Program-made: the position numbers and the translations under genes
The notes under the pieces: generated by a model
Databases searched by the model: none
Told to the model about the DNA's origin: nothing
Seen by the model: only the letters and a program-made list of their open reading frames with translations
Shown here: positions 1 through 64,000 of the stretch, piece after piece
Numbering within the stretch: position 1 is the stretch's first letter
Layout of the letters: every line of letters starts with the position of its first letter
Assembly: GCF_001422985.1 (NCBI RefSeq)
Contig: NZ_LMNL01000001.1
Span: forward strand, 186,720-250,719
DNA length: 64,000 bases
Source: Methylobacterium sp. Leaf117
GTDB taxonomy: Bacteria > Pseudomonadota > Alphaproteobacteria > Rhizobiales > Beijerinckiaceae
Reading direction: 5' to 3'

Positions 1-841
1 GAACGAGACCGACGGCGACATCGAAGCTGCGGTCGATTGGCTGCGCAAGAAGGGCCTCGCCAAGGCCGCCAAGAAGGCTGGCCGCGTGGCCGCTGAGGGC
101 CTTGTCGCCGTCGAGTCGGCGGGTCACCATGCAGCAATCGTGGAGGTGAACTCCGAGACCGATTTCGTCGCTCGCAATGACAGCTTCCAGGCTTTCGTTC
201 GTGAAGCCGCCAAGCTTGCGCTGAACACCGACGGCACGCTGGAGGGCCTTGAGGCCGCCACGTTCCCGGGTGCGACGAACACGGTTAAGGAAAGTCTCGC
301 CAACCTCATCGCCACTATCGGCGAGAACATGACTCTGCGCCGAGTTGCTAAGCTCGACGTGACCAAGGGCGTTATCGCCTCCTACGTCCATGGCCAAGTG
401 GTCGAGGGTCTTGGCAAGATCGGCGTGCTCGTCGCGCTCGAGTCCGAGGGCGATGTCGAGGTGCTCTCCACCCTCGGTCGCCAAATCGCCATGCACGTTG
501 CCGCCACCAACCCGGTGGCTCTCGATGCTGCTGGCGTCGATCAGGGCACGCTCGACCGCGAGATTAACATCTTGCGCGAGAAAAACGCCGGTAAGCCCGA
601 GAACGTGCTCGCTAAGATCGTCGAGAGCGGCCTGAAGAGCTACTACAAAGAGGTGACCCTCTTGGAGCAGCCCTTCGTCCACGACAGCTCCAAGACGATC
701 AGCCAAGTTCTGAAGGAAGCCGAGGGCAAGGCTGGTTCGCCGGTCAAGCTCACTGCGTTCGTGCGTTATGCGCTCGGCGAGGGTATCGAGAAAGACGAGG
801 GGCCGGATTTCGCGGCTGAAGTCGCGAGCCTTTCACGCTGA
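1..841 (+). CDS. tsf: Elongation factor Ts, 5' end cut by the window edge
   Basis: EF-Ts is the guanine-nucleotide exchange factor that recycles EF-Tu-GDP in the cytoplasm. The reading frame is open from base 2 and begins with residues [18 protein letters not shown], which lie inside the N-terminal UBA-like domain, so only the first few tens of codons are missing. The family signature [13 protein letters not shown], in the EF-Tu-contacting core, follows about 45 residues later. The remainder ([12 protein letters not shown], then the dimerisation-type repeats to the C-terminus) matches a normal EF-Ts. A start at base 86 (GTG) would be internal and is not the true start. rpsB would be expected just upstream, outside the window. 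Identification is secure. Confidence 0.97.
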
Positions 842-876
842 TCTGAAATTTCGAGCATTTTTTGCTTCGGAAATGA

Positions 877-908
877 GAGGGGCAGCGGCAGGGATGCCGC
901 TGCCCCTC
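877..908 (+). terminator. Perfect 14-bp stem-loop between tsf and pyrH
   Basis: Bases 877-890 and 895-908 form a perfect 14-bp GC-rich stem closed by a GGGA tetraloop of GNRA type. It begins 36 bases after the tsf stop. No T-run follows it, so it is not a classical intrinsic terminator; it may stabilise the tsf message 3' end or weaken read-through into pyrH. The structure is seen; the function is inferred. Confidence 0.55.
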
Positions 909-996
909 GACGTTGAGGCCTCCGTTGGGCTAGACACCCCCCGCTTCCGATTGGCTCTCCGACCTGATCCAGGCCGGATTAGAGGGGACTGGCTCG

Positions 997-1719
997 ATGC
1001 CGGAGACCGCACCGTTTCGCCGCGTACTCGTGAAGCTTTCGGGCGAGGCACTGGCTGCTCCCGATGGTTATTGGCTTCACCCGCCGACGCTCGCGGGCAT
1101 CGCCGACGACATCGCCCGCACGCGCGAGGCCGGCTTTCAAATCGCGCTGGTGGTGGGAGGTGGCAACATGATCCGCGGTGCCCGTATCTCGGCGGCTGGT
1201 TGGATCGACCGGGCTACTGGTGATTCCCTGGGCATGATGGCCACGGTGATGAACTCTCTGGCTCTGGAAACGGCCCTGAATGCTGCGGGCGTGCCGGCAC
1301 GCACCATGTCCGCCGTCTCAATGCCGACCATCTGCGAAACTTTTGCGCGTCAGCCTGCCCTGCACCACCTCGACAAGGGTCAGGTCATCGTCCTTGCTGG
1401 GGGCACCGGTAATCCCTTCTTCACGACCGATACCGCCGCCGTACTCCGCGCCGCCGAGTTGCGCTGTGACGCGGTGCTGAAGGCGACCCAGGTGGACGGG
1501 GTCTATTCAGCCGATCCGAAGCGCGACCCGACTGCGACACGCTACGATCGTCTGACCCATGATGAGGCGATCGCTCGCGACTTGAAAGTAATGGACACCG
1601 CGGCCTTCGCGCTGGCTCGCGAAAGCCGCCTTTCGATCGTGGTCGGCTCCATCCATGCCCCGAGTTCGGTCCTGGCTATTTTGACCGGTTCGGCGCCGGC
1701 CACGCAGGTAGTCCCATAG
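997..1719 (+). CDS. pyrH: UMP kinase
   Basis: Hexameric bacterial UMP kinase phosphorylates UMP to UDP with ATP, the step that feeds UTP, CTP and nucleotide-sugar synthesis. The 240-residue product has the amino-acid-kinase fold landmarks: VKLSGEAL at about residue 12, the glycine loop VVGGGNMIRG at about 51, the GMMATVMNSLALE helix, AGGTGNPFFTTDTAA at about 133 and the nucleotide loop KATQVDGVYSADP near 162. Length is standard. The ATG at 997 sits at the end of an AGAGGGGAC-containing leader and is the natural start. It lies downstream of tsf, as in most proteobacteria, but is separated from frr by an unusually long spacer. Confidence 0.97.
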   Translation: MPETAPFRRVLVKLSGEALAAPDGYWLHPPTLAGIADDIARTREAGFQIALVVGGGNMIRGARISAAGWIDRATGDSLGMMATVMNSLALETALNAAGVPARTMSAVSMPTICETFARQPALHHLDKGQVIVLAGGTGNPFFTTDTAAVLRAAELRCDAVLKATQVDGVYSADPKRDPTATRYDRLTHDEAIARDLKVMDTAAFALARESRLSIVVGSIHAPSSVLAILTGSAPATQVVP

Positions 1720-2256
1720 ACCACGACTGACACGGCGCGAGGGTAGACACGCAGCGACGGCAATCAGAAATCTTGTCGATCATTTCAGCGCCGATGCCTC
1801 GCAGCACTCTTTTCGATCAATGCCATCAAGGTCGCTGATTTTATCGAACAGATTTTTCTCAAATGATGGGGTGCGTTTGCTTGGTTGACGGCGCTATCTG
1901 CATGAATCCGACGAAATGACATGTTAGAAATTCGACGCTCTCACCTGGAGCTGGAAACGTATCTCTAGCCGAGAAGCCGCTGAATTCGTGAACTGAGTGC
2001 CTATGATGAATGTCGCAATCTGTTCCGGATCATGACAGCTTTCGCGACAGCAATTCTTGCAGTCGCCGCGGATTGATCGGTCTGCGTCTTATGACGAGGT
2101 GGGACGGCGCCGATGGATTCTGCTTCGGGCTGACCCCGACGCATAAGCGCCGTAGCCCCATTTGCGGCCTCTCTGATTTTGGTTCATTGAGGCGCACGAA
2201 CGGGCCTTCGCGGCTCGGCCCCCAATTTCCCCTAGTTCGCGTCGGGATAGTCCAGC
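1720..2256. other. 537-bp pyrH-frr spacer without a recognised gene
   Basis: In many proteobacteria pyrH and frr are almost contiguous; here 537 bases separate them. The stretch is visibly less GC-rich than the flanking genes and carries stops in all frames at short intervals. A 92-codon open frame across 2010-2288 has an Arg/Ser/Cys-rich, non-protein-like composition and runs into frr, so I do not call it. The frr promoter probably lies here, but I see no convincing -35/-10 pair, tRNA or strong hairpin. Confidence 0.6.
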
Positions 2257-2823
2257 ATGGCAGCCATTCCAGAATTCGACCTGAATGACATCAAGCGCCG
2301 TATGCAGGGTGCCGTAGCCTCGCTGAAGGGCGATCTCGGGTCGCTCCGTACCGGCCGCGCCACGCCGAGCATCCTCGATCCGATCCAGGTCGATGCCTAC
2401 GGCGCCATGATGCCGATGGCCCAGGTCGCAACCGTGAGCGTTCCCGAGCCCCGCCTTCTCAGCATCTCGGTCTGGGATCGCGGCATGATCGGTGCCGTCG
2501 AGAAGGCCATCCGGGAATCCGACCTCGGCATGAATCCGCAAACCGAAGGTCAGACCATCCGCCTGCGTGTTCCTGAGATGAACGAGCAGCGTCGCAAGGA
2601 AATGGTCAAGGTCGCGCACAAATACACGGAGGAGGCTCGCGTTGCGGTCCGCCATGTCCGGCGTGATGGGCTCGACCATCTGAAGAAGCTGGAGAAGGAC
2701 GGCGCCATCAGCGAGGATGATGAGAAGCGTCAGGCCGGCGAAGTCCAGAAGGCCACCGATCAGTTCATTGCTGAGATCGACGGTGTGCTCGCCGCCAAGG
2801 AGAAGGAAATCATGCAGGTCTAG
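2257..2823 (+). CDS. frr: Ribosome recycling factor
   Basis: RRF, together with EF-G, splits the post-termination ribosome so that subunits can be reused. The 188-residue protein begins [16 protein letters not shown] and contains the hallmark [20 protein letters not shown] segment near residue 35-55, the [13 protein letters not shown] strand and the C-terminal three-helix segment with [21 protein letters not shown]. Length equals the family norm of about 185. It is the first gene of a run frr-uppS-cdsA-dxr with 2-29-bp spacers, which suggests one transcript. Confidence 0.97.
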
Positions 2824-2852
2824 GATTTGCTGGTCCGGGTTCGAGATCACGT

Positions 2853-3731
2853 GTGATCGACACGAAAGACGGTTGGGGGAGAAGCGCGTTGGGTCGCTCA
2901 GAAGGCGCGCGTCAGATCGAGGCGGCAAGGGTGCACGGCGTTGAATCGTCTGGTCGTGAGCCCGCGGATGGTGCCGCGACGGTTTATGCAGGCTCTCATC
3001 AATCTAAGACAGGTCTGCAAACCGCGCCGGCTCATGTCGCCATCATCATGGACGGAAATGGACGCTGGGCGGCAAGTCGTGGCCTGCCGCGCGTCGAAGG
3101 TCATCGCCGTGGTGTCGACGCGGTGCGGCGCGCGGTACGTTCGGCGATCGAACTCGGCGTGCACTTCCTGACCATCTACAGCTTCTCATCCGAGAACTGG
3201 CGCCGCCCGCCGGCCGAGGTCGCCGACCTCATGGGCTTGCTGAAGCTTTTCGTCCGCCGCGATCTCGCCGACCTGCACGGGAACAACGTTCGGGTCCGCA
3301 TCATCGGCGAGCGGGAGGGACTCAGTTCCGACATTGCTGGGCTCCTGGACGAAGCGGAGTGCCGCACGCAGGCTAATACCGGGCTCACCTTGATCGTGGC
3401 CTTCAATTATGGCGGTCGTCAGGAAATCCTTCGGGCGGTTCGAAATCTCGCACGGTCCGTAGCCGAAGGCGCCCTTGCGCCGGACGCCATCGATCTGGAT
3501 GTCCTGACCGGCGCCCTCGACACTACCGGGATACCGGATCCGGATCTCGTCATCCGCACGTCGGGGGAGCAGCGGTTGTCGAATTTCCTGACCTGGCAGA
3601 CAGCTTATGCGGAATACGTGATTGTCCCTGAATTCTGGCCAGACTTCGATCATGCGGCGTTCCACGCTGCAATCGAGGAATATCATCGCCGTGACCGCCG
3701 CTTCGGCGGCCTGAGCGGCAAGGTCGGGTAA
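2853..3731 (+). CDS. uppS: Isoprenyl (undecaprenyl diphosphate) synthase
   Basis: cis-Prenyltransferase that adds eight isoprene units to farnesyl diphosphate to make the C55 carrier for peptidoglycan and O-antigen. Key segments are [13 protein letters not shown] (catalytic Asp at residue 67 in this reading), FSSENWRRP, the FNYGGRQEI region and [16 protein letters not shown] near the C-terminus. The reading from GTG 2853 gives 292 residues, about 40 more than usual ahead of the catalytic Asp, with a low-complexity polar sequence. A later start (for example GTG 2931) would bring it to normal length, so the start is uncertain while the identity is not. cdsA follows after 2 bases. Confidence 0.93.
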
Positions 3732-3733
3732 TC

Positions 3734-4597
3734 GTGGTGCCTGAAGAGGCGGCTCCCGCCTCCCGGCGCGGACTTTTTGCCAGCCGAGAGTTCCGCGCTC
3801 GGCTCGTCTCGGCAATCTTGCTCGGCGGTATCGTCGTATCGGCGCTGATCCTTGGCGGCTGGCCCTTCGCAATGATCTGGCTCGCCGCAGGCATCGTATT
3901 TGCCGCCGAGTGGATCGGCATGAGCGCGATCGCGCCGCGGCGCTTCGTTCTTTCGGTGACGGCCGCGACCCTATTCGGCCTCGTTCTCTGTCTTCACGGC
4001 GACGTTGCTCCGCTGCCAATGACCTTGGTGGGACTCGTTGGGGCCAGTCTCCTGACGGCCATCGCGAAGGAACCTGCCGGACGCCTTCGTGCCTTGGGCG
4101 GTCTCGCCAGCGCCGCTGTGATCGCTCTGGTGCCTACAGCTCTGCGCGATGATCCCGGGATCGGGATCCTGGGTCCCGCCTGGATGTTCGCCGTGGTCTG
4201 GTCCACCGATATCATCGCCTACTTCACGGGGCGGACATTCGGCGGCCCGAAGCTGATGCCGCGGGTCAGCCCGAAGAAGACGTGGTCCGGTGCCCTCGGT
4301 GGGCTGGCCGCAGGAACGCTCGCTGGAGTAGCGCTCGTGCTGATCGCCCGAGACCATGGCTGGAGCAGTCTTTCGACGACATCGCTTGCCGTCGTCGCCC
4401 TCCTTAGCGCTACTGCCTCGGTTCTCAGCCAAGGCGGTGACCTCGTTGAGTCCGCCCTCAAACGCCGGTACGGCGTGAAGGATTCGGGCCGTGCGATTCC
4501 CGGACATGGTGGCGTCATGGACCGTCTCGACGGGTTCTTCGCCGTCGCTCTCCTCGCCGGTTTCTATCTTCTCGTACGCCGCTTCGTCGCGCCCTGA
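3734..4597 (+). CDS. cdsA: Phosphatidate cytidylyltransferase
   Basis: Integral membrane enzyme converting phosphatidic acid and CTP to CDP-diacylglycerol, the precursor of all phospholipids in the cell. The 287-residue product has about eight hydrophobic segments and the C-terminal family signature SALKRRYGVKDSGRAIPGHG followed by GVMDRLDGF, with the metal-binding KD and D residues intact. GTG start at 3734 lies two bases after the uppS stop, which points to coupled translation. No anomalies seen. Confidence 0.96.
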   Translation: MVPEEAAPASRRGLFASREFRARLVSAILLGGIVVSALILGGWPFAMIWLAAGIVFAAEWIGMSAIAPRRFVLSVTAATLFGLVLCLHGDVAPLPMTLVGLVGASLLTAIAKEPAGRLRALGGLASAAVIALVPTALRDDPGIGILGPAWMFAVVWSTDIIAYFTGRTFGGPKLMPRVSPKKTWSGALGGLAAGTLAGVALVLIARDHGWSSLSTTSLAVVALLSATASVLSQGGDLVESALKRRYGVKDSGRAIPGHGGVMDRLDGFFAVALLAGFYLLVRRFVAP

Positions 4598-4609
4598 AGG
4601 ACCCTCCCG

Positions 4610-5773
4610 TTGCTGACCGTCACCATTCTCGGCGCCACAGGCTCCATTGGCCAATCGACCATCGACTTGTTGCTTCAGCATCCGGACCGCTTTCGCATCG
4701 GCAGTCTCGTAGCCGGGCGCGATGTCGACGCCATTGTTCGGCTCGCAGGTAACCTGCAGCCGGATTTCGTGGCACTCGCCGATGAAGCCGCCGGTCCGGC
4801 CCTGCGCGACGCGCTCGCTCACACTGGAATCCGCAACGGAGCCGGGGAGGGTGCCGTGCTGGAGGCGGTGGCACGGGATGCCGATATCGTCGTGGCAGCC
4901 GTGAGCGGAGCTGCCGGCCTGCGGCCCACGCACGAGGCGCTGAAGCTCGGCCGTACCGTGGCACTTGCCAACAAGGAAAGCCTCGTCTGCGCCGGCGACG
5001 CCTTCATGCGGGACGCCAAGCGCTACGGAGCTACTCTGCTGCCAGTAGATTCCGAGCACAACGCTTTGGCTCAAGCTCTCGGTGACGGCCGCCTCGACGA
5101 TGTGGCCAAGATGACGATCACGGCCTCCGGCGGCCCGTTCCGAACCTGGACCCGTGAGCGTATTGCGAATGCTTCCCCAACGGAGGCGGCGGCCCATCCG
5201 ACGTGGTCGATGGGCATGAAGATTAACATCGATTCCGCCTCCCTGATGAACAAGGGGCTGGAGTTGATCGAGGCGCACCATCTCTTCGCCCTCGAGCCCG
5301 ATCGTCTGGACGTGATCGTTCACCCGCAATCCATCGTGCACGGTCTCGTCTACTGGCGGGACGGCGCGGTGACGGCGGGCTTGGCCATGCCAGACATGCG
5401 CGTGCCGATCGCCCATTGCCTCGGGCTCGGCGAGCGCTTGTCGATCGCACGCGGACGTCATCTCGACCTCGCGGCCGCCGGCAGCCTGACCTTCGAAGCA
5501 GCCGATGAGGTGCGCTTCCCCTGCCTGCGCATTGCCCGTGCGGCCCTTGCCGCCGGCGGCGCGGCGCCGACCGTGATGAACGCTGCCAACGAAATTGCGG
5601 TGTCGGCGTTCATCCAGGGTGCCATCGGTTTCTACGGCATCGCCGATCTTGTTGAACGCGCCTGTGAACACTTCGCCGGCCAATACAGGACCGCACCCGA
5701 GAATGTCGACGCGGCCCTGGCCATCGACGCCGAGGTTCGGCGTTGGAGCAGCCAGGCCCTCGCGGCGGCCTGA
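4610..5773 (+). CDS. dxr: 1-deoxy-D-xylulose 5-phosphate reductoisomerase
   Basis: NADPH- and metal-dependent enzyme forming 2-C-methyl-D-erythritol 4-phosphate, the committed step of the non-mevalonate isoprenoid pathway; its product ultimately feeds UppS. The 387-residue protein has the Rossmann start ILGATGSIGQSTID, the LANKESLVCAG segment, DSEHNA for metal binding, ASGGPFRTW, MKINIDSASLMNKGLELIE and VHPQSIVHGLVYW. The start is TTG at 4610, preceded by a GAAGGA-type ribosome site; an upstream ATG is absent. It ends the frr-uppS-cdsA-dxr run; rseP normally follows but here an efflux locus intervenes. Confidence 0.97.
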   Translation: MLTVTILGATGSIGQSTIDLLLQHPDRFRIGSLVAGRDVDAIVRLAGNLQPDFVALADEAAGPALRDALAHTGIRNGAGEGAVLEAVARDADIVVAAVSGAAGLRPTHEALKLGRTVALANKESLVCAGDAFMRDAKRYGATLLPVDSEHNALAQALGDGRLDDVAKMTITASGGPFRTWTRERIANASPTEAAAHPTWSMGMKINIDSASLMNKGLELIEAHHLFALEPDRLDVIVHPQSIVHGLVYWRDGAVTAGLAMPDMRVPIAHCLGLGERLSIARGRHLDLAAAGSLTFEAADEVRFPCLRIARAALAAGGAAPTVMNAANEIAVSAFIQGAIGFYGIADLVERACEHFAGQYRTAPENVDAALAIDAEVRRWSSQALAAA

Positions 5774-5782
5774 GCGAGGCTG

Positions 5783-6427
5783 TCAGCTTTCTGGGCCGTA
5801 GCCCTCCAGAAACACGCGCACCGCCTCTCGAACATTGTGTTCGATCTCTGCTGGGACGACCCTGTCGCCGGCGTTGAACAGGAGCCGGGTCAGCAAACCG
5901 GCCTGACAGATCTGAAGGAATTGGCGCGCGGCGAGGTTGGTGTCCGCTGGGCGGAGGCGCGTTGCCGCCACCTGCGCATCAAGGTAAGCGGCGAGCCGGG
6001 TCGTACCCTGCACAGGGCCAGCCTCGAAGAAAGCTTGGCCAAGGCGCGGGAATTTCTCGCAGGCACCGATGACCATCCGAATTACGGTGATGTGCTCCGG
6101 CCTGACCATTTCGGTGAGATAACTCAGTCCCAGCCGCGTGAGCACGCCTCGTACATCGGGATCGTCGGCATCGAGGCGAAACAGCACCTCGGCAAGCCCG
6201 CGCTTTTCGGCCAGCGCCAGCGCCTCGAATAGAGCTTCCTTGCTGTCGAAGTAGACGTAGAGCGTTCCCTTTGAGACGCCAGCCGCTTTGGCGATCTCGC
6301 CCATGCTTGCTCCGTCGAAGCCGGAGGCCATGAAGACCGCACGGGCGCCGTCGAGGATCTGCCGACGCTTGTCGGTTTCCGGCAAGGCGCGCTCACGCCC
6401 ATCCATGGGGGCTTCTACGGTCGTCAT
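5783..6427 (-). CDS. TetR/AcrR-family repressor of the adjacent efflux pair
   Basis: A 214-residue regulator with an N-terminal TetR helix-turn-helix at about residues 20-66 (RRQILDGARAVFMASGFDG, then MGEIAKAAGVSKGTLYVYF) and a helical ligand-binding domain, including a C-terminal segment typical of the AefR-like subgroup. It is divergent from the HlyD-MFS pair and the intergenic region holds two near-identical palindromes that fit a TetR dimer. The likely job is repression of the pump and of itself, relieved by a pump substrate; the ligand cannot be told from sequence. It ends 10 bp from the convergent dxr gene. Confidence 0.9.
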   Translation of the reverse strand: MTTVEAPMDGRERALPETDKRRQILDGARAVFMASGFDGASMGEIAKAAGVSKGTLYVYFDSKEALFEALALAEKRGLAEVLFRLDADDPDVRGVLTRLGLSYLTEMVRPEHITVIRMVIGACEKFPRLGQAFFEAGPVQGTTRLAAYLDAQVAATRLRPADTNLAARQFLQICQAGLLTRLLFNAGDRVVPAEIEHNVREAVRVFLEGYGPES

Positions 6428-6441
6428 GAAGCTGATCCTGA

Positions 6442-6470
6442 TTGACCGAACGGTTCAGTCAGAATATCTA
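6442..6470 (+). promoter_or_regulatory. Predicted promoter of the HlyD-MFS efflux pair
   Basis: TTGACC at 6442-6447 and TATCTA at 6465-6470 are separated by 17 bases, a good match to a housekeeping promoter facing the efflux genes. The -35 box is part of the first palindromic operator, so a bound repressor would block polymerase directly. Prediction from spacing and base identity only. Confidence 0.5.
6443..6461. promoter_or_regulatory. TetR-type operator 1 (imperfect palindrome)
   Basis: The 19-bp site TGACCGAACGGTTCAGTCA is palindromic around 6452 with a single mismatched pair. Its left arm and centre are identical to operator 2, located 83 bp away. Placement on the -35 box of the predicted efflux promoter fits repression. 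Confidence 0.65.
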
Positions 6471-6487
6471 AATTTCTTGGAAAGCGC

Positions 6488-6525
6488 CAGCATGTGCAGT
6501 CTCAGCTCAGCATGCGCAGTCTCAG
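6488..6525 (+). repeat. Two 18-bp direct repeats between the operators
   Basis: CAGCATGTGCAGTCTCAG at 6488-6505 and CAGCATGCGCAGTCTCAG at 6508-6525 differ at one base and are spaced with a 20-bp period, that is about two helical turns. They lie downstream of the predicted start of transcription and immediately upstream of operator 2. They could be a second protein-binding site or a small duplication; nothing in the sequence decides. Confidence 0.6.
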
Positions 6526-6550
6526 AAATGACCGAACGGTTCGGTCATTT
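6526..6550. promoter_or_regulatory. TetR-type operator 2 (perfect 25-bp palindrome)
   Basis: Bases 6526-6537 and 6539-6550 are perfect reverse complements around a single central G; the core reads TGACCGAACGGTTCGGTCA. It ends 24 bases before the HlyD start codon, overlapping the leader of the efflux transcript, and faces the tetR gene on the other side. It is a very likely binding site of the divergent TetR protein. Confidence 0.75.
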
Positions 6551-6573
6551 CCGCGGAGGTCAGGATTTTCGCC

Positions 6574-7794
6574 ATGAGCTTGCGCGAAGACGACGCATAT
6601 TCGCCCAAGCCGCCTGAGCTCGATGCCGGCGGGATGACTGGGAAGTTCTCAGCGGCCGTCCCGCTTGTGCCAAAGACGCCAGCACTGATCGCGACGGAGC
6701 CGACAGACAGGCTGCGGCGCGCGCGCAAGCTGGTATTTGCCACCCTGTTGCTCGCCGGCCTCGGTGGCGCAGCCTACAAGGCGCATCATTGGTGGACGGT
6801 GGGACGCTTCTTTGTGACGACCGACGACGCCTACGTGCAGGCCGACATTTCGGTGCTTGCCGCCAAGGTCCCCGGCTATCTTGCGGCAGTGCCGGTCGTG
6901 AATGGGCAGATGATGCACAAGGGTGATGTGATCGCGCGGATCGACGACGGCGACTACCGCCTTGCCGCCCAGGCGGCGCATGACAAGCTGGTAACCCAGC
7001 AAGCAGCCATCGTCCGCATCGGCCGGCAGGTCGAAGCCGCGCAGGCGCAAATGCTCCAGGCCTCGGCTCAAATCGACGCGAGCAAGGCCGATGCGGTACG
7101 AGCAGCGGCCGATTACGCCCGCCAGCAACAGCTCGAGAAGGTCGACTTCGTCGCTAAGGCACGCATCGAGCAGGCGCGAGCCGACCGCGACCGGACCGAC
7201 GCCGCGGTGAAGGGGGCCGAAGCCTCGCTGGTTGCGATGCGCGCCAATGTCGAGGTGCTTCGGGCGCAGGCCCAGGAGGCTGAGGGGCTGGCCGCCGAAC
7301 TGCACACGGCCGAGGCGCGGGCGGCTCGCGATCTCGCATTCACGACGATTCGAGCGCCCTTCGACGGCGTCGTCGGCAACAAGGCCGTGGAGGCTGGCGC
7401 CTATGTCGCGCCAGGCTCTCGCATCGCTGCCCTGGTCCCCCTCGAGAGCGTTCGCATCGACGCCAATTTCAAGGAGACGCAGGTCGAGCGTATGCACCCA
7501 GGCCAGCGCGTCCATATCGCAGTGGATGCCTATCCCGATCGCGACATTCTGGGCGAGGTCGAGTCGCTTTCGCCCGCTTCCGGTTCGGTTTTCAGCCTGC
7601 TGCCTCCCGACAACGCCACCGGCAATTTTACGAAGATCGTCCAGCGCCTGCCGGTGCGGGTGCACGTACCGGCGGAGGTCGCGAGCGAGGGAATTCTGCG
7701 TCCCGGCCTGTCGGTCACCGTTCGGGTGGATACTCGAGAGGGTAGTGGATCGGCTGGCGGGGACAATCCCGTGCGCACGGCTTCACGGCGCTAG
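6574..7794 (+). CDS. HlyD/EmrA-family membrane fusion protein of an efflux pump
   Basis: Periplasmic adaptor that links an inner-membrane MFS pump to the outer membrane. The 406-residue product has a cytoplasmic tail, one membrane anchor at about residues 50-66 (FATLLLAGLGGAAYKA), then TTDDAYVQADISVLAAKVPG, the lipoyl half-motif VNGQMMHKGDVIARIDDGDY, a long coiled-coil rich in Ala/Gln (about 120-240), the second lipoyl half with IRAPFDGVVGNKAVEAGAYV, and a beta-barrel domain with DANFKETQVERMHPGQ. This is the EmrA layout. The downstream transporter begins 8 bp after its stop. Control by the divergent TetR is inferred from the operators. Confidence 0.93.
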   Translation: MSLREDDAYSPKPPELDAGGMTGKFSAAVPLVPKTPALIATEPTDRLRRARKLVFATLLLAGLGGAAYKAHHWWTVGRFFVTTDDAYVQADISVLAAKVPGYLAAVPVVNGQMMHKGDVIARIDDGDYRLAAQAAHDKLVTQQAAIVRIGRQVEAAQAQMLQASAQIDASKADAVRAAADYARQQQLEKVDFVAKARIEQARADRDRTDAAVKGAEASLVAMRANVEVLRAQAQEAEGLAAELHTAEARAARDLAFTTIRAPFDGVVGNKAVEAGAYVAPGSRIAALVPLESVRIDANFKETQVERMHPGQRVHIAVDAYPDRDILGEVESLSPASGSVFSLLPPDNATGNFTKIVQRLPVRVHVPAEVASEGILRPGLSVTVRVDTREGSGSAGGDNPVRTASRR

Positions 7795-7802
7795 AGACGC
7801 CC

Positions 7803-9383
7803 ATGACCGCTGATGCCGTCCCGGGGCCATCCGCGATGGCCACCGAGCCGCCGCTCGATCGCCGCCGAATGGTGGCATTCGTATGCATGGTGTTCGGGAT
7901 GTTCATGGCGATCCTGGACATTCAGATCGTCTCGGCTTCCCTGGCTGAGATCCAGGCTGGTCTCTCGGCCTCGGGTGATGAAATTCCCTGGGTCCAGACC
8001 AGTTACCTCATCGCCGAGGTGATTTCGATCCCACTCTCCGGCTTCTTGTCGCGGGTGGTGTCCACGCGGTGGATGTTCGTGATCTCGGCCGGTGGCTTCA
8101 CGCTGATGAGCCTGATGTGCGCGACATCGACCTCGATCAACGAGATGATCATTTGGCGCGCCGCTCAAGGCTTCATCGGCGGCGGTATGATTCCGACGGT
8201 CTTCGCGTCGGCCTTCACGATCTTTCCGCCCTCGAAGCGCTCCGTCGTTTCGCCGATGATCGGACTGGTTGCGACGCTTGCTCCCACGATCGGGCCGACA
8301 GTCGGCGGCTACCTCACCGACCTGTTCGACTGGCACTGGCTTTTCCTCGTCAACGTCGTGCCAGGCATCTTCGTGACGGTCTCGACCTATCTACTGGTCG
8401 ATTTCGATGATCCGAACCTTGCCTTGTTTAAGCGCTTCGACTGGTTCGGCCTCGTCCTCATGGCGCTGATGCTCGGCTGCCTCGAATACGTACTGGAAGA
8501 AGGGCCGAACCACGACTGGTTGGCCGACGAGGCAGTGTTCGCGAGCGCCGTGGTCTGTCTCATCGCGGGGCCGGCCTTCTTCTGGCGCGCCTTCACGGCC
8601 GCCGAGCCGATTGTCGATCTGCGCGCTTTCTCCGACCGCAATTTTACCGCCGGCTGCATCTTCAGCTTCGTCCTCGGCATCGGCCTCTACGGTTTGACCT
8701 ACCTCTACCCGGTCTATCTCGGACGAGTGCGCGGCTACTCTGCACTGCAGATCGGCGAGACGATGTTCGTCTCAGGGCTGTGCATGTTTGCGACAGCTCC
8801 CATCGCGGGTCGTTTCTCGGGGAAGGTCGATCCCCGCATCATGATGGGTCTCGGCTTCCTCGGCTTCGCCACCGGGACTTGGATGGTCACCGGCTTGACC
8901 AAGGACTGGGACTTCTGGGAATTGTTGGTGCCACAGGTCCTGCGCGGTTGCTCGCTGATGCTGTGCATGATTCCGATCAACAATATCGCTCTTGGAACGC
9001 TGCCGCCGGCGCGGATGAAGAACGCGTCCGGGCTCTACAATCTTACCCGCAACCTCGGTGGCGCCGTCGGTCTCGCGCTGATCAACACCGTGTTGAACGA
9101 CCGCTGGGACCTCCACCTCGCCCGGCTGCACGAACGCTTCACCTGGACGAACACCGCTGTCCTTGAACGACTTGAGATGACGCGCCGGCAATTCGAGGGG
9201 TTCGGTGGCAGTGCGGACGCGATGGCTCTGAAAGCGATGATGAACACGGTTCGCCTTCAGGGATTGGTGATGGGCTTCACCGACGTGTTCCTGGTGCTGA
9301 CCTTCCTGTTCGTGGCGATGGCTTGTGCCGTACCGTTTATTCGGAGGCCGCGTGCGGCAGCGGGGGCAGGGGGCGGCCATTGA
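7803..9383 (+). CDS. DHA2-family MFS multidrug transporter (EmrB-like)
   Basis: Proton-driven drug exporter of the 14-helix DHA2 family. The 526-residue protein has hydrophobic segments throughout, the family start MFGMFMAILDIQIVSASLAE with the conserved Asp of helix 1, motif A region GFLSRVVSTRWMFV, motif C-like GLVATLAPTIGPTVGGYL in helix 5 and a C-terminal part typical of EmrB (NLTRNLGGAVGLALINTVL). It follows the HlyD adaptor by 8 bp and must work with it. The substrate is not predictable. A 161-bp spacer with nothing recognisable separates it from rseP. Confidence 0.93.
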   Translation: MTADAVPGPSAMATEPPLDRRRMVAFVCMVFGMFMAILDIQIVSASLAEIQAGLSASGDEIPWVQTSYLIAEVISIPLSGFLSRVVSTRWMFVISAGGFTLMSLMCATSTSINEMIIWRAAQGFIGGGMIPTVFASAFTIFPPSKRSVVSPMIGLVATLAPTIGPTVGGYLTDLFDWHWLFLVNVVPGIFVTVSTYLLVDFDDPNLALFKRFDWFGLVLMALMLGCLEYVLEEGPNHDWLADEAVFASAVVCLIAGPAFFWRAFTAAEPIVDLRAFSDRNFTAGCIFSFVLGIGLYGLTYLYPVYLGRVRGYSALQIGETMFVSGLCMFATAPIAGRFSGKVDPRIMMGLGFLGFATGTWMVTGLTKDWDFWELLVPQVLRGCSLMLCMIPINNIALGTLPPARMKNASGLYNLTRNLGGAVGLALINTVLNDRWDLHLARLHERFTWTNTAVLERLEMTRRQFEGFGGSADAMALKAMMNTVRLQGLVMGFTDVFLVLTFLFVAMACAVPFIRRPRAAAGAGGGH

Positions 9384-9544
9384 GGCAGATGCCCTTTACC
9401 AACGGGCTGGGAATGCGGGGATAGACCGACGAAAGGGGTCTGCTGCGACCTCGAATCACGTCCGCCGGGTTTGCGTTCGCGTTCCACGCATCCGATCTGC
9501 TACAGCGGGACGACGGCCCCGCGAGAGGCCGAGAGGATCGACGT

Positions 9545-10705
9545 ATGGATTTCCTGAATGCCATGGGCGGCACGGCGACCGGTTTCTTCGGTGCGGTGAT
9601 TCCCTTCCTGATCGTGCTGAGCATCGTCGTGTTCGTCCACGAGATGGGGCATTTCCTGGTCGGCCGCTGGTGCGGGGTCGGCGTTCACGCGTTCTCCCTC
9701 GGCTTCGGACCGGAACTGTTCGGCTTCAACGATCGCCATGGGACGCGGTGGAAACTCTCTGCCATTCCCCTCGGCGGTTACGTCAAGTTTCACGGTGATG
9801 CCAACGGCGCCAGCGTTCCCGATCCGGAAGCGGTGGCACGCATGACGGCACGGGAGCGTGCCATTAGCTTTCCGACCCAACCGTTGCCGAAGCGGGCCGC
9901 GATCGTAGCGGCAGGGCCCATCGCTAACTTCATCCTCGCCATCGTCCTGTTTTCCGGCGCGATCTATTTCGGTGGCCGTTATGAAACCCCCGCCCGCGTC
10001 GAGGCCGTGATCCCAGACAGTGCCGCGGCCCGCGCCGGATTTGAACCTGGCGACGTGATCCGGGCCATCGGCGGATCAAAGATCGATAGCTTCACCGACA
10101 TGCAGCGCACGGTTTCGGGTGCCGCAGGTTCGAGCCTGACCTTCACGGTCGAACGTGGCAGTGAGACCAGGGAACTGGTCGCCGTGCCGGAGAGCAAGGA
10201 GGACGTGACCCCGTTCGGGCGTCATCGTTTCGGGCGGCTCGGCATCCAGGGGCCGAAGGGGACAGAGGCGAAACTTGTGCACTACGGCCCTCTGCAGTCG
10301 GTGGGCCTGGGCGTCTACGAGACCTATTTCGTCGTTGACCGCACCATAGACTATATCGGCAAGCTCGTGACCGGACGAGAATCCCCCGACCAGCTATCGG
10401 GCCCCATCGGGATCGCGCGGGTCTCGGGCGAAGTCGCAAAGGTCGGTGGTATCGGCGGTCTGATCGGCCTGATCGCGCTGCTCTCCGTCTCGATCGGGCT
10501 GCTGAACCTGTTCCCCGTACCCTTGCTGGATGGGGGGCATCTGCTGTTTTACGCCTTCGAAGCGATTCGCGGCCGGCCCTTGAGCGAGAGGGCACAGGAA
10601 ATCGGTTTCCGGATTGGGCTGGCTCTGGTTTTGTTCCTCATGCTGTTCGCTGCGTGGAACGATATCCTCAACCTCGGTGCATCCTGGGGCGCACGTGGGA
10701 CCTGA
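9545..10705 (+). CDS. rseP: RseP/MmpA site-2 zinc metalloprotease
   Basis: Intramembrane protease that cuts anti-sigma factors and other membrane proteins; in Caulobacter the homologue MmpA cleaves PodJ. The 386-residue protein has an N-terminal helix carrying HEMGH (His32, Glu33, His36), the GFGPELFGF loop, a PDZ domain at about 130-210 (VIPDSAAARAGFEPGDVIRA), the loop-dipping segment, and the C-terminal metal-binding LLDGGHLLFY. A single PDZ-like region is clear; E. coli RseP has two. Starts at ATG 9545. It heads the rseP-bamA-lpxD envelope group, as in most alphaproteobacteria. Confidence 0.95.
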   Translation: MDFLNAMGGTATGFFGAVIPFLIVLSIVVFVHEMGHFLVGRWCGVGVHAFSLGFGPELFGFNDRHGTRWKLSAIPLGGYVKFHGDANGASVPDPEAVARMTARERAISFPTQPLPKRAAIVAAGPIANFILAIVLFSGAIYFGGRYETPARVEAVIPDSAAARAGFEPGDVIRAIGGSKIDSFTDMQRTVSGAAGSSLTFTVERGSETRELVAVPESKEDVTPFGRHRFGRLGIQGPKGTEAKLVHYGPLQSVGLGVYETYFVVDRTIDYIGKLVTGRESPDQLSGPIGIARVSGEVAKVGGIGGLIGLIALLSVSIGLLNLFPVPLLDGGHLLFYAFEAIRGRPLSERAQEIGFRIGLALVLFLMLFAAWNDILNLGASWGARGT

Positions 10706-11047
10706 GCTTGTCCACCTGATCTTGCGCCTGACCTGAGGACTATGACGGCCGTCCCGTTGCGAGACACGCAAACGCCTCGATCTTAACCACAATCCCCATT
10801 GCGCGCGGAACCTTGCGTTTCGCGTGCAACCGTTTGTTGACCCTATTCGACGATCGATCCGGGGCGTTAAGTGACCGGAAGGCCACGTCTCCCCAAAATC
10901 CCCAGAGTGCGGGACCTGCCGGCGTTTCCTTAACGCAGGAATCCCGATAGAAGCTGAGCTTGGGACCAGGTGTCAGGACGTCCGGAAAACGGACGCCTGA
11001 CTGCGGGTGCAAACTCGCGCTGAAGATATAAAGAGACGGGCGATTAC
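10706..11047. other. rseP-bamA spacer, likely bamA promoter region
   Basis: 342 bases with no open frame that looks like protein. It contains a strong bulged hairpin near its end (listed separately) and TTGCG-N5-CGCAA at about 10756-10770. The last 40 bases before bamA are A-rich around a likely ribosome site (AAGAGACGGG). I could not find a convincing -35/-10 pair. Confidence 0.55.
10972..11001 (+). promoter_or_regulatory. Leader hairpin upstream of bamA
   Basis: GTCAGGACGTCCG (10972-10984) pairs with CGGACGCCTGAC (10990-11001) through 12 base pairs with one bulged A and a GAAAA loop. It ends 46 bases before the bamA start and is not followed by a T-run, so a role in the bamA 5' untranslated leader is as likely as termination after rseP. 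Confidence 0.5.
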
Positions 11048-13609
11048 ATGATGTCGATGACGGGGAAGCGCCGGCGTAAGTCGGTGGAACAGACCATCGT
11101 CCTAGTCGCCGCGGCGGCCGCTGGCCTCGTTCTCGGTGGAACCGCCCAGGCGCAGCAGATCGTCGTTCAGGGAAACAAGCGTGTCGATGCCGACACCATC
11201 CGGTCCTATGTGACCGGCACCGCCTCCGGCTCCCCCGAGGAAGCCCGCCGCAACCTGCTGGCGAGCGGCATGTTCTCCGATGTGAAGGTCTCTCGTAGCG
11301 GCGCCAGCACCGTCGTCAGCGTCCGTGAGAACAACCTCATCAATCGGGTTGTGTTTGAGGGTAATAAGAAGATCGAGAAAGCGACCCTTGAGGGCGAGGT
11401 CGAGGCCAAAGCGCGCGGCGCTTTCAGCGAGGCTGTTGTTCAGGCCGATATTCAGCGCATCAAGGAAGTCTATCGTCGCGCCGGTCGCGGTACGGCCAAG
11501 GTGACCTATCGGACCGTCGACCTGCCGAATGGTCGGCTCGACGTGATCTACGTCATCGAGGAAGGTGACAAGACTGGTATCAAGGCGATCAATTTCGTTG
11601 GGAATAGTGCCTACTCGGAATCCAAGCTCCGGGAGCTGATGTCGTCGTCCGAGATGAACTTCCTCAGCTTCATCAAGACATCTGACGTTTACGATCCGGA
11701 CCGTATCACGAACGACCTCGACATCGTCCGGCGCTACTACCTGAAGAATGGCTACGCCGATTTCCGGGTCGTCAACGCCGATGCGCGCTATGTCGAGGGC
11801 GAGGGAGATGCCGGTTGGGTCATCACCGTCACTGTCGACGAAGGCGAACAGTATCGCGTCGGTGCGGTAGCGATCGATTCCCGTCTGCCGGGTCTGGATA
11901 CGCAGACATTGGACGGCGAGATCCGGTCCCAGGTCGGCGACGTCTACAACGCCGAGGACGTGGAGCGGACTCTCAACGGCGTGACCAATCAGGTCGGCCG
12001 CCAGGGCTATCCCTTCGCGCAGGTGCGCCCCACTGGCCAGCGCGACCGTGCAACCCACACCGTGGCTCTTGGCTTCGTGGTGGAGGATGGTCCGCGCGTC
12101 TATGTCGAGCGCATCAACATCCGCGGTAACACTCGGACCCGCGACTACGTCATTCGCCGCGAGCTCGATATCACCGAAGGTGACGCCTATAATCGGGTGC
12201 TCACCGATCGCGCCGAGCGCCGCCTGAACGGTCTGGGCTTCTTCAAGAAGGTTCGCTTCTCGAACGAGCCGGGTTCCTCGGCCGACCGCGTGATCATCAA
12301 CATTGATGTCGAGGACCAGCCGACGGGTTCGTTCTCGGTGGCTGGCGGCTACTCCACCCAGGACGGTATCATCGGCGAGGTCTCGGTCTCCGAATCGAAC
12401 TTCCTGGGTCGTGGTCAGTACGTCCGTGTCGCTGGTACCGGTGGTCAGTACTCGCGCGGTTTCGACTTCTCGTTCACGGAACCGTACTTCCTCGGCTATC
12501 GTCTCGCTGCGGGTTTCGATGCCTTCTACAAGTACAGCGACCAGACCCGTTACTCGCGTTACGAGACCACGGTTTATGGTGGGCAGCTTCGTGTCGGCCT
12601 CCCAATCACCGAAGAGTTCGGGATTACGCTCCGCTACTCGGTTTACAATACCGAACTCAAGGTTCCGAATACCGTCAAGCGGCCGTATAACGACTGCTCG
12701 AACCCGATCCTTGGATACACTGCGATTACAAGAGGTGGACTCGCGACTGGTGCACCAGGCGAGCAAGCTGCCTATCCAGCTTGCGCCCTCGACGGTGAAG
12801 CCTCAATCGCGTTGAAGGGATCGCAGGGCAACACCCTGACCTCCCTTGCAGGACTTACGCTCGCCTACTCGACCCTCGACAACCTCGGTTCGCCGCGGAA
12901 CGGCCTCTACGCCGAACTGAAGCCTGATCTCGCGGGTCTCGGTGGCGACTCGAAGTTCTTCCGCGTGACGGGCGATGCCCGATATTACAAGGAGTTCTAC
13001 GAGGACGTGGTCGGCTTCGTCCGGTTCCAGGGCGGTCACATCTCAGCTCTGAACGACCAGCCGCTGCGGATCACCGACCAGTTCTTCCTTGGACCGTCGC
13101 TCGTCCGCGGCTTCGCGCCGAACGGCATCGGGCCGCGTGACGTCGGCATCAGCGACAGCCGCTCCAACGCGATCGGTGGTTCGACCTACTTCGGCGGAAC
13201 CGTCGAAGTTCAGTTCCCGCTTCCCGGAGTGCCGCGTGATCTCGGCTTGAAGGGCGCGGTCTTTGCTGATGCTGGTACGCTGTTCGGCTATAACGGTCGG
13301 ACGCAGTTCAATGTGAACGGCGACAGCTTCATCAACGGTATCGCTCCGGGTGGTGCCTGTAACTTCAACCAGCTTACCATCGGCGTTGAGCCCGAGTGCG
13401 TAAACGTTCGTGACAAGATGACGATCCGCTCCTCGGTCGGTGCTTCGATTCTGTGGAATTCGCCACTCGGACCGATCCGCTTCGATTATGCTTATGCGCT
13501 CTCGAAGGACGAAGGCGTGAAGGCCTACGATGCGAACGGCAGCTATCTGGGACGGGTCGGAAAAGATCAGCTCCAGGCCTTCCGCTTCTCCGGCGGCTCA
13601 CGCTTCTAA
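11048..13609 (+). CDS. bamA: BamA outer-membrane protein assembly factor
   Basis: Essential Omp85-family insertase of beta-barrel proteins into the outer membrane. The 853-residue product has a basic N-terminus, a signal peptide ending near AQAQQIVV (cleavage around residue 35), five POTRA domains (about 35-440; for example VVQGNKRVDADTIRSYV, VVFEGNKKIEKATLEGE, RINIRGNTRTRDYVIRRELD), then a 16-strand barrel with the conserved loop-6 type segment FLGPSLVRGFAPNGIGPRD. It ends in FSGGSRF, with the terminal Phe expected for a BAM client. ATG at 11048 or 11051 could start it. An insertion around residues 545-585 with two Cys is probably an extracellular loop. Confidence 0.97.
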   Translation: MMSMTGKRRRKSVEQTIVLVAAAAAGLVLGGTAQAQQIVVQGNKRVDADTIRSYVTGTASGSPEEARRNLLASGMFSDVKVSRSGASTVVSVRENNLINRVVFEGNKKIEKATLEGEVEAKARGAFSEAVVQADIQRIKEVYRRAGRGTAKVTYRTVDLPNGRLDVIYVIEEGDKTGIKAINFVGNSAYSESKLRELMSSSEMNFLSFIKTSDVYDPDRITNDLDIVRRYYLKNGYADFRVVNADARYVEGEGDAGWVITVTVDEGEQYRVGAVAIDSRLPGLDTQTLDGEIRSQVGDVYNAEDVERTLNGVTNQVGRQGYPFAQVRPTGQRDRATHTVALGFVVEDGPRVYVERINIRGNTRTRDYVIRRELDITEGDAYNRVLTDRAERRLNGLGFFKKVRFSNEPGSSADRVIINIDVEDQPTGSFSVAGGYSTQDGIIGEVSVSESNFLGRGQYVRVAGTGGQYSRGFDFSFTEPYFLGYRLAAGFDAFYKYSDQTRYSRYETTVYGGQLRVGLPITEEFGITLRYSVYNTELKVPNTVKRPYNDCSNPILGYTAITRGGLATGAPGEQAAYPACALDGEASIALKGSQGNTLTSLAGLTLAYSTLDNLGSPRNGLYAELKPDLAGLGGDSKFFRVTGDARYYKEFYEDVVGFVRFQGGHISALNDQPLRITDQFFLGPSLVRGFAPNGIGPRDVGISDSRSNAIGGSTYFGGTVEVQFPLPGVPRDLGLKGAVFADAGTLFGYNGRTQFNVNGDSFINGIAPGGACNFNQLTIGVEPECVNVRDKMTIRSSVGASILWNSPLGPIRFDYAYALSKDEGVKAYDANGSYLGRVGKDQLQAFRFSGGSRF

Positions 13610-13615
13610 GTCAGA

Positions 13616-13643
13616 GCGCCGTCTCCTTTTCGGGAGGCGGCGC
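13616..13643 (+). terminator. Stem-loop between bamA and lpxD
   Basis: GCGCCGTCTCC (13616-13626) pairs with GGAGGCGGCGC (13633-13643) with one G-U wobble and a six-base T-rich loop. It lies directly after the bamA stop and 11 bases before lpxD. No T-run follows, so partial attenuation or message processing is more likely than full termination. Confidence 0.45.
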
Positions 13644-13654
13644 GTTGTGACCGA

Positions 13655-14713
13655 ATGTCAGATCCGATCTTCTTCTCCGCGACCTCCACCCTCAGCCTCG
13701 GCGCCATCGCCGAGGCTGCTGGCGTTTCATTGCCAGCGACGGCTGACTCCAATGCCCTGATTACCGGCGCCGCACCGCTCGAATCCGCGTCGCCGTCTGA
13801 TGTCGCCTATATGGACAATGCCCGTTACGGCGATGCGCTCGCGAAGACACGTGCAGGGCTCTGCCTCGTTTCCCCACGTTTTGCGCCGCGTGTTCCTTCC
13901 GGCACGATCAGTTTGGTTCTTAAAGATCCCTATCGGGTCTATGCAGGGTTATTGGCGCGGCTCCACCCGGATGCGATGCGTCCCGGCTCACTCTTCGGTG
14001 TTGCCGGTGTCGCCCCCGGCGCTCACATCCACCCCGAGTCACGCCTCGAGCCCGGCGTACAAATCGATCCCGGTGCGGTCATTGGGCCGGGTGCGGAGAT
14101 TGGCTCGGGCACGATCATCGGCGCTAATGCGAGCATCGGACAGTCCGTTCGCATTGGACGGGACTGCGCCATCGGGGCCGGTGCGACGTTGACCCATGCG
14201 CTGATCGGAAATCGGGTGATTATCCATCCCGGCGCACGTTTGGGCCAGGACGGATTTGGATTCGCGATGGGCCCGGGGGGACACCTGAAGGTGCCGCAGA
14301 TCGGCCGGGTCATTGTTCAGGATGATGTCGAAATCGGTGCCAATACGACGATCGACCGGGGGGCCAGCCGGGATACAATCATCGGGGAGGGGACGAAGAT
14401 CGATAACCTCGTCCAGATCGCCCACAACGTCGTCATCGGTCGGCACTGCGTCATCGTCTCAGGCGTGGGGATCTCCGGTTCGACCACCCTTGAGGATTAT
14501 GTTGTCCTCGGCGGACAGGTGGGCGTCGTCGGCCACCTTCGCATCGGAATGGGATCGCAGATCGCCGGTTCGTCCAATGTGAACCGGGACGTTCCTCCTG
14601 GAAGTCGATGGGGGGGTACACCCGCAAAGCCGGTCCGAGCGTGGTTCCGTGAACTCACGACCCTGGCACGCCTCGCCGAGCGTTCGACGCCCGGCGACGA
14701 ACCGAAGAGCTGA
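13655..14713 (+). CDS. lpxD: UDP-3-O-acyl-glucosamine N-acyltransferase
   Basis: Third enzyme of lipid A synthesis; transfers a hydroxyacyl chain from ACP to the 2-amino group of UDP-3-O-acyl-glucosamine. The 352-residue protein has an N-terminal uridine-binding domain (about 1-100), then a left-handed beta-helix of hexapeptide repeats such as [20 protein letters not shown], the catalytic region [18 protein letters not shown] and [18 protein letters not shown]. The C-terminal helix ends the trimer. ATG start at 13655. Part of the rseP-bamA-lpxD group. Confidence 0.96.
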
Positions 14714-15121
14714 CGGCGTCTGCTCGGCGGGGACACACTGGACCAAGAGCGCGTAGCGAGAGCGGGTTCGAGCGCTCTGGGAGAAGCCCGACGATAGGGC
14801 TCTCCTCCACAGCGTTCGCGCGCCATGCGAGCGGCCTGATCCCAGCCGATTTGCATCGACAAAGCTGAATGATCGCAGCCTGAGCCGGTGCACGAACCTG
14901 TCCAAATCGGGGATCTTTTGATCGGTACGTGCCTGATGGAGGCCGTAGAGGATTACCACCTCGATCCGAAGGCCGGCGATCCTTCCCTGTATCCCATTCG
15001 ATCCGCAGGGGCTTGCATCCCGTCCGCTTCTGCCGAATGAAGGCGCATCCTCCAAGTTGGCGGCTGATAGGAACGAGGCGGGGCGGCGGGGGCGTCGACG
15101 CGCAGTGAGGTAATCGAATCG
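14714..15121. other. 408-bp lpxD-fabZ spacer
   Basis: In most alphaproteobacteria lpxD and fabZ nearly abut, so this gap is unusual. I see no tRNA, insertion sequence or family-like protein. A 50-codon open frame from GTG 14888 to 15040 has no ribosome site and is not called. The fabZ-lpxA-lpxI-lpxB operon promoter may lie here. Confidence 0.55.
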
Positions 15122-15586
15122 ATGAACGACATGCCGCGTGAGCTCGGCTCGGCTGACATCCAGAAGGTCCTGGAACTGCTGCCGCACCGCTATCCCTTCC
15201 TGATGATCGACCGGATCGTGGAGATCGACGGAGACCGCAGCTGCGTCGGCATCAAGAATGTCACGATTAACGAGCCGCAATTCACAGGACACTTCCCCGG
15301 GCTGCCAGTGTTCCCCGGGGTCCTCCTTATCGAAGGTATGGCTCAGACCGCGGGGGCCATCTGCTGCCGCCACATCATGAGCGACGAACTGCGTGCTAAG
15401 CAGGTCTTCTTCATGACCATCGACAAATGCAAGTTTCGCAAACCCGTCGTTCCGGGCGACACCGTTCGCTATCACATGACGAAGATCAATCACCGAAAGA
15501 CCATGTGGTGGTTCCGGGGCGAGGCGCGGGTGGATGGTACCCTGGTGGCCGAGGCCGAGATCGGCGCCATGCTGGTGACCGAGTGA
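15122..15586 (+). CDS. fabZ: 3-hydroxyacyl-ACP dehydratase FabZ
   Basis: Dehydrates 3-hydroxyacyl-ACP in fatty acid elongation, drawing on the same hydroxyacyl-ACP pool as LpxA/LpxD. The 154-residue hot-dog protein contains [14 protein letters not shown], the catalytic [20 protein letters not shown] with His57 and Glu71, and the [14 protein letters not shown] strand. Start ATG 15122 follows AGTGAGGTAATCGAATCG. Its stop overlaps the lpxA start by four bases, so translation is probably coupled. Confidence 0.97.
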
Positions 15587-16395
15587 GCACTGTCGGCGAG
15601 ATCCATCCGAGCGCTGTGATCGAGGACGGCGCGATCCTCGGGGAAGGCGTCCGGGTCGGGCCGTTCTGCCATGTCGGGCCGTCCGTCGCTCTCGGTGATG
15701 GGTGCGAACTCGTAAGCCACGTCGTGGTGGCCGGCCGGACAACGATCGGCCCACGGACACAGCTCTATCCCTTCGCCTCGATCGGACATCCACCCCAGGA
15801 CCTCAAGTTCAGGGGTGAGGCCTCCGTTCTGACCATCGGCGCCGATTGCGTGATCCGCGAAGGCGTGACCATGAACCCCGGAACCGCCGGGGGGGGGCTG
15901 GAGACGACGGTGGGCGACAAGTGCACGTTTCTCGCCAACTCCCATGTCGGCCATGATTGCCGCGTCGGTGACGGAGTCGTGTTCTCCAACAACGTCATGC
16001 TGGCCGGGCATTGCAGCGTTGGCGATTACGCGATCCTCGGCGGTGGTGCAGCCGTGATCCAATTCGCCCGCGTTGGGGCCCATGCCTTCGTCGGCGGGCT
16101 TTCCGGGTTGGAGAATGACTGCATTCCTTATGGCATGGCGCTCGGGAACCGCGCCTACCTCTCCGGCCTGAACATCATTGGATTGCAGCGGCGCGGTTTC
16201 GCCCGTGAGGATATTCACACGTTGCGGCGAGCCTATCGCCTTCTCTTTGCCAATGAGGGGACGCTGATGGAGCGTCTGGAAGACGTGGCCGCGGAGTTCG
16301 AGAGTCACCGCGCCGTCGCCGAAATCGTTGCTTTCATTCGCGCTGGCGGCAAGCGTTCCCTCTGTACCCCGCGCGAGACGCCGAGCACCTCTTGA
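15583..16395 (+). CDS. lpxA: UDP-N-acetylglucosamine acyltransferase
   Basis: First enzyme of lipid A synthesis; puts the 3-hydroxyacyl chain on UDP-GlcNAc. I place the start at GTG 15583, overlapping the fabZ stop in a GTGA arrangement, which gives 270 residues, the usual length; the frame is open further upstream but only as a shadow of fabZ. Hexapeptide repeats run from [20 protein letters not shown]; the catalytic His lies in [13 protein letters not shown] (His124 by this count), and the C-terminal helical domain carries the [12 protein letters not shown] segment. Confidence 0.95.
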
Positions 16396-17288
16396 ACGCG
16401 AACCCAGCGCCCGCTGCGCAGATCACCGGGGCACCGTTATTGGTCCTGGTGGCGGGCGCCGGTCACCTGCCAGAATTGGTGGCGGCCTCGCTCGACCGCG
16501 CCGGGCGCCCATTTCGCGTTCTGGCAATTCGCGGGTTCGCCGAGCGGGCGATGCGAAGACGGGCCGAAGCGACGGTCGATCTCCTCGACATCGCCGGTAT
16601 CCTGTCCGTCCTCGAGGCATGGGGACCCGCTTGTGTCATCCCGGCCGGCGGCGTGTCTCGGCCGAACCCCGCCGCGATTCTGAATGCCGCGGCGGCGTTA
16701 CGGAACCGCGACGCCCTGAGGGCGATCTCTGCCGGCGGCGACGACCGGCTGCTGCGCAGCGCTCTTCTGCTTCTGGAGGAGCACGGCCATGGTGTGATGG
16801 GCGTCCACGAAGTCGCGCCCGATCTTCTCAGCCCCGAAGGAGTACTCGGCCTGCATGCGCCCGACGCTGCTTCACGCGAGTCGATCGAAACCGGCCAGGC
16901 TCTGCTGTCTACGCTTTCTCGATACGATGTCGGGCAGGCAACGGTTGTGGTGGGTCAACGGGCGCTCGCCATCGAGGGACCTGAAGGCACCGACCGAATG
17001 CTGTCCCGCGCCCGGGGACTCGGCCGCCGCCCCTTCGGTTACGGCAACGCGCAGCCCGGCACCGTGCTGGTGAAGTGCGCCAAGATCGGACAGGATCTTC
17101 GCGTCGACCTGCCGGCAATTGGACCCCGTACCGTGGTGAATGCCGCTGCGGCCGGTTGCGCAGGTGTGGCCGTCCAGGCTGGCCACACGCTGATCATCGA
17201 TCGCCAAGCGACGATTGCGGCGGCGGATCGGATAGGCCTCTTCGTCGTCGGATTGAATCTCGATGCCAGAACGGGACCGGACGCATGA
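16392..17288 (+). CDS. lpxI: UDP-2,3-diacylglucosamine pyrophosphatase, LpxI type
   Basis: Cleaves UDP-2,3-diacylglucosamine to lipid X and UMP. LpxI (DUF1009) replaces LpxH in alphaproteobacteria and is unrelated to it in sequence. The 298-residue product begins after a TTG at 16392 that overlaps the lpxA stop; VLVAGAGHLPELVA near the N-terminus and the C-terminal FGYGNAQPGTVLVKCAKIGQ with DLPAIGPRTV are typical. Its place between lpxA and lpxB, with four-base overlaps on both sides, supports the assignment. No calcineurin-like phosphoesterase motif of LpxH is present. Confidence 0.94.
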   Translation: MNANPAPAAQITGAPLLVLVAGAGHLPELVAASLDRAGRPFRVLAIRGFAERAMRRRAEATVDLLDIAGILSVLEAWGPACVIPAGGVSRPNPAAILNAAAALRNRDALRAISAGGDDRLLRSALLLLEEHGHGVMGVHEVAPDLLSPEGVLGLHAPDAASRESIETGQALLSTLSRYDVGQATVVVGQRALAIEGPEGTDRMLSRARGLGRRPFGYGNAQPGTVLVKCAKIGQDLRVDLPAIGPRTVVNAAAAGCAGVAVQAGHTLIIDRQATIAAADRIGLFVVGLNLDARTGPDA

Positions 17289-18457
17289 ACGAGCCCCATC
17301 CTGAGCGAGTCATCTGGCTGGTGGCAGGCGAAGACTCGGGGGATCAACTCGGATCGAAGCTGATGCGCGGACTGCGTGAGTTGTCGGATCGCCCGATTCG
17401 TTTCGGAGGGGTCGGCGGCGAGGCGATGGCGGCAGAAGGCTTCCGGTCCCTCTTCCCCATCGATGACGTGGCGGTCATGGGCTACCTGCCCGTCGCCGCG
17501 CGGCTGCGGACCCTCCTGCGCCGTATTCGCCAGACGGTGCGTGACGTCATCGAAGCCCGGCCCGATGTGCTTGTCATCATCGACAGTCCCGGTTTCACGC
17601 ATGCCGTGGCTGCACGCGTCCGTAAGAGAATGCCAGACCTTCCCATCGTCGACTATGTGTCGCCGAGCGTCTGGGCTTGGCGCCCCTGGCGGGCCGCGAA
17701 GATGCGCCCCTTCATCGATCACGTCCTCGCCCTTCTGCCCTTCGAACCAGAGGCACACCGACGCCTGAATGGCCCTGCCTGTACCTATGTCGGTCATCCG
17801 CTGATCGAGCGACTCTCGGAATTGCGCCCGTCCCGCACCGAAGCCGAGGCACGCCTCGTAGGATCACCGGTCCTGGCGATCCTGCCTGGCTCCCGCCGAT
17901 CGGAAATCGAGCGTCTGATGCCGGTCTTCGGGGCCACGCTGGCGCGTCTCACGGCGCGCTTCGGACCGATCGAGGCGGTGCTGCCGGCGGTGACGCGGCA
18001 CCGAGCCTTGATCGAGCGGTCGGTGCTCGCCTGGGATAATCCCGTCACGCTCGTTCACGGCGAGGCAGCCAAGCATACCGCGTTTCGCCGGGCCCGGGCA
18101 GCGCTGGCCGCGTCCGGTACGGTCACGCTCGAACTGGCCTTGGCCGGTGTTCCGATGGTGGTTGCCTACAAGGTCTCGCGGATCGAGGAGGCCGTCGCGC
18201 GACGCCTGATCCAGGTCCCGACCATCGTGCTTCCGAATCTGATCCTGGGCCACAACGCGATGCCGGAGTTCATTCAGGGCGACTGTACTGCGCCACGGCT
18301 TGCCGCAGCCCTCGAGCCCTTGCTGGCCGGCGCTTCGGAGCGCGATGCGCAGGTGGCGGCCCTGGCGCAGATCGACAGCCTCATGCGCTTGCCGGACGAT
18401 GATCAGCCGAGCCGAAGCGCAGCGCGCATCGTCCTCAAAGCGAAGCGTGCAGCGTGA
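17285..18457 (+). CDS. lpxB: Lipid-A-disaccharide synthase
   Basis: Glycosyltransferase (GT19) that joins lipid X to UDP-2,3-diacylglucosamine to form the lipid A disaccharide. The start is ATG 17285, which overlaps the lpxI stop; the frame is open further upstream only as an overlap with lpxI. The 390-residue protein has VAGEDSGDQLGSKLMRGL at the N-terminus, the VDYVSPSVWAWRPWRA loop, ILPGSRRSEIERL and ASGTVTLELALAGVPMVVAY near the C-terminus. It closes the lpx operon and overlaps the convergent DUF805 gene by 23 bases. Confidence 0.96.
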   Translation: MNEPHPERVIWLVAGEDSGDQLGSKLMRGLRELSDRPIRFGGVGGEAMAAEGFRSLFPIDDVAVMGYLPVAARLRTLLRRIRQTVRDVIEARPDVLVIIDSPGFTHAVAARVRKRMPDLPIVDYVSPSVWAWRPWRAAKMRPFIDHVLALLPFEPEAHRRLNGPACTYVGHPLIERLSELRPSRTEAEARLVGSPVLAILPGSRRSEIERLMPVFGATLARLTARFGPIEAVLPAVTRHRALIERSVLAWDNPVTLVHGEAAKHTAFRRARAALAASGTVTLELALAGVPMVVAYKVSRIEEAVARRLIQVPTIVLPNLILGHNAMPEFIQGDCTAPRLAAALEPLLAGASERDAQVAALAQIDSLMRLPDDDQPSRSAARIVLKAKRAA

Positions 18458-18905
18458 GCCGTTTGCAATCCAATGGGACTGCGCCGTAGCGGTTGGCCTC
18501 CCGGCTTCCGGATCGAAAGACCGTCTCGAGAAAGAACCAAACGAAGAAGCCTAGCATTGCCAGGACGAGCCCAATGACCGGGATGGGATAGCTGTCGACC
18601 ACCCCCTCAAGCGGCAGAAGGCTGGTTGCCTCCGCGAGAATGTATGCCCCCAACCACCAGCCACTGCGGTTGCGGTCATGTAGCCGTCGGACCGTCTGGA
18701 TCGAGGTTGCCAGGATGACGGGGAGCGTGCCGGAGGCAACGAGAATACCCGACCAGCGGAGGCCAAGGGCGGCGAGCCAGATCCCCAGGCAGAGCAGGCC
18801 AAACCCGAGGACGATCATACGCATCAGAAAGCCGCGATAGGCCGGGGCCGAGAGGCGACCGCTTGGATCGAACGGAGCCCAGGCGCGACAAAGTTCCTTG
18901 CTCAT
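18435..18905 (-). CDS. DUF805-family small membrane protein
   Basis: 156-residue protein starting at ATG 18905 (MSKELCRAWAPFDPSGRLS), whose ATGA overlaps the hrpB stop, so it is probably translated together with hrpB. It has the DUF805 pattern: an N-terminal aromatic-basic segment, several membrane helices and the conserved VRRLHDRNRSGWW between helices two and three. Function of the family is unknown. An open extension to 19010 is only an overlap with hrpB. The 3' end overlaps the convergent lpxB end by 23 bases, which is compact. Confidence 0.85.
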   Translation of the reverse strand: MSKELCRAWAPFDPSGRLSAPAYRGFLMRMIVLGFGLLCLGIWLAALGLRWSGILVASGTLPVILATSIQTVRRLHDRNRSGWWLGAYILAEATSLLPLEGVVDSYPIPVIGLVLAMLGFFVWFFLETVFRSGSREANRYGAVPLDCKRLTLHASL

Positions 18906-21406
18906 GTCCCCCTCGGCTTGACACGCCGCGTCGGAGGCTCGGCCACAGGATCTTCCGGCCAGGGATGGCGTGGGTAGCGCCCGCGCATCTCCGAGCGTAC
19001 GGCGCTCCACGATCCACGCCAGAAGCCTGGAAGGTCGCGGGTGATCTGGATGGGTCGCGAGGCTGGTGAGAGCAGATGCAACACGAGGGCGATTCTTCCA
19101 CCGGCAATACTCGGATGGCGTTCCAGACCGAAAAGCTCCTGCACTCGGACGGCCAGCACCGGCCCGGTCTCGAACTCATAGTCGAGTGCGATGCGCGATC
19201 CGGTTGGCACTTCGAAATGGGTGGGCGCATCCGCGTCGAGGCGGGCGCGCCGATCCCAGGGCAGCAACGCTTGAAGGGCGCGCGCGAGATCGTCGGCGGT
19301 GATGGCGTCGAGGCTCGTGCGCCCGATGATTTCCGGTGCCAACCAATGCTGGATGTTTGCCAGCAACTGAGTGTCTGACACGTCGGGCCAGTTCGCGGGG
19401 TCAGCCTCTCGCAGGAAGCGTAGGCGTGCGCGCCATTGGGTAAGTTGCGGCGTCCATGGCAGGGCGTGTAGCCCGATCTCGACGACGCCTTTGGCGAGTA
19501 TCTCGGCCGCGGCAATCTCCACCGGCACAGGCAGCGGGTGGTCGCCCAGCGTCACTGATCCAAGTCGTCGCATCGACCGCGCGCGTAGGGCACGTGCCGT
19601 CCGGTCGAAGGTGATCTCTGTCTTCGCCTCGATTGCAGTCCCGAACAGCGCTTCGATCGCCCCCAGGGAGATCGGAGCCGCAGCAAGAATGCGAGCCTGG
19701 GCCGCTGTCCCGGTGATTTCCGCTACGACGAGGAACGGCTCGCGGGCCAGCGCAGAGCTCGGATCGACCCGTCCAGCTCGTCCGTTGGCCATGACGAATT
19801 CGCCATCGCGGCCACGGGCTCGGGCAACCCGATCGGGATAGGCCAGGGCGAGCAGCGTTCCGGCCTCGCTCAAGTCGAGGCCAACCGGAGCATGGTCACG
19901 GGTTCCGGCGAACGCGTTGGCTTGTCGTACCCAGCTCTGTGCGAGCCGGCGCATGTCGCTCGCCCTTTGCCCACGGTCCCGCGTGTAGCGGTCGAGCCGG
20001 GACCTGACGTCGGTGTCGTCGCCACCGAGCCCCCGCTCGACCAGCACGGCTGCAAGGTCTGCCGCCTCGCGAGCCCTGTCGTAGCCTGCTGCCTCGACAA
20101 CCATACGGGCGAGTCGTGGAGGCAGAGGAAGTGCGCGCAGAGCGCGCCCAGTTCTGGTCAGGCGACCATCCGGGTCGATCGCTTCAAGGTGGCTCAGCAT
20201 CGCTCGGGCTTCGGCAACGGCGGGGGCAGGGGGCGTGTCGAGAAATGCCAGGGTCGTCGGGTCCGTGACACCCCAGGCTGCGCAATCCAGAATTAGGCCC
20301 GAGAGGTCGGCCGCCAGAATCTCGGGACTGGTAAAGGGCTCCAGGGCGTTTGTTGCAGCTTCGGACCACAGTCGGTGACAGATGCCCGGCTCGGTTCGGC
20401 CGGCACGGCCTCGGCGCTGATCGACCGAGGCGCGTGAAGCACGGGCGGTGACTAGACGAGTCAGTCCAAGGCCAGGCTCGTAGATCGGCACTCGCGACAA
20501 ACCCGAATCCACGACGATCCGCACGCCCTGAATGGTCAGCGAAGTCTCGGCGATACTGGTGGCGAGCACCACTTTGCGCCGGCCAGGCGGCGCGGGGCCG
20601 ATGGCACGGTCCTGTTCGACAGGCGTAAGAGCGCCATACAGGGGAGCCACCTCGATGGATGCATCGACTCGGTCGGCCAGAAGAGATGCCACGCGACGGA
20701 TCTCGCCTTGACCCGGCAGGAAGGCGAGCACCGAACCCGGGTCTGCCCGCAGTGCCCGTAAGATCGCCTCCGCCACGACGTCCTCGATCCGTCGGCTCGG
20801 GTCTCGATCCGAGTATCGGGTCTCGACCGGGTAGGCGCGCCCCTCGGATTCGATCACCGGCGCTCCGCCGAGAAGCGTGGCGACACGGGCGCCATCAAGC
20901 GTCGCCGACATGACGAGGATGCGAAGATCCTCCCGCAAAGCACCTTGGCTGTCGAGGGCCAAGGCCAAACCGAAATCCGCATCCAGCGAGCGCTCGTGGA
21001 ACTCGTCGAACAGGACGGCGCCGATGCCGGTGAGTTCCGGATCCTCCAGGATTATTCGGGTGAAGACACCCTCGGTGACGACCTCGATTCGGGTGCGGCT
21101 CGAAACCTTCGAGCCGAGGCGGACACGCAGTCCGATGGTTTCACCGACGTTCTCACCCAGCGTCGCGGCCATACGCTCGGCAGCGCCGCGGGCTGCAAGA
21201 CGGCGAGGCTCCAGCAGGATGATCTTGTCCGCCGGCCGTAACCAGGGTGCTTCGAGGAGGGCGAGCGGCACCCGGGTGGTTTTACCGGCGCCGGGCGGTG
21301 CCACGAGGACAACCGACGGACGGACCGCAAGAGCGTCACGAAGGGCTGGAAGGACGACCTCGATAGGCAGGGTGGCGACGAGAGGCGCGGGTGCAGAGTG
21401 GACCAT
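18902..21406 (-). CDS. hrpB: ATP-dependent helicase HrpB
   Basis: DEAH-box (DExH) RNA helicase of the HrpB family, cellular role poorly known. I choose ATG 21406 (MVHSAPAPLVATLP), giving 834 residues, over an upstream TTG at 21442. Motifs in order: Walker A APPGAGKTTRVPLALL, the motif Ia region LLEPRRLAARGAAERMA, DEFHERSLDADFGLAL, SATLDG, the helicase C domain with VLATSIAETSLTIQGVRIVV and QRRGRAGRTEPGICHRLW, then the HA2 and HrpB-specific C-terminal domains. Length fits the family (about 820). Confidence 0.94.
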   Translation of the reverse strand: MVHSAPAPLVATLPIEVVLPALRDALAVRPSVVLVAPPGAGKTTRVPLALLEAPWLRPADKIILLEPRRLAARGAAERMAATLGENVGETIGLRVRLGSKVSSRTRIEVVTEGVFTRIILEDPELTGIGAVLFDEFHERSLDADFGLALALDSQGALREDLRILVMSATLDGARVATLLGGAPVIESEGRAYPVETRYSDRDPSRRIEDVVAEAILRALRADPGSVLAFLPGQGEIRRVASLLADRVDASIEVAPLYGALTPVEQDRAIGPAPPGRRKVVLATSIAETSLTIQGVRIVVDSGLSRVPIYEPGLGLTRLVTARASRASVDQRRGRAGRTEPGICHRLWSEAATNALEPFTSPEILAADLSGLILDCAAWGVTDPTTLAFLDTPPAPAVAEARAMLSHLEAIDPDGRLTRTGRALRALPLPPRLARMVVEAAGYDRAREAADLAAVLVERGLGGDDTDVRSRLDRYTRDRGQRASDMRRLAQSWVRQANAFAGTRDHAPVGLDLSEAGTLLALAYPDRVARARGRDGEFVMANGRAGRVDPSSALAREPFLVVAEITGTAAQARILAAAPISLGAIEALFGTAIEAKTEITFDRTARALRARSMRRLGSVTLGDHPLPVPVEIAAAEILAKGVVEIGLHALPWTPQLTQWRARLRFLREADPANWPDVSDTQLLANIQHWLAPEIIGRTSLDAITADDLARALQALLPWDRRARLDADAPTHFEVPTGSRIALDYEFETGPVLAVRVQELFGLERHPSIAGGRIALVLHLLSPASRPIQITRDLPGFWRGSWSAVRSEMRGRYPRHPWPEDPVAEPPTRRVKPRGT

Positions 21407-21596
21407 TCCAATGCTGGTGACGCGATTGCGGACGATCCGCAACCCGCTGCGGTTCAGGTCGAGTCACGGATGTTCCACCATACTTGCCATGACCGGGGCC
21501 AATTCCATCATTCTGTTGGATCACCTGGGAACGGATTCACTTCGAAGGACTTGATCGCTCGCAGCGCAAGTGGCGCTTTGACGGAAGATGGAATTC

Positions 21597-21890
21597 ATGA
21601 ACAAGCTTGCGATCGCTTTGGCTGCCAGCACTCTGCTCGGTGCATTCGGGCTCACGTCCGCATCGGCCGCCCCCGTTATGCCGGCTCCGGCCGTTGCTGT
21701 CGCAGGTGATCAGGCGCTCGATCAGGTCGCCTATCGGCGCCATCACCATGGGATGCGCCATCATCGTCATCACCGCCGGATGCATCGCATGCCGCGTTCG
21801 CGGATGATGAGCGATCCGAATTCACGCAACCCCTCGCAGCCCGGCTACCAGCAGCAGAAGGGCAGCACCACGGGCGGTCCGCGCTACTGA
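21597..21890 (+). CDS. Small exported His/Arg-rich protein, function unknown
   Basis: 97 residues from ATG 21597, which has GGAAG nine bases upstream; an earlier in-frame ATG at 21588 has no room for a ribosome site. A signal peptide is evident (NKLAIALAASTLLGAFGLTSA, cleavage near SASA-AP). The mature part has a run of His/Arg (RRHHHGMRHHRHHRRMHRM) followed by a Ser/Asn/Pro/Gln-rich tail ending TTGGPRY. Such a His cluster could bind metal or acidic polymers, but that is inference. It stands alone between hrpB (divergent) and mutS. Confidence 0.75.
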   Translation: MNKLAIALAASTLLGAFGLTSASAAPVMPAPAVAVAGDQALDQVAYRRHHHGMRHHRHHRRMHRMPRSRMMSDPNSRNPSQPGYQQQKGSTTGGPRY

Positions 21891-22071
21891 GTTCCCTTTC
21901 AGTCCCTTCAATCGGCTTCGACGAGGGTCGGTCTGCGCAGGCAGGCCAACCCTTTTCATGTGGCGATGCGTGGCTCTGCGTTCTCACTGGTCGTAGACGT
22001 ATCAGCTTTCTCCCCAGGCCAGACGGGCTACCGCGCTGATTCTTGCCAGCTAGGTCTGCTATGCTGGGACC

Positions 22072-24825
22072 ATGTCACAGCGCCCCGCTCGATCCGTCGC
22101 CAAGACCGGCTCCGCCCCCTCGGACTACACGACGAGCGCTGCCGTTCTCGACACGACCGGTGCCACGCCGATGATGGCGCAGTATATCGAGATCAAGGCG
22201 GCCAATACCGATTGCCTCCTGTTCTACCGTATGGGCGACTTCTACGAGTTGTTCTTCGAAGATGCCGAGATCGCCTCGCGCGCGCTCGGCATCGTTCTGA
22301 CAAAGCGCGGCAAGCATGGCGGTGCCGACATTCCGATGTGCGGCGTTCCGGTGGACCGCGCCGACGACTATCTTAGCCGCCTGATCGCGCTCGGCCACCG
22401 CGTGGCTGTCTGCGCACAGACGGAAGATCCCGCCGAAGCGAAGAAGCGCGGCCCGAAATCTGTGGTTCGCCGGGAAGTTGTCCGCCTGGTCACGCCCGGT
22501 ACCATCACCGAGGATCGTCTTCTTGACCCCGCCCGTGCCAACGTTCTGTTGGCGATCGGCCGACGCAAGGCTGGTGAGACTGCTTTGGTTTACGGGTTGG
22601 CTGCAGTCGATATCTCGACCGGGCGGTTTTCCCTCAGTGAAGTCCCGGCTGCCGAGCTTGCCTCCGCAATTGCCCGACACGATCCGCGCGAGATCGTTAT
22701 GTCGGAAGCGATCCATGCCGATCCGGCTCTGACCCGGTTCTGGCGCGAATGCTCCGCTCCCGTCACGCCGCTCGCACAAGCTGAACTCGAGCCCTCTTCG
22801 GCGGAGCGGCGGATCAAGGCACAATTCGGAGTCTCGACGCTCGAGGGCTTCGGGCAGTTCGGCCGCGCCGAGATCGCAGCGGCAGGAGCGGTCCTGCTTT
22901 ACATCGAGCGTACGCAGATCGGCGCTCGCCCGACCTTGTCGCCGCCGTCGCGCGAAAGCGCTGGCGCGACCCTGTCCATCGATGCCTCGACCCGGGCCAA
23001 TCTCGAACTTACCCGGACCCTGTCGGGCGAGCGCAAGGGCAGCCTCCTCGACGCCATCGATCGAACCGTCTCCGCGGGCGGCGCCCGGATGCTCGCCGAG
23101 CATCTGGCGGGTCCGTTGACCGATCTTGAGGCGATCCGGCATCGTCACGCCGCTGTCGAGTTTCTGGTTGAGGACGGGCCGACCCGGTCCGCCTTCCGCG
23201 CTAGCCTCGCCCGTGCCCCTGACCTTGCCCGCGCCTTGTCGCGCCTCGGGCTCGGCCGGGGTGGCCCGCGGGATTTGGCAGCCTTGCGTGATGGTCTGGA
23301 CGCTGCCCAGGAACTCGCGACCCGCTGCGACGGCTTGGAGAGGCTTCCCGAGGATTTGAAGGCCCTAGCCACCTGTCTTGCTTCCGTCGATGGCGAGCTT
23401 GTGCAGACATTGCGTGCGGCCCTCGCCGAGGATCTTCCACTGAAGCGCCAGGACGGCGGCTTCGTCCGCGCCGGCTATGACGCAGAGATCGACGAGAACC
23501 GCCTCCTCGGCCAGGATTCGCGCAAAGTCATCGCTGCCTTGCAGACGCGCTACGCCGAAGAAACGGGCTGCCGTACGCTTCGGATCAAGCATAACAACAT
23601 GCTTGGGTACTACATCGAAGTCCCACAGGGGGTGGGCGAGGCCTGCCTCAAAGGAGTAATGCGCGAGACCTTCATCCATCGCCAGACCATGGTCGACGCC
23701 ATGCGGTTCACCAGTGTCGAACTCGGGCAGTTGGAGAGCCGCATTTCCGGCGCATCCGACCGCGCGCTGACCCTGGAGAATGCGGTGTTCGATGCCCTGT
23801 CAGGGCGCGTCCTGGAGCAGGCGAGCGCTATTGCGGATGTGGCTGAGGCGCTGGCGCGCCTCGATGTGGCGGCCTCGCATGCCGAGTTGGCCGTCGAGCG
23901 CGACTGGCGCAGGCCAATTGTCGATGAAAGCTACGCCTTCGTGGTTGAGGGTGGGAGACATCCGGTTGTCGAGGCTGCCCTGCGCGCGTCGGGAGCGCCG
24001 TTCATTGCCAACGACTGTGACTTGTCAGGGGAGGGGCGTGGACGCATCCGGTTGATCACTGGTCCGAACATGGGCGGTAAGTCCACCTTCCTGCGCCAGA
24101 ACGCCCTCATCGCCGTCCTGGCGCAGATCGGAGCCTTCGTGCCGGCGGCCCGCGTCCGGCTCGGGCTTGTCGACCGCCTGTTTTCGCGTGTCGGTGCCGC
24201 CGACGATCTTGCCCGTGGTCAATCGACGTTCATGGTCGAGATGGTCGAGACCGCTGCGATCCTGAATCAGGCGACCCGTCGCTCCCTCGTCATCCTGGAC
24301 GAAATCGGTCGTGGTACGGCGACCTTCGACGGGCTTTCGATCGCGTGGGCCTGTCTCGAGCACCTGCACGAACAGAATGGTTGCCGGGCCCTGTTTGCCA
24401 CCCACTTCCATGAACTGACCGCTCTTGGGCAACGCCTCTCGCACCTCGACAATGCGACCCTTCGGGTTGCCGAACACAAGGGCGAGGTCGTCTTCCTGCA
24501 CGAGGTGGTGTCGGGTGTGGCCGAACGCTCCTATGGGTTGCAGGTTGCCCGCCTCGCTGGCCTTCCGGCCGGGGTGATCGCGCGGGCAGGGTCGATCCTG
24601 AAGCACTTGGAGAAGGCGGAGCGGGACCGGCCGTCCCGCCCCCGGATCGACGACTTGCCGCTCTTCGCCAACCTTGCTCCTCCGCCGATGCCGGAGCCCG
24701 TTCCGGAGGTTTCGGATGATGCCTTGCGTTCAGCCCTCGATGCGATCGACCCGGACACGCTGACGCCACGCGAAGCTTTGGAGGCCTTGTACCGCCTCAA
24801 GGCCGTCGGCAGCGGACCGCATTGA
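22072..24825 (+). CDS. mutS: DNA mismatch repair protein MutS
   Basis: Recognises mismatches and starts methyl-independent or -dependent repair with MutL. The 917-residue protein has a 30-residue N-terminal extension, the mismatch-wedge motif [10 protein letters not shown] (Phe57-x-Glu59), connector and lever domains, the clamp, Walker [14 protein letters not shown] near residue 665, Walker [19 protein letters not shown] and the HTH-like dimer segment [12 protein letters not shown]. The C-terminal beta-clamp and tetramer region is present. ATG 22072. Neighbours are unrelated; it is probably a single-gene unit. Confidence 0.97.
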
Positions 24826-25318
24826 CGCCGCTCCCGTTCGCGTATGGGGATCGGGATAGGCGGCCCGAGCGGGAGTTCGTCAGATTGAGAAAGCGACGTC
24901 GGAGGTTTTGCAAAAAGTATCGGCGACCTGCAGGGACCTGTTCAAACGGCGCCCATTGTTCCGTGCCTCGTGGCGAAGCGAGTTCCAGAGATCCCACGCG
25001 TTTCGGCTATTCGGCCTCTTGTGATCGGGGCACGAAACGCCGGCATACGGCGCTGGGATAGCTTTCAACCCAGTCGTGAGGGGCGAGCGTTCGTGACTGC
25101 GGCAATCGTGTACGATCGACAGCCAGCATCGCCCTTTTGGTATTCCCACCCCGGTTTCGGAGGGTTTGCCTATACCGAGGCGGGTCCAACACCAAAATTG
25201 AAATCGATAGAATCAATATGCGATATTGAATCCATTTGTTTGAATCATGATGCGGTGCAAAATATCTTCGGATCATCGAACGGGGCTGTCGCCCCGGAAA
25301 TTCCGAAGGAAGCTCACG
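24826..25318. other. mutS downstream spacer with AT-rich promoter zone
   Basis: 493 bases without a credible gene; open frames across it are Arg/Ser-rich shadows. The part from about 25190 to 25270 is strikingly AT-rich for this genome and contains a promoter-like pair and a palindrome (listed separately). A small hairpin CGGGGC-TGTC-GCCCCG at about 25280-25295 lies just ahead of the ribosome site of the next gene. Confidence 0.6.
25198..25229 (+). promoter_or_regulatory. Predicted promoter with palindromic operator
   Basis: TTGAAA (25198-25203) and GATATT (25222-25227) lie 18 bases apart. Overlapping the -10 side is the perfect inverted repeat TCAATAT-GCG-ATATTGA (25213-25229), the layout of a repressor site. 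It would serve the small secreted-protein gene that begins at 25319, with a leader of about 85 bases. No cognate regulator is adjacent. Confidence 0.45.
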
Positions 25319-25546
25319 ATGACCACCCGTACCATCGTCCTCAGCGCACTCGCATCTCTGACCCTGATCACCACTGCGTTGGCGGATGACCGGACCTACC
25401 TCACCCCTCCCCTGTATCGTGAGCAGGCGCGCGCCACGGCAACCGTGCGTCCGGCTTCTGAACTGATCACCACGCCGTTCATCACACCGCGTGCACCGGC
25501 AACTCGGCAGCTCGTTGCGAAGACGGCCGAGGCATCGGTTCGCTAA
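25319..25546 (+). CDS. Small exported protein, function unknown
   Basis: 75 residues from ATG 25319, preceded by CCGAAGGAAG as ribosome site. Residues 1-22 (MTTRTIVLSALASLTLITTA, then LA) form a signal peptide with likely cleavage after ALA before DDRTYL. The mature 50 residues are polar and Thr/Arg/Pro-rich with no Cys. No family recognised. It is followed by an 11-bp inverted repeat that probably ends the transcript, so it looks like an independent small gene. Confidence 0.7.
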   Translation: MTTRTIVLSALASLTLITTALADDRTYLTPPLYREQARATATVRPASELITTPFITPRAPATRQLVAKTAEASVR

Positions 25547-25586
25547 TCTCGATCTCGCTCGAATATGCCGTCAATCGAGAAGGGCT

Positions 25587-25618
25587 GCGCTCCGGCGGAC
25601 GATGCTTCGCCGGAGCGC
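25587..25618 (+). terminator. 11-bp perfect inverted repeat after the small secreted gene
   Basis: GCGCTCCGGCG (25587-25597) and CGCCGGAGCGC (25608-25618) are perfect reverse complements with a 10-base loop, 41 bases after the stop of the 75-residue gene. There is no T-run, as is common for terminators in GC-rich alphaproteobacteria. Confidence 0.55.
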
Positions 25619-25909
25619 CTATTCACAGTCGGCGGTCACGATCTTATCGGCTGATCCTCTGACCATAATCCTGGTCAGCGATCTCTCCCGGCGCCGAATT
25701 ATGTCGCGCTTTCCTCGAACGAGCGCGGCCACGCTCTTGCGAGCGGTTTGCTACCCGATGGATCAACGGAAGCGCGACCGGCGCTTGCCTTCAGGATGGA
25801 ATGACCTGTGTTGCTCCTGCGGTTGCGCCGGGAAGCACTTGCGGGTATAGGCCGCGCCAGCGCTCGCCAGACACCCTTGGAGGCACGGGCGCTTCGGGAT
25901 TCGGGGCTT

Positions 25910-25930
25910 GGCCGTCCGTTTCGGGCGGCC
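25910..25930 (+). terminator. Stem-loop with T-rich tail in the rplY leader
   Basis: GGCCGTCCG (25910-25918) pairs with CGGGCGGCC (25922-25930) around a TTT loop, with one wobble, and is followed by TTTCGCGTTTTCC. It looks like an intrinsic terminator and sits only 43 bases before the rplY start, so it may be an attenuator in the rplY leader or the end of an upstream untranslated RNA. Confidence 0.5.
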
Positions 25931-25973
25931 TTTCGCGTTTTCCGTTCATTCTCATACGCAAAAGGATCACGCC

Positions 25974-26666
25974 ATGAGCGCAGTCAAGACGCTTGAGGCC
26001 GTGGCACGCGACCGGGTCGGCAAGGGGGCCGCCCGGGCCGTTCGTCGCCAGGGTCACGTTCCCGCCGTCATCTACGGAGGCGGCCAAGCCCCGCAATCCA
26101 TCGCGGTCGACCTCATCCGCATCCGCACGCTGATCTACGCTGGTGGCTTCAAGACCACCCTGTTCGAGATCAACGCCGGCGGAAAGAAGACCCGTGCGAT
26201 CCCGCGCGATTTCCACCTCGATCCCGTGACCGGCGTGCCGATCCATGTCGACTTCCTACGCGTCGTCGCCGGTCAGTCGATCACGGTCGAGGTCCCGGTG
26301 CACTTCGCCAACGAAGATGCGGCGCCCGGCATCAAGCAGAAGGGTGGTACGCTCAACGTCGTCCTCCACACCCTGGCCCTCGAAGTCGCCCCTGACGCGA
26401 TTCCGGATGCCATCGAAATCGACCTGACGGGTCGGGAGATCGGCGATGCGATCCACATCACCGATGTGAAGCTCCCTGCTGGCGCGACCTTCACGGGTGA
26501 GCCCGACGCCACCGTCGCCAACATCGTACCGCCGACCGTCCTCGGCGCCGAGGTCGAGGCCGAGGAGGCTGCAATCGCCGAAGCGCAGTCCGCCGAAGCT
26601 GCCGACGAGAAGGCCGAGGAAGAGGCCGCCGAGGCCGTTGCCGAAGACGAGAAGAAGGAAGACTGA
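25974..26666 (+). CDS. rplY: Ribosomal protein bL25, long CTC/TL5 form
   Basis: Binds 5S rRNA in the large subunit; the long CTC form is typical outside enterobacteria and is linked to stress. I choose ATG 25974 (MSAVKTLEAVARDRVGKGAA) with AAAAGGATCAC upstream, giving 230 residues. The L25 domain spans about 1-95 (RRQGHVPAVIYGGGQ; FHLDPVTGVPIHVDFLRV), the TL5 beta domain about 96-185 (PEAIPDAIEIDLTG-like DAIPDAIEIDLTGREIGDAI), and an Ala/Glu-rich acidic tail follows. pth is the next gene, as in many bacteria. Confidence 0.96.
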   Translation: MSAVKTLEAVARDRVGKGAARAVRRQGHVPAVIYGGGQAPQSIAVDLIRIRTLIYAGGFKTTLFEINAGGKKTRAIPRDFHLDPVTGVPIHVDFLRVVAGQSITVEVPVHFANEDAAPGIKQKGGTLNVVLHTLALEVAPDAIPDAIEIDLTGREIGDAIHITDVKLPAGATFTGEPDATVANIVPPTVLGAEVEAEEAAIAEAQSAEAADEKAEEEAAEAVAEDEKKED

Positions 26667-26705
26667 AATCTGGGCTCGCGCCCGGCTTCACGTCATCCAT
26701 GACAG

Positions 26706-26729
26706 TGCCCCGGCCAGCAGGCTGGGGCA
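26706..26729 (+). terminator. Stem-loop between rplY and pth
   Basis: TGCCCCGGCC (26706-26715) pairs with GGCTGGGGCA (26720-26729), ten pairs with one wobble and an AGCA loop, 39 bases after the rplY stop. Followed by TCTCTATTTCG rather than a pure T-run; partial termination is plausible, allowing some read-through into pth. Confidence 0.5.
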
Positions 26730-26807
26730 TCTCTATTTCGAGGCCTACGCCGGCATCCGCTCACTCTCGCGGGTCCGGCCGCAAACTCGCAGGGATCCAT
26801 TCGCGCC

Positions 26808-27416
26808 ATGCGCCTGATCGTCGGTCTCGGCAATCCCGGCCCTCGCTACGCGAAGAACCGACACAACATCGGCTTCCTGGCCCTCGACGAAGTGGCCCGT
26901 ATCCACCGGGCCGGTCCGTGGCGGCGCAAATTCCAGGGTGAGATCGCCGAGGTAGCGCTCGGGCCGGAGCGTGCGATCCTCCTCAAACCGCTGACGTTCA
27001 TGAACGAGTCCGGTCGCGCGGTTCAGGAGGCTCAGCGCTTCTACAAGATCGCGCTCTCCGACGTGATCGTGCTCCATGACGAACTCGACCTCGCTCCGGC
27101 CAAGCTGCGGGTGAAGACCGGCGGCGGCAATGCGGGTCATAACGGCTTGCGCTCGATCACCGCGCAATGCGGCAACGATTACCGGCGTGTCCGCCTCGGC
27201 ATCGGTCACCCAGGAGACAAGGCCCTCGTACACGCCTATGTGCTGAACGACTTCGGTAAGGGCGAGGAAGCCTGGGTCGACGACCTCTGCCGGGCGGTGG
27301 CAGACCAGGCGCCGCTCCTGGCGGCCGGCGAGGATGCGAGCTTCCAGAACAAGGTCCACCTCGCCATGGCGGGACGGGGCTGGGACGACGTCAAGCAGGT
27401 CAACGCCCGCGATTGA
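26808..27416 (+). CDS. pth: Peptidyl-tRNA hydrolase
   Basis: Releases peptides from prematurely dropped peptidyl-tRNA so the tRNA can be reused. The 202-residue protein begins [20 protein letters not shown], with the catalytic His in NRHNIGF, then [10 protein letters not shown], the [20 protein letters not shown] segment and GHNGLRSI. The length matches family norm. It is 141 bp downstream of rplY and 67 bp upstream of ychF, a common bacterial trio. Confidence 0.97.
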
Positions 27417-27483
27417 CCGCGGCAGCGACATCGGATTTCACGCAGGCCGACTGCGGTCGGCTTCGCGAACGGACAGGTGACCC

Positions 27484-28581
27484 ATGGGCTTTAAATGCGG
27501 CATCGTCGGCCTGCCGAACGTCGGCAAGTCGACCCTCTTCAACGCGCTGACGCAGACGGCCGCCGCTCAGGCGGCGAATTACCCGTTCTGCACCATCGAG
27601 CCGAATGTCGGCGAGGTGGCGGTGCCGGACGCGCGCCTTGATGATCTGGCCAAGATCGCCGCCTCGAAGGAGATCATCCCGACGCGTCTCACCTTCGTGG
27701 ACATCGCCGGCCTCGTGCGCGGCGCATCGAAGGGCGAGGGCCTCGGCAACCAGTTCCTAGCCAATATCCGCGAGGTCGATGCCATCGCCCATGTCGTTCG
27801 CTGCTTCACCGACGGCGACGTGACCCATGTCGAGGGCAAGGTCGATCCGGCTGCCGATATCGAGACCATCGAGACCGAGTTGATGCTTGCCGACCTCGAT
27901 AGCCTGGAAAAGCGCGTCATCGCTCTGGAGAAGAAGGCCAAGGGTGCCGACAAGGAGGCCAAGGAAACACTCGACCTCGTCCAGCGCGCCCTGCCGCTGC
28001 TGCGCGAGGGCAAGCCGGCCCGTCTGGTCCAGCGCAAGCCCGACGAGGAGAAACTCTTCCAGAGCCTCGGCCTGATGACAGCGAAGCCTGTCCTCTACGT
28101 CTGCAATGTCGACGAGGGCGATGCCGACAAGGGCAATGCCTATTCTGAAGCGGTGATGGCCCGCGCGAAGGCGGAGGGCGCCAAGGCGGTGGTGGTTTCG
28201 GCCAAGATCGAGAGTGAGATCGCGGTGATGCCGCTGGCCGACCAGGGAGATTTTCTGGAGGCGGTCGGCCTCGCGGAGCCCGGGCTGAATCGCGTGATCC
28301 GCGCCGGCTACGAACTTCTCGGACTCATCACCTACTTCACGGTGGGTCCGAAGGAAGCGCGCGCCTGGACCATCGAAAAGGGCACCCGTGCGCCCGCGGC
28401 TGCCGGCGTGATCCACACGGATTTTGAGAAGGGCTTCATCCGGGCCGAGACCATCGCCTTCAACGATTACACCACCCTGAAGGGTGAGAGCGGTGCGAAG
28501 GAAGCCGGTAAGTTCCGCCTCGAGGGCAAGGAGTACGTGGTCCAGGACGGTGACGTCCTGCACTTCCGCTTCGCCAACTGA
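27484..28581 (+). CDS. ychF: Obg-like ATPase YchF
   Basis: Ribosome-associated P-loop NTPase that prefers ATP. The 365-residue protein has [15 protein letters not shown] (P-loop), a coiled coil at about 130-170, and [11 protein letters not shown] where the family has NxxE instead of the GTPase NKxD, which explains ATP preference. The C-terminal TGS domain carries [31 protein letters not shown] and the [11 protein letters not shown] end. ATG 27484. Follows pth. Confidence 0.97.
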
Positions 28582-28685
28582 GCCAATCCGGGCCGGATCG
28601 CGCGCGAAACGGGTGCCACTCTGCGGGGCGGCATCGGTTTCGCGTCGTCCAGGCGCGAAGACGTTCAAAGCCAGAGAGGCCCCGC

Positions 28686-29681
28686 ATGCCCGGCATCACC
28701 TTCGAAGACTTCACCCCCGGGATGGCGATCGACGGTGGCCCTTTGACGGTCACCGAGGCCGAGATCGTCGCTTTCGCGGCGGAATTCGATCCGCAGCCGT
28801 TCCATCTCGATGCCGAGGCGGCCCAGGCGACGTTCGTGGGTCGGCTGATCGGCTCTGGATGGCAGACCGCCGGGTTCGGCATGCGACTCCTTCAGCGGCA
28901 TGCGTTCCGCGGAGCGACCTCGATGGGCTCGCCCGGGATCGCCGAACTTCGCTGGCTCCGGCCTGTCCTGCCGGGGGATGCCCTCAGCATATCGGTTCGC
29001 GTCGAGTCGTGCCGGGCATCCAACACCAAGCCGGATCGCGGCTTCGTCGTCTTCGCGATGACCATCCTGAACCAGGATGGCGAGCCGGTGATGACCCAGA
29101 ACTTCACGGTGATGTTTGCCCGTCGCGGAGCGACACCACTGCCGCCACGCAGGGTCGAAGCGCCGGACGACGCACCTCTCATCGAGTCCGCTGACGCCGA
29201 ACCCTTGTGCTTCCTGGAAACGGCGCCCCTTGGCGCGGCCCGGGAACTTGGGGCGCATCGGTTCACGCCGGAGGCCGTCATGGCCTTTGCCCGGACCTAC
29301 GACCCGCAAGCCTTCCACCTCGACCCCGAGGCGGCCCGGCAGACGCATTTCGGGGGGCTCTGCGCCTCGGGTTGGCATACGGCGGCCGCCTGGATGAAGC
29401 GTCTCCACATCACCCGTGGCCGCGACGTCGTCCATACCGCCCGCACCGGTCCGGTGCCGCAACTCGGGCCGTCACCGGGGTTTCGCGATATGCGCTGGCT
29501 CGCGCCGGTCTATGCCGGCGACACGATCCGCTACACCTGCACCCTGGTGGACAAGCGGGCCACCGCCTCACGACCGGGCTGGGGGCTCGCGACCCACCAG
29601 AACGTCGGCGTAAACCAGCGCGGTGAAACGGTTTTTTCCTTCACCGGCTCGGTTTTCTGGCAGTGGGCGCCCGAGGCGTGA
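28686..29681 (+). CDS. Tandem MaoC-like hot-dog dehydratase
   Basis: 331-residue protein made of two MaoC/hydratase-2 domains. Domain one (about 1-150) has FAAEFDPQPFHLDAEAAQA, GSGWQTAGFGMRL and SPGIAELRWLRPVLPGDALS; domain two (about 175-331) repeats the pattern as FARTYDPQAFHLDPEAARQ, CASGWHTAAAWMKRL and SPGFRDMRWLAPVYAGDTIR. The Asp and His of the hydratase active site are present in both halves, with Gln where Asn is usual. The likely reaction is hydration of an enoyl-CoA or similar thioester, substrate unknown. It ends 4 bp from convergent mtnA. Confidence 0.85.
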   Translation: MPGITFEDFTPGMAIDGGPLTVTEAEIVAFAAEFDPQPFHLDAEAAQATFVGRLIGSGWQTAGFGMRLLQRHAFRGATSMGSPGIAELRWLRPVLPGDALSISVRVESCRASNTKPDRGFVVFAMTILNQDGEPVMTQNFTVMFARRGATPLPPRRVEAPDDAPLIESADAEPLCFLETAPLGAARELGAHRFTPEAVMAFARTYDPQAFHLDPEAARQTHFGGLCASGWHTAAAWMKRLHITRGRDVVHTARTGPVPQLGPSPGFRDMRWLAPVYAGDTIRYTCTLVDKRATASRPGWGLATHQNVGVNQRGETVFSFTGSVFWQWAPEA

Positions 29682-29685
29682 CGCC

Positions 29686-30783
29686 TCAGGCGGCCTTGCG
29701 GCGCTCCGGATAGAGCGACAGCAGGCCCTCGGAATCGGCCGACGCGACGCCGCGCTCGGTGATGATCCCGGTGACGAGGCGGCCCGGCGTCACGTCGAAG
29801 GCCGGATTGGCGACCGGGCTTCCGGGCGAGACCACTTCGATGGTGGCGAAGCCGCCATCGGACAGACGGCCCGTCAGGTGGGTGACCTCGCGACCATCGC
29901 GTTCCTCGATCGGAATCTCCCGCACGCCGTCATCGAGGGTCCAGTCGATCGTCGAGAAGGGCAGAGCCGCGTAGAACGGCACGTGATTGTCGCTGGCGGC
30001 GAGCGCCTTCAAGTACGTGCCGATCTTGTTGCAGACGTCGCCCGATGAGGTCGTGCGATCCGAACCGACGATGCAGATGTCGATCGCGCCGTGCTGCATC
30101 AGATGCCCGCCGGCATTGTCGGCGATGACGGTATGCGGGACGCCGTGGCCGTTGAGTTCGAAGGCGGTGAGCGCCGCACCTTGGTTGCGGGGGCGGGTTT
30201 CGTCGACGAAGACATGGATCGGCACGCCGGCATCGTGCGCCACATAGATCGGCGCCAGAGCGGTGCCCCAATCCACCGTAGCGAGCCAGCCCGCGTTGCA
30301 ATGGGTCAACACGTTGATCGGCCTGCCTTTTTCGCGATGCAGATCGCTCAGGATCGCGGCGCCGTGCACCCCGATGGCGTGGCAGCTCGCGACATCTTCC
30401 TCCGCGATGCGCCCGGCTTCGGCATAGGCGAAGGCGGCGCGGTCGGCTTCCGGCACGGTGCGGAGCTTGGCGGCGACCCGGTCGAGGGCCCAGCGAAGGT
30501 TGATCGCGGTGGGGCGGGTCGCGGCGAGACGGTCGACCGCATGGTCGAGGCCTGCCTCGGTGGCGTCGGCCCGCAAGCCGAGGGCGAGACCGTAGGCGGC
30601 GGTGACGCCGATCAGCGGCGCGCCGCGCACCACCATGGTGCGGATCGCCACGGCGGCGTCGTCCAGGGTCGCTAAGGTCTTGAGCTCAAAAGCGAAAGGC
30701 AGGCGGGTCTGATCGATCACCGCCACGGAGGCGGCGTCCTCGGCGGGGAAGATGGTGCGGTAGGGCTTGCCGTCGATCTTCAT
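29686..30783 (-). CDS. mtnA: Methylthioribose-1-phosphate isomerase
   Basis: Isomerises 5-methylthioribose 1-phosphate to the ribulose form in salvage of methylthioadenosine. The 365-residue protein shares the eIF2B-like fold: VVRGAPLIGVTAAYGLAL near residue 55, NVLTHCNAGWLATVDWGTAL with the catalytic Cys162, HVFVDETRPRNQGAALTAFE and the catalytic Asp region CIVGSDRTTSSGDVCNKIGT. The rest of the salvage pathway is not in the window. A GTATAC-containing inverted repeat lies 86 bp upstream of its start. Confidence 0.94.
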   Translation of the reverse strand: MKIDGKPYRTIFPAEDAASVAVIDQTRLPFAFELKTLATLDDAAVAIRTMVVRGAPLIGVTAAYGLALGLRADATEAGLDHAVDRLAATRPTAINLRWALDRVAAKLRTVPEADRAAFAYAEAGRIAEEDVASCHAIGVHGAAILSDLHREKGRPINVLTHCNAGWLATVDWGTALAPIYVAHDAGVPIHVFVDETRPRNQGAALTAFELNGHGVPHTVIADNAGGHLMQHGAIDICIVGSDRTTSSGDVCNKIGTYLKALAASDNHVPFYAALPFSTIDWTLDDGVREIPIEERDGREVTHLTGRLSDGGFATIEVVSPGSPVANPAFDVTPGRLVTGIITERGVASADSEGLLSLYPERRKAA

Positions 30784-30868
30784 GCAGCGTGTCCGGGTGC
30801 GGGTGGGCCGGGCCGAGACGCCCTATCGAGAGAGGCGGGCGACGGAGGTTCACAAGGAATCCGTCGCC

Positions 30869-30902
30869 TGTATACCAGCGCTTTTCAGGGGCGTGGTATA
30901 CA
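30869..30902. promoter_or_regulatory. Inverted repeat TGTATACCA-N16-TGGTATACA before mtnA
   Basis: TGTATACCA at 30869-30877 and TGGTATACA at 30894-30902 are perfect reverse complements. Each arm contains the six-base palindrome GTATAC, and the two centres are 25 bp apart. TNGTATACNA-type sites are the usual targets of FadR/FCD-subfamily GntR regulators, so this could be a double operator controlling mtnA. No such regulator is encoded in this window. Confidence 0.5.
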
Positions 30903-30928
30903 CGAGCGTCGCGTCACGGTCGCGGGGT

Positions 30929-32110
30929 CTACGCCGCCCGCGCGAGCAGCTTCGCTTTCTCCTGGGCAAACGCCCAGTCGAGCCACGGCGTCAGGGCCTC
31001 GAGATCCGAGCGCTCGACCGTGCCGCCGCACCAGATCCGCAAGCCGGCGGGGGCGTCGCGATAGGCGCCGATGTCGTACGCGATGCCGTCCCGGTCGAGG
31101 GTGTCGGCGATGCCCTTGGCGACGGCGCCGACGGCGGCATCACCGAGCGCCAGCACGTCGGGATCGGCGATGACGAGGCAGACGCCCGTGTTGCTGTAGG
31201 TGCCGGCATCGGCCGCGAGGTGGTCGATCCAGGGCGTGCGTGCCACCCAGTCGTGGATGATTCGGGCATTGGCGTCGGCCCGGGCATGCAGCGCCGGGAG
31301 GCCGCCGATTCGCTCGGCCCATTTCAGGGTGTCGAGATAATCCTCGACCGCCAGCATCGAGGGCGTGTTGATGGTGTCGCCCTTGAAGATGCCCTCGATG
31401 AGCTTGCCGTCCTTGGCCAGGCGGAACACCTTCGGCACGGGCCAGGCCGGGACGTTGCCCTCGATGCGGGCGACGGCGCGGGGGGAGAGCACGATCATGC
31501 CGTGCGCGGCCTCGCCGCCCATGACCTTCTGCCAGGAGAAGGTGACGACATCGAGCTTGGCCCAGTCGAGCGGCATCGCGAAGGCCGCCGAGGTGGCGTC
31601 GCAGATGGTGATGCCCTCGCGGTCGGCGGCGATCCAGTCGCCGTTCGGCACGCGAACGCCGGCGGCGGTGCCGTTCCAGGTGAAGATGACGTCGTTGTGC
31701 CGCGTATCCACCGCCGACAGGTCGGGCAGGATTCCGTAGGCGCCGACATGGACGCGCGGCGCGATCTTGAGTTCCTTCAGGGCGTCGGTGACCCATTCCA
31801 GGCCGAACGCCTCCCAGGCCACGACCTCGACGGTCTTCGGACCGAGCATCGACCACATCGCCATCTCCACGGCGCCGGTGTCGGAGGCCGGCACGATGCC
31901 GATCCGGTAATCGGCCGGCACCTGCAGCACGGTGCGGGTCAGGTCGATCGCCTCGGCGAGCTTGGCCTTGCCGACGGCCGAACGATGCGAGCGGCCGAGC
32001 GGCGCGTCCGAGAGGGCGTCGAGGCTCCAGCCGGGACGCTTGGTGCAGGGGCCGGAGGAGAAGTTCGGCACGCGGGGGCGCGTGGCGGGTCGGTTGGTCA
32101 CGGACGTCAT
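30929..32110 (-). CDS. serC: Phosphoserine aminotransferase, alphaproteobacterial type
   Basis: PLP enzyme making O-phosphoserine from 3-phosphohydroxypyruvate and glutamate, the second step of serine synthesis; in methylotrophs serine also enters the serine cycle. The 393-residue protein has NFSSGPCTKRPGW, APLGRSHRS, GIVPASDTGAVEMAMW, TWNGTAAGVRVPNGDWI, DATSAAFAMPLDW and the PLP-binding Lys195 in FSWQKVMGGE. This is the distinct SerC clade of alphaproteobacteria and Methanosarcina. The ATG at 32110 lies directly next to GGAAGG; a GTG nine bases further in has better spacing, so the start is uncertain. serA is not adjacent downstream. Confidence 0.94.
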   Translation of the reverse strand: MTSVTNRPATRPRVPNFSSGPCTKRPGWSLDALSDAPLGRSHRSAVGKAKLAEAIDLTRTVLQVPADYRIGIVPASDTGAVEMAMWSMLGPKTVEVVAWEAFGLEWVTDALKELKIAPRVHVGAYGILPDLSAVDTRHNDVIFTWNGTAAGVRVPNGDWIAADREGITICDATSAAFAMPLDWAKLDVVTFSWQKVMGGEAAHGMIVLSPRAVARIEGNVPAWPVPKVFRLAKDGKLIEGIFKGDTINTPSMLAVEDYLDTLKWAERIGGLPALHARADANARIIHDWVARTPWIDHLAADAGTYSNTGVCLVIADPDVLALGDAAVGAVAKGIADTLDRDGIAYDIGAYRDAPAGLRIWCGGTVERSDLEALTPWLDWAFAQEKAKLLARAA

Positions 32111-32303
32111 CCTTCCAGATGAGAGCTCCTAGGCGGGGAGGAGTGGCCCGGAGACGCCAATGGACCCGCGTCGCACCGGACGCAAGCGCTCGCCGGACCG
32201 CCGATGGGCGAACCGACACTCGACCAGGGCCGGGCGGCACCGCAGCGCCGGGGAGTGCCGGCGGCCCGGGCCGAGACGAGGCCGCCCCGACTTCGCGCCC
32301 GCC
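32111..32303 (-). promoter_or_regulatory. serC leader region, possible serC RNA motif
   Basis: 193 bases upstream of serC, read on the minus strand, carry GCGTC-N6-GACGC and then CTCCT...AGGAG close to the start, with the second hairpin ending about 15 bases before the GGAAGG ribosome site. A structured 'serC' leader RNA has been described upstream of serC in alphaproteobacteria (Rfam serC family). The position fits, but I cannot align it to the consensus from memory, so this is a suggestion. Confidence 0.3.
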
Positions 32304-33800
32304 TCAAGGCTGTGCAGCCCGGTTGGGCAAGGTCGCGAAGATGCCGCCCGCCAGAAACGTGACAATTCCTAGAATGACGACGGTCTCGCGAAAGGCATGA
32401 ACGTAACCCAGCGGCGTTTCGTCGAGCAGGAAGGCCTTCATCAGCAGCGTTGCGATGGCGATTCCAAGGCTCATCGAAAAATACTGCATCATCGATGCCA
32501 TGGAAGACGCCATGGCGATATCGTGCTCACGAATATCGGTATAAATCAGCGTGTTCATCACGGTGTATTGAAGCCCTGTGAGGCAGCCATAGAGAAACAT
32601 GTAAACCCTGAGAACCAGGGCGCCCGTGCTTGGGCTCAATGCTGCGAATCCGCCGACCGATAAGGCCACGAGCGTCGTGTTCACCAGCAGGAACGGTTTG
32701 TATCCGTAGCGGACCAGCAGTCGATCAACCAACCGTTTGGCAACGATCGATCCGATCGCTTGCGGAACAAGCATCAGGCCGGCTTCCGCGGGCGACCATG
32801 CGCAACCGACCTGAAGGAAGATCACCTGTATCAAGAACAGGCTGGAGATTCCGAGCCGTGCGAGCAGGTTTCCCGCCATCGCGACCGCAACGCTGCGCAC
32901 CCGGAACAGTGCGAGGTCGACCAGAGGATGCCGACAGTGTCGGCTCCAGGCGATGTAGATCGCGAACAGGACGATCGCGCCGGCCAAGCCGGTCACCCCT
33001 TGCCACTGGGACGCCACGACGTTCTCGGAACTGTCGAGGAGCAGGACCGATCCCGCTCCGAAGAGCGCGAAGCCAAGGGTGTCGAACCGTTTCCACGCGA
33101 CCGCCCGGACGTCGATCATGTGCCGATTGTTGACGATCAGCGCGAAAACCCCGATCGGGACATTGATGAAGAAGACCATGCGCCAGGAGATGTACTGCGC
33201 CAGAAACCCGCCCGCGAACGGTCCGATCGTGGCTCCGACCAGTCCCACCGTCGCGACGGTGCTGATCGTGGCGACCAGCCTCTTCGGATCGATGCTGCGG
33301 ACCATGACATATCGGCCGACGGGAAGGAGGGCGGCGCCACCGATCCCCTGAAGGACCCGAGCGGCGACCAGCTGTGACACGCTCGTGGCGAGCCCGCAGA
33401 GAAGGGAGGCGACGGTGAAGACGACGATCGCGCCGCCGAAGATGCGCTTCGTTCCGTAGCGCTCGCACAGCCACGGTGTCGCCGGAATACAGACGGCCAG
33501 CGTCAGAACATAGGCCGTGAGGACCGGATGCAGTTCCAGCGGGACGGTCGAAAACGCGGACGCGATGATCGGGATCGCGGCATTGACGATCGTGGCATCG
33601 ACGGCCTGCATGAACGCGCCGGTCGATACGAGCAGGAGCAGCCAGAAACGGCGCTCGCTTTCCGGTCCTTCAGGCATCCCCACCTTGTCCTGCTCGATAT
33701 GCGGAACCGACGGATGCGATGTCGTCCCGATTGGCGCGCCGTCGGGTGGGAAACCCATCATGGAATCGGGGCCGCACAGTCGGTGAGGGCTATCCGACAT
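32304..33800 (-). CDS. DHA2-family MFS transporter
   Basis: Second drug-type exporter in the window, 498 residues from ATG 33800 (MSDSPHRLCGPDSMMGF); the frame is open upstream to 33899 but that part is not hydrophobic or conserved, and a start at the internal MM is also possible. Features: TGAFMQAVDATIVNAAIPII in helix 1 with the conserved Asp, LQGIGGAALLPVGRYVM, the antiporter motif C-like VATVGLVGATIGPFAGGFLA, and about 14 hydrophobic helices. There is no adjacent HlyD adaptor or regulator, unlike the pump at 7.8 kb. Substrate unknown. Confidence 0.88.
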   Translation of the reverse strand: MSDSPHRLCGPDSMMGFPPDGAPIGTTSHPSVPHIEQDKVGMPEGPESERRFWLLLLVSTGAFMQAVDATIVNAAIPIIASAFSTVPLELHPVLTAYVLTLAVCIPATPWLCERYGTKRIFGGAIVVFTVASLLCGLATSVSQLVAARVLQGIGGAALLPVGRYVMVRSIDPKRLVATISTVATVGLVGATIGPFAGGFLAQYISWRMVFFINVPIGVFALIVNNRHMIDVRAVAWKRFDTLGFALFGAGSVLLLDSSENVVASQWQGVTGLAGAIVLFAIYIAWSRHCRHPLVDLALFRVRSVAVAMAGNLLARLGISSLFLIQVIFLQVGCAWSPAEAGLMLVPQAIGSIVAKRLVDRLLVRYGYKPFLLVNTTLVALSVGGFAALSPSTGALVLRVYMFLYGCLTGLQYTVMNTLIYTDIREHDIAMASSMASMMQYFSMSLGIAIATLLMKAFLLDETPLGYVHAFRETVVILGIVTFLAGGIFATLPNRAAQP

Positions 33801-34607
33801 CGAGAATCCGCGAGATCGGATTGCGCAGAGCGGTCCGGATGCATCGCCGTTCCGGCCATGCCTATAGGCTGAACTGTCATGTGTATAGCAGGTTTGCACG
33901 TGAGAAATAGCCCGCTCGAAGGGGGCGAGGATTGTCGTGTTCTCGACTCGGCCGCGTTCTATTGATCCTGGTTCAGCAATTCCGAACGTATCCGTCCTGT
34001 TGTGCGATCTGCCACTCTCGGGTTCGTCCGGGTCGAGTCACAAACCAGACGCCTGATCAAAGATCGTCGACAATCGATCGTCGAATCAAGTGTCGGGTTT
34101 GTGTTTCGATGTTCTGTTTGATCATTTCTGGTGACAGCGTCACCGAAGGAAAGATCACGGCGTTAGGAATGCCTGCGCCGTTCGACAGGCGTGTGGAGAT
34201 TGTGGCGATGGGCCTGCGCCAAACCTTCGTTCGATCCCGCTTGATCGCAGGATCGATGCGCGCTCGGCATGGCTCGGATGCCGGACCCGCGCGGCAATTC
34301 CTGCGCGCATTCTCCAGCCGCGACGTTTGCCGCGCCCGCGAGGCGATACGGGCGCCGAAGCCCACGGTTCAAGCGGCCACAAACGCCAGACTATCGCCCA
34401 GACGGTATTTTCGGCGCCCGAGCCTCCACGGTCTTTTGTCGACCGTCACCAGAGTTTCACAAATGTTCTCTAGACAAATTCCATACCAAGATTTTCTTAT
34501 AGCCAAATCTATATCAGTATAAAATATTTTACGATCAGAAAATATCTCCAAACGCTGCACGCCATCCCCGGAAACAGAATAAAACTCGATCTGAGAAAGA
34601 GACTACA
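33801..34607. other. 807-bp AT-richer divergent spacer
   Basis: Separates the minus-strand MFS gene from the plus-strand phosphatase-autotransporter. Base composition, especially 34440-34600, is much richer in A/T than the neighbours. It holds a small hairpin GGTGAC-AGC-GTCACC at 34130-34144. TATAAA at 34518-34523 is the best -10 candidate for the downstream gene; its -35 is weak. A 196-codon open frame at 33932-34522 is Arg/Ser/Cys-rich with no recognisable domain or ribosome site and is not called. Confidence 0.55.
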
Positions 34608-37600
34608 ATGCTTCTTCGTATGTCTGGCGTGTCCGCACTTGTGCTGGCTGCTTCCTTCAGTCCGGCGCAAGCGCAAAGCTTGAACACGCTACCGCAGCGG
34701 GAGGGGGCCCAGGTGCTGAACGGCATCTTGAGCCTTCCGCGGAAGACCTATCTGGAGAGCTTGCAGCGCACGATCGAGTTCAATCGTAGCGCCAGCCCGG
34801 CGCGATTCGACAAGGCGGTGATCGATGCCAACAGCTACGATCTCCGCTTCTTCGGGACGAAGGCCGCCAATTTCCTGCAGGCGGTCCCGAGCGGCAGCCC
34901 GACCCCGGTCGGCAACGCGCTCGACTTCATCTCGAAGACCGCCAACGGCCGCGTCGGCGGTGACAGCGGCGTGCTCAAATTGTACTATGGAGCCATCAAC
35001 ACCTACGGCACGGTCTTCGGCCTGACTCAGCCGGGCGTTCCCAATTCCCAGGGCAATCCGAGGCCGTTCCAGGTCAGCAGCGAGATCAAGCTCGACCCGC
35101 GCTACGGCCTGGTTCAGAGCAGCAATTCGGCGGCCTTTCCCAGCGGACACTCGACCGCCGCCAACACCAACGCCCTCCTCTACGCGGTGATGGTACCGGA
35201 ACTCTACCAGCGTTCGTTGACGAAAGCGGCCGAGTTCCAGAACAGCCGCCTCGTGCTCGGCGTGCACTATGCCCTCGACGTCATCGGCGGCCGGATTCTC
35301 GCCTTCCAGGAAACCACGAAGCTCCTGAACAATACGCCCGGCTATCTGCAGCCCGGCGAAGATTTTGCGGCAACCGTCGCGCAATCTGCCCAGGCGCTGA
35401 ACAGCTATATCCGGGCGCAATGCGGCCTCGGCGCCGGGGAGTGCGCCGCGCAGAGCCCGAACGAGTACAGCGACAAGGCGAAGAACAAGGCTTTCTACGA
35501 AAACACGCTGACCTATGGCCTGAGTCCGGTCGGCCCCACCGACCTCGCGCCGGTGGTCCCGGTGGGCGCCGAGGTCCTCCTGGCCACCCGTTTTCCCTAT
35601 CTCAGCGCCGAACAGCGCCGCGACGTGCTCGCGACCACCGAACTCGCCTCGGGTCAACCCCTCGATGACGGCAGCGGCTGGGCCCGGCTGAACCTGTTTG
35701 CGGCCGCCGACGGATACGGTGCGTTCAACGGCCCGATCCGGGTCGTCATGGATGCGGCCAAGGGCGGGTTCTCGGCTTATGACAATTGGGGCAATGATAT
35801 CGGCGGGTCCGGCTCATTGACCAAGGACGGCACCGGCACGCTCGCGCTGAGCGGCAACAACACCTACGCGGGCGGGACGACCGTCCTCGGGGGTACGCTC
35901 ATCGGACAGGCCCGCGCCTTCGGTACGGGGACGATCACCGACAACGCCGTCGTCATCCTCGATCAGGCCGCGGATGCCACCATGGCCAACACCATCAACG
36001 GCACCGGCCGCCTGACCAAGATCAATGCCGGTCGGCTGACCCTCACCGGAAGCGGCACCCTTTCCGGTCCCCTCTCGGTGCTGGAAGGTGGTCTCGCGGT
36101 CAACGGATCGTTCGCGAACGCGCCCGTCATGGTCGGGTCCGGGGCGAGCCTCGGAGGCACGGGGACGATCGGGACCGTGACGGCGCTGTCGGGCGGTACC
36201 GTCGCGCCGGGCAATTCCATCGGGACTCTGTCCGTGGCCGGAAACGTCGCCTTCGCGGCCGGCGCCACCTATCAGGTCGAGGCCAATGCCGCCGGGCAGG
36301 CGGACCGGATCGCTGCCGGAGGTCAGGCGACGCTGTCGGGCGGCACGGTTCAGGTGCTGGCCGCCTCCGGTGCCTACAACCCCCGCACCACCTACACGAT
36401 CCTCACCGCCACGGGCGGCGTCTCGGGCCAGTTCGCCGGGGTGACTTCCAACCTCGCCTTCCTAACCCCGACCCTTCGTTACAGCCTGTCCGACGTCGAC
36501 CTGACGCTCACCCGCAACGACGTGCCGTTCGCCGCGAGCGCCACCTCCCGCAACGGCATGGCGGTCGCCAACGCGATCCAGGCGGCCGGGACGGGCCGGA
36601 TCTACGACGCTGCCGTAGGGTTCACCGCCTCGGAGGCCGCGGGCGGCTTCCGTGCCCTCGCGGGCGGCATCCATGCCAGCACCGTCTCCACCGCCTACGA
36701 GACCGCCTTCTTCGTGCGTGAAGCGGTCCTCGACCGCCTGCGCTGGGGCAACCCCGGCACCGGCCTGGATTACGGCACCCTGCCGTCCGCCTACACGGCC
36801 GATCTGCCGGGCCGCTCGCCGGCGGTGGCGAGCGTGCCCATGCGGATCCTGGACCCGCAGGTGGTCGGGCTCTGGGGCCAGGGCTTCGGCGCGTTCGGCA
36901 GCGCGAAGGGCGGCGGCAACGCCTTCGATATGAACCGGCAGATCGCCGGCTTCGCCACCGGTGCGGACCTGCAACTGCCGAGCGGCCTGCGCCTGGGCGT
37001 GGTTGGCGGCTACACCGAGGCCTACCTGGACAGCGCCGGACGAGCCGGCGGCACCAGGGACGCGGAGAGCGCCGCGCTCAAGAGCGGGTTCGGCGGCGTC
37101 TATGGCGGCTACGCGGTCGGCCCGCTTTCGCTGCGGCTGGGCGCGATCTATGCCGGCACCGACACGCGCACCCGACGGGCGGTGCCGTACGGGCTGTCGA
37201 GCACGCTGGGCGGCCACGGCGGCGGCTACACGGTCCAGGGTTTTGGCGAGATCGGCTGGAAGATTGCGCTGGGAGCGCCGATCGCGGCGGTGCTGGTGTC
37301 GAAGGATGGCGGGACCGGTGCCGGCGTGCCGCTGGTGGCGACCTATGTCGAGCCCTTCGTGGGCGGAGCCTATGTGGGCGTCCGGCGCGATGCCTTCGCG
37401 GAGACGGGCGGCGCGGCCGCACTGGCGGGCGCGGCGGCGGATTACGGCGTCGGCGCCACCACGGTGGGCGTGCGGGGACAGACGGGCCTGGATCTCGGGC
37501 TGGGCTTGCCGGTGACGGTGCGGGGTCTCGCGGGCTACCGGCGGGCGTTCGGGGACGTGGTGCCGAAGGCGCTGCTGACCTTCGCCACCGGTCCGGCCTT

Positions 37601-37763
37601 CCTCAGCGCGGGCGTGCCGATCGACCGGGACGCGTTTGTGGCCGAAGTCGGCCTGGACGTCGCGGTGGCACCGAACGCCAGCCTGGGCGTGGCCTATACC
37701 GGCCAGACCGGCAGCCGGGCTCAGGACCAGGCCGTCAAGGGGAACTTCGTCTGGCGCTTCTGA
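34608..37763 (+). CDS. Autotransporter with PAP2-type acid phosphatase passenger
   Basis: 1051 residues: signal peptide (about 1-22, ending AQAQS); a class-A/PAP2 acid phosphatase domain (about 25-270) with FPSGHS (Pro178-Ser-Gly-His181) and SRLVLGVHYALD (Ser213, Arg214, His220, Asp224), which match motifs 2 and 3 of the superfamily; an autotransporter-associated beta-strand repeat beginning LTKDGTGTLALSGNNTYAGG near 405; a glycine-rich passenger to about 640; and a C-terminal barrel (about 745-1051) ending FVWRF. Motif 1 shows NPRPF (Arg152) but Pro, not Lys, at the expected upstream position. It probably exposes a phosphatase on the cell surface, with insertion by BamA. Likely monocistronic, with its own terminator. 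Confidence 0.88.
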   Translation: MLLRMSGVSALVLAASFSPAQAQSLNTLPQREGAQVLNGILSLPRKTYLESLQRTIEFNRSASPARFDKAVIDANSYDLRFFGTKAANFLQAVPSGSPTPVGNALDFISKTANGRVGGDSGVLKLYYGAINTYGTVFGLTQPGVPNSQGNPRPFQVSSEIKLDPRYGLVQSSNSAAFPSGHSTAANTNALLYAVMVPELYQRSLTKAAEFQNSRLVLGVHYALDVIGGRILAFQETTKLLNNTPGYLQPGEDFAATVAQSAQALNSYIRAQCGLGAGECAAQSPNEYSDKAKNKAFYENTLTYGLSPVGPTDLAPVVPVGAEVLLATRFPYLSAEQRRDVLATTELASGQPLDDGSGWARLNLFAAADGYGAFNGPIRVVMDAAKGGFSAYDNWGNDIGGSGSLTKDGTGTLALSGNNTYAGGTTVLGGTLIGQARAFGTGTITDNAVVILDQAADATMANTINGTGRLTKINAGRLTLTGSGTLSGPLSVLEGGLAVNGSFANAPVMVGSGASLGGTGTIGTVTALSGGTVAPGNSIGTLSVAGNVAFAAGATYQVEANAAGQADRIAAGGQATLSGGTVQVLAASGAYNPRTTYTILTATGGVSGQFAGVTSNLAFLTPTLRYSLSDVDLTLTRNDVPFAASATSRNGMAVANAIQAAGTGRIYDAAVGFTASEAAGGFRALAGGIHASTVSTAYETAFFVREAVLDRLRWGNPGTGLDYGTLPSAYTADLPGRSPAVASVPMRILDPQVVGLWGQGFGAFGSAKGGGNAFDMNRQIAGFATGADLQLPSGLRLGVVGGYTEAYLDSAGRAGGTRDAESAALKSGFGGVYGGYAVGPLSLRLGAIYAGTDTRTRRAVPYGLSSTLGGHGGGYTVQGFGEIGWKIALGAPIAAVLVSKDGGTGAGVPLVATYVEPFVGGAYVGVRRDAFAETGGAAALAGAAADYGVGATTVGVRGQTGLDLGLGLPVTVRGLAGYRRAFGDVVPKALLTFATGPAFLSAGVPIDRDAFVAEVGLDVAVAPNASLGVAYTGQTGSRAQDQAVKGNFVWRF

Positions 37764-37771
37764 TCCCCCGG

Positions 37772-37797
37772 CCCGACGCGGTTCGATCCGCGTCGGG
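37772..37797. terminator. 10-bp perfect stem between convergent genes
   Basis: CCCGACGCGG (37772-37781) and CCGCGTCGGG (37788-37797) are perfect reverse complements with a TTCGAT loop, 8 bases after the autotransporter stop and 34 bases from the trmD stop. Its symmetry suits a bidirectional terminator; no T-run is present on either side. Confidence 0.6.
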
Positions 37798-37830
37798 TCC
37801 CGCCGCGGGCGGACGGGTCCGAGCGGGACG

Positions 37831-38556
37831 TCAGCCCTTCGCCGGCCGGAGCAGATCCGGCCGGCGCTCGCGTGTGAGGCGCAGGGCCTCGGCCTGACGC
37901 CAGCGGGCGATGGCACCGTGGTTGCCCCCGGTCAGCACGTCGGGAATGGCCCGGCCCTCCCAGTCGCGGGGGCGGGTGTAGTGCGGATATTCGAGCTGCC
38001 CGGTCTCGAAGCTTTCCTCGACCCCCGAGGCGAGCTTGCCCATCACGCCGGGGAGCAGGCGCACGCAGGCATCGAGCACCACCAGGGCGGCGATCTCCCC
38101 GCCGGAGAGGATGTAGTCGCCGATCGACACCTCCTCCAGGCCGCGACCGGCGATGACCCGCTCATCGACGCCCTCGAACCGGCCGCAGACGACGACGAGG
38201 CCGGGGCCTTCGCTCAAGGCCCGGACCCGCGCCTGGGTCAGCGGCCGGCCACGCGGACTCATGAGCAGGCGCGGGCGCGGATCGTCGGGCGGGGCGGCGG
38301 CGTCGATGGCCGATGCCAGCACGTCGCAGCGCAGCACCATGCCGGCGCCGCCCCCGGCCGGGGTGTCGTCCACCGCCCGGTGGCGCCCCAGGCCGTGCTC
38401 GCGGATGTCGCGCGCTTCCAGGCTCCAGGTGCCCCGCGCAAGCGCCTCGCCGGACAGGGACAGCCCGAGCGGCCCGGGAAACATCTCCGGGTAGAGGGTG
38501 AGGATCGTGGCGGTCCAGGGTCGGCTGGACCCGGCGACGGGGGAGGGGACGGTCAT
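37831..38556 (-). CDS. trmD: tRNA (guanine-37-N1)-methyltransferase
   Basis: SPOUT-class enzyme that methylates G37 next to the anticodon and prevents frameshifting. The 241-residue protein starts after a 14-residue extension with [17 protein letters not shown], then [30 protein letters not shown], the knot motif [31 protein letters not shown] and [12 protein letters not shown]. These are all canonical. Unusually it is detached from rimM and rplS: rimM lies 3.1 kb upstream, beyond two plus-strand genes. Confidence 0.97.
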
Positions 38557-38627
38557 GCCGCTTGATGGCGCGCGGAGATGCGCCCGGTCAACGTGGCACC
38601 GAACCGTTCGGGGTGGGTTGTCCCGCC

Positions 38628-39419
38628 ATGGTCCTGTCCGGCATCGCCCATCTCCGTTCTCCCCTCGTCCGATCGCTCGCCCTGGCGGCGGCGCTCTCCG
38701 GGGCCGGCGTGATCACACCGGATACGACGCAGGCGGCCGAACCGCTGGCGCCGCCCGGCGCGCCCGCGACCGCGTTTCCCAAGCCCGACCGGCCCGTCGC
38801 CGAAATCGTGGCGCCGCTCTGGGCCTCCGAATCGCAGCGCAATTCGGTCGACGAGGTCGGGCAGGTGATGCGGCTGATGGGCATCGCCCCGGGCCAGAGC
38901 GTCGGCGATATCGGGGCTGGCAGCGGCTATTACACGGTGCGGATGGCCGAGCGGGTCGGCCCCCAGGGGCAGGTCTATGCCGAGGATGTCACGCCACGGT
39001 ACCTGGCGGGGCTCGAGACCCGGATCGCCAAGAGCGCCCTGACCAACGTGACGGTTGTGCGCGGCGGGCCGCACGATCCGCGCCTGCCGGCGGGCTCCCT
39101 CGATGCCGCCGTGCTGGTCCACATGTATCACGAGATCGCCCAGCCCTTCGGCCTGTTGCACAATCTCGGCCCCATGATGAAGCCGGGTGGCAAGGTCGGC
39201 ATCGTCGATGCGGACGACGTTCCCGCGCGCCATGGAACGCCGCCGAAGCTGCTGGCCTGCGAACTGGCCGCCGCCGGCTACCGCCAGACCGGGTTTTCCG
39301 TGCTCGAGGGCGGCGTCGGCTACCTCGCGATCTTCGCGGCGCCGCGACCCGAGGACAGGCCGGACCCGGCTTCGATCCGGCCCTGCCGGGATGAGACCAC
39401 GCGCGCGGGCCGGCGATAG
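38628..39419 (+). CDS. Class I SAM methyltransferase with an export signal
   Basis: 263 residues from ATG 38628 ([16 protein letters not shown]); upstream in-frame starts exist but would bury the signal. Residues 1-40 form a signal peptide ([13 protein letters not shown] ... TQAAEP). The mature part is a Rossmann methyltransferase with motif [18 protein letters not shown], the acidic [26 protein letters not shown] for motif IV and [17 protein letters not shown]. The predicted site of action is outside the cytoplasm, where no SAM supply is known. Divergent from trmD; the diguanylate cyclase follows 190 bp downstream. Substrate unknown. Confidence 0.85.
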
Positions 39420-39611
39420 CGCGGGGCCTGGAGCGCGGTTCGGGCGATCCCCGGGCTACGATCCCCCGGACGCTGGCACGGCGCGGCGCGGGGGAAGGTC
39501 GTCGTGAGACACGCTGAGGTTGTCGTTACGAAAAGGGGTGGTGGGCCGGCCTGAACGCAGGCTGGATTCGTTCTGTGCGTGGTATCGCCTTCTGGGCTTT
39601 ACAACCAGGGG

Positions 39612-41309
39612 ATGATTCCGACGATGCGCCTGGTGGCCGGCTTTTGGCGTCGTCTCGATGCGACCAGCGCCTGGATCGGCCTCGGCATTCTCGCGCCCCT
39701 CGGCATGCTCGTCGTCTCCGGGACGATGCTGCTCAACCTGCGCGACGATGCGTGGGAGAAGGCGCAGCAGACGTCGCGCAACCTGCTTCAAGTGATCGAG
39801 CGCGATATTGCCCGCAACATCGAGGTGATCGACCTGGCCCTGCGCGGTGCGGTCGAGAACCTGTCGGCACCGGGCTTTACCGACGTCAGCCCGGAACTGC
39901 GCCAGCTCATCCTGTTCGACCGCGCGGTCACCACCCGCGACATGGGTGTGATCCTGGTGATCGACGAGGCCGGCAACACCCTCTACGACGCCAACGCCGT
40001 GCCGGCGCGCCAACTCAACAACGCCGATCGCTCCTATTTTCGCATCCATCGCGACCATCCCGAGATCGGGCTCGACATCAGCGAGCCGGTGATCTCCCGG
40101 TTCCTCGGCGTTCCGGTGGTGGTGCTGAGCCGACGGATCGCCAAGCCGGACGGCAGCTTCGGCGGCGTGGTGCAGGCCTCCCTGAAGCTCACCTATTTCA
40201 GCAGCCTGTTCGAAAACCTCGCGCTCGGGACCAAGGGGGCGATCAACCTCTACCGGGCGGACGGCACGCGCCTGGTGCGGTATCCCCCCTGGGACGGAAC
40301 GCTGGGGACGAGCGTTGCCGATTCACCCGTCTTCCAGCACCTCGTCCGCGTCGGGCACGGCAGCTTCGTCGGCCCCACGATCCAGAACACGGGGTCGCGG
40401 CTCCACACCTTCATGCGGATCGGCGACCTGCCCCTCATCCTCGACGTGACCCTGGCGCCCGAGGAGATCGAGGCCGAGTGGCGCGGGCGGGCGGCGGTGC
40501 TGGGCGGCGTGCTGCTGATCCTGTGCGGGCTCACCGCCGGTCTGTCGCTGCTGTTCGGGCGCGAATTGCGGCGGCGCGCCCGGATGCAGGAGGAACTGGT
40601 CCGCCTGTCGCGCACCGACGCCCTGACCGGGTTGCCGAACCGACGCCGGTTCGAAGAGGCCTTGGCGGGGATCGGTGGGGCGGGGATCGGTGGGGGGGGC
40701 ATCGGTGAAGCCGGGGCGGTGGGATCGCTGTCGCCGTTCCCCCTGTCGCTCCTGGTCATCGATGCCGACCACTTCAAGGCGCTCAACGACCGCTATGGCC
40801 ACGCCGTCGGCGACGAGGTGCTGAAAGGCCTCGCGCGCTGCCTCGAGGCCAGCGTCGCCCGCGCCGGCGACCTCGTGTGCCGGGTTGGCGGCGAGGAATT
40901 CGTGGTGCTGCTTCCCGGAAGCGACGGCCTGGGCGCCGCCCGTGTCGCGGCCCGCATTCACGCGGCGGTCGGCCGCCTCGATCTCGCCGTCTCGGGCATC
41001 GCGGCGGGCACGCTGACGGTCAGCATCGGCGTGGCGAGCAGCGACGACGTCGAACCGGGGATGTGGTCGCTGAGCGACCTCTATCGTGCCGCGGATGCCG
41101 CCCTATACGCCGCCAAGGCGGACGGGCGGAACCAGACCCGCCATGCCGACCCTTCGGGCGGGTCCGCTGCTTCGGACGACGCGGCATTTTTCGAGCGACG
41201 CGCTTTGGCGCGGCCGATGCTGTCCGACCCGGACGGAGCGCCGGCGTCCGGGTCCGTCGCCTGCGACCGGTCGAGGGAGGATGGTCCGTTCTCCGACTGC
41301 TCCGGCTGA
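39612..41309 (+). CDS. Membrane diguanylate cyclase with periplasmic Cache-type sensor
   Basis: Makes cyclic di-GMP. From ATG 39612 (or 39624) the protein has about 565 residues: helix 1 (GLGILAPLGMLVVSGTMLL), a periplasmic double-Cache-like sensor (about 45-295), helix 2 (GGVLLILCGLTAGLSLLFG) and a GGDEF domain with SRTDALTGLPNRRRFEE, DADHFKALNDRYGH and CRVGGEEFVVLLPG. The active GGEEF is intact and the inhibitory I-site RxxD is present as RAGD just ahead of it. A Gly/Ile repeat is inserted inside the GGDEF domain (separate entry). The start is uncertain because ribosome-site spacing is poor for every candidate. Confidence 0.92.
   Translation: MIPTMRLVAGFWRRLDATSAWIGLGILAPLGMLVVSGTMLLNLRDDAWEKAQQTSRNLLQVIERDIARNIEVIDLALRGAVENLSAPGFTDVSPELRQLILFDRAVTTRDMGVILVIDEAGNTLYDANAVPARQLNNADRSYFRIHRDHPEIGLDISEPVISRFLGVPVVVLSRRIAKPDGSFGGVVQASLKLTYFSSLFENLALGTKGAINLYRADGTRLVRYPPWDGTLGTSVADSPVFQHLVRVGHGSFVGPTIQNTGSRLHTFMRIGDLPLILDVTLAPEEIEAEWRGRAAVLGGVLLILCGLTAGLSLLFGRELRRRARMQEELVRLSRTDALTGLPNRRRFEEALAGIGGAGIGGGGIGEAGAVGSLSPFPLSLLVIDADHFKALNDRYGHAVGDEVLKGLARCLEASVARAGDLVCRVGGEEFVVLLPGSDGLGAARVAARIHAAVGRLDLAVSGIAAGTLTVSIGVASSDDVEPGMWSLSDLYRAADAALYAAKADGRNQTRHADPSGGSAASDDAAFFERRALARPMLSDPDGAPASGSVACDRSREDGPFSDCSG
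40665..40709 (+). repeat. 15-nt in-frame tandem repeat inside the GGDEF domain
   Basis: Three units of about GCGGGGATCGGTGGG occur at 40665-40679, 40680-40694 and (degenerate) 40695-40709, encoding AGIGG-AGIGG-GGIGE. They fall between the first helix (RRRFEEALAG) and the strand that leads to DADHF, a surface loop in GGDEF structures. Length is a multiple of three, so the frame is kept. Looks like a recent slippage expansion. Confidence 0.8.
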
Positions 41310-41698
41310 GGTAACGCTGTCGCGGCGCTGCCCTTGGCCTCCCGCGCCTCCGGGACCGATGGGCACACGCACGGTGCTTGCGAGACAGACTCGGCCGCGC
41401 TTCGACCTCGACTTCTACGATCGGGCTGTATTGCGGGGCGACGAGGGCGTGGTGTTCGACACCCGTCAGAACGGGCGCACTACGCCAAGCAGCGCCTGCC
41501 GGCGATCACGCCTGCCCACGCGATACCCCGGGGACGGCGAACGTCGGGCCTTCACCGTCTCGGTGCCGAACGCGGCGCGTCACCCGGTCCGTTCGGCCAC
41601 CCGGTCCGTTCGGCCACCCGGTCGTATGGGGGACGCTGGCCGATCCGATGATCCTCCCCGAGCGTCACCGAATCGGCAGTTCCCGCTAAACGGGTTCC
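41310..41698. other. 389-bp spacer, possible degenerate gene remnant
   Basis: Lies between the cyclase stop and the rimM stop. One frame reads PRFDLDFYDRAVLRGDEG and another, nearer the end, reads TLADPMILPERHRIGSSR before a stop; both look more protein-like than the rest, and they are in different frames, as expected of a frameshifted remnant. A 17-bp tandem repeat lies between them. I do not recognise the family and cannot call a gene. Confidence 0.4.
41581..41623. repeat. 17-bp tandem repeat, 2.5 copies
   Basis: CACCCGGTCCGTTCGGC occurs at 41581-41597 and 41598-41614 without change, followed by a 9-base partial copy at 41615-41623. The period is not a multiple of three, so within a gene each copy would shift the frame. 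Confidence 0.9.
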
Positions 41699-42385
41699 TC
41701 AGACGGGTTCTTCGGGCGGGCGCGGCTGGGCCGGAGCGAACAGGTCCTCCGGCGGGTCGATCACCACGCGGCCGCCGGCGATGTCGAGATCCGGCACGAA
41801 GGCCTTGGTGAAGGGCAGGAGGGCGGTGGCGCCGCCCTGGGCCGGCTTGATTTCGAGAAGGTCGCCGCCGCCGTAATTCGGCACGTCCGCGACGGTGCCC
41901 AGCACCGTGCCCTGCGTGTCGACCACGTCGAGACCGACGAGATCGGCGGTGAAGAACTCGTCCTCCTCCGCCACGGTGCCGAGGCGATCGCGCGGCAGGT
42001 ACAGGGCGAGGCGGTTGAGACCCTCCGCCCCGGTGCGGTCGCCGACGCCCTTGACGCGCGCGACCAGGAGGTCGGGGGAGGCACCGCCAGCCTGCCGGAC
42101 ATCGGTGAGCTCGATGCGGCGGCCATCGGCACCGATCAGCGGCCCGTAGGACGCGATGGCCTGCGGGTCGCCGGTGTAGGATTTCAGCCGGACCTCGCCG
42201 TTGAGCCCGTGTGCCCGCCCGAACTCGCCCATCTGGACGAGACTTGGGTCGGTGGGCGGCAGAGGCGCGTCGACCTCCGCCTTGGGCCGGTGGGGCGAGG
42301 TGGCCGCCTCGCTGCCGATGCGGCCGGGCCGCGCACGGCGGCCGCCGTCACCGTGGGTCGATAGGCCTCCGGGACGACGCGCCAT
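41699..42385 (-). CDS. rimM: 16S rRNA processing protein RimM
   Basis: Binds ribosomal protein S19 and helps mature the 30S head. From ATG 42385 the product has 228 residues; the first 45 (Arg/Gly-rich, [19 protein letters not shown]) are an extension before the conserved [20 protein letters not shown]. The PRC-barrel half has [35 protein letters not shown] and [20 protein letters not shown]. It starts 10 bases after the rpsP stop, so the two are surely co-transcribed. trmD, the usual next gene, is 3.1 kb away. Confidence 0.95.
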
Positions 42386-42395
42386 GCGGGGGACC

Positions 42396-42758
42396 TCAGG
42401 CTGCGGCGTCTTCGGCCGGGGCAGCGGCCTTCTCGGCGCGCTTGGCGGCGCGCTCCTTGGCCTTCTCGCCCGGCTCGGCCTTCTGCGGGTTGTTGCGCGC
42501 GGGGCGCTTGGCGAGGCCAGCGGCGTCGAGGAAGCGCAGGACGCGGTCCGTCGGCTGCGCGCCCTTGGCGAGCCAAGCCTGGATCTTGTCGGCTTCGAGC
42601 ACGATGCGGGCCGGATCATCCTTGGCCTTCATCGGGTCGTAGACGCCGACCTTGTCGATGAAGCGGCCGTCGCGCGGGGCGCGGGCATCGGCGACGACGA
42701 TGCGGTAGTACGGGCGCTTCTTGGCGCCGCCACGGGTCAGGCGGATCTTGAGGGACAT
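42396..42758 (-). CDS. rpsP: Ribosomal protein bS16
   Basis: Small-subunit assembly protein. The 120-residue product starts [21 protein letters not shown] and contains [42 protein letters not shown] and a C-terminal Lys/Ala-rich tail usual in alphaproteobacteria. ATG 42758 is preceded (minus strand) by AGGAGAAAAAA. It lies between ffh and rimM, the normal order. Confidence 0.97.
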
Positions 42759-42872
42759 TTTTTTCTCCTGATGAGGGGGTTTTGCGTGTGTCGGATGAGG
42801 CGTCCGGTGGGCAGAGAGGAGCGGAGAAGACGCAGGTCCCTTCGCTCGTCGCTGCGCACCGGCGCCCCGGTG

Positions 42873-44426
42873 CTACTTCTTCTTCCCGAACGGGAAGCCG
42901 CCAAGGCCCGGAAGCCCCTTCGGCCCGCCGAGGCCTGGCAGGCCCGGCATCTTGCCCCCGAGGCCCGGAGGCATGGGGGGGAGCTTGCCGCCGAGCTGCT
43001 TCTGCATGTCGGCGATCATCTCCGGCGTGGGCTCCGCCATGCCGGGGGGCAGGCCGGGCATACCGCCCATTCCACCGCCGCCGCCCATGCCGAACATCGA
43101 GCCCAGCGCCTGGCCGATGCCGCGCTTGCCCGAGCCCATCGCCTTCATCATGTCGGCCATGGTCCGGTGCATCTTGAGGAGCTTGTTCAGCTCCTCCACC
43201 TTCGTCCCCGAACCCGCCGCGATGCGCTTCTTGCGGGAATTCTTGAGGAGGTCGGGATTCTTGCGCTCCTGCGCGGTCATCGACGAGATGATGGCCCGCT
43301 GGCGCTTGAACATGTTCTCGTCGAGGTTGGCGCTCTCGACCTGCTTCTTCATCTGGCCCATGCCCGGAAGCATGCCCATCAGGCCGCCGATGCCGCCCAT
43401 CTTCTCCATCTGGACGAGCTGCATCGACAGGTCGTCGAGGTCGAACTTGCCCTTGCGCATCTTCTCCGCGGTGCGGAGCGCCTGCTCGTGGTCGATGGTC
43501 TCGGCCGCCTTCTCGACCAGCGAGACGATGTCGCCCATGCCGAGGATGCGGTTGGCGACGCGGGAGGGATGGAATTCCTCCAGGGCGTCGACCTTCTCGC
43601 CGGTGCCGACGAGCTTGATCGGCTTGCCGGTGACGGCGCGCATCGACAGGGCCGCGCCGCCGCGCGAATCGCCGTCCATGCGGGTCAGCACGATGCCGGT
43701 GACGCCGAGGCGCTCGTCGAAGGCGCGGGCGGTGTTGACCGCGTCCTGGCCGGTGAGCGCGTCGGCGACCAGCAGCACCTCGTGCGGGTTGGTGGCGGCC
43801 TTGACCTCGGCCGCCTCCGCCATCAGCGCCTCGTCGAGGGTGATGCGGCCGGCGGTGTCGAGCATCACCACGTCGAAGCCGCCGAGGCGGGCGGCGTCCA
43901 TGGCGCGCTTGGCGATCTGCACGGCCGACTGGCCGGCGACGATCGGCAGGCTCTCGACCTCGACCTGCTTGGCCAGGATCGCCAGCTGCTCCATGGCAGC
44001 CGGGCGACGGGTGTCGAGCGAGGCGAGCAGAACCTTGCGCTTGTCGCGGGCGACGAGGCGGCGGGCGATCTTGGCCGTGGTGGTGGTCTTGCCCGAGCCC
44101 TGCAGGCCGACCATCAGGATGGCGACGGGGGCGGGGGCGTTGAGATCGATGATGCCGGCTTCCGAGCCCAGCATCGCCACAAGCTCGTCGTTGACGATCT
44201 TGACGACCATCTGGCCGGGCGTGACCGACTTCAGCACGACGGCGCCGACGGCCTTCTCGCGCACCTTCTCGGTGAAGCCGCGCACCACCTCGAGGGCGAC
44301 GTCGGCCTCCAGCAAGGCGCGGCGGACCTCACGCAAAGCCGCGGTGACGTCGGCTTCGGTGAGGGCGCCGCGGCGCGTCAGGCCGGAGAGAATTCCGGAG
44401 AGGCGATCGGACAGGCCTTCGAACAT
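42873..44426 (-). CDS. ffh: Signal recognition particle protein Ffh
   Basis: SRP54 GTPase that, with 4.5S RNA, targets nascent membrane proteins to FtsY and the translocon. The 517-residue protein has the N domain (FEGLSDRLSGILSGLTRRGAL), the G domain with VGLQGSGKTTTTAKIARRL, DTRRPAAMEQL, LDTAGR, LTRMDGDSRGGAALS and GTGEKVDALEEF, then the Met-rich M domain (about 325-440). The C-terminal 70 residues are a Gly/Met/Pro-rich tail, longer than in E. coli. The RNA gene ffs was not seen nearby. rpsP follows 114 bp downstream. Confidence 0.97.
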   Translation of the reverse strand: MFEGLSDRLSGILSGLTRRGALTEADVTAALREVRRALLEADVALEVVRGFTEKVREKAVGAVVLKSVTPGQMVVKIVNDELVAMLGSEAGIIDLNAPAPVAILMVGLQGSGKTTTTAKIARRLVARDKRKVLLASLDTRRPAAMEQLAILAKQVEVESLPIVAGQSAVQIAKRAMDAARLGGFDVVMLDTAGRITLDEALMAEAAEVKAATNPHEVLLVADALTGQDAVNTARAFDERLGVTGIVLTRMDGDSRGGAALSMRAVTGKPIKLVGTGEKVDALEEFHPSRVANRILGMGDIVSLVEKAAETIDHEQALRTAEKMRKGKFDLDDLSMQLVQMEKMGGIGGLMGMLPGMGQMKKQVESANLDENMFKRQRAIISSMTAQERKNPDLLKNSRKKRIAAGSGTKVEELNKLLKMHRTMADMMKAMGSGKRGIGQALGSMFGMGGGGGMGGMPGLPPGMAEPTPEMIADMQKQLGGKLPPMPPGLGGKMPGLPGLGGPKGLPGLGGFPFGKKK

Positions 44427-44470
44427 GCGTCAGGCTCCCTGAACCGGCATCGTCTGCATCGTCGGAGCGA

Positions 44471-44695
44471 TCACTGGTTGACGCCCGCGCTCTCGGCCCG
44501 CCGCGCCTGCAGCGCATCCTCGAAGCCGCGGATCGCCTTGGCGAACTTGTCGCGGCATTCCGGATTGCAGAAGCCCACCACGGCGCCGTTGTAGAGGGTG
44601 AGCGAATCCGCCGCGATCGGCTTGCCCGACCACGGGCAGGTGTCGTTCACCGCATCCTCGATGCGCAGGGGCGTCTTCGCGGGGGCGTTGGGCAT
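44471..44695 (-). CDS. Small YHS-like Cys protein
   Basis: 74 residues from ATG 44695 (MPNAPAKTPLRIEDAVNDT); the open frame extends to 44830 but without conservation or ribosome site. The core CPWSGKPIAADSLTLYNGAV with FCNPECRDKFAKAI resembles the YHS metal-binding pattern (CPVTG...YFC..CKDKF): one Cys, then a Cys-x3-Cys. It also loosely recalls YacG, but the second Cys of the first knuckle is absent. A role in metal binding is inference. Located 44 bp upstream of ffh on the same strand and possibly co-transcribed. Confidence 0.75.
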   Translation of the reverse strand: MPNAPAKTPLRIEDAVNDTCPWSGKPIAADSLTLYNGAVVGFCNPECRDKFAKAIRGFEDALQARRAESAGVNQ

Positions 44696-44975
44696 CGGAA
44701 CTCGACGACGACGTGTGAACCGGAACCGACGCCCTGTTCTCCAACGCGAAACCCGCCCGAGGGCGCATCGCGCTGTCGGGCGTTGACCTCCGGCCTCACA
44801 GGGCCGGTCGGCGTTCGTGTTGACGATCAAACCGTCGCATGAATGCGAAGGCGGTTAATCCGATGAGGGGGTGAAGTCAAGTTTTGCGCCTGCTCGGCGA
44901 TCCGCCGCCCGCCAAGCCTCATACTCAGTTGTTCGGGACGACCCGGCTATGCGTTTGCCTTGAGCCATCAGGACG

Positions 44976-45080
44976 ATGAGAACGTCGATGGACGCCCACA
45001 CCCTGACCCTGCTGCTGTTCCCCTGCGGCGCTCGCGCACTGGGTCTGTGGCCCCTGTGGCTGGCCCGTCGCGTGCCTTGA
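44976..45080 (+). CDS. Possible 34-residue hydrophobic mini-protein
   Basis: Within the 400-bp spacer 44696-45095 an open frame from ATG 44976 to TGA 45080 (or from ATG 44988) encodes MRTSMDAHTLTLLLFPCGAR and ends ALGLWPLWLARRVP. It has one hydrophobic segment, strongly GC-biased third codon positions like real genes here, and AGGA shortly upstream, although closely spaced. It is opposite in strand to its neighbours. The rest of the spacer shows nothing recognisable. Weak call; could be chance. Confidence 0.25.
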   Translation: MRTSMDAHTLTLLLFPCGARALGLWPLWLARRVP

Positions 45081-45095
45081 GCCGGGCCGAGCCGC

Positions 45096-46178
45096 CTACG
45101 ACGGCGCCGTCGGGAGACCCGGGAGGGCGGTGAGCGACGGGTCCGAAAACGCCATCGCCTTGAACAGGCTGCCCATGCCGCGCCGGGAGGGGTCGGTCAG
45201 GCGGGCCACCGCTGCCGTGATCGCATCGCGCTGGGCCGGGCTGGCGTCGCGGCCGAGGCGTTCGGCGCGCTCGCGCAGGCCCAGGGCGGCGAGAACGTCG
45301 CGCTGGTCGGCCGGGCCGTGCAGGGTCGCGCCCTCGGCGCGGGCGGCGCGGCCCAGGGCAGAAAAGTCCACATGGGTGGTCAGGTCGGCCTCGCCGGGCG
45401 TGGCGAGGGGCGGCACGAAACCGTGGCCGCGCATCGCCTGGAGCGAATCGCCGAACCCGGGCCGGACATGGCCGTAATCGATGATCAGGGCCGCGCCCCG
45501 GTCGGCGACGAGGCGACGGGCGAGGCTGCGCACGATCTCGAGGGCGGCGCTCGGCAGGGTCATCAGCACCCCGTCCGGACCGGTGGCGTTGATGCGGGTG
45601 TCGGGCTCGGCAGCGAGGCCGAAGGCGAGGGCAATCCCGTCCGGGGCGAGGCCCACGAGGCGCTCGAACCAGCCGCGCGCGGTGCGCTGGAACTGGCGCA
45701 CGGGGAGCGCGTCGAAGAACTCGTTGGCGATGACGAGGGTCGGCGCGCGCGGGAGGGTATCGATGCTGTCGTGCCAGGTCGGCGCGGCGGCCGCGAGGCG
45801 TGTCGCCTGGGCTTCGCGCAGGACCGGGCTGGTCTCGACGAGGTGCAGGGCGGGGCGGAGTGTCGGGGCGGCGCGTGACAAGGCTCGGAGCGCGTCCTGC
45901 ATCAGGGTGCCGCGCCCGGGGCCGAGTTCCACCAAAGCGAGATCGGGCGGTGCGCCCATCGCGCCCCAGGTCGCCGCGATCCAGATGCCGATCAATTCGC
46001 CGAACATCTGGCTGATCTCGGGGGCGGTGATGAAGTCGCCGCTGGCGCCGAGCGGGTCGCGGGTGCGGTAATAGCCGTAGACCGGATGGCCGAGGCAGAG
46101 GGTCATGTAGCGGTCGAGCCCGATCGGACCCGAGGCCAGGATCTCGTCGCGAATCGCGGCGAAGAGCGGACTCGTCAC
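45096..46178 (-). CDS. SAM-dependent methyltransferase, MidA/NDUFAF7 family
   Basis: 360 residues from GTG 46178, which overlaps the lgt stop (GTGA); the same frame stays open far upstream but only as a shadow of lgt and the chemoreceptor gene. It starts SPLFAAIRDEILASGPIGLD and has YMTLCLGHPVYGYYRTRDPLG, GDFITAPEISQMFGELIGIW, motif I LVELGPGRGTLMQDALRAL, and IANEFFDALPVRQF. The mitochondrial member NDUFAF7 dimethylates an Arg of a complex I subunit; the bacterial role is thought to be similar but is not proven. Coupled to lgt. Confidence 0.92.
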   Translation of the reverse strand: MTSPLFAAIRDEILASGPIGLDRYMTLCLGHPVYGYYRTRDPLGASGDFITAPEISQMFGELIGIWIAATWGAMGAPPDLALVELGPGRGTLMQDALRALSRAAPTLRPALHLVETSPVLREAQATRLAAAAPTWHDSIDTLPRAPTLVIANEFFDALPVRQFQRTARGWFERLVGLAPDGIALAFGLAAEPDTRINATGPDGVLMTLPSAALEIVRSLARRLVADRGAALIIDYGHVRPGFGDSLQAMRGHGFVPPLATPGEADLTTHVDFSALGRAARAEGATLHGPADQRDVLAALGLRERAERLGRDASPAQRDAITAAVARLTDPSRRGMGSLFKAMAFSDPSLTALPGLPTAPS

Positions 46179-47092
46179 GCCGCGTCGGCCTTCGCCGGAT
46201 TGGCGGCGCTGGCGGTGCTCGCGGGGGGCAGGTCCTCCACCGCGACACGCGGGCGGGTGGTGCCGCGCAGCGCCATCACGATGGCGGCGAGCCCGACGAG
46301 CGCCATGGGGACACACAGCACCATCCCCATGGTGATGCCGCCGGTGGACCAGTTCTCGGTGCCGAACAGGTAGCCGAGCTGGCGGTCCGGCTCGCGGAAG
46401 AACTCGCAGAAGGTCCGGGCCAGGGCATAGCCGAGGACGAAGATGCCGCCCATCAGGCCGGGCTTGCGGAAGCCGTAGGCGCGCACCGCCAGCGCCATCA
46501 CGACGAACATCAGGGCGCCCTCGGTGGCGGCCTCGTAGAGCTGGCTCGGATGCCGGGGCAGGGGGCCGCCGGAGGGAAACACCACCGCGTAGGCGAAGTC
46601 CGGGGCGATGCGCCCCCACAATTCGCCGTTCACGAAATTGGCGATGCGGCCGAAGAACAGCCCGATCGGCACCACCACGCCGGCGATGTCGAGGAAGGTG
46701 AAGGGCTGGAGCTTGCGGGCACGGGCGAACAGCAGCATCGCCAGAACGGCGCCGAGGAAACCGCCGTGGAAGGACATGCCGCCGTTGCGGATGGCCAGGA
46801 TCTCGATGGGGTCGGAGAGGTAGAGCGGCAGGTTGTAGAACAGCACGTAGCCGATGCGCCCGCCGAGCACGACGCCGAGCGCCACCCAGACGATGAGATC
46901 GTCGATGTCGGTGAGGGTCGGGCGCCGCACCACGCCCCAGTAGCGGTCCGCCGCCACCAGCCGACGGGCGTAGTACCAGCCGCCGAGCAGGCCTACGATG
47001 TAGGCCAGCGCGTACCACTTGATGGTGATCGGCCCGATCGCCACCGCTACGGGATCGATGGCGGGGAAGGGCAGGGCGAGGAGCGGCGGCAT
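46175..47092 (-). CDS. lgt: Prolipoprotein diacylglyceryl transferase
   Basis: Inner-membrane enzyme that moves diacylglycerol from phosphatidylglycerol to the lipobox Cys of prolipoproteins. The 305-residue protein has about seven helices, the essential His in GGMSFHGGFLGAVLA, and the signature GLFFGRIANFVNGELWGR, then HPSQLYEAATEG and the FCEFFREPDRQLGYLFG segment. ATG 47092. Co-translated with the MidA-like methyltransferase, an arrangement seen in many alphaproteobacteria. Confidence 0.97.
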   Translation of the reverse strand: MPPLLALPFPAIDPVAVAIGPITIKWYALAYIVGLLGGWYYARRLVAADRYWGVVRRPTLTDIDDLIVWVALGVVLGGRIGYVLFYNLPLYLSDPIEILAIRNGGMSFHGGFLGAVLAMLLFARARKLQPFTFLDIAGVVVPIGLFFGRIANFVNGELWGRIAPDFAYAVVFPSGGPLPRHPSQLYEAATEGALMFVVMALAVRAYGFRKPGLMGGIFVLGYALARTFCEFFREPDRQLGYLFGTENWSTGGITMGMVLCVPMALVGLAAIVMALRGTTRPRVAVEDLPPASTASAANPAKADAA

Positions 47093-47173
47093 GGCGAGGC
47101 GTCCCGGTTGACCCGGGGCATTGGAGCCAAGCCCGCCGGGGGGTCAAGGCCGCTGAGGACATGGCTGACGAAG

Positions 47174-47200
47174 CAGGGCCGGCGAGCGCCGCCGGCCCTG
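47174..47200 (-). terminator. Terminator of the chemoreceptor gene
   Basis: An 11-bp perfect stem (CAGGGCCGGCG at 47174-47184 with CGCCGGCCCTG at 47190-47200) with an AGCGC loop lies 25 bases beyond the stop of the minus-strand chemoreceptor gene. No T-run follows; strong GC stem only. Confidence 0.6.
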
Positions 47201-47224
47201 GTCGCGTGGGGTCGGGCGCGCGCC

Positions 47225-49387
47225 TCAGGCGGCCCGCACGGTGGCGAGGAAGGTGCCGACCTCGGTGCGCAGGTGCTCGGACTGGCGCGACAGGTCCGCC
47301 GAGGCGCGCTGGACCTGGGCCGCCGTGGCGCCGGCCTCCGCCGCCGCATGCGCCACCGCCTCGATGTCCTGGCTCATCGCCCCGGTGCCGGCCGAGGCCT
47401 GGCCCATGTTGCGGACGATCTCCTGGGTGGTGACACCCTGCTCCTCGACCGCCGCCGCGATGCTGCTGGTGACGACGCTCATGCTCTCGATGCGGGTGAC
47501 GATGCTGCGGATCGCCCCGGTGGCGCCGGTGGTGGCGGAACGGATCGCCTCGACCTGCTCGGCGATCTCGGTGGTGGCGCGGCTGGTCTGCTCGGCGAGG
47601 TTCTTCACCTCCGAGGCGACCACGGCGAATCCGCGGCCCGCCTCGCCGGCCCGGGCCGCCTCGATGGTGGCGTTGAGCGCCAGGAGGTTGGTCTGGCTGG
47701 CGATCTGCGAGACGAGGCCGACCACGTCGCCGATCCGGGTCGCGGCCTCGGACAGGGTCTGCATGGTGGCGGCGGTGCGGCCCGCCTCCTCGACGGCCTG
47801 ACCCGACATGGCGGAGGCCTGCTCCACCTGCCGGCCGATCTCGCCGACCGTGGCGCCGAGTTCCTCGGCCGCCACCGCCACCGCGTTGACGTTGCCGGCG
47901 GTCTCCTGCGCGGTCGCCGCGACCGAGCTGGAGCGACGGGCGGTGCCGGCCACCGCCTCGGTCATGCCCGAGGCCGCGCCCTGGAGGTCGGACGAAGCCT
48001 GCGAAACGGTGCCGACGATGCCGCCGACGGAGTGCTCGAACCGGTCGGCGAGGTCGCGCAGCAGGGCGCGGCGCTCGGTCTCCTGGCGCAGGCGTGCCGC
48101 CTCGGTGGTCTGGAGCTGCTGGGCGGCTTCTTCCAGGGAGATGTCCCGGATGGTGACGACCGCGCGGGCGATGTCGCCGATCTCGTCGGCGCGGCGGCTG
48201 CCCGGCACCTCGGCCAGGGTCTCGCGGCGGGCAAGCGCCTGCAGAGCGCGGGTCAGGGCGCCAAGGGGACCGACGATGGTGCGGGCGAACAGCAGGCCGA
48301 GGATCGCCGTCACGGCCAGCACCGCCAGGGCCGTGAAGGCCAGCGCCCGGGTCAGGGTTCCGACCGCCGCCAGCGTCTCGTCCTCGGATTGCTCGGCCAG
48401 GATGGTCCACGGTGCGCCGAGCACCGAGACCTTGGCGGTGGCGACCATGCGGCGCCCGGCGCCGTCCTGGTAGGTGAAGGGGCGCCCGCTCGCCAGGGCA
48501 TCCTTGTCGAGGCCCAGGGTCGTCACGGGTGTGCCGGCGGTCACGGGCTTGCCGGAGTTGGCCGTGAGCGGCGGGTCGCTGCGCAGGGCGCCGTCGCCGC
48601 CCACCGCCATGACCTGACCGGTCTCGCCGAGGCCGCCGCGATCCGCGAGGGTGCGGTCGAACAGGGCCGGCGTCAGGCGCATCACCACGAAGCCGATCCG
48701 GGCCGAGTCCTGGCCGGTCCCCATGGCGACGTTGGCGCGGCGCGCGATGGCGCGGCCGATGAAGGCCGACGGCACGGCATCGGCCGAGTAGGCGCCGTAA
48801 TCCTCGTAGAGGGTCGCGTCGGAACCGGAAGCCTTCAGGCGCTCCACCAGACGGACGAGGCCGGTGCCGGCCAGATCGGGTTCGGCAAGGGCGCGTCCGA
48901 AGTCCTTGCCCTTGGTCGTGGTGTAGACGATGCGGCCGTCCTCGGAGACGAAGACGAGGTCGGCATAGCCCGGCCGCTCCAGGATCTTGCGGGCGACCTC
49001 CTGGACCTTGGCGTGGCGACGTCCGTACATCGTGCCGGCCGCCTCGGCGCCGAGGCGGGCTTCCAGCGTCGCGCCCTCGGTGTAGGTGCGGACGAGACCG
49101 GCGAAATCGGCCTTGACCGGATCGAGGGCTTCAACGAGGTCGCCGAAATTGCCGCCCACCTGCGGGTTGCCCGCGATGGTGACGAGGTCGCCGCCGACCC
49201 GCTCGGCCACCAGCTCGATTCCCGCCTTGCGGGCCGAGGCGGCGAATTGCAGGCGCTCCTGGGCAGCATCCACCAGCCCGGCGCGGGCGCTGTACCAGCT
49301 CAGCCCGCCCATCACGGTGGCGCTGACGAGGGCGAGCCCGACCGTGATTGCGGGAAGGCGGAAGTTCAGACTGGAGAGACGAGGCAT
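47225..49387 (-). CDS. Methyl-accepting chemotaxis protein
   Basis: Transmembrane chemoreceptor, 720 residues. Helix 1 at about 12-30 ([19 protein letters not shown]), a periplasmic double-Cache-like ligand domain (about 31-340), helix 2 ([20 protein letters not shown]), a HAMP domain (about 366-420) and the cytoplasmic four-helix bundle whose hairpin tip carries [20 protein letters not shown] and [20 protein letters not shown]. No C-terminal CheR/CheB tether pentapeptide is seen. The gene stands alone; no che genes are nearby. Ligand unknown. Confidence 0.95.
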
Positions 49388-49600
49388 CGAAGGGCACCGA
49401 TCGGGAAATGCGAAGCCCGATCATGCAACCAAATACTGAAGAATTAGGTTTCAGCCCGTCCGTCGCTCGGCAGCCCAGGCAGAGACTGCCGGTTACGCTC
49501 CGCCGATGCGGCATCAATTGTTGCGTTTCGGCCAGCGACGCGGCGGAGACTCTGGTCGACCACACGCCAGCTCAAACCGGGCGGCCGAAACCCATCCGGC

Positions 49601-51154
49601 TCAGGCAGCTTCCCGGCCGGATGCTCCGCCGTCGTCGAGAAACATCCGGTAGGCCGGGTTGTCGGTCTCGTCGATGCACGGATAGTCCAGCTTCGCGATG
49701 GCGGCATCGAAGCGGGCGCGGTCCGCCGGCGGCACACCGATGCCGGCGAGCACGCGACCGTAATCGGCTCCGTGATTGCGGTAGTGGAACAGGCTGATGT
49801 CGAAGTCGTCGCCGAGCGCGTCGAGGAACTTCATCAGCGCGCCCGGGCGCTCCGGGAACTGGAAGCGGTAGAGCCGTTCGTGGGCGAGCCCGGTGGTCCG
49901 GCCGCCGACCATGTAGCGGATATGGACCTTGGCCATCTCGTTGTCGCTCATGTCGACGGTCCGGTAGCCGGCGGCGCGCAGCGATTCGATCAGGCCGTGC
50001 TTCTCCCGCGCGCCGCCGGCGAGATTGATGCCGACGAAGATCTGCGCATCGGTGCCGGTCGCGTAGCGGTAGTTGAACTCGGTGATCGCCCGCGGCCCGA
50101 GGGTCTGGATGAAGGCGCGGTACGCGCCCTGGCGCTCGGGGATGGTGACGCCGAGCAGGACCTCGCGCTCCTCGCCGATCTCGGCCCGCTCGGCGATGTG
50201 ACGCAGGCGGTCGAAGTTGAGGTTGGCGCCGCTGGAGATCGCCACCAGCGTGCCGGTCCCCGCCCCGGCGCCGTCCCCCTGGCGCGCGGCGTAGGCCTTG
50301 GCGCCGGCCAGCGCCAGGGCGCCCGAGGGCTCCGAGATGGCGCGGGTGTCGTCGAAGATGTCCTTGACCGCTGCGCACATCGCATCGGTGTCGACGGTGA
50401 TGACCTCGTCGAGGAACTCGGCGCAGAGCCGGAAGGTCTCGGCTCCGGCCTCGCGCACGGCGACGCCGTCGGCGAACAGGCCGACGGTGGGCAGCACCAC
50501 CCGTTTCCCGGCCGCCAGGGCGGCCGCCATGCAGGCCGCATCGTCCGGCTCGACGCCGATGACCTTGGTCTCGGGCCGCAGATATTTCACGAAGATGGCG
50601 ATGCCCGCGGCGAGGCCGCCGCCGCCGACGGGCACGAAGATCGCCTCGATTGGACCGGAATGCTGGGTCAGGATCTCCATCCCGATGGTGCCCTGGCCGG
50701 CGATCACGTCGGGATCGTCGAAGGGGTGCAGGAAGGTCAGCCCGTCGCGCGCCTCCAGTTCGCGGGCATGGCCCAGCGCCTCGTCGAAGGCATCGCCGAA
50801 CAGGATGACCTCGGCGCCGCGCGCCCGGCACGCATCGACCTTGATCGCCGGAGTCGTGCGCGGCATCACGATGACGGCGCGGACGTTGAGCCGTGCGGCG
50901 GCGAGCGCCACGCCCTGCGCATGGTTGCCGGCCGAGGCGCAGACGACGCCCTTGGCCAGCAGCTCGGGCGACAGGCCCGACATCTTATTGTAGGCGCCGC
51001 GCAGCTTGAACGAGAAGACCGGCTGCAGGTCCTCGCGCTTCAGGAGCACCGGGCGGCCCAGGCGCGCCGACATGCGCGGCATCGGGTCGAGCGGACTCTC
51101 GATAGCGACGTCGTAGACGCGGGCGGTGAGGATCTTGCGGATGTAGTCGGTCAA
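49601..51154 (-). CDS. ilvA: Biosynthetic threonine ammonia-lyase with two ACT-like domains
   Basis: PLP enzyme that deaminates threonine to 2-oxobutyrate, the first step to isoleucine. The 517-residue protein has the PLP Lys in VFSFKLRGAYNKMSGL (about residue 52), SAGNHAQGVALAA, the phosphate-binding VGGGGLAAGIAIF, and SSGANLNFDRLRH, then two C-terminal regulatory repeats: VLLGVTIPERQGAYRAFIQT and YRFQFPERPGALMKFLDALG. That is the long, allosteric (isoleucine-inhibited) form. A tandem repeat array lies 77 bases upstream of the start. The 213-bp gap after its stop holds nothing clear. Confidence 0.96.
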   Translation of the reverse strand: MTDYIRKILTARVYDVAIESPLDPMPRMSARLGRPVLLKREDLQPVFSFKLRGAYNKMSGLSPELLAKGVVCASAGNHAQGVALAAARLNVRAVIVMPRTTPAIKVDACRARGAEVILFGDAFDEALGHARELEARDGLTFLHPFDDPDVIAGQGTIGMEILTQHSGPIEAIFVPVGGGGLAAGIAIFVKYLRPETKVIGVEPDDAACMAAALAAGKRVVLPTVGLFADGVAVREAGAETFRLCAEFLDEVITVDTDAMCAAVKDIFDDTRAISEPSGALALAGAKAYAARQGDGAGAGTGTLVAISSGANLNFDRLRHIAERAEIGEEREVLLGVTIPERQGAYRAFIQTLGPRAITEFNYRYATGTDAQIFVGINLAGGAREKHGLIESLRAAGYRTVDMSDNEMAKVHIRYMVGGRTTGLAHERLYRFQFPERPGALMKFLDALGDDFDISLFHYRNHGADYGRVLAGIGVPPADRARFDAAIAKLDYPCIDETDNPAYRMFLDDGGASGREAA

Positions 51155-51230
51155 GGAGACACGGGCTCCGGCGAGGCGGCGATGCGGAAGACGGATGCCC
51201 GCACATAGGCGCTCGGCGCGCCAGAAGCGA

Positions 51231-51349
51231 GCGAGGTCCTGTCGCGGGCGAGGTCCTGTCGCGGGCGAGGTCCTGTCGCGGGCGAGGTTCTGTCCTGGGC
51301 GAGGTTCTGTCCTGGGCGAGGTTCTGTCTTGGGCGAGGTTCTGTCGCGG
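51231..51349. repeat. 17-bp minisatellite, seven copies
   Basis: Seven uninterrupted 17-bp units begin at 51231, 51248, 51265, 51282, 51299, 51316 and 51333. The first three are GCGAGGTCCTGTCGCGG; units four and five GCGAGGTTCTGTCCTGG; six ends CTTGG; seven combines the TT variant with a CGCGG end. The array is between the dgkA stop and the ilvA start, both minus-strand, so it falls in the ilvA leader/promoter zone. The rest of this 267-bp spacer shows nothing else. Copy number is likely to vary between strains. Confidence 0.97.
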
Positions 51350-51421
51350 GAGCCGCCGCGCGATGGCGACGACGCCGTCCGTCGCGGGTTCGGGGCGAGG
51401 GCGTCGCCTTGTGATGCGGCG

Positions 51422-51778
51422 TCAGGGGTGGTCTGACAGGCGCTCGACCAGGGCGGCGATCCAGATCAGCGCGGCGATGCCCTGGGCCGAGAAGGTCCCG
51501 GCCGAGGCGAGATCCTTGACGATGCCGATCTTGGGATGGTGCCCGGGATGGAGGTGGTCGCAGAGCTTCTCGATCGCGGTGTTGAGGAACTCGGCGGCCA
51601 GCATCAGCAGCAGGCTCGCCAGCAGGGCGACCCGGACCCAGAGCGTGGAGCCGAGCAGCAGCCCCAGCGGCACCCCGAGGACCAGCAGCACGAGTTCGAG
51701 GCGCACGGCTCGCTCGGTGCGGGCGCCGTGCACGAGGCCGCGCCAGGAATTGAGGAAGGCGAGATAGAGGGCGTGCAT
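51422..51778 (-). CDS. dgkA: Diacylglycerol kinase
   Basis: Small trimeric membrane kinase that returns diacylglycerol to phosphatidic acid. The 118-residue protein has AFLNSWRGLVHGARTERAVR at the N-terminus, three hydrophobic helices, and the catalytic segment LAAEFLNTAIEKLCDHLHPG with the conserved Glu, Asn and Asp. Near-standard length of about 120. It begins one base after the AbrB stop, so the two are probably co-transcribed. Confidence 0.95.
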   Translation of the reverse strand: MHALYLAFLNSWRGLVHGARTERAVRLELVLLVLGVPLGLLLGSTLWVRVALLASLLLMLAAEFLNTAIEKLCDHLHPGHHPKIGIVKDLASAGTFSAQGIAALIWIAALVERLSDHP

Positions 51779-51779
51779 C

Positions 51780-52829
51780 TCAGCGGGCCGCCGGAGCGCT
51801 GCGGGTGATCCACTTGGCCACGACCGGTCCGGTGACCAGCACTACGAACAGCCGCAGGGTCTGGACTGCGAGCACGAAGGACACGTCGACCTTCGAGCCG
51901 ACCGCGATGATCGCCACCGAATCGAGCCCGCCGGGACTGGTGGCGAGGTAGGCGGTGAGAAAGTCGATGGGCAGCAGGAAGGTCAGACCGTAGGCCCAGC
52001 CGCCGCACAGGGCGATCACCCCCAGGGTGGCGATCATGATGCCCGGCAGGGCGCTCACCGTTTCGCGCAGGGTCTCGCGCCGGAAACGCAGGCCGACATA
52101 CCAGCCGATGGTGGCGTAGGCGAGGTCGAGGACCGGCATGGGCAGTGCCATCGACACGAGGCCGGAGGCGTGGAGCGCCGCGCCGAGCAGCATCGGCCCG
52201 ATCAGCGCGAAGGCCGGCAGGCGCAGGACCTTCGCCAGAACGGCGCCGGCGGCCGCCACCGCCAGGGTCGCCAGGATCGAGAGCGGCGCCACGCTGAAGG
52301 GGTCGGATGCCGGCACCACGTCGGTGACATCGGTGAGCAGGCGGGCCATGACGGAGGCCGACAGCACCACGGCGACCACCCGCACGTACTGCATGAAGGC
52401 CACGAGGCGGGGATCGGCGCCGTACTCCTCCGACATCGCCACCATGGCGGCGGCGCCTCCGGGGGACGAGCCCCAGGCCGCGGTGGAGCCCGGCAGGATG
52501 CGCAGGCGGGTGAGCGCCCAGCCCACCGCGCCGCCGACCAGCACCGTGACCAGCACCACCGCCAGGATCAGGGCGCCGTCCTCCGACACCGTGCGGACGA
52601 TCTCGCCGGTCACCGTATGGGCGACGAGGCAACCGATCATCGCCTGGGCCGCCTGGAAGCCGAATTTCGGCACCGACAGGTTCGCGCCGCCGACGCCGAA
52701 GGCGATCGCCGCCACCATCGGCCCGAGCAGGAGCGCCGCCGGAAAATGCGCGTGGTCGAGGCCATAGGCCAGGAGGCCGGAGGCGCCGAGGAGAGCCGCC
52801 CAACGGCCGAGAAAGCGCAGTGAGAGCAC
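51780..52829 (-). CDS. AbrB-family membrane protein (putative transporter)
   Basis: 349 residues, about ten hydrophobic helices, with an internal duplication typical of the AbrB/'ammonia monooxygenase-like' family: GPMVAAIAFGVGGANLSVP in the first half resembles GPMLLGAALHASGLVSMALP in the second. The conserved PGSTAAWGSSPGGAAAMVAM and its counterpart AYLATSPGGLDSVAIIAV are visible. Function is not established; some members are linked to export of small acids. Unrelated to the AbrB transcription factor despite the name. Confidence 0.85.
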   Translation of the reverse strand: MLSLRFLGRWAALLGASGLLAYGLDHAHFPAALLLGPMVAAIAFGVGGANLSVPKFGFQAAQAMIGCLVAHTVTGEIVRTVSEDGALILAVVLVTVLVGGAVGWALTRLRILPGSTAAWGSSPGGAAAMVAMSEEYGADPRLVAFMQYVRVVAVVLSASVMARLLTDVTDVVPASDPFSVAPLSILATLAVAAAGAVLAKVLRLPAFALIGPMLLGAALHASGLVSMALPMPVLDLAYATIGWYVGLRFRRETLRETVSALPGIMIATLGVIALCGGWAYGLTFLLPIDFLTAYLATSPGGLDSVAIIAVGSKVDVSFVLAVQTLRLFVVLVTGPVVAKWITRSAPAAR

Positions 52830-52892
52830 GGAGAGGCCGGAAGGATGCGGAGAGACGCGAAGGCCGGGCCGTACGGCCCGTCGTGCCGGGCG

Positions 52893-53867
52893 CTACACCG
52901 GATCGGCCACGCTGTCACGGCGCGGGATGCGCGGGCGGGGCATACCGTCGTCGCGGCAGGCGGTGGTGCCGGACGGGGCATGGGCGCGGAAGAAGGCGGC
53001 GAGATGGGCGAGGCCGTCGCTGCGCGGATCGCTGGTGCGCCAGGCCAGGGCGATTGTACGGCCGGGGCCGTCGACGTCGAAGCTGCGGGTCACCGTGAGG
53101 CCGCTCGGGTCGGGTCCGATGGGAACCGCCAGCGTGGGCAGCAGGGTGTATCCGGCCCCCGCCGCCACCATCGAGCGCAGGGTCTCCAGGCTGGTGGCGT
53201 GGCGCCCGGCGGCGGAGCCGGCGCCGCAGGCCGCCACGGTCTGGTCGCGCAGGCAGTTGCCCTCGTCGAGGAGGAGGAGGTCCGGCCCGGCGATGTCGGT
53301 GGCGCGCAGCGCACCGCCCCGGGCAAGAGGGTGCTCGGCCGGGCAGGCGAGCTGGAACGGCTCGACGAAGAGCGGCGACACGGTGAGCCCGGAGGCCGGC
53401 ACCGGCAGCGAGATCAGGGCCGCGTCGATGCGGCCGTTGCGCAATCCTTCGAGAATCTCGGCGGTGCGGGCCTCGCTCAGGGCCAGGGCCAGTAGCGGAA
53501 ATTCCTGGCGCAGGGTCCGCAACACCAGGGGGAACAGGTAGGGCCCGAGCGTCTGGATGGCCGCCAGGACGAGGCGGCCGGTGAGCGGGGCGCCGCGCCC
53601 CTCGCTGGCCAGGACCAGGAGGCGCTGGGCCTCCGCCATGACGATGCGGGCCTGGCTCACGATGGTCTGGCCGGCCGGGGTCAGCATCACCCGGCGATTG
53701 CCGCGCTCGAACAAAGCCAGGCCGAGCAGGTCTTCCAGCTTGCGGACCTGGACACTCAGGGTGGGCTGGCTGACATTGCAGCGCTCGGCGGCCCGGCCGA
53801 AATGCATCTCCTCGGCGACGGCGACGACATATTCGAGATCGCGCAGGGACAGGCCCGACATATTCAT
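52893..53867 (-). CDS. oxyR: OxyR hydrogen peroxide-sensing regulator
   Basis: LysR-family activator that senses peroxide through a disulfide switch. The 324-residue protein has the HTH (LEYVVAVAEEMHFGRAAERC, then VSQPTLSVQVRKLEDLLG) and the redox pair in DEGNCLRDQTVAACG: Cys205 and Cys214, nine residues apart like Cys199/Cys208 of E. coli. Thr at the LPT/SLPVPASG sensor region fits too. It is divergent from katA, and an OxyR-type site covers its own start codon. A start at the internal Met (53861) is possible. The last 20 residues are an Arg/Pro-rich extra tail. Confidence 0.95.
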   Translation of the reverse strand: MNMSGLSLRDLEYVVAVAEEMHFGRAAERCNVSQPTLSVQVRKLEDLLGLALFERGNRRVMLTPAGQTIVSQARIVMAEAQRLLVLASEGRGAPLTGRLVLAAIQTLGPYLFPLVLRTLRQEFPLLALALSEARTAEILEGLRNGRIDAALISLPVPASGLTVSPLFVEPFQLACPAEHPLARGGALRATDIAGPDLLLLDEGNCLRDQTVAACGAGSAAGRHATSLETLRSMVAAGAGYTLLPTLAVPIGPDPSGLTVTRSFDVDGPGRTIALAWRTSDPRSDGLAHLAAFFRAHAPSGTTACRDDGMPRPRIPRRDSVADPV

Positions 53868-53880
53868 AGGCTTTGTCTAT
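53866..53880. promoter_or_regulatory. OxyR-binding half site ATAG-N7-CTAT
   Basis: ATAG at 53866-53869 and CTAT at 53877-53880 are separated by seven bases, the exact dyad used by OxyR. It overlaps the oxyR start codon and lies 126 bases before the katA start. The second dyad expected ten bases further on is poorly conserved. The position fits autorepression of oxyR and activation of katA. Confidence 0.7.
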
Positions 53881-54005
53881 CATCCCTTTCGCCACGATGC
53901 ATTAGCCAAATCGCCGGCGCGGGTCCATAAGACCGGCTCGGAATGATTCCAAGATTCGGATGCGGCGGTCGCCGCGACGATCTTATCTGAGCGAGAGAGC
54001 ACCGC

Positions 54006-55595
54006 ATGAGCGATCAGCGCCCGATCCTGACCACCCGACAGGGCCACCCGGTTCGCGACAACCAGAGCACCCGTACGGTTGGCGAGCGCGGCCCCGCGAC
54101 CCTCGAGAACTACCAGTTCATCGAGAAGATCACGCATTTCGATCGCGAGCGTATCCCGGAGCGCGTCGTCCACGCCCGCGGCGCCGGCGCTCACGGCTAC
54201 TTCGAGGCCTATGGCAAGATCGGCAACGAGCCGGCCTCCAAGTACACCCGCGCCCGCGTTCTCAACGAGACCGGCGTCAAGACGCCGATGTTCGTGCGCT
54301 TCTCCACCGTGGCCGGCGCCAAGGAAAGCCCCGAGACCGAGCGCGACCCGCGCGGCTTCGCGGTGAAGTTCAAGACCGTCGACGGCAACTGGGATCTGGT
54401 CGGCAACAACCTCAAGGTCTTCTTCATCCGCGACGCGATCAAGTTCCCCGACATGATCCACGCGTTCAAGCCCGATCCGGTGACCAACCGGCAGGAGGCG
54501 TGGCGCTTCTTCGACTTCGTGGCGCAGCATCCCGAAGCCATCCACATGGTGACCCACCTCAAGTCGCCCTGGGGCATCCCCGCCAACTATCGCGAGATGG
54601 AGGGCTCGGGCGTCAACACCTACAAGCTGGTCAATGACCAGGGCGAAGCCGTGCTGTGCAAGTTCCATTGGGAGCCCAAGCAGGGCGTCCGCAACCTGAC
54701 CTCGGCCCAGGCCTCCGAGATCCAGGCCAAGGATGTCGGCCACGCCACGCGCGACCTCTACGACAACATCAAGGCCGGCAACTTCCCCGAGTGGGAATTC
54801 TGCGTGCAGATCATGCCCGACGGTCCGAACGACCACCTGTCGTTCGATCCCCTCGACGACACCAAGCTCTGGCCGGTCGAGGACTTCCCGCTGCTGCCCG
54901 TCGGCCGCATGGTGCTCGATCGCGTGCCGGACAACTTCTTCGCCGAGGTCGAGCAGTCGGCCTTCGGCACGGGCGTGCTCGTGGACGGCATCGATTTCTC
55001 GGACGACAAGATGCTCCAGGGCCGGACGTTGTCCTACTCGGACACGCAGCGCTACCGCGTCGGCGCCAACTACCTCCAGCTGCCGATCAACGCGCCGCAG
55101 CCGGGCGTGAAGGTCTATTCGAATCAGCGCGACGGCCAGATGACCTACGGCGTCGACGGCACCGGCCCGAATGCCCACATCAACTATGAGCCCTCGACCC
55201 TGGCCGAGGGCCTGCGCGAGGCGCCGAAGCCGGCCAAAGACTATCACCAGCCGGTGCAGGGCCAGCTCGGCCGCTACCAGACCTCGCGCACCGAGGACGA
55301 CTACACCCAGGCCGGCGTGCGCTACCGTTCGTTCCAGGATTGGGAGCGTGACGACCTGATCGCCAACCTCGTCGGCGACATGAAGCAGTGCCCGGAGCCG
55401 ATCCAGCTGCGGATGGTCTGGCACTTCTGGCACGCCGACGAAGATTACGGCCGTCGCGTCGCCGAGGGTGCGGGGATCGATCTGGAAAAGGCCAAGGCTC
55501 TGCCGCCGCTTCCGGGCCGCGCCGCGCCGGGCAAGCGGCTCCAGGCCGAGACTTATACCGACGGCAGCCAGGCTCACAGCATCGCCGCCGAGTAA
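54006..55595 (+). CDS. katA: Monofunctional haem catalase
   Basis: Splits hydrogen peroxide to water and oxygen. The 529-residue small-subunit-type catalase has the distal His56 in [16 protein letters not shown], the Asn of [39 protein letters not shown] and the proximal haem Tyr in the segment [18 protein letters not shown]. The C-terminus has the usual helical cap. ATG 54006 is preceded by GAGCGAGAGAGCACC. Divergent oxyR with an OxyR site in between argues for peroxide induction. A strong terminator follows. Confidence 0.97.
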
Positions 55596-55624
55596 ACTCA
55601 CCGTCTCATCGCGAAGGCTGATCG

Positions 55625-55660
55625 AGTCCCGCCGGGTCCTAGGACCCGGCGGGACTTTTT
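55625..55660 (+). terminator. Strong intrinsic terminator of katA
   Basis: A perfect 32-bp palindrome (arms AGTCCCGCCGGGTCCT at 55625-55640 and its complement at 55641-55656) is followed by a T-run. It starts 30 bases after the katA stop. This is the clearest intrinsic terminator in the window. Confidence 0.92.
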
Positions 55661-55833
55661 CGTTGCTCGATCCTCTGCGCGCCGCAGGCAAAGGTCGGAT
55701 CGGGAACGACGGGCGACGAGGGGTTCGACGCAATGACATCCATCGAGCGTTGACGGACATCCGTCGTTCGACAGGCACGGACGTGGCGGTGTGATGTGCT
55801 GTAAATCTGAAAGCTTATGCTGTTGAAGACAAG

Positions 55834-55862
55834 TTCTTGTTTTTGATGATTCCCCCTATAGG
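55834..55862 (+). promoter_or_regulatory. Predicted promoter of the GGDEF-EAL gene
   Basis: TTCTTG (55834-55839) and TATAGG (55857-55862) are separated by 17 bases inside a locally AT-rich stretch, 58 bases before the GTG start. The palindrome ACAAGTTCTTGT overlaps the -35 box. Prediction only. Confidence 0.4.
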
Positions 55863-55919
55863 CTGCGTTATTCGAAAGACGCACGATATATTTACCGATT
55901 TGTCTGTCAGATAGCCGGC

Positions 55920-57983
55920 GTGGCAGAATGCCAGGGTGTTCGAGCGCGGGACGAAAGATCAGCCTTGATCAGGAACGAACCCAGCTCCGTCGAGGCGATC
56001 ATCGAGCGCGATCGGGCGCGCGAGGTCCTGCGGGGCATGCGCCCGACGCTGATCGCGAACGTGTTCGTCTCGGTGTCCCTCGGCGGGATGATGTGGGAGC
56101 TGGTTCCTCGCGCGCTGATCCTCGCCTTCGTCGGCGTCAACGCCCTGCTCAACTTCTCCCGTGCCCTGATTGCCGCCCGATGGCTGAGGCTGAGCCATAC
56201 GGACCGGTACCCCGACCGGGTCCTGGCCTTCGCGTGGATCGGCGCCCTGCTCTCGGGCCTGTGCTGGGCCGGTGCCCTGATCGGCCTCGCGCAGAACGGA
56301 CACACGCAATCGGTGGCGGTCGCCCTGGCCTTCTGCAGCCTGAATGCCGGGGTCATCCAGAGCAAGGTGTCCCGGGCTCCCGCCATCGCCTTCATGCTTC
56401 CGAGCCTCTCGGTGCTCACGGTGCTGTTCCTCGTCGAGGGATCTCTCAGCGCGCAGATCATCGCCGTGAACCTGATCATCCTCGCGGTGCTGATGATTCG
56501 CGGCGCGACCGACCAGGAGGCGCATTACCTGGAGTCGAGCCGCCTCAAGCTGGAAGCCACCGCGCTGGCCGAATCGTTGAAGGCCGCCAATCTCGCCGCC
56601 GAGCAGGCCCTGCGCCGTCTCGAATATTCGGCGTCCCACGATCACCTGACCGGCCTGTTCAACCGGGCGGCCTATCAAGCCGCCTTCGAGGCACGCCTGG
56701 GAAATGGGACGGCGGATCGGGAGGAGTTCTGGATCCTGCTGATCGACCTCGACCGCTTCAAGGGCATCAACGATACCTTCGGGCATGCGGTCGGCGACGC
56801 GGTCCTGATCGAATCCGGTGCGCGCCTGAGACGGATTCTCGGCGCGGAGGCCGTGGTCGCGCGTCTCGGAGGCGACGAGTTCGCCGCCCTGGTCCCCGGT
56901 CCGCCCGGCCGGGACGACGGGCCGAGGCTGGCGCGGGAGATCGTGGCGCAGCTTGCCGTGCTGGTCACGGCGTCCGGCCAGACCGTCCAGGCGGGTGCCA
57001 GCGTCGGCATCGCCCGCTACCCGGGTGACGCCGACACCCTCGTAGATCTGCAATGCCATGCCGACCTGGCCCTCTATGTCGCGAAATCGAAGGGCCGTGG
57101 CGCTTGGTGCCGGTACGAGGAGGCCATGTACCGGGTGGCGCGGATCAAGCGGGAGATCGAGCGCGACCTCGCCGGCGCCTTGGAGAGCCGGGCGATCCGG
57201 GCCTGGTTCCAGCCCCAGGTCGAGAGTCGGACCGGCGCGGTGGTCGGGGTCGAGGCGCTGCTGCGCTGGAACCATCCGAAGCTGGGGTGGGTGTCGCCCC
57301 CGGACGTGATCGCGGCTGCCCTGGCGACGCGCCAGTCGCGCGCCGTGATGCAGGTCATCCTGCGCGACGGCTGTCGTATGGCGCAGCAGCTCGATGCCGC
57401 CGGCCATTCCCACGTCCGTGTCTCGATCAACATGTCGCCGAGTGAATTCGGGAGCTATCCCCTCGCCGCGATGGTCGCCGCCGAACTGGCGGCCCACCAG
57501 GTCGCGCCGGCGCGCCTCGCGATCGAGATTACCGAGGAGGCGGTCTATTCTAGCGAGCGGGGCGGGGCGGACGTCGAGGCGCTGATCGGGATGGGGGTCG
57601 GCATCATCGTCGATGATTTCGGCGTCGCGTACTCGTCGATCGGAGCCCTGCGCAACCTGCGCTTCGACTGCCTGAAGATCGATCGGAGCTTCATCAAGAA
57701 CCTCGTCGACGAGGAACGGGACCGCCTGCTGATGAAGGCCATCCTGGCCTTCGCCCGGACCCTCGGGGTGACGGTGGTGGCCGAAGGCGTCGAGACCCGC
57801 GCCCAGTTCGACATCCTGAAGCAGCTCGGATGCCCGATCCTTCAGGGCTACCACTTCGCCGGCGCCATGCCGGAGCCTGCCGCGCTGGACTGGGTCGCCC
57901 ACAACGCCGCCCTGCGATTCGGATTGTCCCGGGACGAGGGCTGGTTCGTCACGGGCCGCCGACGCCTCGCCGTGCAGGCCTGA
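55920..57983 (+). CDS. Membrane GGDEF-EAL cyclic di-GMP protein
   Basis: 687 residues from GTG 55920: an N-terminal region of about five membrane helices (40-195), a short coiled coil, GGDEF (about 235-395; SASHDHLTGLFNRAAYQ, ARLGGDEFAALVPG) and EAL (about 415-670; VEALLRWNHPKLGW, INMSPSEFG, EITEEAVYSS, VDDFGVAYSSIGAL, CLKIDRSFIKNL, VAEGVETRAQ, LQGYHFAGAM). The GGDEF motif is intact but the inhibitory RxxD is lost. Metal and catalytic EAL residues are present, while loop 6 reads DDFGVAYSS rather than DDFGTGYSS. Both activities are possible; which dominates is not decidable here. Confidence 0.93.
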   Translation: MAECQGVRARDERSALIRNEPSSVEAIIERDRAREVLRGMRPTLIANVFVSVSLGGMMWELVPRALILAFVGVNALLNFSRALIAARWLRLSHTDRYPDRVLAFAWIGALLSGLCWAGALIGLAQNGHTQSVAVALAFCSLNAGVIQSKVSRAPAIAFMLPSLSVLTVLFLVEGSLSAQIIAVNLIILAVLMIRGATDQEAHYLESSRLKLEATALAESLKAANLAAEQALRRLEYSASHDHLTGLFNRAAYQAAFEARLGNGTADREEFWILLIDLDRFKGINDTFGHAVGDAVLIESGARLRRILGAEAVVARLGGDEFAALVPGPPGRDDGPRLAREIVAQLAVLVTASGQTVQAGASVGIARYPGDADTLVDLQCHADLALYVAKSKGRGAWCRYEEAMYRVARIKREIERDLAGALESRAIRAWFQPQVESRTGAVVGVEALLRWNHPKLGWVSPPDVIAAALATRQSRAVMQVILRDGCRMAQQLDAAGHSHVRVSINMSPSEFGSYPLAAMVAAELAAHQVAPARLAIEITEEAVYSSERGGADVEALIGMGVGIIVDDFGVAYSSIGALRNLRFDCLKIDRSFIKNLVDEERDRLLMKAILAFARTLGVTVVAEGVETRAQFDILKQLGCPILQGYHFAGAMPEPAALDWVAHNAALRFGLSRDEGWFVTGRRRLAVQA

Positions 57984-58031
57984 TCACCGATCGTCCGGTC
58001 GGTGGCGACGGATTCTGCTCCGAAAACGACG

Positions 58032-58063
58032 GAAGGCCCGCGCGATATCCCGTGCGAGCCTTC
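58032..58063. terminator. Stem-loop between convergent GGDEF-EAL and rplS genes
   Basis: GAAGGCCCGCGCG (58032-58044) pairs with CGTGCGAGCCTTC (58051-58063) with one wobble and one mismatch around a six-base loop. On the minus strand a TTTT run follows shortly after (CGTCGTTTTCG), so it probably ends the rplS message and may also act on the plus strand. Confidence 0.6.
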
Positions 58064-58125
58064 TCGTATCCGCCTGACGCGCGCGCGATGCGCCCGTCAG
58101 ATGTTCATCGGATCCTGCTGCGATC

Positions 58126-58581
58126 TTACTCGGCAGCGTTCTTGGCCGCGCTCTTGGCGGCCTTCTCGGCCTTGCGGGCGTCCTTGTTCGCCTTCGAGGC
58201 ATCGGCCTTGGCGGCCTTCTCGGCGGGGCGATCGGCGCGCTCGACGATACGGGCGGACTTACCGCGACGGTCGCGCAGGTAGTACAGCTTGGCGCGACGC
58301 ACCTTGCCGCGACGGACGACGACGATCGAATCGATCAGCGGCGAGTAGAGCGGGAACACGCGCTCGACGCCTTCGCCGTAGGAGATCTTGCGGACGGTGA
58401 AGCTCTCGTTGAGGCCGCCACCGGAGCGCGCGATGCAGACGCCCTCATAGGCCTGCACACGGGTGCGCTCGCCTTCCTTCACCTTCACGTTCACCGTCAC
58501 GGTGTCGCCGGGCTGGAAGTCGGGGATGGTCTTGCCGAGCGAAGCGATCTGCTCCTGCTCGAGCTGCTGGATGATGTTCAT
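58126..58581 (-). CDS. rplS: Ribosomal protein bL19
   Basis: Large-subunit protein at the 30S-50S interface. From ATG 58581 ([20 protein letters not shown]) the protein has 151 residues; upstream codons to 58698 are not conserved. Core segments are [60 protein letters not shown] and [20 protein letters not shown]. The last 30 residues form a Lys/Ala-rich tail. It is isolated here: trmD and rimM, its usual operon partners, are 15-20 kb away. Confidence 0.96.
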
Positions 58582-58849
58582 CGATGATATCCTGCCGGTG
58601 CGCGCCCGTGATCCCCGGATGGGACCGCGTGCGTCAGGATTTCGGCATCCTGTTTTGAATTGAGGCGGGCCATACACGAGGTGCGGCCCCTTGTCCAACC
58701 CGGTCCCGGCGGTTTCGGGGCGGGCTCTGCGCAGCCCGCACGGTTGAGAAAATCGCCGCTCCGGTCCACATGGAGAGGGCGGCGGAGCCTTCCGGCGTCA
58801 TTCCCGGCCGGCCTTGAACCGGCGCAGCGGACGAGGATCTTTCTGAGCC

Positions 58850-59416
58850 ATGTTCATCCAGACCGAAGCCACTCCGAATCCCGCCACCCTGAAGTTCCTG
58901 CCCGGCCGCGTGGTCCTGACCGAGGGCACCTTCGAGGCGCGGGACGCCCAGGCCGCGGCCCGCTCGCCCCTGGCGACCCGCCTGTTCGACGTGCCCGGCG
59001 TCTCGGGCGTCTATCTCGGGCACGATTTCATCTCGGTCACCAAGGCCGAGGACGACAATCTCTGGCCGCAGGTGAAGCCGGCTGTGCTCGGCGCGATCAT
59101 GGAGCATTTCCAGTCCGGTGCGCCGACCCTGGCCGAGGGCCACGTCGTCGGCAGCGAGGATGCCGAGGAGTTCTTCGATCCGGCCGACCTCGAGACGGTT
59201 GAGACGATCAAGGACCTGCTGGAGACCCGCGTTCGTCCGGCCGTGGCCGGCGACGGCGGCGACATCACCTTCCGGGGCTACAAGGAAGGCGTGGTCTACC
59301 TTGAGATGAAGGGCGCCTGCTCGGGCTGCCCGTCCTCCACCGCCACCCTGCGCAATGGCGTGCAGAACCTGTTCCGGCACTTCCTGCCGGAAATCCGCGA
59401 GGTGCAAGCGATCTAA
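58850..59416 (+). CDS. NifU/NFU1-type Fe-S cluster scaffold protein
   Basis: Carries and delivers Fe-S clusters. The 188-residue protein has an Nfu N-terminal domain (about 1-87; MFIQTEATPNPATLKFLPGR) and a C-terminal NifU domain with the cluster-binding KGACSGCPSSTATLRNGVQN (CxxC at about 145-148). This is the mitochondrial NFU1/alphaproteobacterial layout rather than enterobacterial NfuA. It sits 434 bp upstream-side of no other isc/suf gene; a good terminator follows. Confidence 0.94.
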   Translation: MFIQTEATPNPATLKFLPGRVVLTEGTFEARDAQAAARSPLATRLFDVPGVSGVYLGHDFISVTKAEDDNLWPQVKPAVLGAIMEHFQSGAPTLAEGHVVGSEDAEEFFDPADLETVETIKDLLETRVRPAVAGDGGDITFRGYKEGVVYLEMKGACSGCPSSTATLRNGVQNLFRHFLPEIREVQAI

Positions 59417-59503
59417 GGTCGGCGATCCAAAATCGGCGATCCGAGGTCGAGAAACCGCCCGTTCGGCGCAAAGCCGCAACAGGTTTGCGCGAATGTGTCC
59501 CTG

Positions 59504-59537
59504 ACGGCCGCTCCGCTCTGCCGGAGCGGCCGTTTTT
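59504..59537 (+). terminator. Intrinsic terminator after the nfu gene
   Basis: CGGCCGCTCCG (59505-59515) and CGGAGCGGCCG (59522-59532) form an 11-bp perfect stem, extendable by one A-T pair, followed by TTTTTG. It begins 88 bases after the nfu stop and ends 61 bases before tsaB. Confidence 0.88.
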
Positions 59538-59597
59538 GTCTTAACGTCAGGCCGTCCCGGGACGCAGGCGCGCTCCGGGGCCGCGGCACGATCGGGA

Positions 59598-60281
59598 GTG
59601 AGTTTGCGTATCCTCGCCATTGACACGGCGCTCGACGCCTGTTCCGTCTGCATCGCCTCGGATGCCACCGACGATCTCCTCGCCCACGAGTCGATGGTCC
59701 TCGGTCGCGGTCATGCCGAGGCCCTGCTGCCGATGATCGAGCGCGTGGTCGCCCGGGTCGAGGGCGGTTTCGAGGCGCTGGACCGCGTCGCCGTGACGGT
59801 CGGGCCGGGCAGCTACACCGGCCTGCGGGTGGGGCTTTCGGCCGCCCGCGCCATCGGTCTCGCCACCGGCATTCCGGTGGTCGGCGTCACCACCCTGTCG
59901 GCCCTGCTGGCGCCGCTGCTGGCGCTCAACGGCGAGGGCCTGATCGTCGCCGCCATCGACGCGCGTCACGGCTCGGTCTACCTCCAGGCGATGAGCATGA
60001 CGGACGGCATCGTGGTGCCGCCGAGCCACGTTCCGGTCGCGGAGGCGGCGGCGATGCTCGATGGCGTCGTGACGCTGGTCGGCTCCGGTGCGCCCCTGAT
60101 CGCCGCCGCCGCCAAGGCCCGCGGATTCGCCGTCGAGGTCGCCGGCACCGGGGCCGCCGAGATCGGCTGGATCGCCTCGCTCGGCATGCTCGCCGATCCG
60201 GCCCAGGCCCTGGCCCGGCCGCTCTACCTGCGTGGCCCCGACGCCCAACCGCAGGACCATGCGAGGCTTGCGCGCCGATGA
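59598..60281 (+). CDS. tsaB: tRNA t6A modification protein TsaB
   Basis: Partner of TsaD in making threonylcarbamoyl-adenosine at tRNA position 37. The 227-residue ASKHA-fold protein starts at GTG 59598: MSLRILAIDTALDACSVCIA, then the GRGHAEALLPMIERVV and VTVGPGSYTGLRVGLSAARA segments characteristic of TsaB. Its stop overlaps the rimI start, giving the common tsaB-rimI pair; miaB, another position-37 tRNA modifier, is two genes downstream. Confidence 0.95.
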   Translation: MSLRILAIDTALDACSVCIASDATDDLLAHESMVLGRGHAEALLPMIERVVARVEGGFEALDRVAVTVGPGSYTGLRVGLSAARAIGLATGIPVVGVTTLSALLAPLLALNGEGLIVAAIDARHGSVYLQAMSMTDGIVVPPSHVPVAEAAAMLDGVVTLVGSGAPLIAAAAKARGFAVEVAGTGAAEIGWIASLGMLADPAQALARPLYLRGPDAQPQDHARLARR

Positions 60282-60799
60282 CCCGACCCCTGACTCCCTT
60301 TTGGCCCTTCGAGGTCTGGTCCGCCTGGTGGGAAGCCTGGGGCACGGCGCCCTACGTGACCGTTCTGCGCGATTCCGGTCAGGCCCGGGCGCTGGCCCGC
60401 ATCCACGCCACCGCCTTCGCCCGCCCCTGGGACGCGCACGAGTTCGAGCGCATGCTGTGCGAGCGTTCCACCGAGGCGCATGCCCTGTGGAAGAACGGTG
60501 CGATCCAGGGCTTCGTCCTGTCGCGCCGCGCCGCCGACGAGGCCGAGATCCTCACGGTGGTGCTGGCGCCGGGCGTGCGCGGCGGCGGCCTCTCGCATAA
60601 GCTGGTGAGCGCGCATCTCCAACACTTGGCCCAGACCGGCATCCGCACCGTCCATCTGGAGGTCGACGAGGGCAACGCCCCGGCGCTGAAGCTCTACGCC
60701 CGCCACGGCTTCCGGCAGGTCGGCGAGCGGACGGGCTACTACACCCGCGCCGACGGCCAGCGCGCGACCGCGCTGACCATGACGGCGGTGCTGGCGTGA
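60278..60799 (+). CDS. rimI: Ribosomal-protein-alanine N-acetyltransferase RimI
   Basis: GNAT-fold acetyltransferase acting on the N-terminus of ribosomal protein bS18. The 173-residue product starts with an ATG overlapping the tsaB stop, has a 40-residue N-terminal stretch (WPFEVWSAWWEAWGTAPYVT) and then the GNAT core: FVLSRRAADEAEILTVVLAP, the acetyl-CoA loop APGVRGGGLSHKLVSAHLQH and LEVDEGNAPALKLYARHGFR. Coupled to tsaB. Confidence 0.93.
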   Translation: MTRPLTPFWPFEVWSAWWEAWGTAPYVTVLRDSGQARALARIHATAFARPWDAHEFERMLCERSTEAHALWKNGAIQGFVLSRRAADEAEILTVVLAPGVRGGGLSHKLVSAHLQHLAQTGIRTVHLEVDEGNAPALKLYARHGFRQVGERTGYYTRADGQRATALTMTAVLA

Positions 60800-60823
60800 T
60801 CCGGCGCCACGGCGCCTGAGCGC

Positions 60824-61777
60824 GTGATGACCCGCGTCGGCACGGCGATCCGGCTCCTCCTCTGCGCGCTCCTCTTCGGCGCGATCGTCGGCCCCCACCT
60901 TCTCAGCCTGCGCTTCGGGCGCGGACGGATCGCGGCCTGGATGCCGGTGCTGTTCCACCGCGCCTTCCGGATGCTGTTCGACCTGCGGGTGACCCAGAGC
61001 GGCACCCCGCCCGGGCCGGGCGAGCCGGCCCTGGTGCTCGCCAACCACGTGTCCTGGCTCGACATCCTCGTCCTCGGCTCCCTGCGGCCGCTCTCCTTCG
61101 TGGCCAAATCCGAGATCGCCGGCTGGCCGGTGGTCGGCACCCTGGCGCGGCTCCAGCGCACGGTCTTCATCGACCGGACCCGCCGCGCCGACACCGCCAG
61201 CGTCAACGCCACGGTGGCTCGCCGTCTGGCGCGGGGCGATCTCATCGTGCTGTTCGCCGAGGGCACCACGGGCGACGGGACCCGGCTGCTGCCGTTCCGC
61301 TCCTCGCTCGTGGGCGCCGCCCGCGCGGCCGTCGCCGGAGAGGGCCCGGCCCGCATCCGCCTGCAGCCGCTGGCGCTCACCTATCCGCGCCGGAACGGCC
61401 TGCCGGTGGTGCGTGCCGAGCGCCCCGAGATCGCCTGGTACGGCGACATGGACCTCGCGCCCCACCTCGCCAGCTTCCTGGCCGGCGGTCCCCTCGACAT
61501 CCACGTCAGCTGGGGCGCGCCGATCGCCTTCGAAGCCGGCACCGACCGCAAGCGCGCCACCGCCCTGGCCGAAGCCTCCGTGCGCGAGGCGGTCCAGCGC
61601 GGCACGACCGGACGCCCGCCCCTCGGGCCGGTCTGGTGTGGGCGCCGCCCCGCCGGAACGCGCTCCAGCACGAGCCTGCCGGGGAGGGAGTTGCCGATCC
61701 ACCAGGGCATCGCGACGGCGGCGCCGATCCGTGCTATGGGCGGCCGCACATCCTCATCCTCGGAATCGGACTGTTGA
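60824..61777 (+). CDS. plsC: PlsC-like 1-acylglycerol-3-phosphate acyltransferase
   Basis: Acylates lysophosphatidate to phosphatidic acid at the inner membrane. From GTG 60824 (or ATG 60827) the protein has about 317 residues: an N-terminal membrane helix ([18 protein letters not shown]), [10 protein letters not shown] with the catalytic His-x4-Asp, FIDRTRRAD, and [18 protein letters not shown]. The C-terminal 45 residues are Arg/Ser-rich ([18 protein letters not shown]) and unlike the family; they end by overlapping the miaB start. CdsA in this window uses the product of this reaction. Confidence 0.9.
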
Positions 61778-63114
61778 AGAAAGCCTACGTCAAATCCTAC
61801 GGCTGCCAGATGAACGCCTACGACGCCGCCCGCATGGCGGACGTGCTGGGCGCCGAGGGCTATGCGGCCACCGACGTGGTGGAGGACGCGGATGTCGTCA
61901 TCCTCAACACCTGCCACATCCGCGAGAAGGCCGCCGACAAGGTCTATTCGGAGCTTGGGCGCCTGCGTGTGCTGAAGGGTGAGCGGGCGCAGGCCGGACG
62001 CGACACCAAGATCGTGGTGGCGGGCTGCGTCGCCCAGGCCGAGGGGGCCGAGATCCTGGCCCGCGCCGCGACCGTCGACGTGGTGGTGGGGCCGCAGAAC
62101 TACCATCGCCTGCCGGATCTGCTGGCGCGCTCCGCCACCGGGCGCGTGGTCGACACCGAGTTTCCGGTCGAGGACAAGTTCGACCATCTGCCGGCCCGCC
62201 GGACCCACGGCGTCACCGCCTTCCTCACGGTGCAGGAGGGCTGCGACAAGTTCTGCGCCTTCTGCGTGGTGCCCTATACCCGCGGCGCCGAGGTCTCGCG
62301 TTCCGTGGCGGCGATCCTGGCGGAGGCCGAGAAGCTGGTGCGCGGCGGGGTGCGCGAGATCACGCTGATCGGTCAGAACGTCAACGCCTATCACGGCCTC
62401 GGGCCGGACGGCGAAAGCGCGAACCTGCCGGTTCTGCTGCGGGCGCTGGAGCGTCTGCCCGGCCTCCTGCGCCTGCGCTACACCACGAGCCACCCCAACG
62501 ACATGGACGACGATCTGATCGCCGCCCACGGGACGATCCCGGCGCTGATGCCGTACCTGCACCTGCCGGTGCAGTCCGGCTCCGACCGGGTGCTACGGGC
62601 GATGAACCGCAAGCACAGCGGCGACGCCTATCGGCGGATCATCGAGCGGGTGCGAGCGGCCCGGCCCGACATCGCCCTGTCGTCGGACTTCATCGTCGGC
62701 TTTCCCGGCGAGACCGATGCGGAGTTCGAGGAGACGATGCGGCTGGTGCGCGATATCGGCTTCGCCAGCGCCTTCTCGTTCAAGTACAGCCCACGTCCCG
62801 GCACCCCGGCCGCCGACAGCGTCGATGCGGTGCCGGAGGCGGTGAAGTCCGAGCGTCTGGCCGCGCTCCAGGCTTTACTCGACGCGCAGCGGCACGCCTT
62901 CAACGCCTCGGCCGTCGGCCATGTGGTCGAGGTCCTGGTCGAGAAGGTCGGGCGCCACCCTGGCCAGGTCGCCGGCAAGACGCCCCATCTGCTGCCGGTG
63001 CAATTCGATGCGCCAGCCTCGACCATCGGCACGGTGGTGCCGGTGCGGGTGGTGCGGGCCGGCTCCAACAGCCTGTTCGGCGAGACGGTCGGCGACACGG
63101 CGGCGGCCGCTTGA
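61774..63114 (+). CDS. miaB: tRNA-2-methylthio-N6-dimethylallyladenosine synthase
   Basis: Radical-SAM enzyme with two [4Fe-4S] clusters that thiomethylates A37 of tRNAs. I place the start at TTG 61774, overlapping the plsC stop, because the conserved domain begins at once ([20 protein letters not shown]); this gives 446 residues. The MTTase-domain Cys are at 11, 47 and 85, the radical-SAM triplet is in [17 protein letters not shown] (Cys157, 161, 164), and a TRAM domain ends the protein. Part of the tsaB-rimI-plsC-miaB-phoH run. Confidence 0.95.
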
Positions 63115-63271
63115 GCGCTCGGAGCGCAGCGGCGACGCGTCCGGTCTCCGGTCGGGCGATACGCCGCGCCGGGGAAGCGCTGGACGTGGCGCAACGAATT
63201 CCGATGTCAGGGGCTTCTCCGGACACGCGGTGCGAAACGGCTTCGCACCCTCCGATTCGTCCCGGACGGCA

Positions 63272-64000
63272 ATGAAGGACAACGGCGTGCCAGGAACTGA
63301 AGGGTCGGGCGGACGTGGCGGCGCCCTGCGGGGGCGCGGCCCGGCGGCGCGGATCGGGGGGCTGGTCGAAACCGAGGAGGTCGCGCTGACCTTCGACGAC
63401 AACCGCCTCGCGAGCCTTGTCTTCGGCCAGTACGACCAGAACGTCGCCCATATCGAGCGCCGTCTCGGCGTCACTGCCACGGCGCTCGGCAATCATCTCG
63501 TGCTGAAGGGCAGCGTCGAGGCGGCCGAGAAGGGCCGCAAGGTGTTCGAGCGGCTCTATGCCCGGGTCAAGACTAACGGGCTGCCGCTGACCCTCGGCGA
63601 CGTCGACGGGGCGATCCAGGAAACGACGCAGCAGGGCAACCTCTTTCCCGCCGCCGAGGTCAGCGCCGAGCCCGACCGGGCTGTGTTCGACCAGATCGCC
63701 ACGCGCAAGCGCGGCGCCGTGCGCGCCCGCAACCCCGCGCAGGACGCCTACATCAAGGCCCTACGCAGCCACGAACTCGTCTTCGCCGAGGGACCGGCCG
63801 GGACGGGCAAAACCTGGCTCGCCGTGGGCCATGCGGTCTCCCTGCTGGAGCAGGGCCATGTCGAGCGCCTGATCCTGTCGCGCCCCGCCGTCGAGGCCGG
63901 CGAGCGGCTGGGCTTCCTGCCGGGCGACATGCGCGACAAGGTCGATCCCTACCTGCGGCCGATCTACGACGCGCTCTACGATTTCATGGAGGCGCGCCAC
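63272..64000 (+). CDS. phoH: PhoH-family ATPase, 3' end cut by the window edge
   Basis: PhoH-like P-loop protein (YbeZ type), probably RNA-linked and associated with YbeY in rRNA processing. The frame runs open from ATG 63272 to the edge, 243 codons. An N-terminal Gly-rich stretch is followed by a KH-like region ([20 protein letters not shown]) and the ATPase with Walker A in [19 protein letters not shown], then [20 protein letters not shown]. The 157-bp gap after miaB shows nothing notable. ybeY, corC and lnt would be expected beyond the window. Confidence 0.94.

Follow-up and report, generated by a model that had tools for sequence, protein, structure and literature searches.

The window analysed in the present study, a stretch of 64,000 nucleotides, carries an open reading frame at 34608..37763 (+) that starts with ATG, remains open throughout, and encodes 1051 amino acids plus a stop. 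Its N-terminus, MLLRMSGVSALVLAASFSPAQA^Q, reads by eye as a Sec-type signal peptide of residues 1-22 (34608..34673, +) with an AxA cleavage site (AQA^Q), and a similar start occurs in most relatives. Pfam analysis identified a PAP2 domain (PF01569) at residues 145-233 (35040..35306, +; 42.6 bits against a curated cut-off of 27.2, E 6.2e-11) and a PATR repeat at residues 404-431 (35817..35900, +; two stretches above the curated cut-off), where the beta-helix begins. The C-terminal part, residues 755-1051 (36870..37760, +), is an autotransporter beta-barrel ending in WRF, which was matched by PF03797 at residues 755-1031 (profile 1-255 of 255, 136.3 bits, E 2e-39) and by the NCBIfam barrel model TIGR01414, end to end, at residues 534-1051 (profile 1-432 of 432). 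The initial annotation, made from the letters alone, had proposed a signal peptide, an autotransporter-associated repeat, a barrel ending in WRF, and a PAP2 phosphatase as the passenger, and each of these features was recovered, with PF01569 and PF03797 in a single frame. A Sec signal (by eye), a passenger, and a C-terminal barrel in one chain are the layout of a type Va autotransporter, and no Peptidase_S8 (PF00082) domain was matched by Pfam in the protein, which places it outside the subtilase autotransporters. The C-terminal 422 residues are 58% identical to those of the relative L039, and an AlphaFold model of this barrel portion from a two-sequence alignment had a mean pLDDT of 30. Among five neighbouring frames scanned with Pfam, four had a match (MFS, TrmD, methyltransferase, and GGDEF) and none was a phosphate gene; a conserved neighbourhood was rejected, the surroundings of L039 having yielded, besides the gene itself, just a partial GGDEF match.

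Within the head, motif 2 (PSGH, residues 178-181; 35139..35150, +) contains the proposed general acid His181, and motif 3 (SR-x5-H-x3-D, residues 213-224; 35244..35279, +), reading S213-R214-x5-H220-x3-D224, contains the proposed nucleophile His220. Both motifs lie within the first 230 residues, as originally described, and their presence is characteristic of PAP2/class A phosphatases. The closest solved structures in sequence terms belong to acid phosphatases (7f18, E 2.9e-7, and also 1iw8 and 1d2t), and the family profile matched 1iw8 at E 5.1e-22. The class A acid phosphatases (Escherichia blattae 1d2t and 1iw8; PhoN) have motifs 2 and 3 in common with the window protein, whereas they are stand-alone enzymes with an uninterrupted motif 1, and the window protein has a split motif 1 followed by a stalk and a barrel.

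Motif 1 had been considered incomplete, with Arg152-Pro153 (35061..35066, +) present and a proline in place of the upstream lysine. The proline does stand seven residues before Arg152, and the literal K-x6-RP spacing is absent from the window protein, but family alignments indicated that the lysine is not lost: Lys124 (34977..34979, +), the proposed motif-1 Lys, precedes an insertion, so that residues 125-151 (34980..35060, +), 27 in number compared with 6 in the uninterrupted motif, separate it from Arg152-Pro153. When 14 members, the window protein among them, were aligned by a local-pair method, 13 had K at the Lys124 position and L039 alone had R, which makes an insertion the better explanation of the apparently missing lysine; R152, P153, SGH, R214, H220, and D224 are invariant in all 14. 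In a wider alignment, covering 71 of the 72 family rows, 50 rows had K and 5 had R in this column, and the remaining 16 had a different letter or were gapped; 14 of these 16 contain an uninterrupted K-x6-RP whose own Lys was put elsewhere by the aligner, the exceptions being L002 and L060. With a second alignment method, K stood in 48 rows and R in 5. The uninterrupted form was detected no more than 130 residues before SGH in 28 of the 72 rows (e.g., STEPAKRFYKYARPYRW), where AK-x6-RP is the same as in 1iw8, and 40 rows were assigned to the split form by a loose pattern. The remaining four fit neither pattern; three (L012, L018, and L041) have a Lys candidate and the fourth is L060. Motif-1 loss was thus rejected, and these alignments point to a motif 1 that is split, with about 21 residues inserted.

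The length of the insertion, together with the Arg, a conservative change, found at the Lys124 position in the closest relatives (L039, L081, and L097; L081 equals L039 in sequence over the compared domain), would fit a PAP2 domain whose catalysis has been lost or altered, with a passenger that would act in binding or adhesion. This reading is quite improbable considering that all 14 aligned members have either K or R there and do not vary in the remaining motif residues, and that the split form is common to many members, which makes recent decay less likely. An AlphaFold model of residues 21-460 from a three-sequence alignment had a mean pLDDT of 32.

Relatives are frequent in the genus, where 92 of 111 genomes had a match at E 1e-20 or better and 90 of 111 at 1e-60 or better, and the open frames among the matches listed were mainly about 480-560 aa or longer than 1000 aa. 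In a phylum sample, 33 of 398 genomes matched at 1e-20, including 26 at 1e-59 or better; the matches in the other seven may be ordinary PAP2 proteins. The window's own genome harbors four strong family members including the window gene, of which one on contig C21 has a 490-aa frame without a barrel match, and two on contigs C3 and C34 are cut by the contig end within the gene. Relatives on a Pantoea agglomerans plasmid (57%) and in Azospirillum and Paracoccus are annotated as autotransporter-domain proteins, and further members were found in Burkholderia, Klebsiella, Deinococcus, Niallia, Paenibacillus, Nicoliella, and Streptomyces. A pattern scan detected lipobox-like N-termini in 10 of 72 family rows, including Burkholderia and Deinococcus, and the printed termini showed by eye a sortase-substrate-like C-terminus in the Niallia member and an SLH-like repeat at the end of the Paenibacillus member; some relatives thus apparently use surface anchors other than a barrel. 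In a tree of 48 of the 73 rows (the window protein together with the 72 rows, one of which is the window gene's own locus), with 25 names left off that are mostly soluble-type Methylobacterium rows, the window protein grouped with barrel-bearing Methylobacterium and Pantoea members. The barrel label requires at least six changes on this tree, five of them forced by well supported branches, a caveat being the tree's long branches, namely those of the L015 and L018 groups, which meet, and that of L012. Labels were taken from Pfam, from BLAST to the window barrel region, or from annotation, that of L107, whose frame runs off its contig, being assigned by kinship alone; most "none" labels follow from frame length, and three rows bear no label.

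Upstream of the gene, a PHO-box-like site, CCGTCAC-CAGA-GTTTCAC, lies at 34443..34460 (+; -165 to -148), 147 bases from the ATG, and agrees at 11 of 14 positions with CTGTCAY-N4-CTGTCAY, which we take to be the PHO-box consensus and used for scoring. The site is weak alone and was rejected as standalone evidence, three-mismatch sites being at chance level in the window (13 found vs 9.6 expected). Across the family, coding-strand sites with at least 11 of 14 positions within 250 bp upstream occurred in 22 of 55 genes compared with a shuffle mean of 1.0, counts that are non-independent because the rows are related and that depend on start codons chosen by script. At most 4 genes scored in 60 rounds of shuffled upstreams, 1 of 55 scored on the reverse strand, and outside the genus the sites were found in 11 of 23 family genes against 0.6 expected; control ORF upstreams reached 11 in 3 of 156 cases and random 250-bp stretches in 2.5% of 5996. 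The 55 genes were drawn from 60 rows after exclusion of five in which the start codon was far off or the upstream short, and L016 (score 13) was retained by exception with its chosen start 237 codons into the frame, the count without it being 21 of 54. The upstreams of L097 and of the Pantoea gene score 10 and 9, respectively, both short of the threshold. Eight further upstreams included three that reached 11 (L039, L147, and L149) and five that did not (L140, L141, L142, L145, and L146); the best site of L039 is located elsewhere, at -213. The suggestion in the initial annotation that the enzyme mines phosphate thereby gains indirect support, and phosphate scavenging is a likely role of the family.

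The same sites bear on a different substrate. PAP2 enzymes include lipid phosphatases, and the head could accordingly act at the outer surface on undecaprenyl pyrophosphate, phosphatidate, or lipid A phosphate, remodelling the surface and not mining phosphate. Matches to NCBIfam models of undecaprenyl-diphosphatases and PgpB point in this direction, but they fall far under the cut-offs (27 of 250, 22 of 229, and 21.5 of 261 bits). Moreover, the nearest solved structures are those of acid phosphatases, the family also occurs in Gram-positive bacteria, which have no lipid A, and the PHO-box-like sites indicate phosphate, all of which leave a lipid substrate very unlikely.

An enzyme of this design has a precedent, since MapA of Moraxella catarrhalis is reportedly an autotransporter acid phosphatase, as described by Hoopman et al. 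in 2008 (J Bacteriol 190:1459). According to PMC5424252, MapA has a signal of 23 residues, followed at 24-279 by the acid phosphatase region, whose active site includes His233, and at 672-940 by a barrel domain. Characterised autotransporters include one acid phosphatase, MapA, according to PMC9289746, which also notes a lack of characterised homologues, and PMC3419190 places MapA, by passenger clustering, with the non-SPATE protease autotransporters. Likened by description, MapA and the window protein both have a signal peptide, an N-terminal class-A-like acid phosphatase with an active-site His, and a C-terminal barrel, and the window protein thus combines an acid phosphatase head and a barrel in one protein. 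The novelty that the initial annotation implied for a surface-anchored PAP2 enzyme therefore fails because of MapA (PMC9289746, PMC3419190, and PMC5424252). Among the titles and abstract openings listed from the open-licence literature, none pointed to a PAP2 autotransporter family, the split motif, or the junction discussed below, which is weak evidence of absence; PMC10303873 uses the name pAP20 for a vector and has a single PAP2 family protein in a row of a table, and PMC10673610 deals with a different subject.

Considering the above, the best explanation, with a probability of roughly 0.7, is that the gene encodes a type Va autotransporter of the MapA kind with a PAP2/class-A-like acid phosphatase head that would scavenge phosphate at the cell surface. 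Sec would export the protein, the C-terminal barrel would insert into the outer membrane, and the passenger would move outside, with the beta-helix keeping the PAP2 domain off the cell surface. The apparent surface anchors of other kinds in some relatives speak for this explanation. The head would most likely hydrolyze phosphomonoesters outside the cell, an activity for which MapA is a precedent. By analogy with class A phosphatases, from which the catalytic roles of the motif residues are taken, His220 would attack the phosphorus and His181 protonate the leaving group, while Lys124, Arg152, and Arg214 would hold the phosphate and Asp224 would orient His220. Phosphate starvation would most likely induce the gene, and hence the phosphate freed at the surface would feed high-affinity uptake. 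The class has so far been represented essentially by a single studied protein, MapA, and would thereby widen to a family in several phyla.

Between the head and the stalk, at the joint from PAP2 to beta-helix, residues ~309-375 (35532..35732, +) resemble the C-terminal segment of subtilases by profile and sequence matches. The residues after PAP2 were first aligned with the subtilase domain ends of protease autotransporters, and the matched subtilase part begins at the catalytic-Ser loop and extends as far as the domain does. A profile of tails only (A2, 24 sequences) searched against 177,635 PDB sequences had its best match in 8e7f (E 2.3e-9), the Serratia marcescens autotransporter Ssp, over chain positions 312, at GTSMAAP, to 376. 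The active-site Ser of Ssp is Ser314, according to PMC9977779. In the window protein, this subtilase Ser position reads Thr (GPTDLAP in the alignment of the subset A7). The subtilase-like nature of this segment is absent from the initial annotation.

Two readings of this likeness were considered. Common descent of the junction in PATR-bearing members with the subtilase segment, with transfer in either direction, appears probable from the sequence comparisons, given that 11 of the 12 A2 matches listed up to E 1 are subtilases, the sole exception being a lysyl-tRNA synthetase at E 0.3. Furthermore, two subsets that share no rows, A6 (12 members of 647-729 aa without a barrel match, seven of them with a lipobox-like start by pattern) and A7 (six autotransporters), both ranked 8e7f first (E 2.9e-8 and 7.5e-8, respectively) in an identical alignment register. 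Single sequences matched a set of four S8 autotransporter tails at E 1e-3 or better in 34 of the 40 longer frames, and hhalign of the tail against two S8 autotransporters gave 93.9%. These results stand against a convergent origin, in which a helical connector would have come to resemble a subtilase end without common descent, and which is accordingly unlikely, though less so than the two rivals weighed above. Supporting convergence, a profile from the tails of eight short members (A5) had no match up to E 1, none of the 32 frames shorter than 600 aa singly matched the same four S8 autotransporter tails, and residues ~309-375 of the window protein alone had no Pfam match, the Peptidase_S8 model included. 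Moreover, classical subtilisins appeared in the A2 list only at E 0.004-0.023, their nine rows being for the most part variants of a single enzyme, followed by Mirolase at E 0.025, and A7 placed a methyltransferase second (E 0.031), above subtilisin DY (E 0.16). The six longer frames that did not match the S8 tails comprise L016 and L090, soluble-type genes with long frames, and L018, L019, L041, and L107, which form one barrel-type group without subtilase likeness; Pfam PATR is absent in two of this group.

The simple account in which the tail came together with the barrel from an S8 autotransporter is weakened because Gram-positive and barrel-less members also carry the subtilase-like tail, because the L018-type group bears a barrel without the likeness, and because of the at least six changes, five of them forced, that the barrel label needs on the tree. 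A more tentative proposal, to which we give somewhat less than an even chance, is that the PATR-bearing PAP2 phosphatases arose when the C-terminal part of a subtilase, severed at the catalytic-serine loop, received a PAP2 domain as a graft and stayed on as a docking module for the beta-helix. If so, the piece would be a swappable adaptor that mounts unrelated enzymes on the same stalk, and it would later have been paired with barrels, lipid anchors, sortase signals, or SLH domains across phyla.

As described in PMC9977779, Ssp has a catalytic head, a junction, a PATR-bearing beta-helix, and a barrel, and the same order is found in the window protein, whose head, in contrast, is PAP2 and whose protease likeness is limited to the short stretch before the beta-helix. 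Residues ~309-375 would seat the head on the beta-helix, as the subtilase domain end does in protease autotransporters. While the enzyme-on-autotransporter design was already known from MapA, joining via a piece resembling a subtilase end probably sets the family of the window protein apart; it is the part that may surprise specialists, and it offers a concrete idea of how autotransporters could exchange enzyme heads. Such a junction may also explain the clustering of MapA with protease autotransporters in PMC3419190.

The autotransporter gene at 3899-6922 on a Pantoea agglomerans plasmid (L140), whose product matches the Leaf117 PAP2 autotransporter (34608-37763, forward strand) at 57%, was the nearest relative found outside Methylobacterium. 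In the tree of 48 PAP2 family rows it was placed as the sister of the Methylobacterium group, and this position suggests that the PAP2 autotransporter gene was transferred between bacteria. Plant surfaces may be common to the Pantoea and Methylobacterium hosts of this gene. Base composition changed along the Leaf117 gene, with a G+C content of 61-63% around its start (32001-36000) compared with 70-73% over the stretch between the second half of the gene and 54 kb (36001-54000), and thus the PAP2 half is unlike the barrel half in composition.

The PAP2 enzyme with its tail was also present in Deinococcus, Burkholderia, and Gram-positive bacteria (L142, L143, L144, L145, L146, and L148), some of which carried other apparent anchors or signals (a lipobox, a sortase-like end, an SLH-like repeat, or a Tat-like signal). 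A Klebsiella relative (L149) lies in CP125156.1, a record of 5.4 Mb filed as a plasmid, which looks like a chromosome based on its size and gene content.

In the Leaf117 genome itself, contig ends interrupted PAP2 or other autotransporter genes (L002 on C3, L041 on C34, and L003-L007 at the ends of C34 and C39), and the genes truncated in this way included two further PAP2 genes. These assembly breaks may be due to repeated barrel sequence. For the neighboring reverse-strand frame at 30929-32110, no Pfam match was found at 1e-5, and its product is similar to phosphoserine aminotransferase, as judged by eye.
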